Source of the DNA: Gammaproteobacteria bacterium
GTDB taxonomy: Bacteria; Pseudomonadota; Gammaproteobacteria; Pseudomonadales; Azotimanducaceae
NCBI GenBank assembly: GCA_028821125.1
Contig: JAPPHD010000110.1
Span: forward strand, 1 to 33,227
Length of the DNA: 33,227 bases
Direction: 5' to 3'
Shown: positions 1-33,227 of the stretch, piece after piece
Position numbering within the stretch: position 1 is the stretch's first letter
How the letters are laid out: each line of letters begins with the position of its first letter
Program-made: the position numbers and the translations under genes
The notes under the pieces: generated by a model
Told to the model about the DNA's origin: nothing
Seen by the model: the letters and a program-made list of their open reading frames with translations, nothing else
The model's database searches: none

Positions 1-163
1 CAAATACGCCTCATGCTGGCTTCAGCAAAGCCCCAAGTCCGACAGGCTGCTAGCCTTATTTCTTCCGGCACTAGCCTTCGGAGTCGTTGTGCGGCGGTTT
101 TCGGCTCCTGCATAGTTCCCGGTCACAAGCGATTGCAACAGTCTTGGAGAGGACGGAGCAGCC

Positions 164-2389
164 ATGATCGAGTTGTCGAAATGTCATCGGGCGTGGAACA
201 GCAGGACGACGGCGCGGGTCGTCGGGCCGGTTCTGGCCGTTCTGCTGTGTGTGCCGGTGTATGCGCAGAAACCCGAACTCGAAGAGATTCTGGTAACCGC
301 CAGGAAGCGTGCCGAGAGCGTTCAGGACATCCCGGAGTCCATCACGGTGTTCTCGGAATCCCAGGTCGAGGACGCCGGTATCACGCGCATCAAGGATGTC
401 GCCGACCTGACTCCCAATCTGGTGCTGCGCCAGTCATACCGGATGGGGGTGGTCAATCTGTCCGCAAGGGGGCTTGCCGCGCCGCAGCAGGGAGATTCAC
501 CGGTCGTCGTGAATTTCGACGGCGTTCAGGCGCCGGCCCAGGATTTCATCAACCAGGACCTGTTCGACATCGAGCGCATCGAGGTGCTCAAGGGTCCCCA
601 GGGCGCACTGTACGGCGCCGGAGCCATCGGCGGCGCCATTAACGTCGTCACCAGGCAGCCGACCAACCGGCTGGAGGCCTTCGCCAAGGCCCGCCTCGGC
701 AACAACGATGCCTGGCGCCTGGTCGGGGGAGTCTCGGGGCCCATCGTCGACGACAAGGCCTATTATCGTATCGCGGGCGTGCATCAGAACCGCGACGGCT
801 ACATCAGAAACAGCCTGACGGGCGACCTCCTCGACTCCCTGGACGAAACGGTGTTGCGTGGGGGGCTGTTCTTCGATCTGGAAAGGTTGAGGGTCGATGT
901 CCGGGCATCGATCACCGACACCGAGGCGGGCGCTTCATTCTACGAATCGCTGCCGCTGTTGCCCGACCCGGTCCCCGAGATCGATTTGCTGTTCGGCGGG
1001 CCTCTCGGGCGGCTCGGCAGCGACCTCTCCCACAGCACTTTCGAAAACCACAGCAACGTCCAGACCGAGGAAGAGAGAGACGTCACCACTGCATCGCTCA
1101 AGCTCGAATACCAGTTCGACGGCAGGGTTTTCACCTCGGTTACGGGTTACAACGACAGCCGGCAATACGATTACGGCGACCTCGATTTTCAACCGATCGA
1201 CGTCCTGCTTCAAGATGTGCGTTTCGATGCGGAGGTGTTCAATCAGGAGTTCCGCTTCGCCTCCGATTCGGCCGGCCGTTTCCGGTGGGTGGCCGGCGCC
1301 TTCTACCAGGAACGCGAGATATTCAATCAGGTGCTTGTCGTGCTTGGTGACTTTACGGTTGGCCCGAGATCGATCGCCGACAGCATGGCACAACCCGGAA
1401 ATTTCGTTCTGACCGATACCAGGGATGTCATCGAAAGCGAAGCCATCGGCGTGTTCCTGAGCACCAACTTTGACCTGACCGACCGGCTTGTGCTCACGGC
1501 GGCCGCCCGCTGGGACCAGGTCGACATCGACACGGGCTACGTCGGTGAGGACCCGAACCTCATCAACATACCCGACGCCAGCGCTTCCGCATCGTTCGAC
1601 AAGTTCCAGCCCAAGGTCAACCTCGCCTACTCCCTCAGGGACAACGTGATGCTCTATGTCGACCTGGCGCGCGGATTCCGGTCCGGGGTGCCCAACCCCA
1701 CTTCGGCCTTCGCCGGGGGATTGCCGCGTTTCATCGATCCCGAGATTGCGGACACCGTCGAGATCGGGGTCAAAAGCACGTTCTGGAACAACCGCGCCCT
1801 GTTGAACGCCGGCGCATTCTCAAGCGATGTCGAGAACAGGCATCACTACTTCTATGGCGCCGCGCTACAGAGCATGACGACCTATGACAAGGCCCGGGTG
1901 ACCGGCCTTGAAATTGAGTTTCGCGCCCTGCTGACCGACTTCTTCACGGTTTCCGGCAGCCTGGGAATCATGAACGCCGAAATCACCTCCGAGGAACTGA
2001 CGGAGTACCGTGATGTCAAAACCGGGGCGGTGGCGCTGACCGTGAACAACGACGGCAACACCCTGCCGGATACGCCGGAAGCGAGTTTCAACCTCTCGCT
2101 TACCTACGAACAGCCCGTATTCGGCAGCACCAGCCTGTTTGCCCGGGCCGCTTACCGCTACGTTGACAAGATGTATTTCGATACGGAGAACTACATTGAA
2201 AACGCGGGAGCGAGCGGCTACCTGGGCTTGCGGCTGGGATTGCGCAGCGAAAGCTGGAGCGTCGTGGCCTTTTCTGACAATGTCACCAATGAGCGCAACT
2301 ACTCCAACTACGCGTATTCCGGTGCGCAGGGCAACTACCTGCCCGGTCGGCCAAGAACCTATGGTATGGAATTCGAGGTCCGGCTGTAA
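164..2389 (+). CDS. TonB-dependent outer-membrane receptor
   Basis: This 741-residue protein is an active-transport receptor for a large or scarce ligand across the outer membrane, energised by TonB-ExbBD. The N-terminus has a basic stretch, a hydrophobic core and a likely signal-peptidase site after VYA (residue 34). A TonB-box-like EEILVTA follows at about 40-46. The plug domain spans about 50-165, with the family motif LKGPQGALYG and then GGAINVVTRQP. The rest is an aromatic-rich beta-barrel ending in FEVRL. The ATG at 164 follows a purine-rich GGAGAGGACGGAG (146-158), which decides the start. The length is normal for the family. The ligand cannot be read from the sequence. A MalT-like regulator and a hydantoinase/permease operon follow on the same strand after a 172-bp gap, so a link to that substrate is possible but is inference. 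Confidence 0.93.
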   Translation: MIELSKCHRAWNSRTTARVVGPVLAVLLCVPVYAQKPELEEILVTARKRAESVQDIPESITVFSESQVEDAGITRIKDVADLTPNLVLRQSYRMGVVNLSARGLAAPQQGDSPVVVNFDGVQAPAQDFINQDLFDIERIEVLKGPQGALYGAGAIGGAINVVTRQPTNRLEAFAKARLGNNDAWRLVGGVSGPIVDDKAYYRIAGVHQNRDGYIRNSLTGDLLDSLDETVLRGGLFFDLERLRVDVRASITDTEAGASFYESLPLLPDPVPEIDLLFGGPLGRLGSDLSHSTFENHSNVQTEEERDVTTASLKLEYQFDGRVFTSVTGYNDSRQYDYGDLDFQPIDVLLQDVRFDAEVFNQEFRFASDSAGRFRWVAGAFYQEREIFNQVLVVLGDFTVGPRSIADSMAQPGNFVLTDTRDVIESEAIGVFLSTNFDLTDRLVLTAAARWDQVDIDTGYVGEDPNLINIPDASASASFDKFQPKVNLAYSLRDNVMLYVDLARGFRSGVPNPTSAFAGGLPRFIDPEIADTVEIGVKSTFWNNRALLNAGAFSSDVENRHHYFYGAALQSMTTYDKARVTGLEIEFRALLTDFFTVSGSLGIMNAEITSEELTEYRDVKTGAVALTVNNDGNTLPDTPEASFNLSLTYEQPVFGSTSLFARAAYRYVDKMYFDTENYIENAGASGYLGLRLGLRSESWSVVAFSDNVTNERNYSNYAYSGAQGNYLPGRPRTYGMEFEVRL

Positions 2390-2466
2390 CTCGCTTCTGA
2401 CGATCGCCGGCCAGGGGGCCAATCCCGAACCCGGCGATCGACGGCATATTCCCCACATTCCGGAGG

Positions 2467-2491
2467 GCCGGCTCTCAAGATTGAAGCCGGC
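2467..2491 (+). terminator. Weak hairpin after the TonB receptor
   Basis: GCCGGCT (2467-2473) pairs perfectly with AGCCGGC (2485-2491) across an 11-nt loop, about 80 bp after the receptor stop. No T-run follows, so it is at best a weak or Rho-assisted terminator. It may equally be a chance GC-rich inverted repeat. Confidence 0.2.
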
Positions 2492-2561
2492 ATCAATCAG
2501 CCCGGCCATAGGACCATCCGGAGCCCCCGACTCGCTGTCAATCGGCAGGTATGCTTAGCCC

Positions 2562-5297
2562 ATGGCGATGGCTCCCGCGCAGCACGGCACCGATTCGGAA
2601 GAGAACATCCTCTATCTGTCGTCACATCTGCGGCCGCCGCACTACAGTATCGACCTTGTTGAACGCCCGGGGCTCGCCGCACAACTCGACCGTGCCGGGG
2701 CGCACCGGCTGATGCTCGTGCATGCACCCGCGGGGTTCGGCAAGACAACGGCGCTGTATCAGTGGGCGAACCGTCTGCAGGCGCGTGGCGTGCCGGTCTG
2801 CTGGTTGAGCGTCGGCCATGAAGACAGCGATTCCCACCGATTCCTGTATCACCTGCAGTGCTCCATTGCCGCGGCCCGCAACGACGCCTATCCACTGAGC
2901 GGTTTCGCTGGCCGTTCTTTCCGGAAACGGAGCCTCCAGGCCGACATCGACGCAATCATCGCGCGCCTGACAGCGGGAGAACGGTTGGTGCTCATCATCG
3001 ACGACTACCACCTGGCGGAGTCCGCCAGGAACGACCGCATCCTCAACGAGCTCGTCAAGGCACTCGACGGCCCTGTCACCATCGCGATCAGCAGCCGGGC
3101 CAGGCCCGCGCTCTCCCTGCCTTATTTCCAATGTCAGGGCCTGCTCGCTTCCATCGACGCATCGACGCTTCGTTTCTCGGAAGACGAATGCCATGCGCTG
3201 TTTGCGACCAGCGGACTGGCTTGCGCGGCAAGCACCCTGTACCGGCAGTCGGGGGGTTGGCCCATGGCACTGCAACTGGCCAAGCTCTGGCTGCGCGAAG
3301 GCGCAGACCCGGAACATCACCCCGAACTCGATGCCGACGCCGCGGGAATCACCGAATATCTCACCGGGGAAGTGATTCGCAAGCTTCCTCCCGAAGTTGC
3401 CGGCCTGTTACTGGACACTTCGATCCTCGAGCGTGTGAACGGTGATGTCGCCAACCGCCTCACCGGCCGTGACGATTGCTGGGCCCTCATCGACCGGCTT
3501 GCCGCCCTGGACGCCCTCATCGTCCCGTTGCAGGGCCGCGGCGGATGGTTTCGCTACCACCCGTTGTTCCGTGAAATACTGCAGGGCCAGCTCGCCAGCC
3601 GGGGTGCCCCGTACGTTGCGGAGTTGCATATCCGCGCGTGCAATTGGTACGCGGAACAGCGCGAACTTGAAAGCGCGGTGATGCACGCGGCGCAGGCACG
3701 GGACAGCGAACGCATCGCGGCATTGATCGAGTCCGAAGGGGGCGTCCGGATTGGATTGACCAGGGGAATGCCAGTACTGCGACGGCTGTTGCGCACGCTG
3801 TCGCCTGAGGTGGTCTATACCCACCCACGCCTGCATCTGGCGCAGATCTGGCTACTGGCGAAACAGGGAGAAGTCCCCATCGCGCGTAGTCAGTACGACC
3901 AGTACTTCGACAACGGCGCCTTGCGGCCCGACTCGCGCAACAGAGCCTGTTCCGACACCGAAAAGGAGTCGCTGTTTGTCGGCATGATGCTCGCCGAAGT
4001 CTACGAGGACAAGGATTTCGACCGCACCGAAATCGAGCGTATCGAATCCGTTGCAAGGGACGTCGCCAGCGTCGACCACTGGTTCCAGGGTTGGGTGAAC
4101 AACCTGCTCTGCATCATGCATACGCGCAAGGGCAACTTCGATTCCGCCCTGGCGGCCAGCGAGGCGGCGGACTTCCACTATCGGCGGGTCGGCTCGGAAT
4201 ACGGTCAGGTGTGGATGCTGCTGCACCGGGCGCTGGTCAGCCTGCTCGACGGCCGCCTCGAGGATGCCGCACGGACGATCGGAAACGCCGCCGGACGGGC
4301 AAGCCGCGAATTCTCGAACGACTCGGGGCTGATCGGCATCATACGTATCGTCGAGAGCGCCGTACTGCTTGAGCGGGGCGAGACGGGCCGGGCCGCGGAA
4401 GGCCTGTTCGATGCACTGGCCACGGCAGAGAAAGCCGAGGGTTGGGTCGAGGTTTTCGTGCAGGGTTTCCGCGCCGCTATCGAGTTGTCCCGGCTCAACG
4501 ACGGCGTCGAGGTGGCAACGCAGCACGTCGAGGGAGCAATGCGGATCGCCCGGGAACGTTCCCTGCCGCGGCTCGCGCGGCTCGCGACCCTGTTCCGGAT
4601 CGAGCTGCATACCCTGTGCGGCCGTCTGGACGACGCGGTTCGCCTCACCCGGTTCCACGGCCTGGCGGTCGATTCGTTGCCCCGGCTTGAGGAGGAAGGT
4701 TGGCAGGAGCGCGTGCGCAAAGCGGTGGTGCTGGCCCGGCTCGCCATCTACCGGGGCGCCATAGGGGAAATCCTGGATCCTCTTTACCGCTATGTCGAAG
4801 CTGCCGAAGCCAGCGGTCGACGGCGTGTGGCCATGGAACTGTCCGTAGTGCTGGCCATGGCCGAGTACGAACGGGGCCGGCGCGGCCCCTGCGTCGAGGC
4901 ATTACGGAATGCACTCGACGTCGCCGTCCCGGAGGGGTTTCATCAGGTATTCGCCCGAGAGGGCAGGCTCATGGCCCGTATGCTCGATGAGACCATTCGC
5001 CATATCGGCGTCGCCTCGATGAGCAAAGAGACGGTTGCCTTTCTCGCGAGGCTGGTCGCCGGGCTCAGACAGCCGGACGACGGGAACCGTCCCGCCGCCG
5101 CATCCAACATTCTCACCCACAAGGAACTGGAAGTACTGAAACATGCGGCCTGCGGCAATCCCAGCAAGATCATAGCCCGTCGCCTGAACGTATCCGTCGC
5201 CACGGTCAAGTATCACTTGAGCAACATCTACCGGAAGCTCGGCGCCCGCAGCCGGATCATGGCGGTTGCCATAGCGAGGGAGCACGATTTCCTCTAG
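2562..5297 (+). CDS. MalT-like LuxR-family ATP-dependent transcriptional regulator
   Basis: This 911-aa protein has the STAND/MalT (LAL-type) architecture. A Walker A APAGFGKT lies at 55-62 and a Walker B LIIDDYH at 144-150. A winged-helix-like linker and a long helical TPR-like region (about 380-820) follow. A C-terminal LuxR helix-turn-helix (about 845-911) carries LTHKELEVLKHAA and SVATVKYHLSNIYRKLGA. Family members bind an inducer and ATP, oligomerise and activate promoters. ATG 2562 is used; a second in-frame ATG lies at 2568, and neither has a strong Shine-Dalgarno sequence. The stop is directly followed by the hydantoinase region (an in-frame TTG abuts it at 5298). The parsimonious role is activation of that downstream catabolic operon and perhaps of the upstream receptor. 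The inducer is unknown. Confidence 0.93.
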   Translation: MAMAPAQHGTDSEENILYLSSHLRPPHYSIDLVERPGLAAQLDRAGAHRLMLVHAPAGFGKTTALYQWANRLQARGVPVCWLSVGHEDSDSHRFLYHLQCSIAAARNDAYPLSGFAGRSFRKRSLQADIDAIIARLTAGERLVLIIDDYHLAESARNDRILNELVKALDGPVTIAISSRARPALSLPYFQCQGLLASIDASTLRFSEDECHALFATSGLACAASTLYRQSGGWPMALQLAKLWLREGADPEHHPELDADAAGITEYLTGEVIRKLPPEVAGLLLDTSILERVNGDVANRLTGRDDCWALIDRLAALDALIVPLQGRGGWFRYHPLFREILQGQLASRGAPYVAELHIRACNWYAEQRELESAVMHAAQARDSERIAALIESEGGVRIGLTRGMPVLRRLLRTLSPEVVYTHPRLHLAQIWLLAKQGEVPIARSQYDQYFDNGALRPDSRNRACSDTEKESLFVGMMLAEVYEDKDFDRTEIERIESVARDVASVDHWFQGWVNNLLCIMHTRKGNFDSALAASEAADFHYRRVGSEYGQVWMLLHRALVSLLDGRLEDAARTIGNAAGRASREFSNDSGLIGIIRIVESAVLLERGETGRAAEGLFDALATAEKAEGWVEVFVQGFRAAIELSRLNDGVEVATQHVEGAMRIARERSLPRLARLATLFRIELHTLCGRLDDAVRLTRFHGLAVDSLPRLEEEGWQERVRKAVVLARLAIYRGAIGEILDPLYRYVEAAEASGRRRVAMELSVVLAMAEYERGRRGPCVEALRNALDVAVPEGFHQVFAREGRLMARMLDETIRHIGVASMSKETVAFLARLVAGLRQPDDGNRPAAASNILTHKELEVLKHAACGNPSKIIARRLNVSVATVKYHLSNIYRKLGARSRIMAVAIAREHDFL

Positions 5298-5417
5298 TTG
5301 CGGATCACGCGTACGAAGGCTACTGGCCAACTTTTCGGCGCAGCTAGCCGTTTGAACAGTTGGATGTCCGGACCGGGTTTGCATACTGCGAGTGTCGATA
5401 TCGGTCGAGAAACGCAG

Positions 5418-7016
5418 GTGCGGCTCGGGGTTGACGTAGGAGGTACCAATACGGACGCGGCGCTGCTCGGCGAACGCGGCGTGGTTGCATCGGTGAAAAC
5501 ACCCACGACGGCGGATGTCGGGGGCGGAATCGACGACGCGATTCGCAAGGTGCTCGCAACGGGAACCAACTTTCGCGACCTCATCGAGGCGGTGGTGATC
5601 GGCACCACCCACTTCACCAATGCGTTCGTCGAACGCAAACGGTTGAACGAGGTGGGCGTCATTCGCCTCTGCCTGCCCGCTGCGAGGGATCTGGCGCCCA
5701 TGGCGGGGTGGCCGGATGAATTGCGCCGCCGCATGGGTAGCGGTGTTCACCTCGTTCCCGGGGGCTATGAATTCGACGGCCGCGAAATCGCGCCGTTCGA
5801 TGCATCGGCGGTACGCCATGCGGCCCGTTCGCTTCGGGCGCAAGGCCTGCGTGCCGTAGCCATATCGTCAATATGTTCGCCGATGAACAGCGACATGGAG
5901 CGTTCAGCCGCGAAAGTCGTGCTTGACGAGATACCGGAGGCGGCAATAACCCTGTCGAGCGACATCGGCAGGATCGGGCTGATTGAACGGGAGAACGCGA
6001 CGATCATGAACGCGGCCCTCGCCGACCTGTCCAGCCAGGTGACCCGGGCCATTCGCGAAGCGTTGCTCGGTCTCGGTATCGACGCTCCGTTCTACCTGAG
6101 CCAGAACGACGGCACGCTGATGCAGGCGGATTTCGCCGAGCGCTATCCGGTCATGACCTTCTCCTCCGGCCCCACAAACAGCATGCGCGGCGCCGCCTGG
6201 CTCTCCGGGGTGCGAAACGGCATCGTGGTCGATATCGGCGGAACCACCACGGACGTGGGCGCCCTGGTCGAAGGCTATCCCCGCGAGTCGTCGCTGCCGG
6301 TCGATATCGGTGGGGTGCGCACCAATTTCCGCATGCCGGACGTGGTCGCAATCGGTTTGGGCGGGGGCAGTATCGTCACCGACAGCCACGGCCTGCGTAT
6401 CGGTCCCGAATCCGTCGGTTTCCGCCTCCCGGAAAAAGCCAGGATATTCGGCGGCGACACCCTGACCGCCACAGATATCGTCGTCGCCGCGGGGCATGTC
6501 GACATCGGCGACCGCCGGCGCGTCCGCAAACTTGGCTCCGCCTTCGTGGACAGGGTGCTTGCACGGATGAACGCCATGGTCGAAGACGTTATCGACACCG
6601 TCAAGACATCGGCGGACGATGTGCCCGTGGTGCTGGTCGGGGGCGGCTCCATACTGGTAACCGACGACCTGCGCGGCGCCGAGCGCATCGTCGTGCCGGA
6701 GCGCCCCGGCGAGGCGAACGCCATCGGGGCGGCCATGGCTCAGGTGGGCGGTCTCGTTGACAGGGTATTCTGCTACCGCGACACGCCCCGCTCGGAGGCG
6801 GTGGCAATGGCCACGGGCGAGGCAACCCGGCGCGTGGCCGAAGCCGGAGGCGATGGGGAAGCGGTGGAAATCGTCGATTTCGAGGAGGTTCCCATGGCCT
6901 ACAGCGGCAACGATTCCGTCAGGATTCGTATCAAGGCCGTAAGCGATCTGCGTGCGCAGCGTGCGGAAACCGCGCAAGCGATGCGCCAAGACGGCGCCCC
7001 CCGGCCAAGGCACTAG
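5418..7016 (+). CDS. Hydantoinase/oxoprolinase family ATPase subunit (HyuA-like, short form)
   Basis: This is a sugar-kinase/Hsp70-fold ATPase of the hydantoinase/oxoprolinase family, which uses ATP to open five-membered cyclic amides. Counting from GTG 5418, the protein is 532 aa. It begins RLGVDVGGTNTDAALL (phosphate-binding loop, 2-17), followed by IGTTHFTNAF (61-70). A second ATPase-type loop VDIGGTTTDV lies at 271-280, after FSSGPTNSMRGA (248-259). Glycine-rich GLGGGS and LVGGGS motifs lie further on. Family members usually begin right at the RLGVDVGGTNTDA strand, hence GTG 5418. An in-frame ATG (5364) and a TTG abutting the regulator stop (5298) are alternatives. It is the short form without a HyuB domain, the type that often pairs with DUF917 proteins, and such a gene starts 17 bp downstream. 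The true substrate (hydantoin, thiohydantoin or oxoproline-like) is not determined. Confidence 0.9.
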   Translation: MRLGVDVGGTNTDAALLGERGVVASVKTPTTADVGGGIDDAIRKVLATGTNFRDLIEAVVIGTTHFTNAFVERKRLNEVGVIRLCLPAARDLAPMAGWPDELRRRMGSGVHLVPGGYEFDGREIAPFDASAVRHAARSLRAQGLRAVAISSICSPMNSDMERSAAKVVLDEIPEAAITLSSDIGRIGLIERENATIMNAALADLSSQVTRAIREALLGLGIDAPFYLSQNDGTLMQADFAERYPVMTFSSGPTNSMRGAAWLSGVRNGIVVDIGGTTTDVGALVEGYPRESSLPVDIGGVRTNFRMPDVVAIGLGGGSIVTDSHGLRIGPESVGFRLPEKARIFGGDTLTATDIVVAAGHVDIGDRRRVRKLGSAFVDRVLARMNAMVEDVIDTVKTSADDVPVVLVGGGSILVTDDLRGAERIVVPERPGEANAIGAAMAQVGGLVDRVFCYRDTPRSEAVAMATGEATRRVAEAGGDGEAVEIVDFEEVPMAYSGNDSVRIRIKAVSDLRAQRAETAQAMRQDGAPRPRH

Positions 7017-7033
7017 CCGGACGGGAGAGAGTT

Positions 7034-8143
7034 TTGCACCTGGAATCCGGAGACCTTGCCGACTACGTTCGCGGCGCCGCGATGCTTGGCGCCGGTGGTG
7101 GCGGCGATCCATACATCGGGCACCTGATGCTGCAACAACTCTTTGCCCAAGGCCGCAAGCTCTCCATCATACCCCCGGCCAGTCTCCGGGACGACGATCT
7201 GGTCGCTTCCGTGGCGTGCATGGGGGCACCCACGGTAATGACGGAGAAACTGCCGAGCATCGATGCCCTGGCACTGGCGCTGCAGGAGCTCGAAGCGCAG
7301 GTAGAGCGCGAGGTGTCCGCGATCATTCCCCTCGAGATCGGCGGCATCAACGCAACGGTGCCACTTGTACTGGCATCTCATCTCGGTCTGCCGGTGGTCG
7401 ATGCCGACGGTATGGGACGCGCGTTTCCGGAGATCCAGATGGTGACTTTCGGCGTCGGCGGATGCCCCATTTCCCCGATCGTGGTCACCAACGAGCGCAA
7501 CGACATCGTCATCGTGCAGTCAGACGACAACAAGCAGGGAGAGGACCTCGCGCGCAGTGTGGTCACCCGGATGGGCGGCATGGCGCAGATCGCGCTCTAT
7601 CCGATGTCGGGTTCCGAGGCCAGGCGCACCTGCGTTCCCGAAACTCTCGGGCTGGCGCTGGCGATCGGGCGCAGCATCGGCGGCGCGGGAGCCGCCGGCC
7701 TCGATCCGTTCGCGTCGCTGTTCGTGGAACTCGAGAAATCCCAGCCCGGACGAAAATGCGGAATCCTCTTCGACGGCAAGGTTGTCGACGTGTGCCGGGA
7801 GACCCGGGGCGGCTTCAACGTCGGAGCGGTCAGCCTGCGCGGGCTCAACGGTGACGGGGGCGCATTCGAGGTTCACTACCAGAACGAGAACACGGTGGCT
7901 TACCGGGACGGCAAGGTCGTTGCCGTCGTGCCCGACATTATCGCGATATTGGATCGGGAAAGTGCAGAGCCCGTGACCGCGGAGCGGGTGAAGTACGGCC
8001 AGCGCGTGAAGGTTCTCGCTCTCACCGTGCCTGGCGTCATGACGACACCGGAAGCCCTGGCGACCTTCGGGCCGTCCGCATTCTCGATCGACGTCGCCTA
8101 TCGTCCCTTTTACGAATATCGATGCCGTCCCTCGCCCGCCTGA
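7034..8143 (+). CDS. DUF917 / S-Me-THD family protein
   Basis: This 369-aa protein matches the DUF917 family, whose Pfam domains are now named after S-methyl thiohydantoin desulfurase. Seen directly: an N-terminal glycine-rich GAAMLGAGGGGDPYIG (14-29), the middle segment PLVLASHLGLPVVDADGMGR with FPEIQMVTF, and a C-terminal domain with a KCGILFDGKVVDV stretch. Length and motif order fit the family. The start is a TTG at 7034, 4 nt after GGAGAG (7024-7029). No upstream ATG fits as well. It sits 17 bp after the HyuA-like gene, and its last 22 bp overlap the permease gene, so the three are probably co-transcribed and translationally coupled. A role in cleaving a thiohydantoin- or hydantoin-like ring with the HyuA-like partner is inferred from family naming and context. 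Confidence 0.88.
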   Translation: MHLESGDLADYVRGAAMLGAGGGGDPYIGHLMLQQLFAQGRKLSIIPPASLRDDDLVASVACMGAPTVMTEKLPSIDALALALQELEAQVEREVSAIIPLEIGGINATVPLVLASHLGLPVVDADGMGRAFPEIQMVTFGVGGCPISPIVVTNERNDIVIVQSDDNKQGEDLARSVVTRMGGMAQIALYPMSGSEARRTCVPETLGLALAIGRSIGGAGAAGLDPFASLFVELEKSQPGRKCGILFDGKVVDVCRETRGGFNVGAVSLRGLNGDGGAFEVHYQNENTVAYRDGKVVAVVPDIIAILDRESAEPVTAERVKYGQRVKVLALTVPGVMTTPEALATFGPSAFSIDVAYRPFYEYRCRPSPA

Positions 8144-9387
8144 CCGACGACCACGCACGCGGCCCGGTCCCTCAAGGCGAGGGAGTCAGCGGGTGGCGCG
8201 TGGCGATGGTGATCGTGGGCTTTGCGATTACCCTGCCGCTGATGCTCACGGGATCGCGCATGGGGCTTGCCCTGGGTGTGGGCAACGCCCTGCAGGCCTT
8301 TGTCGCCGGCGGCCTGATCCTGATGGTGGCTGGTTCCCTGACCGCCATGGTTGCGGCGGACGCGCGCCTGTCGACTTACAAGATCCTCGAGTTTTCCTTT
8401 GGGCGAAGCGGCGCCAAGCTGGTAAGTGCACTCCTCGCTCTGACGCTGTTCGGCTGGTACGGCGTCACCGCGGCACTGTTCGGCGATGCGCTTCGTGCCG
8501 CGGCAATGGACATCCACGACGTTCACCTGAACACCGTGACAGGCATCGTCGTCGGCAGCTCGCTGATGATTGCGGTTACCGTTTTCGGCTTCAGGGCGCT
8601 CGATCTCCTGTCGGTAATCGCCGTCCCCCTGCTCGTCACGTTCCTGCTGGTGCTTGTGGCGCGGACTGTCGAAGACGTCAACGGCCAATCCGGCCAGAAC
8701 CCGGGCGATATCGACCTTGGCGTAGCCGTCTCAATGGTCGTGGGCACCTATATCGTGGGTGTCGTACTGGTACCCGATCTGTGCCGCTACGCGCGATCGG
8801 TTCGCCAGGGCGTACTGGCGATTGTCGCCGCCCTGGGTGTCGGCCTGCCTTTCGTGCTGGCCGCATCGGCGGTACCGAGCGTCGCGGCGAACGACGACGA
8901 CCTGGTGGCAATCATGGTGAAGCTGGGCCTGGGCGCACCGGCGCTGTTCGTGATCGTATTCGCCACCTGGACGAGCAACGCGAACAACCTGTACTCCACC
9001 TCGCTCGGCCTGGCCGCGGTGGTCGAACGGGTCGCGAAGTGGAAGATCACGGTGGCGGCAGGCATCGTCGGCACCCTGGTGGCGATCGGCGGGATCACCG
9101 ACTACTTCATGCCGTTTCTGCTCGCCCTGGGCATCGCCATTCCTCCGGTGGCCGGCATTTACCTCGTCGATTACTTCGTCGTGCGGGGTCGGGGCTTTTT
9201 CGCGGAAAGGCGCGCGGTGGACGTTGCCCCTTTTAACCCGGCCGCGTTCGCAGCCTGGCTGCTGGCTACCGCCACAGGCGCGGTCACGGTGGGTGACTGG
9301 TTCGCCCTGACCCGAATCCCTGCATGCGACTCCCTGCTGGTTGCGGGGCTTCTTTACTTTTCGTTCCAAAGACTGTCGAAACGGTGA
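8122..9387 (+). CDS. NCS1-family permease (cytosine/purine/hydantoin-type transporter)
   Basis: This 421-aa inner-membrane protein has about twelve hydrophobic helices and resembles the CodB branch of the nucleobase:cation symporter-1 family. These carriers import cytosine, purines, allantoin, hydantoins or thiamine precursors with H+ or Na+. Typical features are the first-helix segment LPLMLTGSRMGLALGVGNAL and the region FATWTSNANNLYSTSLGL, a conserved helix-8-like motif. The ATG at 8122 lies inside the end of the DUF917 gene (22-bp overlap), indicating coupling. As third gene of a HyuA-DUF917-permease operon it probably imports the cyclic substrate attacked by the first two products. The 183-bp stretch after it holds no gene, but holds the left repeat and the promoter of the toxin-antitoxin pair. 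Confidence 0.9.
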   Translation: MPSLARLTDDHARGPVPQGEGVSGWRVAMVIVGFAITLPLMLTGSRMGLALGVGNALQAFVAGGLILMVAGSLTAMVAADARLSTYKILEFSFGRSGAKLVSALLALTLFGWYGVTAALFGDALRAAAMDIHDVHLNTVTGIVVGSSLMIAVTVFGFRALDLLSVIAVPLLVTFLLVLVARTVEDVNGQSGQNPGDIDLGVAVSMVVGTYIVGVVLVPDLCRYARSVRQGVLAIVAALGVGLPFVLAASAVPSVAANDDDLVAIMVKLGLGAPALFVIVFATWTSNANNLYSTSLGLAAVVERVAKWKITVAAGIVGTLVAIGGITDYFMPFLLALGIAIPPVAGIYLVDYFVVRGRGFFAERRAVDVAPFNPAAFAAWLLATATGAVTVGDWFALTRIPACDSLLVAGLLYFSFQRLSKR

Positions 9388-9440
9388 TTGACCGCACGGC
9401 CACATCGAACGATTGCCCCGAGGCGTTCAAGGGCGAGGTG

Positions 9441-9504
9441 TTGTCGTTCCTGTGAGCGAACCGGCAGTCGCGAGTCAAACGGCCCGGCGGTTAGATTTAC
9501 CGCT
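9441..9504. repeat. Left copy of a 64-bp imperfect direct repeat flanking the toxin-antitoxin pair
   Basis: This copy aligns with 10527-10589 in the same orientation. I count 52 identical positions of 64, with one single-base gap. Identical blocks include TTGTCGTTCCTG and CGAACCGGCAGTCGCGA. The copies are offset by 1086 bp and enclose exactly the Xre/RES operon and its promoter. I see no third copy in the window. It may be a dispersed intergenic repeat family or a cassette boundary. Confidence 0.8.
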
Positions 9505-9516
9505 CAGCCTTGGTTA

Positions 9517-9542
9517 CATCACGCTTTTCATCACGCTATAAT
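9517..9542 (+). promoter_or_regulatory. Promoter and candidate operator of the toxin-antitoxin operon
   Basis: A perfect -10 TATAAT lies at 9537-9542. Two exact copies of CATCACGCT (9517-9525 and 9529-9537) lie 12 bp apart, and the second runs into the -10. No good -35 is visible; TTGGTT at 9510 is 21 bp away. Tandem sites over a -10 are where an autorepressing Xre-type antitoxin would bind, but the operator role is inferred. The antitoxin ATG is 28 bp downstream. Confidence 0.6.
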
Positions 9543-9570
9543 GCGCTAAAGAAGGTGTGATTGTTGCTCG

Positions 9571-9921
9571 ATGCAGGTTGACAAGCTAGTAGAAAATCAA
9601 GTCTTTTCGCCGGCACTGATCGCCCACGAACTCCGCACGACCAAGCGCGAACTCGCCGGTACGCTCGGACTCGCCAACGATGCGTTCACCCGCACCGCGA
9701 GAATCCGCGCACGCAAGTCCCAGACTCGGCTGCGCCAGATGGTGGAAATCATGAACCGCATCGAACCGGAACTCGATTCGCCGATTGCCGCCTACGCGTG
9801 GTTCCGCAGTGCCAGGCTTCCCGGTTTCGGGGGTGCGACGCCACATATGCTGGTGCGCGACGGCAAGAGCGAGCACGTTCACGCCTACCTGGACCGCGTC
9901 GCTGCGGGCGGGTATGCCTGA
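9571..9921 (+). CDS. Xre/MbcA/ParS-family antitoxin
   Basis: This 116-aa protein is the likely antitoxin of the RES toxin encoded next to it. It has an N-terminal helix-turn-helix-like segment (about 10-50: ELRTTKRELAGTLGLANDAF) followed by the MbcA/ParS/Xre toxin-binding region (about 55-116: MVEIMNRIEPEL, AYAWFRSARLPGFGGATP, LVRDGKSEHV, YLDRVAAGGYA). The W-F-R and GG.TP.L pattern is typical of that C-terminal domain. Family antitoxins plug the toxin active site and repress the operon. A purine-rich GAAGG (9551-9555) lies 15 nt before the ATG, longer than ideal. The RES gene starts 14 bp after the stop, the usual antitoxin-first order. The tandem CATCACGCT boxes over the -10 suggest autoregulation. 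Confidence 0.88.
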   Translation: MQVDKLVENQVFSPALIAHELRTTKRELAGTLGLANDAFTRTARIRARKSQTRLRQMVEIMNRIEPELDSPIAAYAWFRSARLPGFGGATPHMLVRDGKSEHVHAYLDRVAAGGYA

Positions 9922-9935
9922 CGGCCGTCGCCGGC

Positions 9936-10445
9936 ATGCGCCTTCGCGGGACGGTCTACCGCGCCCACAACCCCGAATGGGCGTGGACGCCGCTCTCAGG
10001 CGAGGGCGCGCGCCGTTACGGCGGACGCTTCAACAGGCGAGGCCAACCCGCCCTCTACTTTTCCGTTTCACAGATCACCGCAATACGCGAGGCCACGCCA
10101 CTGGGCAGACCCATGCAGCCACTCACGCTCTGCGCTTACGAGGTCGATGCGGAGCCCGTCTTCGATGCCGCCGATCCGGCGCGACTGCGGGAACATCAAG
10201 TGCTCGAAGCCGATCTGGCCTGTCCCACGTGGGAAGTCGACATGCTCGAACGGGGTATCGCCGCGTCCCAACGTCTCGCCGAACGATTGGTCGCAGCCGG
10301 CTACGTGGGCATGCTCGTCTGCAGCTTCGCCATCGGGGCCGGCAAGGAAGACCTGAACCTCGTAATGTGGCGCTGGGGAGATGCCTACCCGGCCAGCGTC
10401 ACGGTAATCGACGAAGAGGGTCGCCTGAAGCGCCGCCAACGATGA
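9936..10445 (+). CDS. RES-domain toxin
   Basis: This 169-aa protein is a single RES domain. Family toxins attack NAD+ (MbcT-type phosphorolysis) or ADP-ribosylate a target (ParT-type). Seen directly: VYRAHNPEWAWTPLSGEGA and RRYGGRFNRRGQPALYFS near the N-terminus (7-43), a downstream Glu in AIREATPLG, and a C-terminal CSFAIGAGKEDLNLVMWRWG. The R, E and S positions that name the family can all be placed (YR, REATP, CSF). The ATG at 9936 gives the canonical start. Longer in-frame starts run back through the antitoxin gene and add sequence unlike the family. The gene lies 14 bp after its antitoxin and is followed by the right copy of the flanking repeat. No truncation is visible, so the toxin is probably functional. 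Confidence 0.9.
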   Translation: MRLRGTVYRAHNPEWAWTPLSGEGARRYGGRFNRRGQPALYFSVSQITAIREATPLGRPMQPLTLCAYEVDAEPVFDAADPARLREHQVLEADLACPTWEVDMLERGIAASQRLAERLVAAGYVGMLVCSFAIGAGKEDLNLVMWRWGDAYPASVTVIDEEGRLKRRQR

Positions 10446-10526
10446 CCATCGCGGTACCGGGAGGTGTGAGCCCCATGTTCAACCATTGCACTGCCACCTT
10501 TCGCGACTCGTTGGTCGAAGAGTGAG

Positions 10527-10589
10527 TTGTCGTTCCTGATCTCGAACCGGCAGTCGCGAATCGGCCGTTCCGGCGGATAGATTTCCGCT
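10527..10589. repeat. Right copy of the 64-bp direct repeat flanking the toxin-antitoxin pair
   Basis: This is the direct-repeat partner of 9441-9504. It ends exactly where the stop codon of the convergent VOC gene begins (10590). The repeat therefore fills most of the 144-bp space between the toxin stop and the VOC gene. Confidence 0.8.
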
Positions 10590-11117
10590 TCACCCTTCCC
10601 GTCTCGGCAAGTCGTCGGTGCGGCTGCCCAACTGGTCGCCGAAATACTCGATCAGCTCCACGATGTGCCCGTCCGGGTCTTCGAAACAGACGACGCCCTG
10701 GACGCCGATGACCGGATCGGGGTCACGCACGGGGTTGATTGGCTTGAAGCCCCGGCTCTCGAGGTCTGCGGCAGCGGCATGGACGTTTTCCGTAAGCAGC
10801 GCCATCACGCGAGGAATACGTTCATCGAGCGGCTTGCCGTCGTTGGGGTTGCGCCAGCGGGGCTTCACCCACTCGATGAGGTCGATGCGGGTCTGCAATT
10901 CGTCGTCGTGGGGCAGCACCAGTTGAACGGCCCGGCCCTGGGCGCCGGGAATCATGTTGAAATTGTCGCCCACATAGTCCGGCCATTGGACTTCGCGGTT
11001 GTCCTTGATGGGCTCGAACCCGAAGTGCGCGTAGAACGCCATGGACCGCTCGACGTTGGTGCACGGCAGGATGAAATGGAAAATGGAGCGCGCGCGCCAG
11101 TTGCCTTGCTCAGCCAT
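10590..11117 (-). CDS. VOC-superfamily (glyoxalase/bleomycin resistance/dioxygenase) protein
   Basis: This 175-aa protein has the paired beta-alpha-beta-beta-beta modules of the vicinal oxygen chelate fold. Its first half has the metal-binding-type His in RSIFHFILPCTNVERSMAFY (10-29). Its second half ends with GVVCFEDPDGHIVELIEYFG (141-160), containing the usual metal-ligand Glu in VEL. VOC enzymes include glyoxalases, epimerases, extradiol dioxygenases and resistance proteins, and the exact activity cannot be assigned. The ATG (11117) is 2 bp after the stop of the TonB receptor, so the two form an operon driven from the TetR-type operator near 13290. An open frame extends upstream to 11960, but that stretch is antisense-frame shadow of the receptor. 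Confidence 0.88.
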   Translation of the reverse strand: MAEQGNWRARSIFHFILPCTNVERSMAFYAHFGFEPIKDNREVQWPDYVGDNFNMIPGAQGRAVQLVLPHDDELQTRIDLIEWVKPRWRNPNDGKPLDERIPRVMALLTENVHAAAADLESRGFKPINPVRDPDPVIGVQGVVCFEDPDGHIVELIEYFGDQLGSRTDDLPRREG

Positions 11118-11119
11118 CG

Positions 11120-13255
11120 TCACCCGCTCCAGCGCCAGCCGACCCGCACACCGTAGGTGCGCGGCGGGTAATAGGTCACGAAGCTGTTGCTGCCGGTGGA
11201 CAGGCCGTCGGACACGGTCAGGCCGCGCTGGTTGTCCTCGTCGGTCACGTTCTTCGCGAACAGGTCCACCACCCATCGGTCGCCGGCGCCCGTCCACATC
11301 AGCCGGAGGTCCAGGGTGTGGAAATCGTCCCCCTTGTGCCGGTCGATGTTCTGTACCCGGTAATACACATCGTCCTGCCAGTAGAAGTCCATGCGAGCCG
11401 TAACGGCGGTGCCGTTCGCCAGAAGCCAGTCGTACTGGGCCGTCAGGGCGGTGGTGAACTCCGGCGCCCGGTTCAGCGTAGTGCCGTCGAGCGAGATGGT
11501 GGGCGAGAACTGGTAGCGGTCGAACTCGGCGTCGAGCCAGGTGACCGCGGCGTTCAACTGCAGATTGTCCACCGGGATGAAGGTGCCTTCCACCTCGATC
11601 CCCTGAATCGTCGCCTCGGCGGCGTTGTCGGTGGTGAACAGGGTGAACAGCAGGAAGTTGACCTGCAGGTCCTGGTAGTCGTTGTAGAAGGCGGAGACGT
11701 TGACCTGGGCGCGGTCTTCGAGGAACTGGCTCTTGAGACCCAGTTCGAAGGAATCGACGATCTCCGGGTCGAACACGTCGAACTGCCCGATCGAGAAGCC
11801 GCCGCCCTTGTACCCATGCGAATAGCTGAGGTACGCCATGGCGTCCTCGGCGAAGAACCAGTCGATGCCGACCTTGCCGCTGATCTCGTCCCACTTCTCC
11901 TCCATCACGGCCGCGAGGTCCACGCCGAACGCCGGGATCTGCTGGAACTCGTCGATCCACTTCTCGTCCTGGGTCCAGCGCAGGCCGCCGACGATCCGGA
12001 ACGGTGCGCCGCCGGCATCCCGGAAGTCGTAGGACGCCTGGCCGTAGAGGGCCACAGACTCCGTTTCGAGCGCGCCGCCGTTCATGAAGACGAAGCCGGC
12101 GATGGAGCTGTCCTCGAAGAAATAGTCCGTCTCCAGGTCCTCATCGAAGTAGAAGGCGCCCAGAATCCATTCCAACGGTCCCTCCGCGGTGGAGACGAGC
12201 TGCACTTCCTGGGTGAACTGGTCGGTTTCCATGTGCCATTCCTGGAATTGCACGGCGTTGTCGGACATGTCGATGTCGGTGTCCTGATACCACTCGTTGT
12301 CGATGTAGCCGGTGGTGGCCACCAGTTCCGCGAAGCCGAGATCCCAGGTCAGCTTCCCCGAAAAATAGCGGTTATCCAGATCGAGGTTTTCGGGATGGTT
12401 CTTCGCGACCTTGCGCGGATCGGTGGGATTGGGTGTCGCCCCTTCGTAGACGTTGATGACGAATCCCCCGCCGAAATCAACGGGCCCGAACGGTTCCCGC
12501 CGTTTCTGCGACTGGCGGCCCTCGCTGTCGAACAACTGGGCGGTCAGCACGATGTCGGCGCTCTCGCCGAGGTCGAACTTGAGCTTGCCCCGCACGGAGG
12601 TGTAGTCGGTCTGGTCGCCGTCATCACCGGCGGAGTTCTGCTGGTAGCCGTTGTCGCTGTCGCTGATGAACGACAGGCGGCCGGAGACCCCGTCGGCGAA
12701 ACCGCCGCCGAAGGCCGCCCGGACGCGCTGACGGCCGTAGTTGCCGATGGTGACGTCGATGTTCGCATCCGGTTCCGCACTCGGGTCCCGGGTGATCACG
12801 TTGATCGACCCGCCGGTGGTGTTGCGTCCGTAGAGCGTGCCTTGCGGTCCGCGCAGCACCTCCACCCGTTCCAGGTCCCACATGTCGCCCGGCATCGCCG
12901 ACGGCTGACCCACGTAGATGCCGTCGACGTGATAGGCGACGCCCGGGTCGAAACCCGCAACCAGTTGGTCCGAACCGATGCCGCGGATATAGGCGTAGGT
13001 GACCGGCGACTGGGAGTTGTGGCTGATGACCAGGTTGGGCGCGGAGAACTGCAGGTCCTCCAGTTCTTCGATACCCCGGAGATCCAGTTCCTCGCTGCCG
13101 TACGCGGTGATGGCGATGGAGGTTTCCTGCACCGTACCGGCACGTTTCTCCGCGGTGACCAGCACCTCTTCGATGACCTGCCCATGGGCGGTATTCGCCG
13201 CCAGGACCACGGCCGTGAGCAATGCGGGCAATGCCCGAACGATGATTTGCATCAT
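11120..13255 (-). CDS. TonB-dependent outer-membrane receptor, TetR-controlled
   Basis: This 711-residue receptor has a signal peptide (about 1-25, ending NTAHG before QVIEE) and a TonB box IEEVLVTA (28-35). The plug domain contains RIEVLRGPQ-like RVEVLRGPQGTLYGRNTTGG and SINVITRDP. The barrel ends with PRTYGVRVGWRW. The ATG at 13255 is preceded by a strong AGGAGAGAG Shine-Dalgarno sequence (13257-13268); a second Met directly follows. Plug variants with RNTTGGSINV are common in receptors for organic nutrients rather than siderophores, but the ligand is unknown. The VOC gene follows 2 bp after its stop. The promoter carries a perfect palindrome that recurs upstream of the monooxygenase operon, so import is probably derepressed by the compound that operon degrades. 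Confidence 0.93.
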   Translation of the reverse strand: MMQIIVRALPALLTAVVLAANTAHGQVIEEVLVTAEKRAGTVQETSIAITAYGSEELDLRGIEELEDLQFSAPNLVISHNSQSPVTYAYIRGIGSDQLVAGFDPGVAYHVDGIYVGQPSAMPGDMWDLERVEVLRGPQGTLYGRNTTGGSINVITRDPSAEPDANIDVTIGNYGRQRVRAAFGGGFADGVSGRLSFISDSDNGYQQNSAGDDGDQTDYTSVRGKLKFDLGESADIVLTAQLFDSEGRQSQKRREPFGPVDFGGGFVINVYEGATPNPTDPRKVAKNHPENLDLDNRYFSGKLTWDLGFAELVATTGYIDNEWYQDTDIDMSDNAVQFQEWHMETDQFTQEVQLVSTAEGPLEWILGAFYFDEDLETDYFFEDSSIAGFVFMNGGALETESVALYGQASYDFRDAGGAPFRIVGGLRWTQDEKWIDEFQQIPAFGVDLAAVMEEKWDEISGKVGIDWFFAEDAMAYLSYSHGYKGGGFSIGQFDVFDPEIVDSFELGLKSQFLEDRAQVNVSAFYNDYQDLQVNFLLFTLFTTDNAAEATIQGIEVEGTFIPVDNLQLNAAVTWLDAEFDRYQFSPTISLDGTTLNRAPEFTTALTAQYDWLLANGTAVTARMDFYWQDDVYYRVQNIDRHKGDDFHTLDLRLMWTGAGDRWVVDLFAKNVTDEDNQRGLTVSDGLSTGSNSFVTYYPPRTYGVRVGWRWSG

Positions 13256-13281
13256 GTTCTCTCTCCTCTTCCTGCAACAGG

Positions 13282-13310
13282 TTTATATAACACTTGTTAT
13301 ATAACGTCTA
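13282..13310 (-). promoter_or_regulatory. Promoter with TetR-type operator for the receptor-VOC operon
   Basis: Reading the minus strand, TAGACG (13305-13310) and TATAAA (13282-13287) are separated by 17 bp, a good sigma-70 spacing. The spacer and part of the -10 are covered by a palindrome with half-sites TTATATAACA and TGTTATATAA around a central 2 bp (13283-13304). All 10 positions of the half-sites are complementary. The TetR gene ends 38 bp away, and a closely matching site lies at 16162-16175. Confidence 0.78.
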
Positions 13311-13347
13311 CTTGGCCCCCGACTCGCGGAGGAATCTGCGTATTCGA

Positions 13348-13998
13348 TCAACTTGGCGCCCGACGACCCTTTAGCCGTCGTTCGGCGGAATCGCCTGATT
13401 TGTGGGTACACCCGTACAACCGTTCCAGATAACGATCCACCAGGCCGGCTACCCGCTTTTGCGAGCCCCTGGCGCCGGCCATCAGGTACTGCACTCCGGC
13501 GCCGTCCACCAGCGCCGCGATCGCACGCGCCTCCTCTTCGATCCGGATCGAATCCGGCAGTTCCCCGTCTTCGACGGATTCCTCGAGGGTCTCACCGATC
13601 CTGCCGAGCCATTCCCGGTAACGCCTCCGCTCTTCCCTGCGCATGTCTGCACTCGTTTCCGAGCGATGCCACATGGCCACCCAGGCACGCCAGCGTCCGG
13701 CTGAAGCGCGATCCGCAGGCAGTGCCTGCAGCATGAGTAGGCGCAGCGCCGCCCGCCCGCGGCTGGTTCGCTTCGTATCCACCATGCCCGCGCGGACCTG
13801 ATCGCCGAAGTGGTTGAGCGCCTGCTGAATCAGTTCTTCCTTGTCTCCGAAGTAGTGGACCAGCGCGCCGGTGGTGTATCCCGCCCTCTCCGCAACCGCA
13901 CGCACCGTCGTGCCCTCCAGGGAGCGTTCGAGAATGGTCTCGCAGGCGGCTTCGATGAAGTCCTGGCGGCGCCTGGCGTGGTCGACGATCTTCGGCAT
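13348..13998 (-). CDS. TetR/AcrR-family repressor (BetI-like N-terminus)
   Basis: This 216-aa protein has the TetR fold. Its N-terminal DNA-binding domain (about 10-57) has TTVRAVAERAGYTTGALVHYF (30-50) followed by GDKEELIQQAL, close to the BetI-type pattern. The C-terminal helical domain (60-205) would bind an inducer and dimerise. The ATG at 13998 is 6 bp after the stop of the cyclase gene, making it the last gene of the monooxygenase-cyclase-tetR operon. Two matching palindromes, one in its own operon promoter (16162-16175) and one in the receptor-VOC promoter (13283-13304), are the obvious targets. It therefore probably autoregulates and coordinates uptake with degradation. The inducer is unknown. 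Assignment of operator to this protein is inferred from proximity and symmetry. Confidence 0.9.
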   Translation of the reverse strand: MPKIVDHARRRQDFIEAACETILERSLEGTTVRAVAERAGYTTGALVHYFGDKEELIQQALNHFGDQVRAGMVDTKRTSRGRAALRLLMLQALPADRASAGRWRAWVAMWHRSETSADMRREERRRYREWLGRIGETLEESVEDGELPDSIRIEEEARAIAALVDGAGVQYLMAGARGSQKRVAGLVDRYLERLYGCTHKSGDSAERRLKGRRAPS

Positions 13999-14004
13999 GG
14001 GCGC

Positions 14005-14943
14005 CTACAGCAGCGCGACGGGATTCAGGGGCGAGCCGGTGCCGCCGGGGATCTTCAGGGGCGCGATGGTCAGCAGGAATTCGTATCGCTTCAACCGCCG
14101 GCAATGCTCCGCGAGCGCATCGGTGTCGAGATTGTGCAGCAGGGCCATGCCCATGCCGCAGATGCCGAGGTAATGGATGGGTATGGGCCACCCGGGACAG
14201 TCCCAGTTGGGTTGGGGGTCGTTCATGTAGTCGCTGCCGAGGATGGACACGCCCCGCTCATGGAGCCAGGGGGCGCATTCGGGGTGCAGGCCGGGCATGC
14301 CGGTGACGTTCGGGTCCGTGTGGCCCTCAACGGCTACCCTTTTCTGGCGGCCCTTGTGGACGATCAGTACGTCTCCGGGTTCAACGCGAACGCCGCCTGC
14401 TTCTTCGGCGCGGCTCAATTCATCCGCCGTAATCCGATGGAACCCGTCCAGGGTTCGCGTTTCCGCTGCCGACGGCAGGTCGAGCAGCACGCCCCGGGTG
14501 ACGATTCCGTCCGCCATCGGCGTCATGTCGTTGCGCACCGCGCCGGTGCTTCGGACATCGGATGCCGGGTAGCCGTTGTACATCCGCTCGCGCACAAAGA
14601 CGTGGCAGAGCGCATCGATGTGCGAACAGGCGATGCCGTGATGCTGCACGCCGATATAGTCGAGCGCCACGCAGAGGCCGGGTACGCCCGGATAGTGAGG
14701 GTCGTCTCCGGCCCGTATCATGCGGTGTTCCGCCGGCCAGCCGTTGTGCGGGCCGGGCGCGGTCGGCCAGGGGTTGCCGAGGCCGACCGGGATGCCTTCG
14801 GAGACGAGCCTGCTCGCCGCCACGCGTTTCTCGGGGGTAATCAGGTTGAGCGCGCCCGCCTGGTCGTCGTCGCCCCACCGCTTCCAGTTGCAGACCCGTT
14901 CCCAGAGGGACTCGCAATATCGTGGGGTTACGTCGTTTGCCAT
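14005..14943 (-). CDS. Cyclase-family metal-dependent hydrolase (kynurenine formamidase-like)
   Basis: This 312-aa protein belongs to the cyclase family (PF04199 type), which includes bacterial kynurenine formamidase and isatin hydrolase and typically hydrolyses amides or lactams using Mn2+ or Zn2+. The family motif HxGxxxDxxxH appears as HHGIACSHIDALCH near residues 110-123; the usual GTH is replaced by ACSH. Further matches are GDVLIVHKG in the middle and HPECAPWLHERGVSILGSDYM. ATG 14943 (MANDVTPRY) is chosen over an open extension to 14973, which overlaps the upstream monooxygenase stop. The spacing to that gene is 13 bp, and the TetR gene follows after 6 bp. It is about 40-100 aa longer than minimal KynB enzymes and typical of the larger cyclase-family subgroup. 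The substrate is probably the product of the partner monooxygenase (inference). Confidence 0.87.
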   Translation of the reverse strand: MANDVTPRYCESLWERVCNWKRWGDDDQAGALNLITPEKRVAASRLVSEGIPVGLGNPWPTAPGPHNGWPAEHRMIRAGDDPHYPGVPGLCVALDYIGVQHHGIACSHIDALCHVFVRERMYNGYPASDVRSTGAVRNDMTPMADGIVTRGVLLDLPSAAETRTLDGFHRITADELSRAEEAGGVRVEPGDVLIVHKGRQKRVAVEGHTDPNVTGMPGLHPECAPWLHERGVSILGSDYMNDPQPNWDCPGWPIPIHYLGICGMGMALLHNLDTDALAEHCRRLKRYEFLLTIAPLKIPGGTGSPLNPVALL

Positions 14944-14956
14944 GGTTGCCTGCGGC

Positions 14957-16144
14957 CTACCGCGCCGTCTCATCGAAGTGTGGAATGCACTTCTCGCCGA
15001 TCAGGGCGATGGTGTCCATCACCGCTGCATGGGGAACTTCGCCCATCTGCACCAGGCACATCAGGCGGTCCATGCCGATGTCCCGGAACCCCTCCATCTT
15101 CCGCATGCAGGTGCGCACGTCGCCGACGATGACCGAATCGATGTGGCGGATGGTCTCGAAGATCTCCTCGTTGGAGATTTCTTCCCCCGCGAACTCCCGC
15201 TTCATCAGGCTGACCACCGGGTTCGGATCGGACGTGTCGGTCGGGTCCGGCACCTCAAGCTCCGTCAGGGCGACGGTGGACGGACGCGAACGGGGGTCCG
15301 TCTGCCCGCGAATGGCCTGATAGAAGATCTCTCTCGGCACGTTGAATACCCGCGGCGCGGAACTGACATACCAGAGCGCGGACCGGGGCGCCCCACTCAT
15401 CACCGCCTTCTTCTCGCTCCTGTCGACATGAACGAAGGTGGCCACCGCCGTCTGCTCGTTGACGGTTCGCCCGTTGGGTTCGAACGCCGCGATGGCCGCG
15501 CGATAGGCCTGCGTCATGGACTCCAGCGCATCGATCGGCGCGAACAGCGTGGTGGCGAGCACGCCCACGCCCATCTGCCCGGCCCGCTCGAAGGACGGCG
15601 GGCTCGAGCAGGTATGCCATAACGGTGGATGCGGTTGCTGGACGGGTTTCGGCAGCACCGTTCGCTCCGGAACGGTCCAGTGCCTGCCGTTCCAACTGAA
15701 CGCCTCGTCCTGCCACGCGCGGGGCAGCATTTCCGTCAGTTCCACGAGGTCGTCCACGGAGGACTCCTCCGAGACATTGAAGGTCTCCCACTCCCTGCCC
15801 CCGGACCTGGCGAGGCCCACCTCGAGCCGGCCACCGCTCAGGTTGTCCAGCAACGCGGCCCGCTCCGCCGCGCGCAGGGGATGGTTGATCTTGAACGGCG
15901 CCAGCACGCCGGCATGGCCGAGGCGCAACCTCTCCGTGCCGGCGGCAATGGCCTGCAGCACCATTTCCGGGCAGGAGCTGTAACTGAATTCCGGCGTGCA
16001 GTGATGCTCGACCTGCCACCAGCAATTGAAACCGGCCCGGTCCGCCGCCTGCGCCTGTGCCACGGTTTCCTCGAACAATTGAGGAAACCCGCCGTTGGCG
16101 TCACAATCGCGCTTCTGGAGTTCAGTGAAGATGTCGAGTTTCAT
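14957..16144 (-). CDS. Luciferase-like flavin-dependent monooxygenase (LLM class)
   Basis: This 395-aa TIM-barrel protein is of the bacterial-luciferase-like class, which uses FMNH2 (or F420H2) and O2. Typical elements are the first strand KLDIFTELQ, WWQVEHH near 42-48, LRLGHAGVLAPFKINHPLRAAE (second barrel segment), and LDNLSGGRLEVGLARSGG. The C-terminal half carries VNEQTAVATFVHV. The length suits the alkanal-monooxygenase-like subgroup. ATG 16144 is chosen; an in-frame TTG lies 6 bp upstream, and no clear Shine-Dalgarno sequence is visible, so a short leader is likely. It is the first gene of a three-gene operon with the cyclase-family hydrolase and TetR. A palindrome overlaps its promoter. 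A plausible scheme is ring or C-C oxidation followed by hydrolysis, but the substrate is unknown. No flavin reductase gene is adjacent. Confidence 0.9.
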   Translation of the reverse strand: MKLDIFTELQKRDCDANGGFPQLFEETVAQAQAADRAGFNCWWQVEHHCTPEFSYSSCPEMVLQAIAAGTERLRLGHAGVLAPFKINHPLRAAERAALLDNLSGGRLEVGLARSGGREWETFNVSEESSVDDLVELTEMLPRAWQDEAFSWNGRHWTVPERTVLPKPVQQPHPPLWHTCSSPPSFERAGQMGVGVLATTLFAPIDALESMTQAYRAAIAAFEPNGRTVNEQTAVATFVHVDRSEKKAVMSGAPRSALWYVSSAPRVFNVPREIFYQAIRGQTDPRSRPSTVALTELEVPDPTDTSDPNPVVSLMKREFAGEEISNEEIFETIRHIDSVIVGDVRTCMRKMEGFRDIGMDRLMCLVQMGEVPHAAVMDTIALIGEKCIPHFDETAR

Positions 16145-16161
16145 GTGCAAGGGGCGTAAAC

Positions 16162-16203
16162 ATAACAGGCGTTATATTAAGGCCGTGCAATTCGGCACGT
16201 CAA
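16162..16203 (-). promoter_or_regulatory. Promoter with TetR-type operator for the monooxygenase-cyclase-tetR operon
   Basis: On the minus strand TTGACG (16198-16203) and TAATAT (16174-16179) are 18 bp apart. Overlapping the -10 is ATAACA-GG-CGTTAT (16162-16175). It matches the receptor-operon palindrome core ATAACA-CT-TGTTAT at 11 of 12 half-site positions. It lies 18 bp upstream of the monooxygenase ATG. Confidence 0.72.
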
Positions 16204-16246
16204 TCGACCGCCCGACACACCGCCGGACCGGCTCCCAGGGTCTAAC

Positions 16247-16795
16247 ATGTCGTATGCCATAACACCCCCACAAACGATGGCCACGCTGATACTTGCCGCA
16301 ATCGCACTCGGTTGCCTGGCGATTGGCGTTCGCCTGTTCAATGTCGAGACCTCCGAAACCTGGATGGCCTGGAGCGTGGGAGGATCGGTGGTGCTCGTCG
16401 TTGCGTTGGCGGGCCTGTTCGTCTACTTCCTGTGGGGCGCTTTCCGTTCGACCGTCACCATCGGGAACGACTCGGTCCGTCTGCAGGTGCCGATCTACGC
16501 CGCGACGGTCCCGCTGAACTCGATCGACGCAGAAGGCGCGAGGCTTCTCGAACTCACGGAAAACCGCGAATTCAAACCGGCGATCCGCACCAACGGGCTG
16601 GGAATTCCCGGCTACCAGTTGGGCCATTTCAGGCTGAACAACGGGCACCGTGCCCGGCTCGCGTTAACGACAAGGTCAAGCGTCGCCTATGTTCCGCTAG
16701 ACAGGCGCACGGCGCTGCTCCTGAGTGTCGAGGAAGGTGAGGATTTCATCGCGGCACTCAAGAGCGCTGCCGCACGCCTGGAGCCTGCAACATAG
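16247..16795 (+). CDS. Bacterial PH-domain-like membrane protein
   Basis: This 182-aa protein has two N-terminal hydrophobic helices (about 10-30 and 42-65) and then a soluble beta-rich domain. The motif RTNGLGIPGYQLGHFRLNNG (about 120-139), followed by VAYVPLDRRTALLLS, is characteristic of a bacterial pleckstrin-homology-like family (PF10882 type). Such proteins are membrane-anchored and of unclear function. The ATG at 16247 lacks a strong Shine-Dalgarno sequence, but the hydrophobic N-terminus begins directly after it. It is divergent from the luciferase-like operon and 67 bp upstream of an alpha/beta hydrolase, with which it may be co-transcribed. A role in stress or envelope sensing would be speculation. 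Confidence 0.75.
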   Translation: MSYAITPPQTMATLILAAIALGCLAIGVRLFNVETSETWMAWSVGGSVVLVVALAGLFVYFLWGAFRSTVTIGNDSVRLQVPIYAATVPLNSIDAEGARLLELTENREFKPAIRTNGLGIPGYQLGHFRLNNGHRARLALTTRSSVAYVPLDRRTALLLSVEEGEDFIAALKSAAARLEPAT

Positions 16796-16862
16796 GCTTT
16801 CGCAAAACCGGAAACTGCCAGCGCCGCAGGCTCCTTGCTGCCGAATCCTGTATTCTCGGCCC

Positions 16863-17579
16863 ATGGAACCCCTCTCGATTTCAGGGCCGACCGGTGCCCT
16901 GCAGGCAATGCTGCGAACGCCCCTCATTGCCGGCGGCGAACTTGCAATCCTCTGCCACCCCCATCCCCTGTACGGCGGCAGCATGCACGATGCGGTGCTC
17001 GACCTGGTCGGTCAGACTCTCGGCGAGCTGAACATCAATTGCCTCAAGTTCAACTTTCGCGGCGTGGGGGCAAGCGAAGGCGACTTCGACGGAGGACGCG
17101 GCGAAACGGAGGATCTGCTTGCCGTCGTCGACTGGGCTGGGGAACAGAAAGTTCAATCCTTGTGGCTCGGCGGCTATTCGTTCGGTGCCCATGTAGTTTG
17201 CAGGGCTCTGCCGCAAGCTCCTGACTCAAGCCGGGTATTGCTCGTAGCTCCGCCGACCGCGGCCATGGATGTACCCGAACCGCCCGCTTCCTTGACGGTG
17301 GACGTTTTCGCAGGCGACCGCGACGACTTCGTCGACCTCGATCAGCTCGCTGATTGGCATGATGCCCGGCTACACATCATCGCAGGCGCGGACCATTTTT
17401 TTGGGGGCAGCGCACACCGTTTGCGCGAGACCGTCGCGCAAGCGCTTTCCCGGAGAGGCACGCGGTCGGTGGTTTTCGATCTTGGCGCTTCAGGAAGTTC
17501 CGATATCGCTTCGAACAAGGATCGCATGATCGGCGAGCCGTTCAGTGAGGCGAAGAAGCCCCGCACCGAAGCTACCTGA
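16863..17579 (+). CDS. Alpha/beta hydrolase (COG2945-like)
   Basis: This 238-aa alpha/beta hydrolase has the early LAILCHPHPLYGGSMHD oxyanion segment (about 28-44), LKFNFRGVGASEG (61-73) and the nucleophile elbow GGYSFGA with Ser as GxSxG. A later acidic DRDDFVD region and GADHFFGG provide the catalytic Asp and His. This set matches the small COG2945-type dienelactone-hydrolase-like proteins. ATG 16863 gives the canonical MEPLSISGPTG start; open sequence upstream overlaps the PH-like gene and is not needed. Roughly 35 residues after the last family-like helix (from RGTRSVVFDL on) are unusual and Lys/Ser/Glu-rich, possibly a lineage-specific tail. The substrate is unknown. Confidence 0.85.
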   Translation: MEPLSISGPTGALQAMLRTPLIAGGELAILCHPHPLYGGSMHDAVLDLVGQTLGELNINCLKFNFRGVGASEGDFDGGRGETEDLLAVVDWAGEQKVQSLWLGGYSFGAHVVCRALPQAPDSSRVLLVAPPTAAMDVPEPPASLTVDVFAGDRDDFVDLDQLADWHDARLHIIAGADHFFGGSAHRLRETVAQALSRRGTRSVVFDLGASGSSDIASNKDRMIGEPFSEAKKPRTEAT

Positions 17580-17688
17580 GCATTGTCGTCGACAGTTTCG
17601 CCTGGCCCGCGTTCATCTGGCGTTTCGGACGCGGCCGCAATCCTCCCTTTGACGTCTTGAGGTGGGCCGCCGCTGTGCCGGCGGACGT

Positions 17689-17720
17689 AAAACGGGGCGA
17701 ACGGCAGGCCGTTCGCCCCG
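17689..17720 (-). terminator. Rho-independent terminator of the slipin gene
   Basis: CGGGGCGAACGGC (17693-17705) and GCCGTTCGCCCCG (17708-17720) form a 13-bp perfect inverted repeat with a 2-nt centre (in practice about 12 bp with a tetraloop). Read on the minus strand it is followed by TTTT (17689-17692). It lies 20 bp after the slipin stop, so it terminates that transcript, and may also act weakly on plus-strand readthrough from the hydrolase. Confidence 0.88.
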
Positions 17721-17739
17721 ATCCCAAGGCCACCGGAGT

Positions 17740-18876
17740 TCAGGCTTTCAGGCGAACCAGTTCGTTGAGTACGCCATCAAGGCCTCCGTAAACGGAAAGA
17801 CTGCCGACTTTCTCGGTGATCTTCTCCAGCGTCTCCAGTTCCTTCAGGCGCAGCGCCACCGTGTTGCTCTCCATGACCTTGGCCGTATTGAGCAGCGAAC
17901 GGGTTGCGTTCGTTTCCTCACGACGGCGGATCACGTTCGCCTGGGCGGCTTTTTCGGCCTCGACCACCTTCCCGAGCAGCACTTTCATGTCGCCCGGCAG
18001 GATGATGTCTTTCACGCCGACGCCTTCGACGGCGATGCCAATACCGGCGAACCGCTCCACGACCCGCTCGGCAACCGCCCGGTCGATGGCCGCCTTGTCT
18101 TCGAGCAGCGCATCCAGGGTGCGGGTTCCCACCGCGGCGCGCAGGCCGAACTGAATCTCCTTGTACAGGTGATCGAGCGGGTCCTTTGCCGCGCGCACCG
18201 CCTTTTCCGCATCGACATAGCGGTAGGTGGCGGTGAGGTTCACGCGCAGGCTGACCTTGTCGCGGGTCAGGATTTCCTGGCCCTGAACCTCCAGCGTTTT
18301 CACCCGCAGGTCCATGACGTCGACCCTCACGCTCGGGCCGCAGTTCCAGAACGCGTGCAGCCCGGGCTCGAGCGTACCGGTCAGCCTGCCCTCGACATAC
18401 AGCAGCCCGACGTGCCCGTCCGGGACTTCACGCGAATACAGGGTCTGCCGGCCAAGACCGAGAAACGAGTCGAGCGGCCGCAGTCGCTTGGCGAGCTGCC
18501 CGTCGATTTCGAGGCCCTCATCGAGGTCGAACCGCTCGAGCCGGGTGGACACCGGACCCTTCCAGTAGAGGCGGCGCTCCGACGGAGCCACGATCTCGAC
18601 CGCCCGCTCGTTGTGATAGACGACCGCCACCTCGTTGGCGCCGGTTTCCACCAGGGTGAACAATCGCTCCACGCTTTCGCGTTGGGCTTCGACCAGGTAG
18701 TCGACCAGCCGATGCTCGAACAGCGGACTGGCGAGGTCGAAACTTTCCACCGCGTAGCGCGAGCGCAGCCCATGGAATCGGTACGTCCCCGGTTCGAGGA
18801 ACTGGAGGAAATCTCCGTCCCTGAACAGGAGCCCGCGTTCGTGCTTCAGCACAATGAACTTCTGAGAAAACCACAT
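17740..18876 (-). CDS. Slipin-family SPFH/band-7 protein with duplicated N-terminal module
   Basis: This 378-aa protein of the stomatin/prohibitin/flotillin superfamily normally scaffolds membrane microdomains. The band-7 core runs from about 145 to 300 (VPDGHVGLLYVEGRL, LEPGLHAFW, VDVMDLRVKTLEVQGQEILT, RVNLTATYRY, GIGIAVEGVGVKDIILP). A charged helical C-terminus (EAEKAAQANVIRRREETNATR) predicts oligomerising coiled coil. The first 40 residues repeat the core's opening motif (GLLFRDGDFLQFLEPGTYRF versus GLLYVEGRLTGTLEPGLHAF). There is no N-terminal transmembrane helix, so membrane contact would be peripheral. A Shine-Dalgarno sequence AAGGAG precedes the ATG by about 8 nt. No NfeD partner gene is adjacent. 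A terminator follows the stop. Confidence 0.88.
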   Translation of the reverse strand: MWFSQKFIVLKHERGLLFRDGDFLQFLEPGTYRFHGLRSRYAVESFDLASPLFEHRLVDYLVEAQRESVERLFTLVETGANEVAVVYHNERAVEIVAPSERRLYWKGPVSTRLERFDLDEGLEIDGQLAKRLRPLDSFLGLGRQTLYSREVPDGHVGLLYVEGRLTGTLEPGLHAFWNCGPSVRVDVMDLRVKTLEVQGQEILTRDKVSLRVNLTATYRYVDAEKAVRAAKDPLDHLYKEIQFGLRAAVGTRTLDALLEDKAAIDRAVAERVVERFAGIGIAVEGVGVKDIILPGDMKVLLGKVVEAEKAAQANVIRRREETNATRSLLNTAKVMESNTVALRLKELETLEKITEKVGSLSVYGGLDGVLNELVRLKA

Positions 18877-19258
18877 TTCGCGTTCTCCTTGCCGTTACCG
18901 CCTGCGGAATCGCTCATCCGCAAGCGTGAAATGCGCCCGTTCCCACAACCGCACGGCGGACCGGCGGTGCCGGCCGGTCGGACGGACCGCGCACCGGCGC
19001 CGGATGGTTCCCCACTCCCGAAGAGAGCCGGAAACCCGTGCGGCGCCGGCGGGCGATACGCCGGACCGACCGGCGCACCGACCGGGCCGGGCCCGATCGG
19101 CTTCCACCTGCCGGCAATGCGGTTGCCGCTCTGCCGCAGCCACCGCTCGCGCAGCGAACGGCGGCAGCGCCGGGAACGGACGCCCATGTGACGCATGTCG
19201 CTCGTCACCAGCGTTCTGCACGGTTATGAGCCGTGTGACCTCTTTCAAGGAAGTCAGA
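18877..19258. other. Gene-free stretch between slipin and tRNA-like element
   Basis: I see no recognisable gene here. The stretch is very GC-rich with several open frames on both strands, but their translations are Arg/Pro/Gly-rich and look like frame shadows. The slipin Shine-Dalgarno sequence sits at the left end. Confidence 0.5.
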
Positions 19259-19331
19259 CTTGGAATGCCGGACTCGAACCGGCAACCACCAGTTCCGAGA
19301 CTGGAGCTCTACCCTTTTGAGCTAATTCCAT
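19259..19331 (-). tRNA. tRNA-like gene, anticodon apparently CGG, atypical anticodon loop
   Basis: On the minus strand the order is acceptor (T)GGAAT, TA, D-stem GCTC/GAGC with loop AAAAGGGTA, anticodon stem CCAGT/ACTGG, a 5-nt variable region, T-stem GCCGG/CCGGC with the canonical TTCGAGT loop, and ATTCCA. Six acceptor pairs form, and the terminal 1-72 position is A-A. The anticodon loop is only 6 nt (CTCGGA), giving CGG (plus-strand 19295-19297) after U33, which would read a Pro codon. No CCA is encoded. The body does not look like a normal bacterial tRNA-Pro (expected C1-G72). It may be a divergent tRNA, a decaying pseudo-tRNA or a tRNA-like element. Confidence 0.5.
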
Positions 19332-19912
19332 GCACAGGCCGGGTGCATACATACCGCTCGATACACACCGTGCGATGGGTAGCGTTGGTGCGCCGGGCGG
19401 GATTCAAGGGAACCCGCACCTCAAGAACGCCGTACGCCGCCCAACCTCTCTCAGGACGAGGCAACGATCCTCGCCCCTGGGCACTACCCTGGCCACCGGG
19501 TGGCGCCTCATGTTTCGTCAGCGCAAAAAAAACCCTGAGCGGCGGGCCGACCAGGGCTCTTTTTTGCCTGGAAGGCCAGTTCGCGTTGCCTTCCAGATAG
19601 ATTGTGGAAGCTCAACGCATTGCCGGCTCGCCGTACTGGTCGGATCGGCTGGCAATCTCGCAAAACCGAATCGAATTGAGCGCCGGTACCCCGCGGCGGC
19701 TCCCGGAGGGGCGCGGAGGGCATTCGATCAACGCGGAATTCGCTTTCGTCCGGATCACCGGGTTAGTCCTTGCAACGCAATCTTCAAAACAGTGGGCGCG
19801 GCATTTTATGGATGCCTGGGCGCTTGTCAACGACTTTTTTCCTCGAATCGAAAACCGCGGTGGTCTGTGTTAAAAGCACTGCCAATTCTGTTGAAACGGA
19901 CACCTTCAGCAC
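19332..19912. other. Gene-free stretch upstream of the P450 gene
   Basis: These 581 bp hold no protein gene I can support. They contain an A-run/T-run-flanked hairpin (19525-19565) and a perfect 9-bp inverted repeat CTGGAAGGC/GCCTTCCAG (19568-19576 and 19588-19596, 11-nt loop). The right end should carry the P450 promoter, but I see no convincing -35/-10 pair or Shine-Dalgarno sequence before ATG 19913. Confidence 0.5.
19525..19565 (-). terminator. Orphan bidirectional intrinsic terminator
   Basis: CCCTG (19533-19537) pairs with CAGGG (19552-19556), and inside it CGG (19540-19542) pairs with CCG (19547-19549). Eight A precede and a CTCTTTTTT tract follows. Minus-strand reading gives the hairpin plus eight T; plus-strand reading gives GCTC plus six T. 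No recognised gene ends here on either strand, so it may terminate an unannotated small RNA. Confidence 0.65.
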
Positions 19913-21235
19913 ATGTCCGAAACACGGGAAGAAATCGCCGAATCGTTCCGGCAGAACACCAGGGAATGGCAACAGTCCTGGGCGATCGATGTCGATGTGG
20001 ACCCGTGGGACCTCCCGCTCGAGGAGATGGACCCGGCCCATCCGGAACTGTTCCGCGCCAACAAGGTGCTGCCCTGGTTCGAGCGGCTGCGCGCGGAGTC
20101 CCCGGTGCACAGGTGCGCGAACAGTCAGTTCGGGCGGTTCTGGTCCATCACCCGCTACGACGACGTGAAGTACGTGGACACCCACCACGACCTGTTTTCG
20201 TCGGACATCTACAACGGCGGCATCCGGCTTGGCGGCAAACCCCTGGAAGGGCCTCCGGACCCCATGTTCCACCTGCCCATGTTCATCATGGCCGACCCGC
20301 CGGTGCATGAACAGCAGCGCAAGGCGGTAGCGCCCATGTTCGCGCCTTCCAAGCTCGGGAGGCTCGCCGAACTGATCCGCAGGCGGGCGGCAAGGATCCT
20401 CGATGAACTGCCCCGGGACGAGACCTTCAACTGGGTGCGGCGCGTCTCCGTCGAGTTGACCGGGCAGATGCTGGCGACGCTGTTCGACGTGCCCCAGGAG
20501 GACCGCCACAAGCTGATCCACTGGTCCGATACCGTGGAGCGCATTGCCGACCCCGACTATTTCGAAACTGCCGAGGAAGGTTTCAGGGAACTGTGGACCT
20601 GCTTCGAGTACTTCAATGCCATCTGGCAGGAACGGGTGGCGAAGGCGGACCAGGGAGAAGACTTGATTTCGTTTTTGGCCCGGGGCGAGGCGACGCGGAA
20701 CATGTCGCCCAGCGAGTTTCTGGGCAACGTTCTGCTGCTCATCGTCGGGGGCAACGACACCACCCGCAACTCCATTACCGGCGGCGTCCTGGCGCTGAAC
20801 CAGTTCCCGGGCGAGTTCGAGAAACTCAAGGCGAATCCCGGCCTCATTCCCAACATGGTGCCGGAGATCGTCCGCTGGCAGTCACCGGTTGCCCACATGT
20901 GCCGCACCGCCCTGGCGGATACCGAGATTCGCGGCCGGAAGATCCGCAAATGGGACAAGCTGTGCATCTGGTACCTTTCAGGCAATCGGGACGAAAGGCA
21001 CATCCCCGATCCCAACCAATTCCGGATCGAACGCCCGCAGGTGCGCAATCATCTGGCCTTCGGCTTCGGTATCCACCGCTGTCTGGGCAACCGTCTCGCG
21101 GAAATGCAGCTCGGCATCATCTGGGAGGAGATTCTCAAACGCTTCCGGGAAGTGGAGGTCGTCGGCGAGCCGAAGTACCTCTATTCGAATTTCATCCGGG
21201 GGATCACCGAACTGCCGGTGCGGGTTCGGGAGTGA
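19913..21235 (+). CDS. Cytochrome P450, CYP153-like
   Basis: This 440-aa soluble bacterial P450 has the I-helix oxygen-activation motif VGGNDTTR (278-285), the ExxR pair E318/R321 (EIVRW) and the heme loop FGFGIHRCLGNRLAE with thiolate Cys390. The segments LLIVGGNDTTRNS, WYLSGNRDE and HLAFGFGIHRCLGNRLAEMQ are hallmarks of the CYP153 family. Those enzymes hydroxylate terminal carbons of alkanes, fatty acids or cyclic hydrocarbons and need a ferredoxin and a ferredoxin reductase. Neither partner is encoded in the window, so electrons must come from elsewhere. The N-terminal extension (1-45) is acidic and typical of the family. Assignment to CYP153 is by motif memory, not alignment. The gene appears monocistronic. 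Confidence 0.92.
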   Translation: MSETREEIAESFRQNTREWQQSWAIDVDVDPWDLPLEEMDPAHPELFRANKVLPWFERLRAESPVHRCANSQFGRFWSITRYDDVKYVDTHHDLFSSDIYNGGIRLGGKPLEGPPDPMFHLPMFIMADPPVHEQQRKAVAPMFAPSKLGRLAELIRRRAARILDELPRDETFNWVRRVSVELTGQMLATLFDVPQEDRHKLIHWSDTVERIADPDYFETAEEGFRELWTCFEYFNAIWQERVAKADQGEDLISFLARGEATRNMSPSEFLGNVLLLIVGGNDTTRNSITGGVLALNQFPGEFEKLKANPGLIPNMVPEIVRWQSPVAHMCRTALADTEIRGRKIRKWDKLCIWYLSGNRDERHIPDPNQFRIERPQVRNHLAFGFGIHRCLGNRLAEMQLGIIWEEILKRFREVEVVGEPKYLYSNFIRGITELPVRVRE

Positions 21236-21354
21236 TTCCCACCGGTTCGCCGTGACTGGTTCCGCAGATCGCGGTAGCGCTGCTTGTCGATGCGTTCCGT
21301 CACGCTCTCGCCAGCACGCTTCCTGATTCATTAACTGCTGGAGTTTTATACCTC

Positions 21355-21783
21355 ATGTGGTTGAAATGGCTTGCAATTGTTATCGTTGTACTGGTAGTCG
21401 CGTTCATCGGCTTCAGGGCTTTTCTCGCTGTTGTCTACGATCCCCGCGTGATCGAGGAGTTGCAGAACGACCCAGGGGGTGAAAGGGCCGGCATCGTCAT
21501 GCTGCTGACCTTCCCCGATGGCCGGGTGATTCCGGTCAACTATCTGCGGGAAGACAATCTCGTGTTCGCGGGCGCCGATGGCCGCTGGTGGCGTGCGCTG
21601 CGTGCGGGAAACGTTCCGGTGACGGTGTTGATCCGCGGCGAAACGCTGAGCGGACGGGCCCGCGTCGTTCTTGACGACCCGGAATACAAGCACGATGTCT
21701 TCCAGCGCCTGCGCCCAAACGCGCCCGAGTGGCTGCCGGATTGGCTGAACGCGCAACTCGTCATAATCACTCTTGATCGGTAG
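21355..21783 (+). CDS. Small membrane-anchored protein, possible split beta-barrel (DUF385/nitroreductase-like) fold
   Basis: This 142-aa protein has one N-terminal transmembrane helix (about 3-28) and a beta-rich soluble part: IVMLLTFPDGRVIPVNYLRE, NLVFAGADGRWWRAL, VPVTVLIRGETLSGRARVVL. The pattern of a G-R-x-I-P-V-x-Y-L strand followed by a W-x-R-x-L segment and an I-R-G-E strand resembles flavin/F420-binding split-barrel proteins of the DUF385 (deazaflavin-dependent nitroreductase) group. The similarity is by eye and no catalytic residue can be named. GGAG (21340-21343) precedes the ATG by 11 nt. It follows the P450 gene by 119 bp on the same strand, so co-transcription is possible. The cofactor and role are unknown. 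Confidence 0.6.
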   Translation: MWLKWLAIVIVVLVVAFIGFRAFLAVVYDPRVIEELQNDPGGERAGIVMLLTFPDGRVIPVNYLREDNLVFAGADGRWWRALRAGNVPVTVLIRGETLSGRARVVLDDPEYKHDVFQRLRPNAPEWLPDWLNAQLVIITLDR

Positions 21784-21834
21784 ACGGAAGTTCGCTGAAT
21801 GAGTTCGCCCACCTCACGCCTCCAATCACTTCGA

Positions 21835-22452
21835 TCACGAAGCTGCCTCAATGATCGCCTGGTGTAGATTTCGGAAACTTCGTGAGCGATTCCGTACAGG
21901 ATTAACGTGACACGCAATCGCGCGCGCCGCTTCTACCTTGCGTAAGCCGGTCTTGAAATACCCGGAACGCTGCAAGATTCGTTCAAATGCCTCCCAAGTG
22001 CCGCCGCGAATCGCGTCCGGATCCCGGAACTTCGCTTTTCTTGAAACATTGGCCTGCACGCGGGGGTATGCCGTTTGAACTGCGGCCCAATCACCGAAAT
22101 ACCATGCTTCGAGTTCTTCAATCGCTATACGATTAGCCAATTGCCAGACACTGCCTCCAGCCATCGAGCGCGTTTTCAATCCGGAATTTGCCGCCTCCGT
22201 TTCAAGTCGCGCTTTCAATTCGCGACAGTCGTCGTTGTCTCTATCAACGACCACGACTATCCTCGCTTCCGGCGGTAGCCATTTGGCGTAACCACGCAGG
22301 CGGTTGGATAATTGTTTCAAAAGGTCGCGTTTGCCTCTGAAGGCGTGAATGCGAACGGCGCATGCGTTAGGAATCACATGTTGAAGCCAAGTTCGCAAGA
22401 ACTCTTCCATAGATCGTTCTTCGACCAGCACCTCTAGTTGGCGAACGATCAT
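21835..22452 (-). CDS. DUF4276 family protein (TOPRIM-like), partner of the adjacent ATPase
   Basis: This 205-aa protein has TOPRIM-like signatures: an N-terminal strand ending in a Glu (LEVLVEERSMEEFL, E11/E12), then VVVVDRDNDD (66-75) giving a DxD, and IEELEAWYFGD (111-121), the distinctive DUF4276 motif. TOPRIM domains in OLD-type systems are metal-dependent nucleases. The ATG at 22452 is used; upstream in-frame sequence lies within the ATPase gene and is Arg/Pro-rich shadow. The stop of the ATPase gene is 8 bp upstream, so the pair is an operon. Base composition in this block is clearly lower in GC than in its neighbours, suggesting transfer. Together they resemble split ATPase + TOPRIM phage-defence pairs; function in this case is inferred. 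Confidence 0.82.
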   Translation of the reverse strand: MIVRQLEVLVEERSMEEFLRTWLQHVIPNACAVRIHAFRGKRDLLKQLSNRLRGYAKWLPPEARIVVVVDRDNDDCRELKARLETEAANSGLKTRSMAGGSVWQLANRIAIEELEAWYFGDWAAVQTAYPRVQANVSRKAKFRDPDAIRGGTWEAFERILQRSGYFKTGLRKVEAARAIACHVNPVRNRSRSFRNLHQAIIEAAS

Positions 22453-22460
22453 TCCCGGTC

Positions 22461-23693
22461 TTAGCCCAGGCGGACAGTCGGCGCACCTTGGTCTATCAAC
22501 GGGTCTCCTACCCCGAACTGGCCTTCCATCCAAAGCTGTCCGAGATTCGCTCCTTCGCTGACAAACTCATTCACGCCGGGGAGATCGACTACGCGACTGA
22601 CTCGTGTATGGCCACCGTCATCGCGCCACAAGATATGGACCTCACGTGGTTGCAGCGCATCCAAGAAGAAGGGCGAGTGCGTGGTAATGAATAGCTGTGT
22701 ACGCTGGCAAGCGGCCCTACACTCCTCGGCAAGCCCAAACAGCAGTCGCGGATGCAGGAAGTTTTCAGGTTCTTCGATACCGATAAAAGGAGGGGCGTGC
22801 GGGTCATACAACAGCACCAGGTAAGCAAGTAGCTTGAGCGTCCCATCGGATGCGAAACGAGCCAGCACCGGGTCGTTAAACGGGGCATCCTTAACCTGCA
22901 ACAAGAGCCTCCCGTCCGGCATGGTATCAGCCAGGACACGCTCGATTCGTGGCACATGATCCCGAAGCGAAGCGAAGACGCGTTCAAGCCGTTCCGGATG
23001 CCGTTCGGAGAGGTACTGGATTACATTGGCAAGATTGTCGCCGGTCCTTGTCAGTTGCTCTTGCGGGCCGGCTTCCGGTTGGCCACGAGTGCTGTCTGCG
23101 GAGAGATACGAGACATGCCACCCCATGATGAACTCGCGTAGCGCCGCCACGCGTGGATGTTCCTGAAACTGCCCAAGCGCATTGACGGCAAGCAGATCTG
23201 CGGATTTGAGGGGGATGTGCACCCGTTGATCCTCGGAATCCGGTACCTCACCGCTGACCGCTGCTCCATTGCCATGTTTGTACTCCAGAAAGCGAAACGG
23301 AGCGCCGTATGGTTTTCGTTTCCAACGAAGCCACTCGTGAACCACCACGGGCACGCCAAATTGCTCATCTACGGCCAAGTGATACGTGATTAAGGGGCTA
23401 CCCGGACGCTCGCGGTACTTGATCTCAATCGCCACATTGCCGGAGGAGCCGCGCGTCTTTATTTCCTTGGCCCGTCCGCGCCGGTCCCAACTGCGCCGCA
23501 GCCCGGTCTCGAAACACTCAGCCAAGAACGCCAGTACGTCAAATACGGTCGATTTGCCACTTCCATTCGGCCCAAGCAGCACCGTCATTGGCGTCAGTTG
23601 TTTGAACTCGACTTGACCAAGTGCGCGATAGTTCCAAACTCTGAGACTTTCAATTCGTGCAGGCAAAGCCGGCTGCAATTCTGCGTCGCTCAT
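22461..23693 (-). CDS. OLD-like AAA ATPase (AAA_15/AAA_21 type), probable defence ATPase
   Basis: This 410-aa ABC/SMC-like ATPase has [11 protein letters not shown] (39-49) as Walker A. The signature-like region is [21 protein letters not shown] (278-298), the Walker B is [13 protein letters not shown] (303-315) and the H-loop is [11 protein letters not shown] (337-347). The insert between A and B has no zinc hook. This is the architecture of standalone OLD-type ATPases. ATG 23693 ([19 protein letters not shown]) is chosen because the family usually begins with such a short lead to the first strand; ATGs at 23723 and 23726 are alternatives. It is immediately upstream of a DUF4276 gene. In analogous pairs the ATPase senses phage or DNA ends and gates the TOPRIM nuclease. 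No GajB, restriction-modification or integrase gene is nearby. Confidence 0.88.
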
Positions 23694-23777
23694 GGTGAGA
23701 GTCTCGAAGATCTCGATTGCCATCATACCGGAATCGCCTTGAGTACAAGGCCGATTTGGAGTACTTCAGAATCCGAC

Positions 23778-24569
23778 CTAAAGCGTCAGCCATCCGCCGT
23801 CCACCGGAAGGTAAACGCCGGTGACGAAATCACTCATCGCCGAGGCCAGAAAAACGGCTGCCTTGCCCTGCTCCATGGGATCACCCCAATGCCCCGCCGG
23901 AAGCCTGGCGATTCGGTCCGCGACCGTATCGGCCAACGGGTTGCCCGAAGGAGCGGGGGGACGAACGCCCACCGGCAGCGGCTCCCCTTCCATCACCCTG
24001 GTGGGGCCGGGCGCCAGGGTGTTGACGTTGATCCCGTGCGGCGCCAGTTCAAGTGCGAGCGCCTTGGTGATCATGGTAACCGCCGCCTTGGAGCCGTCGT
24101 AGGTAACGCCGACCCCCGGAGTCACCGACTGCGTGGAGCCGACATTGATAATGCGCCCGCCCCTGCCCGCTTCGATCATCAGGCGCGCTGCCTCGCGGCA
24201 GCAATAGAAGAGGCCATCCACGTTGACCGACCAGAGACCGCGCCACATCTCGTCGGTGATGCCTCGCACCGGCCCGCCGTAGCCCTCGTAGACGCCGGCG
24301 TTGTTGACTATGATGTCCAGCGAGCCTAGGCGCTTCACGGTTTCCGCCAATGCGGCATCGACCGCCGCCCGGTCGCTGACATCCAGGGCCATGCTCACAC
24401 CGCCGATCTCGTCGGCGACCCGGGCCGCGGAGCCCGCGTCGATATCGCTGACGACCACGCCAGCGCCCGCCGCCGCCAGTGCCCGGGCGATGCCGGCGCC
24501 GATGCCCCGGCCGGCGCCGGTGACGTGTGCGGTCTTGCCGCTCAGATCGATCCAGTCCGATACACGCAT
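23778..24569 (-). CDS. Short-chain dehydrogenase/reductase (SDR)
   Basis: This 263-aa classical SDR has the cofactor motif TGAGRGIG (17-24) and an Asp at the end of strand 2 (VVSDID) favouring NAD(H). It has NNAG (90-93), the catalytic Ser146 and YxxxK (Y158, K162), and a C-terminal TGVYLPVDGGW. The substrate is an alcohol, ketone or sugar that cannot be specified. ATG 24569 (MRVSDWIDLSG) is chosen: a TATAAT at 24601-24606 would place transcription start between it and an alternative ATG at 24602. The reading frame stays open upstream to 25754, but that is a shadow of the opposite-strand cyclase gene. It lies downstream of the ATPase/DUF4276 promoter region and is transcribed the same way, but is functionally unrelated. 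Confidence 0.9.
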   Translation of the reverse strand: MRVSDWIDLSGKTAHVTGAGRGIGAGIARALAAAGAGVVVSDIDAGSAARVADEIGGVSMALDVSDRAAVDAALAETVKRLGSLDIIVNNAGVYEGYGGPVRGITDEMWRGLWSVNVDGLFYCCREAARLMIEAGRGGRIINVGSTQSVTPGVGVTYDGSKAAVTMITKALALELAPHGINVNTLAPGPTRVMEGEPLPVGVRPPAPSGNPLADTVADRIARLPAGHWGDPMEQGKAAVFLASAMSDFVTGVYLPVDGGWLTL

Positions 24570-24600
24570 TGCCAGTGGTTCCCCGCGCTCGAAGGCGCGC

Positions 24601-24606
24601 ATTATA
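24601..24606 (-). promoter_or_regulatory. Candidate -10 box of the SDR gene
   Basis: The minus strand reads TATAAT here, 31 bp before the SDR ATG. No good -35 is visible at 16-18 bp, so this rests on the -10 alone. Confidence 0.3.
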
Positions 24607-24863
24607 GAGACGATCCGTCCCGACCGGGACGCTGGACCCTCCGCGGCCAAAACGGTTGAATGAAGCAGCCAAGGCAAGCGGATCCGACAATGCGGGTGAC
24701 CGGCAGCAGCGCCACGGAACCGGCAGGGGACATCGAAACCGTCCCGCCGGCCCGCGTCCGTCACCGACTTTCGTCGCGAGAGCGTCGAGGCGCCGCCCTG
24801 CACGGGCGTGCGGGGAGTGTGCATCGGCAAGCGCAGCGGGAAGTTGGCAACGGATGCTGGCTT

Positions 24864-25655
24864 ATGGAGGGCTTCGGGCTCCTCGGTCGCATCGCGCTGA
24901 CTTCGCTGACCCTGCATGCCGCGGCGTTCGCAGAGGCGGCAACCGAATCGGCGTCGCTGGCTGTCGACTACGGGTACCGCGTTGTCGCCCACTTCCCACA
25001 CGATACATCGGCGTTCACCCAGGGCTTGCTGGTCTCGGGCGGAGCGCTCTACGAGAGCACGGGTGGCTACGGCTCGTCTTCGATACGCATCGTCCACCTC
25101 GAAAGCGGCCGTGTATTGCGCCGGCAATCGCTGCCGGAGAACCGGTTCGGCGAAGGACTCGCCATTGCCACCAACCGCCTTTATCAACTGACCTGGAAAG
25201 CGGGAACGGCATTCGTGCGTGATCCGGACACACTGGATACCGTCGCCGAGTTCCGCTATTCCGGTGAGGGCTGGGGCCTTGCGGCCATGGGCGATGAACT
25301 CGTGATGAGCGACGGCAGCGCAGAGTTGCGCTTTCTCGACGCCGGCAATTTCACGGAACGCCGCCGCATCGAGGTCCGGGACGGTGAGTCGCCGGTCGTC
25401 GGCCTGAACGAACTTGAGGAGATCGAAGGCGACCTGTACGCCAACGTCTGGCCCACCGACCGCATAGCCATCATCAACCCCGCCGACGGCCGGGTGCGGG
25501 CCTGGCTGGACCTGTCCGGGATTCTTCCCCTGGTAATGCGCGGACCCCGCACGGATGTCCTGAACGGCATCGCGTACGACTCCGATGCGCGACGGCTCTT
25601 CGTCACGGGCAAGAACTGGCCCAGGCTTTTTGAAATCGAAGTGATCCCTGAATAG
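24864..25655 (+). CDS. Exported glutaminyl-peptide cyclotransferase (glutamine cyclotransferase family)
   Basis: This 263-aa beta-propeller enzyme converts N-terminal Gln of peptides or proteins to pyroglutamate. The family pattern is clear: PHDTSAFTQGLL, LYESTGGYGSSSIRIV (63-78), FGEGLAI, a QLTWK strand, LNELEEIEGDLYANVWPTDR, INPADGRVRAWLDLSGI and NGIAYD. ATG 24864 begins a signal peptide (MEGFGLLGRIALTSLTL, with a likely cut in AFAEA), so the enzyme is periplasmic. Longer frames from 24660 or 24690 add an Arg-rich segment ahead of the signal peptide and are less likely. The family is typically plant or papaya QC-like in bacteria. Co-location with an SDR on the opposite strand gives no functional clue. 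Confidence 0.9.
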   Translation: MEGFGLLGRIALTSLTLHAAAFAEAATESASLAVDYGYRVVAHFPHDTSAFTQGLLVSGGALYESTGGYGSSSIRIVHLESGRVLRRQSLPENRFGEGLAIATNRLYQLTWKAGTAFVRDPDTLDTVAEFRYSGEGWGLAAMGDELVMSDGSAELRFLDAGNFTERRRIEVRDGESPVVGLNELEEIEGDLYANVWPTDRIAIINPADGRVRAWLDLSGILPLVMRGPRTDVLNGIAYDSDARRLFVTGKNWPRLFEIEVIPE

Positions 25656-25722
25656 AGACTGGAATCGGCCGCGGGTTTTGCGGCATCCTTGACTCTTTTT
25701 TTGGGAAACGAGGGCCAGAACC

Positions 25723-26316
25723 ATGTCGAGCACCGAACACGAAGTAGTCTCCATCTATCCTTTCACCAACAATCAGCGCGAGGAACTGCTCACGAAGGCC
25801 AGGGAATGCGTTTTCAACTGGTCCACCAGGGACGGCTGGCCGGTGGGCGTCGTGCACGCCTTCGTGTGGCGCAACGGCAGTGGCTGGATCACCTGCGGCG
25901 CCCATCGTCACCGGGTCTCCGCCATTCGCCGCGACCCGCGCTGCTCGGTGGTGGTGAGCGGGGTGTCCGCGCCGGACGGCCCCAACGGCGCCATCACGTT
26001 CAAGGGTCGTGCCATCATCCACGACGACGCAGAGACCAAGAAGTGGTTCTACCCGGCGCTGGCGCGGGGCCCCTACGGCGGTTTCGAAGGGTCGCTCACC
26101 GCTGAAGAAGAGGAAGCCGCGAGTGCTTTCGAAACCCGGCTGGACAGCCCGCTCAGGGTCATCATCGAGATCGTCCCGGAGAAATGGATCATGCTGGACT
26201 CCGACAAGATGGCCAAGGACACCGAGGGAACACTGACCGACGAGGAGCGCGGCCCCCTGCTGGAGGCCGACGCGGTGCGTATGCCCGCGGAAATGAAGCG
26301 CCGGGGCCTTTCCTGA
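25723..26316 (+). CDS. Pyridoxamine 5'-phosphate oxidase-fold (PNPOx-like) protein
   Basis: This 197-aa protein has a flavin-binding split-barrel pattern. It opens with a helix, then ECVFNWSTRDGWPVGVVHAFVW, a WITCGAHRHRVSAIRRDPRCSVVV segment (substrate and FMN contact strand-helix) and ITFKGRAIIHDD, with a C-terminal IIEIVPEKWIMLDSDKM. Such proteins use FMN, F420 or heme and act on small molecules or stress compounds. The ATG at 25723 follows a GAGGG about 10 nt upstream. Length and the RDPRCSVVVSG motif match the general stress/F420-dependent PNPOx superfamily. It is not PdxH. It lies between an exported cyclotransferase and a phosphotransferase gene on the same strand, with spaces of 67 and 223 bp. 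Confidence 0.82.
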   Translation: MSSTEHEVVSIYPFTNNQREELLTKARECVFNWSTRDGWPVGVVHAFVWRNGSGWITCGAHRHRVSAIRRDPRCSVVVSGVSAPDGPNGAITFKGRAIIHDDAETKKWFYPALARGPYGGFEGSLTAEEEEAASAFETRLDSPLRVIIEIVPEKWIMLDSDKMAKDTEGTLTDEERGPLLEADAVRMPAEMKRRGLS

Positions 26317-26539
26317 CACCGGCAGGACGAATTGGAATCCGGGCAAGGTGCGGCTGTCTACCGCGTCACCTGCGCGTCACCTGCTATGAGAATATCGAAG
26401 AAGGGCACGCGGGCGCTGCCGACAACGCACGGAGCGCCTTCTTGTGGGCGCTCGCCTGCGAGTTTCTCTGGCGGCACCTGGCAGGACCGCCGCCGACCCC
26501 ACGGCCCGATAGAGCGGCAACTTGACCGGCGGACAATCC

Positions 26540-27595
26540 ATGAAACATGACGAGAACAAGGGCCCCGAAGGTTATCGCGTCGACGCGGTGGAGGCCTGGA
26601 TCCGGGAGAACGTCGATGGCCTCACCCCGCCCTTTCGCTGGACGCGCCTCGAAGGCGGCCACTCGAATCTGACCTACCGCCTGGACGACGTGGCGGGCAG
26701 GCTGGCCGTGATCCGGCGCCCGCCCCAGGGCCAACTCCTGCCCAAGGCCCACGACATGAGCCGCGAATGGGCGCTGATATCGGCGCTGGGGCCAACCGCC
26801 GTGCCGGTTCCCAGGGCACTCGGATTCTGCGAGAGCCCCGCTGTGACCGGCGCCTGGTTCTACGTGATGGGTCACGTCGAGGGATACCCGCTCTACAGTT
26901 CCGACCACACCGAACGGCTTGTTCCGGAGGCGCAACGGCAAAAGATGGCCATGTCCTTCATCGACGTACTGGCCGATCTGCACGCGGTGGACCCGGATGA
27001 AGTGGGCCTCGGCCAACTCGGCAAGAAAGAGAACTACGTGGGCCGCCAGCTCAATACCTGGTACCGCTCGTGGACCTCCTCCATCGAGCCCGCCGGGTAC
27101 GACGACCCGAGAGCGCACGAGATCCGTGAATTCCTGCTCGCCAACATCCCGGACCAAGGCCCTGCCCGCGTGGTGCATGGCGACTACGGCCTGCACAACT
27201 GCCTCGTCGGGCCGGACTGCACCATCGCCGCCGTGGTGGACTGGGAGATCTCCACCCTCGGGGACCCGCTGGCGGATCTTGCCTATGCCCTCAACCCCTG
27301 GCCCGATCCCGCCGACGACGAGCCGGTTCTCCCGGAAGCCGCCACGGCGCCGCCCGGATTTCCGAGGCGCTCGGAACTCGCGGCGCGGTACGCCGAGCGC
27401 ACCGGGCGCGACCTCTCAAGGCTCGACTACTACGTCGGGTTCAACCGCTGGAAATCGGCCTGCATCATCCACGGCGTCTATGCGCGCTACTGCGAAGGCA
27501 AGAAGAGCACGGAGGGCATCGACCTCGTGGAGATGCGCGAACGCATCGACCGGTCGCTCACCCAGTCGGAACAGGCGGTCGGTCGAGTCGGCTAG
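26540..27595 (+). CDS. Phosphotransferase-family protein (ACAD10/11 N-terminal-like kinase)
   Basis: This 351-aa aminoglycoside-phosphotransferase-fold kinase has LEGGHSNLTYRL (37-48, nucleotide loop) and VIRRPPQGQLLPKAHDMSREW (58-78, with the ATP-binding Arg/Lys). It carries the catalytic HGDYGLHN (213-220, Asp215) and VVDWEISTLGDPLADLAYAL (232-251, Asp234 as metal ligand). The RRPPQG and AHDMSREW pattern is that of the ACAD10/ACAD11-like branch, found next to acyl-CoA dehydrogenases and implicated in 4-hydroxy-acid catabolism by phosphorylating hydroxyacyl-CoAs. No acyl-CoA dehydrogenase gene is adjacent here. ATG 26540 is used; a TTG six codons upstream is possible. The stop overlaps the convergent methyltransferase stop by 4 bp (CTAG). 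Confidence 0.88.
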   Translation: MKHDENKGPEGYRVDAVEAWIRENVDGLTPPFRWTRLEGGHSNLTYRLDDVAGRLAVIRRPPQGQLLPKAHDMSREWALISALGPTAVPVPRALGFCESPAVTGAWFYVMGHVEGYPLYSSDHTERLVPEAQRQKMAMSFIDVLADLHAVDPDEVGLGQLGKKENYVGRQLNTWYRSWTSSIEPAGYDDPRAHEIREFLLANIPDQGPARVVHGDYGLHNCLVGPDCTIAAVVDWEISTLGDPLADLAYALNPWPDPADDEPVLPEAATAPPGFPRRSELAARYAERTGRDLSRLDYYVGFNRWKSACIIHGVYARYCEGKKSTEGIDLVEMRERIDRSLTQSEQAVGRVG

Positions 27596-28332
27596 GGCTT
27601 CCTGAACAACAGCGTAAAACGGTCTGTATTGCCGCTCACCGAACGGCGCCCCACCTCGTAGCGCAGTTCGTCGTCGAGCCGGTAGTGCAGCTTCGAATAG
27701 TCGATGAACTCGAAGCCGGCGGCCTCGATCTCCTTGATCGCCAGTACCGGATCCATGCGGCGCCAGTTCTCGTGGTTGTCTTCCTGCATGTGGCGCCGGG
27801 TATGGTCGACGACACCGTAGTGGCCGCCCGGTTTCAGGGCGGCGAACGCGGAAGCATTGATGGCCTCGCGGCCGTCCGGCGTGAAGTTGTGCAGGTTGCG
27901 GAAGGTGAGCACGAGGTCCATGTCCTCGGCCTGGAACGTCAGCCCTTCGAACAGCCGGCCGACCCGCTTGAACTCACCGTCGGTCTCGACCACCTTGACG
28001 CGGTCGAAACCCGGCTCACCGAGCAGGTTCTCCTTCAACCGGTCGGTTCCGATGGAAATGAACAGTTCGCCTTCGTCGTAAAGCACGGGGGCCAGGATCT
28101 TCGTGTACCAACCGCCGCCCGGCAGGAGTTCCAGTACGCGCATGTCGGGCTGCATGCCGAAGAAGGCCAGCGTTTCCGCCGGCTTGCGGTTCGCATCCCG
28201 GGCTCGTTCCGCTTCCGTGCGGATTTCCCCCGCCCTGGCTTCGGTAACGGCTTCGGCGAGGTCGGCTTGTGCGGGTAGAGACAGTGCGAGGGCCAACACG
28301 CCGGCGACAGCCGCGCAATTCGGATTGATCAT
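27592..28332 (-). CDS. Exported SAM-dependent methyltransferase-like protein (COG4798 type)
   Basis: This 246-aa protein starts with a signal peptide (GVLALALSLPAQA, cut before Asp24). A class I methyltransferase fold follows: VLELLPGGGWYTKILAPVL (motif I, about 65-83), a conserved IGTDRLKENLL, DLVLTFRNLHNF (motif IV), ALKPGGHYGVVDHTRR (post-motif) and ending FTLLFRKP. It resembles a group of predicted secreted methyltransferases. A methyltransferase in the periplasm is odd because SAM is cytoplasmic, so it may have another role. No upstream partner gene is evident; the next gene (a luciferase-like oxidoreductase) is transcribed the same way, 87 bp upstream. It is convergent with the phosphotransferase gene, with a 4-bp stop overlap. 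Confidence 0.85.
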   Translation of the reverse strand: MINPNCAAVAGVLALALSLPAQADLAEAVTEARAGEIRTEAERARDANRKPAETLAFFGMQPDMRVLELLPGGGWYTKILAPVLYDEGELFISIGTDRLKENLLGEPGFDRVKVVETDGEFKRVGRLFEGLTFQAEDMDLVLTFRNLHNFTPDGREAINASAFAALKPGGHYGVVDHTRRHMQEDNHENWRRMDPVLAIKEIEAAGFEFIDYSKLHYRLDDELRYEVGRRSVSGNTDRFTLLFRKP

Positions 28333-28419
28333 GGATTTCTGCTGCCTATGGGTTTGTTAGCCGGCGATTGTAAGGAATCGATTTCCGGTGTCCAAGCGGA
28401 TGCATGAATTCCACAACAA

Positions 28420-29316
28420 CTAACGGCCGGCCACTTCCTTGATGAAGCGGTCGAGGATGCCGATCTTTTCGCGGCCCTGGCCCAGCGTGAAGTCCGGGAC
28501 GATGAATTCGTCCACCCCCGCCGATTCGTAGTCGTCCAGCGTCTCCCTGACCTCCTCCGGAGTGCCGATGACGGCCGGCTGCGGCAACTCGGTGTTCCGC
28601 ATCCGTTCCAGAAACTGCCCGTCCTCGCTCATGAACAGCAGGGCGACAGCGGTGCGCCGGATCGCCTTGGGGTCCCGCCCCAGCTCCGCGCAATGCCCGT
28701 CGAGAATCTCCATCTTGCGCCGCAACGTCGCGACATCTCCCCAGACGTTCCATGCATCGGCGAAGCGCGCGGTTATGCGCAGCGTGCGTTTTTCGCCACC
28801 GCCGCCGATCAGCAGGGGCAACGGCTGCTGTACCGGCTTGGGCTCGAGGGAGGCATGCTCAAGTTGATAGAAACGGCCGGCGAAGTCGGCCTTCGACTCG
28901 CCGAACAGCGCCTTGATGACCGCGCAGGCCTCTTCCAGCCTCTCCAGGCGCTCCCTGACCGTGTAGAAAGGGATGCCGTACTGGCGGTGCTCGTTCTCCT
29001 GCCAGCCGCTGCCGAGGCCAAGCACGACGCGCCCGCTGGTGATGTGGTCCAGCGTCGCCGCCATCTTGGCTAGCACAGCCGGATGGCGGTAGGTATTGCC
29101 GGTCACCAGGGTACCGAGCCGCAGTCTCGGCACCACCGCGCCGACACCCGCCAGGGTCATCCAGGCCTCCGGCCAGGGCGTGCTGGTGTCCGGCGCATTC
29201 GGCATGAAGTGATCGGCGTACCAGAAGCCGTCCCATCCGGTGGCTTCGGCATGCCCGGCGAGTTCGAGCACGTCCTGATACGGCTGCGTCGGATTTGGCC
29301 AGAGGCTGAATTGCAT
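28420..29316 (-). CDS. LLM-class oxidoreductase, F420-dependent-like subgroup
   Basis: This 298-aa luciferase-like TIM-barrel enzyme has FSLWPNPTQPYQDVL (start), GWDGFWYADHFMPN (28-41) and LRLGTLVTGNTYRHPAVLAK. It continues with TLDHITSGRVVLGLGSGW, then LEPKPVQQPLPLLIGGGGEK and AVIGTPEEVRETLDDYESAG near the C-terminus. The phrase order matches the F420-dependent LLM subgroup (TIGR03560-like), although FMN use is also possible. There is no usual strong Shine-Dalgarno sequence (GGGGA, about 11 nt upstream). It follows the degenerate SDR gene by 26 bp on the same strand, so the two may be in one transcript with the SDR upstream. The substrate is unknown. It is distinct from the first LLM protein of the window. 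Confidence 0.88.
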   Translation of the reverse strand: MQFSLWPNPTQPYQDVLELAGHAEATGWDGFWYADHFMPNAPDTSTPWPEAWMTLAGVGAVVPRLRLGTLVTGNTYRHPAVLAKMAATLDHITSGRVVLGLGSGWQENEHRQYGIPFYTVRERLERLEEACAVIKALFGESKADFAGRFYQLEHASLEPKPVQQPLPLLIGGGGEKRTLRITARFADAWNVWGDVATLRRKMEILDGHCAELGRDPKAIRRTAVALLFMSEDGQFLERMRNTELPQPAVIGTPEEVRETLDDYESAGVDEFIVPDFTLGQGREKIGILDRFIKEVAGR

Positions 29317-29342
29317 TAGGTAGGTCCCCGTTTACGTCAATG

Positions 29343-29960
29343 TCAGAGCCTGATGCTCAATTCGGTGCCCGTCACATAGCCTTGCGGACGCCCGAGCAGC
29401 CGCGCCAGCAGCGCCGTCAGGCTCGCCGACGCTTCCGGGCCGGGTTCGCCGGCCACCCGGACCGCGTTTGCCAGCAACGGCGGGGACAGGGGCCCGCCCT
29501 CGGATGCGGCGACCAACGTCATCTGGCGGAGCGCGCCGTTGCGAATGTCGGCGGCAAGGGCGGGCAGCTCCCCTTCGGCGGAGGCGCCCGCCAACGCCAC
29601 GACATCCGTCGATTCATGAGCTCGCAAGCGCATGGCGAGCTTCAGGCAGAAATGGTAGCCGCCGATGCTCCCCTCGATGAAAGCACCCATGTCTTCACCG
29701 TCCGAAAGGTCCCTGCCCACGAAAACAACGGCATCGCATCCGTCAAGCGCGGCCTCGGCCCGGTCAAGAGACGCGGTCACGCGGTCTTCGACCTTGAGAT
29801 CGGTAATCCGGGGGCCGGTGGAAGCGCCCGATTGCAGCCGGATCGACACCGCTCCCAGCGCGTCGAGACAGGCCGCCACCTGGTCATTCAACGCCCCGGG
29901 TTCTCCCGCGAGCGCGACGATGCGGCCGTCAAGCGGACTGGCTGGCGAGAAAACCGCCAT
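29343..29960 (-). CDS. Degenerate SDR-like protein
   Basis: This 205-aa protein is laid out like a short-chain dehydrogenase, with a strand-loop-helix start LDGRIVALAGEPGALNDQVA (10-29), a VVFVGRD after the position of NNAG, and a C-terminal RPQGYVTGTELSIRL that echoes the usual YVTG ending. The TGxxxGxG, NNAG, catalytic Ser and YxxxK motifs are missing, so it is unlikely to be an active dehydrogenase. ATG 29960 overlaps the end of the intact SDR gene by 32 bp, which suggests translational coupling; an upstream TTG (29984) is an alternative. It may form a regulatory or structural hetero-subunit with the intact SDR. That is inference. Confidence 0.75.
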   Translation of the reverse strand: MAVFSPASPLDGRIVALAGEPGALNDQVAACLDALGAVSIRLQSGASTGPRITDLKVEDRVTASLDRAEAALDGCDAVVFVGRDLSDGEDMGAFIEGSIGGYHFCLKLAMRLRAHESTDVVALAGASAEGELPALAADIRNGALRQMTLVAASEGGPLSPPLLANAVRVAGEPGPEASASLTALLARLLGRPQGYVTGTELSIRL

Positions 29961-30717
29961 CGGCAAGCACCTCCGTGTCGGCAAGCTGAACGGCCGGGTC
30001 GAGCATCAGCATCAGTGTCTCGCCGATCTCCTCGGGTTCCGCCCAGCGGCGCAGCGGAATCGTCTGCCCGATCCGGTCGACCAGCGGCGAGTCCCGGCCG
30101 ATGGCCTTGTCAACCTGGGGCGTCATCGTGTAGCCCGGCAGCAGGCTCTTTACCTGCACCCTGTGTTCCTGTCCGGCGAGCATCCGCTCGTAAGCCCTGT
30201 TGAGGCCCGCCATGCCGCCCTTCGCCGAGCAATAGGCGCTGGCGCCGTCCTGGCCGATGCGGCTCAGCACCGAGGAGATGTTGACCGCCATGCCCGGGAA
30301 GCCGCGCTGGCCGTATGACTCCGAAATGAGCGGTACACAGTGCTTGAGCCCGTACCAGGCGCCGATGAGATTGACCCGCACGATGGACATCAGCGTTTCC
30401 GCCGCTGTCTCTTCGATCGGGCTCAGGGCCGAGATCCCTGCATTGTTGATCAGAAAATCGAGCCGCCCGAAGCGCGCCACCGTATCCTTCGCGACGCGCT
30501 CCCAGTCCGCCTCCAAGGAAACGTCCTGGGGCATGTACACCACGCTCAAGCCCTGCCCCGTCAAGTCCGCCTCCGCCTGCCGGCCGTCTGCCTCGGTCCG
30601 GGCGGTGATGACAACATGCAAGCCCGCGCTCCCGAGCACTTGTGCGCATCCGTAGCCGATGCCCGTGCTGCCGCCGGTGACAATGGCGACACAATCCTTG
30701 AGGCGATCTCCCCTCAT
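29929..30717 (-). CDS. Short-chain dehydrogenase/reductase (SDR), intact
   Basis: This 262-aa classical SDR has TGGSTGIG (14-21), a QDVS (64-67), NNAG (91-94) and Ser149 in NISSVLS, and YCSAK gives Tyr162/Lys166. The C-terminus has a typical TMTPQVDKAIG substrate loop and ADGGFL ending. Thr/Arg after strand 2 (ITART) favours NADP(H). ATG 30717 follows GGAGG by 4-5 nt; an in-frame GTG 10 codons upstream is less good. It is 109 bp after the crotonase stop and overlaps the degenerate SDR gene by 32 bp. Acting on 3-hydroxyacyl-CoA or another alcohol in the CoA-ester pathway that the flanking crotonase and CoA-transferase suggest would be reasonable, but this is not shown. Confidence 0.9.
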   Translation of the reverse strand: MRGDRLKDCVAIVTGGSTGIGYGCAQVLGSAGLHVVITARTEADGRQAEADLTGQGLSVVYMPQDVSLEADWERVAKDTVARFGRLDFLINNAGISALSPIEETAAETLMSIVRVNLIGAWYGLKHCVPLISESYGQRGFPGMAVNISSVLSRIGQDGASAYCSAKGGMAGLNRAYERMLAGQEHRVQVKSLLPGYTMTPQVDKAIGRDSPLVDRIGQTIPLRRWAEPEEIGETLMLMLDPAVQLADTEVLADGGFLASQSA

Positions 30718-30826
30718 CGGTCCTCCGGTTCGAGGGCTGCAATCCACATGAATCGTGCCGGCCTGTCCAGGGGGCGATGATCCCGATCGCCCGGGCGGGG
30801 TTCCACCAAGCCGGGCCCCGGCTCGC

Positions 30827-31615
30827 TCAGCGTCCCGTGAAGACCGGTGCGCGTTTCTCCAGGAACGCCCTGAATGCCTCGCGGGTGTCTTCCATTCTGC
30901 CGATTGCGAGATGGTGTTCCGTTTCCAGGGCGATGTAGTCGGCGAATCCCATCCGCTCCGCTGACAGGTAGTGGGCTTTCAGCGTACTGAGCGCCACCGG
31001 TGATCTCGCCAGCAGGATTTCGACGATCCGGCGGGTTTCCCGTTCGAAAACGTCATCGTCGAAGACCCGCGCCACCAGACCCATTTCCAGCGCCGCGTCC
31101 GCATCGAATTTCTCGCACAGGAACGACAGTTCCCGGGCTTTGGCGGCGCCCACCAGGCGCGGCAGGCTCCACGGAATGCCCATGTCCCCCGCGAAGGCCA
31201 CGTTGATGAACGCGGTGTTGAAGCGGGCCCGCCGCGCGGCGATGCGCAGGTCCGCCCCGCATGCCCATCCCATACCCGCTCCGGCGCAGGGGCCGTTTAT
31301 GGCGGCCAGGGTGACCGCGGGCATTTCATGCAGCAGGGCGGCCACCTGGAAACAGGCGGGGTCGGCGGCCGCCGGCTCTTCCGGGTCCTGATTCTCACCG
31401 GGCGCCCCGCCCATGTCCGCGCCGGGACAGAACCAGTCCCCCGCGCCGGTGAGCACGAGCAGACGAGTTTCGCCGTCGTGCGCGATGTCGGAGAGCGCCC
31501 GGTGGGTTTCCCGCACCATGCGGCCGGTCACGCCGTTGCGCCGCTCCGGACGGTTGAGAGTGAGCGTAGTGAGAGGGCCTTCGCGATCGACCCGAATCGT
31601 TGCGTACTCGGTCAT
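30827..31615 (-). CDS. Enoyl-CoA hydratase/isomerase (crotonase) family protein
   Basis: This 262-aa crotonase-fold enzyme has LTLNRPERRNG (18-28), FCPGADMGG (oxyanion loop 1) and AAINGPCAGAGMGWACGADLRIAA (oxyanion loop 2). The usual FxxPE catalytic Glu region reads RFNTAFINVAFAGDMGIPWSL: Ala stands where the hydratase Glu normally is, and Asp stands in the D-x-G position. That is the pattern of PaaG-type isomerases and other non-hydratase crotonases. ATG 31615 (MTEYATIRVDREG) is chosen; open sequence upstream reads towards the divergent CoA-transferase. A short GC-rich hairpin (AGCCGGG/CCCGGCT, 30809-30823) lies just after the stop without a T-run. It is divergent from the CoA-transferase gene (166-bp gap) and may serve the same pathway. 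Confidence 0.9.
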   Translation of the reverse strand: MTEYATIRVDREGPLTTLTLNRPERRNGVTGRMVRETHRALSDIAHDGETRLLVLTGAGDWFCPGADMGGAPGENQDPEEPAAADPACFQVAALLHEMPAVTLAAINGPCAGAGMGWACGADLRIAARRARFNTAFINVAFAGDMGIPWSLPRLVGAAKARELSFLCEKFDADAALEMGLVARVFDDDVFERETRRIVEILLARSPVALSTLKAHYLSAERMGFADYIALETEHHLAIGRMEDTREAFRAFLEKRAPVFTGR

Positions 31616-31781
31616 AAGGCGCGTTACTCTACCCGAAAAAGCGGCTGCGGGCCGCCCCGGCACGATTTCCCCGGGTACAAACCGGAAAAAGGCGAAAGGA
31701 GCCGTCCCAATCGATCCGGCGAGCGAATCGACCTCAACCTGCAACATAATAGACGGCCTGGAATCGACGGGGGCATCAGGA

Positions 31782-32984
31782 GTGACTGCACCACTGGAAG
31801 GAATACGGGTCCTCGAGGTAGCGGGTTGGCTGGCGGCGCCGAGTTGCGCCGCGCTGATGGCGGATATGGGGGCCGACGTGGTCAAGGTCGAACCGGTGGA
31901 GGGCGACGGCTACCGCCGCGCCTACACCGCGCTCTACGGCGACGATTTCGTGGCGCCCTGCTTCCAGTTCGACAACCGCGGCAAGCGGGGCATCTGCGTC
32001 GACCTCGAACACCCGGAAGGCGTGGAACTGGTGCACCGGCTCGCGGCCCGTTCCCAGGTGTTCATCACCAACCTGACCCAGGCGCGCCTCGAGCGCTACC
32101 GTCTCACCGACCGCGATATTCACGACTTGTATCCCCAGTCGATCTATGCCGTGCTCTCCGGCTACGGCACCGACGGCCCGGACAGCCACCGCGCGGCGTT
32201 CGACCAGAACGCTTTCTGGGCGCGCTCGGGAGCGATGTCCGTATTCGGCGACCGTGATGACGGGCCCCTGCTTTCCCGGGCAGGGTACGGTGACCGGACC
32301 ACGGCGCTCAATCTACTGGCCAGCATTCTCGCCGCCATGCGCCTCCAGGAAAAAACGGGCGAGGGCCAATACGTCGAGGTGACGCTGCAGCGCACAGGCA
32401 TCTGGGCGCTGGCCACCGACGTGACCAATGCGCTCTACGAGCGCATCCAGCCCGACAAGACCAGCCGCAAGGTGCCGCCCAACCCCATCTGGAACTACTA
32501 CCGCACCGCCGACGATCGCTGGATCGCGATGGTCTCGCCGCTGCCCATGCCCTACTGGCCGAAATTCTGCGCCATGCTCGGGCGCGACGACTGGGCGGCC
32601 GATGAGCGTTTTCAGACCGCCGTCGGGCTGGTCGAACACGGCCAGGAACTCGTGGATGAAATCGAGGCAGTGTTCGCCAGCGAAGACCTGGCGTACTGGC
32701 GCGAAAAGCTCGATGCGGCCGGCATGATCTGGGAACCGGCCGCGGATTTGCCCGAAGTGATCGATGACCCCGCACTGCGTGAACGCGGCGCCTTTTCGTT
32801 GATCATCCACGAGCAGGCCGGCGCCATGGAGGTCGTCTCGGCGCCTTTTGAAATAAGGGGCGCCGACATCGAGGTGCGCGGCCCGGCCCCCGACGCCGGG
32901 CAGCACACCCGGGAAGTGCTCCTGGAAGCTGGCGTGACGCCAGAGCGGCTGAACGCACTCATCGAGAAGAACGTTCTGCGTTAG
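31782..32984 (+). CDS. CaiB/BaiF family III CoA-transferase, divergent active site
   Basis: This 400-aa family III CoA-transferase starts PLEGIRVLEVAGWLAAP (4-20), then ADMGADVVKVEPVEGD, FDNRGKRGICVDLEHPEG and SGYGTDGP. The common GRGQxVxVxMxD stretch appears as GEGQYVEVTLQR (193-204), so the position of the catalytic Asp of formyl-CoA transferase holds Arg204. The second domain contains WNYYRTADDRWIAM, and the C-terminus has the GAFSLIIHEQAGAMEVVSAPF linker. The length is normal. GTG 31782 with GGGG 9 nt upstream is chosen because it gives the standard N-terminus; sequence extending upstream to 31413 is the antisense shadow of the crotonase. Similar Arg/Thr variants probably exist in an uncharacterised CaiB subgroup, but I cannot confirm that here. 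Confidence 0.88.
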   Translation: MTAPLEGIRVLEVAGWLAAPSCAALMADMGADVVKVEPVEGDGYRRAYTALYGDDFVAPCFQFDNRGKRGICVDLEHPEGVELVHRLAARSQVFITNLTQARLERYRLTDRDIHDLYPQSIYAVLSGYGTDGPDSHRAAFDQNAFWARSGAMSVFGDRDDGPLLSRAGYGDRTTALNLLASILAAMRLQEKTGEGQYVEVTLQRTGIWALATDVTNALYERIQPDKTSRKVPPNPIWNYYRTADDRWIAMVSPLPMPYWPKFCAMLGRDDWAADERFQTAVGLVEHGQELVDEIEAVFASEDLAYWREKLDAAGMIWEPAADLPEVIDDPALRERGAFSLIIHEQAGAMEVVSAPFEIRGADIEVRGPAPDAGQHTREVLLEAGVTPERLNALIEKNVLR

Positions 32985-32992
32985 CGGCATCC

Positions 32993-33009
32993 TCCCCGGT
33001 TGCCGGGGA
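32993..33009 (+). terminator. Weak hairpin after the CoA-transferase gene
   Basis: TCCCCGG (32993-32999) and CCGGGGA (33003-33009) form a 7-bp stem with a 3-nt loop 9 bp after the stop. There is no T-tract, so it may be only a weak terminator. Confidence 0.3.
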
Positions 33010-33117
33010 ACCCATAACTCCAAACACTTGTTCCATGCGAGCCACCACCCCGGCGCCCCGGGACGAGGACGTGGAATGAGCAAACCAGGGGTTTTGTAGG
33101 GGTTCGGAGCATCGCAC

Positions 33118-33204
33118 AAGGTTCTCTTAACCTTTTGATAAGCAAAAACTTTTTGGTCCTTCTCGCTTCACTGCGGCACACTCCGTCAACACACTTTGTT
33201 GTGT
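33118..33204 (+). promoter_or_regulatory. Leader of the next gene, with two small inverted repeats
   Basis: AAGGTT/AACCTT (33118-33123 and 33129-33134, 5-nt loop) and ACACA/TGTGT (33189-33193 and 33200-33204, 6-nt loop) lie in a noticeably AT-richer leader. I cannot place a convincing -35/-10 pair. They may be operator or leader structures of the gene that starts at 33223. Confidence 0.3.
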
Positions 33205-33222
33205 CATTAGGAGTACCGCTTC

Positions 33223-33227
33223 ATGAA
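33223..33227 (+). CDS. Start of a gene cut by the window edge
   Basis: ATG 33223 is preceded by a strong AGGAG (33209-33213) at a 9-nt spacing. Only the first codon and part of the next lie in the window, so the product cannot be identified. Confidence 0.6.

Follow-up and report, generated by a model that had tools for sequence, protein, structure and literature searches.

Gene content and operators of the locus

The window (the whole 33,227-nucleotide stretch of DNA that was analyzed) contained five genes in two minus-strand operons, LLM-CYC-TetR and TBDR-VOC, with one palindromic operator 5' of each (Table 1). The roles given to these genes in a preliminary description (receptor, VOC protein, monooxygenase, hydrolase, and TetR regulator) were right at the family level in profile searches; no NCBIfam model scored above its cutoff for the module enzymes. 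The EHH region of LLM (E46-H47-H48), in which we take the histidine to have a role in catalysis, and the HxDxxxH motif of CYC (H108, D110, and H114), presumably the metal-site motif of PF04199 hydrolases, were each identical in all 13 sequences aligned.

Table 1. Positions of module features in the window
Feature	Position	Strand	Length	Description	Basis
Operator 1	13283-13304 (core, 13287-13300)			TTATATAACACTTGTTATATAA = TTATATAACA-CT-TGTTATATAA; 5' of receptor gene	
Operator 2	16162-16175			ATAACAGGCGTTAT = ATAACA-GG-CGTTAT; overlaps putative -10 element	
Putative promoter of LLM-CYC-TetR operon	16174..16203	minus		TTGACG-18-TAATAT	Promoter scan
LLM	14957..16144	minus	395 aa	Luciferase-like flavin monooxygenase	PF00296, E 8.5e-44, 150.6 versus 27.9 bits (cutoff)
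CYC	14005..14943	minus	312 aa	"Cyclase"-fold metal-dependent hydrolase	PF04199, E 5.8e-18, 65.9 versus 23.1 bits (cutoff)
TetR	13348..13998	minus	216 aa	TetR-family regulator with BetI-type C-terminal domain	PF00440 and PF13977, profile search
TBDR	11120..13255	minus	711 aa	TonB-dependent outer-membrane receptor	PF07715, E 3.9e-16
VOC	10590..11117	minus	175 aa	VOC-superfamily protein	PF00903, E 1e-8

Based on a PF00440 helix-turn-helix (HTH) score above the cutoff (50.5 versus 24 bits) and an all-helical predicted fold (AlphaFold2 mean pLDDT, 84.6; ten helices, with the HTH region), the regulator is a TetR family member. Its recognition helix, TTGALVHYF, corresponded to helix 43-50 of the model, and the nearest solved fold among the best 50 matches was 2nx4 (TM, 0.79/0.87). 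The VOC model (mean pLDDT, 87.7) matched generic glyoxalase/dioxygenase-superfamily folds among its best 50. With regard to VOC as a ring-cleaving dioxygenase, the assignment was to PF00903 only, and the solved-structure matches were superfamily members of mixed function.

Both palindromes named in the preliminary description were present in the sequence, and their half-sites agreed at 11 of 12 positions; operator 2 was a single mismatch away from perfect symmetry. Judged by their letters, the two are copies of one operator, RTAACRNNYGTTAY. When the whole window was searched for ATAACANNNGTTAT with up to 2 mismatches, 7 matches were found (shuffle mean, 0.81; 0 of 100 shuffles reached 7), and operators 1 and 2 were the only matches with zero mismatches.

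The putative promoter of the LLM-CYC-TetR operon was the sole promoter-like match on either strand between positions 13000 and 16400, and taken alone it is weak evidence, since the shuffle mean was 0.5. It agrees with the earlier placement of operator 2 over the -10 element of the monooxygenase operon. Operator 1, described as lying between the -35 and -10 elements of the receptor operon, was located between TAGACG and TATAAA (17-base gap), a weaker promoter that was found by eye and missed by the promoter scanner. A second operator-like 14-mer (at least 10 of 12 matches) abutted the first in 7 of 12 receptor promoters.

Conservation of the operator with the co-encoded TetR

Of 200 genomes in the window's family, 14 had LLM relatives, and the same 14 had receptor relatives. 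Gene order (LLM-CYC-TetR-TBDR-VOC) was unchanged in all 11 complete close-group contigs, and all 12 genomes that encoded a close TetR (at least 46% identity) had exact operators 5' of both operons, the window being included in both counts. One of these 12 genomes (G033) carried the module halves on two contigs, with exact operators at both promoters. A 13th genome (G093) had an exact operator 5' of LLM, the receptor start lying beyond the contig edge, and G047 had one-mismatch sites only. Bases flanking the operator were little conserved across loci; conservation of the operator columns themselves was partly imposed, as the sites were selected by the pattern itself.

In the window genome (5.28 Mb), RTAACRNNYGTTAY occurred at two places, both inside the window, and the stricter ATAACANNYGTTAT, with one mismatch allowed, occurred at one further place, on contig C114. 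A paralogue of LLM on contig C126 of this genome had no TetR relative and no operator within the 12 kb fetched. Because the reversed control pattern occurred 3 times in the 5.28 Mb, weight rests on position and conservation rather than on genome-wide excess. The 14-letter pattern was found 45 times in 16 family genomes (reversed control, 52) and was somewhat commoner than the control in 25 other genomes (60 versus 41). With genome-wide counts so near the control, isolated matches elsewhere mean little. Exact matches outside modules numbered 21 in the family genome set and 7 in the other set. Among the 19 of these 28 that were inspected, 2 were beside TetRs of the module lineage (L048 and L049) and 1 was beside a P450 (L171); the other 16 had no module relative close by in tblastn searches with the module's own proteins as queries.

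The preliminary description had named conservation of the palindromes in related loci as a check, and they were conserved in the 12 close-TetR genomes as well as in loci outside the family. This bears on whether the palindromes arose by chance in AT-rich promoter DNA, the composition of which favors such letters; the lack of a genome-wide excess of the pattern in the family would agree with such an origin. However, the 12 loci contained 23 operator matches against 0.0 expected (Markov-1 model), every one of them at the two promoter positions, and both promoters carried the site in each of the 12 genomes. On these sequence comparisons, a chance origin is refuted by conservation and placement.

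A scan for LLM similarity yielded 80 loci with 81 operator matches, of which 61 were in loci outside the window's family, mostly of Alphaproteobacteria; the motif itself had been defined within the family. Each of the 81 matches had a module gene downstream at a distance of at most 400 bp (3 also overlapped an aligned gene stretch), and two control patterns gave 0 matches across the same 80 loci. The motif was carried by 24 of 28 TetR-bearing loci outside the family; 5 of 39 TetR-bearing loci had no exact match, including 2 with one-mismatch sites and 3 with none. In alphaproteobacterial relatives, SDR, BVMO-like, and amidohydrolase genes were also under the operator, and carboxylase genes were added as well. 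The operator stayed near the co-encoded TetR despite rearrangement, being found in TetR-TBDR, TetR-VOC, and BVMO-SDR gaps.

Every TetR with the helix T[TS]GAL[VT]HY[FV] (46 of 46 entries, from 36 distinct genomes) was accompanied by an exact site, within 1.4 kb in 42 cases and elsewhere in the same module in 4, versus 3 of 24 entries with other helices that had an exact site within 1.4 kb; the helix pattern was composed after the helix/site table had been viewed. As a comparison of sequences, this is an association in which helix and operator are both inherited, rather than a set of independent events.

Predicted control of the two operons

Shared control of both operons, as the preliminary description had proposed, is strongly supported by the matched, conserved operators, and the co-encoded TetR is the likely reader. 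The system appears to be a locally autoregulated TetR regulon, with the operator at both promoters and conserved together with the regulator, and the pairing of the repressor with the 14-letter site in distant bacteria suggests a shared control that looks real. Our reading, to which we assign a probability of about 0.83, is of a compact, self-regulated catabolic module with TetR at both operators, repression, and induced release. The gene set, operon layout, matched operators, conservation, placement, and helix-operator association are read from the sequence, and we infer that TetR binds, that it does so as a dimer, that it represses and does not activate, that an inducer releases it, and that the compound is imported and then degraded.

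TetR, encoded third in the LLM-CYC-TetR operon, would bind RTAACRNNYGTTAY as a dimer both at its own operon and at the receptor-VOC operon, and bound TetR would obstruct RNA polymerase at both promoters. A small molecule, either the compound itself after import or one of its early products, may occupy the BetI-type pocket, upon which TetR would leave the DNA. The outer-membrane receptor and the oxidizing and hydrolyzing enzymes would then go up together, and TetR, rising with its operon, would reset the system.

The same operator was also found close to three TetRs outside the module (28 to 37% identity; L019, L021, and L030), two of which adjoined PhyH genes (in L048 and L049). The sequence is not unique to the module TetR, and a paralogous TetR could thus share the sites. 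It is improbable, however, that the palindromes serve another regulator altogether (a paralogous TetR elsewhere or a global factor) while the local TetR controls something else: where genes have been rearranged, the operators still accompany the co-encoded TetR, they are associated with its recognition helix, and with only two exact sites in the window genome, no other regulator visibly owns them. TetR-family activators exist, and there is a slim chance that TetR is an activator of at least one of the operons, or needs a second signal, instead of acting by simple repression. The abutting second 14-mer could reflect such a more complex response, but the position of operator 2 over the predicted -10 element and of operator 1 between the by-eye -35 and -10 elements is the classic one for a repressor.

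Substrate and relation to known systems

The five-gene set seems to import and break down one compound. A complete ring-degradation pathway with an amide/lactam-type hydrolase, as first described, was not borne out, the enzymes being placed only in PF00296, PF04199, and PF00903. Given the SDR, BVMO-like, and amidohydrolase genes that relatives add under the same operator, the pathway may include more than these five genes. Profile searches of solved structures for a substrate clue returned an uncharacterized cyclase and generic relatives only, and the best 50 fold matches of the VOC model and of the TetR model were generic. In a plasmid search, one LLM was found (30.9% identity), with a cyclase about 64 kb away in the same record, along with 24 cyclase records (at most 41.5% identity among the 20 listed). 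A literature search on the module, with most subscription papers outside its reach, found nothing.

A hydantoin or thiohydantoin substrate, to which the presence of HyuA, S-Me-THD, and NCS1 genes (5298-9387) had pointed, was rejected as unsupported. These genes had no copy of the operator, and of the loci compared, only the window and G047 had them adjacent to the module. In one locus (L095), a 26% HyuA match was located 8 kb away from LLM.

The module may instead make, modify, or detoxify a secondary metabolite, which we consider unlikely. The best solved relatives of LLM were 7bip ("Luciferase-like monooxygenase") and PuwE (6ket), both of which we take to be natural-product enzymes, and the VOC model resembled, among many others, the antibiotic-binding TnmS1 and TnmS3. 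However, in each of the 12 close-group genomes a TonB receptor gene shared the operator, the recurrent neighbor families annotated (a subset of neighbors) included no synthase or efflux gene, and the SDR, BVMO-like, amidohydrolase, and carboxylase genes added in alphaproteobacterial versions fit catabolism.

As a kind of system, the catabolic module is ordinary, namely, a TetR catabolic regulon with local autoregulation. TetR shares the PF00440 and PF13977 architecture of BetI-type repressors, with both models above the cutoff, but is not BetI itself (76.2 versus a 118-bit cutoff for PRK00767; 73 versus 201.3 for TIGR03384). The local degradation regulons of KstR2 and AtuR likewise place several catabolic promoters under one TetR with a palindromic operator; their gene set differs, and their operator and substrate probably do also. 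KstR2 was present among the best 50 fold matches of the TetR model, and no steroid or terpene marker genes were identified in the module. LLM has the fold family and EHH motif in common with the PF00296 groups MupA/Atu3671 and MsnO8 but scored far under their NCBIfam cutoffs (best listed, 108.8 versus 244.45 bits). CYC shares HxDxxxH with PF04199 cyclase/kynurenine formamidase-like hydrolases, and its solved relative 5ibz (E 6.5e-45) was deposited as "Uncharacterized protein."

There is perhaps an even chance that the module represents a not yet described pathway for a single widespread compound, controlled by one TetR lineage through RTAACRNNYGTTAY throughout, in Gammaproteobacteria, Alphaproteobacteria, and perhaps Myxococcota, and that the operator has been retained unchanged as genes moved from one operon to another. 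If so, the 14-bp site would be a tag for the gene list of the pathway (LLM, PF04199, VOC, TonB receptor, SDR, BVMO, and amidohydrolase). Five loosely named genes can now be tested as a single unit of regulation and metabolism, its operator defined and TetR its likely regulator. TetR would also be a ready biosensor, in that the molecule freeing it from the operator is likely the substrate or its product. That the module is conserved in distant lineages points to a compound common in the environment, the degradation genes for which are unassigned in the part of the literature that the search reached.

Putative operators and promoters in the window

The module consists of genes for a luciferase-like monooxygenase (LLM; PF00296), a PF04199 hydrolase (CYC), a TetR regulator, a TonB-dependent receptor (TBDR), and a PF00903 protein (VOC), all on the minus strand, with intergenic gaps in operon A of 13 bp (LLM-CYC) and 6 bp (CYC-TetR). 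The preliminary description had proposed one operator common to both operons. Both of its palindromes were found, and they are the sole zero-mismatch places in the window, where seven operator matches at ≤2 mismatches were counted (shuffle mean, 0.81). Site 2 overlaps the TAATAT of the predicted operon A promoter, in keeping with its proposed position at the −10 element; this promoter was the single promoter-like match in positions 13000 to 16400 (shuffle average, 0.5 such matches). Site 1, which the same description placed between the −35 and −10 elements of the receptor-VOC operon, is bracketed there by a weaker pair, TAGACG-17-TATAAA, read by eye and not returned by the promoter scanner. 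With a putative operator at the operon A promoter, tetR is encoded within the operon that bears its own putative operator.

Features of the module and its control regions
Feature	Position	Strand	Context
LLM	14957-16144	minus	operon A, gene 1
CYC	14005-14943	minus	operon A, gene 2
TetR	13348-13998	minus	operon A, gene 3
TonB receptor (TBDR)	11120-13255	minus	operon B, gene 1
VOC	10590-11117	minus	operon B, gene 2
Putative promoter TTGACG-18-TAATAT	16203-16174	minus	directly upstream of operon A
Site 1 (operator 1), TTATATAACACTTGTTATATAA	13283-13304		before operon B
Site 2 (operator 2), ATAACAGGCGTTAT	16162-16175		before operon A

Across the window genome (5.28 Mb in 193 contigs, the window being the entire 33,227-base contig C82), RTAACRNNYGTTAY occurs at sites 1 and 2 only, and a reversed control pattern occurs three times. 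At two occurrences versus three, the letters are too common for proof; by themselves they are insufficient evidence, and weight must come from position and conservation.

Positions 164 to 9387 encode a TonB receptor and LuxR-type regulator (by eye), hydantoinase A, an S-Me-THD (DUF917) protein, and an NCS1 permease; no operator copy was found in this interval. A Xre/RES-type toxin-antitoxin pair (9571 to 10445; PF09722 slightly under its cut-off, PF08808 over) lies between the permease and VOC genes. A second LLM of the window genome (G000:C126:920-2107; 52% identity) is flanked by amidohydrolase-like and epoxide-hydrolase-like genes (by eye, from ORF translations), and neither a TetR relative nor an operator was found in the 12 kb fetched around it (L187).

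Conservation within Azotimanducaceae

Among 200 genomes drawn from the family, the LLM (E ≤ 1e-90) and the receptor (E ≤ 1e-150) were each found in 14, the two genome lists being identical, and TetR relatives with ≥46% identity were found in 12, the window genome included. In all 12, exact operators lie upstream of both LLM and receptor genes, bearing out the proposed conservation in related loci. The LLM-CYC-TetR-TBDR-VOC order is kept in 11/11 complete contigs of this close group, window included; in genome G033, the receptor half and its operator are on a second contig. The 12 loci (window and L035 to L045) contained 23 exact matches, every one at an LLM or receptor position, compared with 0.0 expected when each locus was resampled 20 times under a Markov-1 model. 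Mean conservation in the operator flanks was 0.28 bits per base at LLM and 0.35 at the receptor, versus 1.8 at the eight TAAC/GTTA positions, a value partly imposed because the pattern itself selected the sites.

The two of these 14 genomes without a close TetR match were G093 and G047. The G093 module is split by contig ends (LLM and partial CYC starting one contig, VOC and partial receptor ending another), and its LLM operator is present. The G047 module is diverged, with a TetR of 37% identity, a different gene order, and only one-mismatch versions of the operator at both the LLM and the receptor positions. There, a LuxR-HyuA-DUF917 set directly adjoins the module (L061).

Operator and module beyond the family

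GTDB genomes were scanned with the LLM alignment, and the best 80 of 167 relatives were kept; the operator motif, fixed beforehand from family loci, was then applied. Twelve of the 80 loci (L050 to L059, L061, and L110) are family modules again and thus not independent of the family count. One of these, L050 (CAMAVY010000040.1), has a module matching that of G027:C40 from the family, and its Klebsiella pneumoniae MAG title looks misassigned. Other LLM loci came from Phenylobacterium, other Alphaproteobacteria, Myxococcota, Chloroflexi, and actinobacteria, among others. Versions of the module with shuffled gene order come from Alphaproteobacteria and from L107, a 7-kb contig assigned to Myxococcota; as a single short MAG contig, L107 may be misbinned.

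TetR-bearing loci contained 75 exact matches in 34/39, and loci without a TetR match contained 6 in 5/41, these five being modules truncated where the contig or locus stops; two control patterns gave no matches across the same 80 loci. Outside the family, 61 exact matches were found, with the operator in 24/28 TetR-bearing loci. Each of the 81 matches falls no more than 400 bp in front of a module gene: 67 precede LLM, TBDR, VOC, CYC, or TetR, 13 lie between SDR and BVMO genes, and 1 precedes an amidohydrolase gene (3 of the 81 additionally overlap an aligned gene stretch). Five TetR-bearing loci had no exact match: two of them (L061 and L098) have sites with one mismatch, and in L062, L074, and L085, neither exact nor one-mismatch sites were found. 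When inverted repeats, perfect or nearly so, were sought independently of the motif, seven loci were listed, four with the operator core (L068, L090, L093, and L107) and three with other sequences.

In 25 whole genomes with such loci, 60 exact matches were found in 22 genomes, 53 of them module sites already counted, versus 41 for the reversed control. The complete genome G209 has two exact operators, both inside the module. One exact operator away from the module (L171:3422, genome G187) lies ~30 bp upstream of a P450 that is 51% identical to the one encoded at 19913 to 21235 in the window.

The TetR lineage, proposed regulation, and possible function

In a table of 70 TetR rows from the family TetR search and the GTDB LLM-scan loci, the recognition helix T[TS]GAL[VT]HY[FV] was found in 46 rows (36 distinct genomes), 42 with an exact operator within 1.4 kb, compared with 3/24 rows with other helices; this link is an association rather than a set of independent events, since the pattern was composed after the table had been seen and inheritance applies to helix and operator alike. 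The remaining four rows (L015 and L053, from one genome, L087, and L102) have an exact operator elsewhere in the module. Two of the three exceptions have near-identical helices (TTGSLTHYF and TTGVLTHYF), and the third (L086) is a second TetR adjoining a module TetR. In L094 (TTGALVHYY), the operator is more distant, upstream of LLM. Diverged TetRs near LLM in L062, L074, and L085 carry the helix STGALAHY[FY], and their operator may have changed together with it.

Two diverged TetRs, L019 (T[TS]GAL[VT]HY[FV] group) and L021, adjoin phytanoyl-CoA dioxygenase (PhyH) genes outside the module, with operators at L048:8225 and L049:9890. Together with the helix-site table, they argue that the operator goes with this TetR lineage and extends beyond the module, and the lineage may control further oxygenases.

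BetI was rejected as the identity of the window TetR, which scores under the BetI model cut-off and is a different protein. Most likely, a TetR dimer binds and represses both operon promoters, and relief by a compound or its product would raise receptor and enzymes together, as family knowledge and operator placement suggest. A second, operator-like 14-mer (≥10/12 matches) directly adjoins the main site, offset by exactly 14 bp, in 7/12 receptor promoters (L036 and L038 to L043) and 3/13 LLM promoters (L036, L038, and L185). Mean scores at receptor promoters were 6.8/12 at −14 and 7.8/12 at +14, with other offsets mostly 3 to 5.6. This spacing suggests tandem binding by two dimers side by side; in the window, only half-sites flank the main sites.

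This regulatory design is ordinary; the module and its operator appear unreported within full-text searches of open-access literature. The catalytic motifs of LLM (EHH) and CYC (HxDxxxH) appear intact, and the predicted VOC structure does not discriminate among dioxygenase, isomerase, and binding protein. Alphaproteobacterial modules additionally carry SDR, BVMO-like, amidohydrolase, and acyl-CoA carboxylase-like genes, and this enlarged set is reminiscent, as a guess, of one that oxidizes cyclic alcohols and ketones to lactones and acids. The grouping of receptor, LLM oxygenase, CYC hydrolase, and VOC protein under one putative operator suggests that a compound is taken up and broken down oxidatively.
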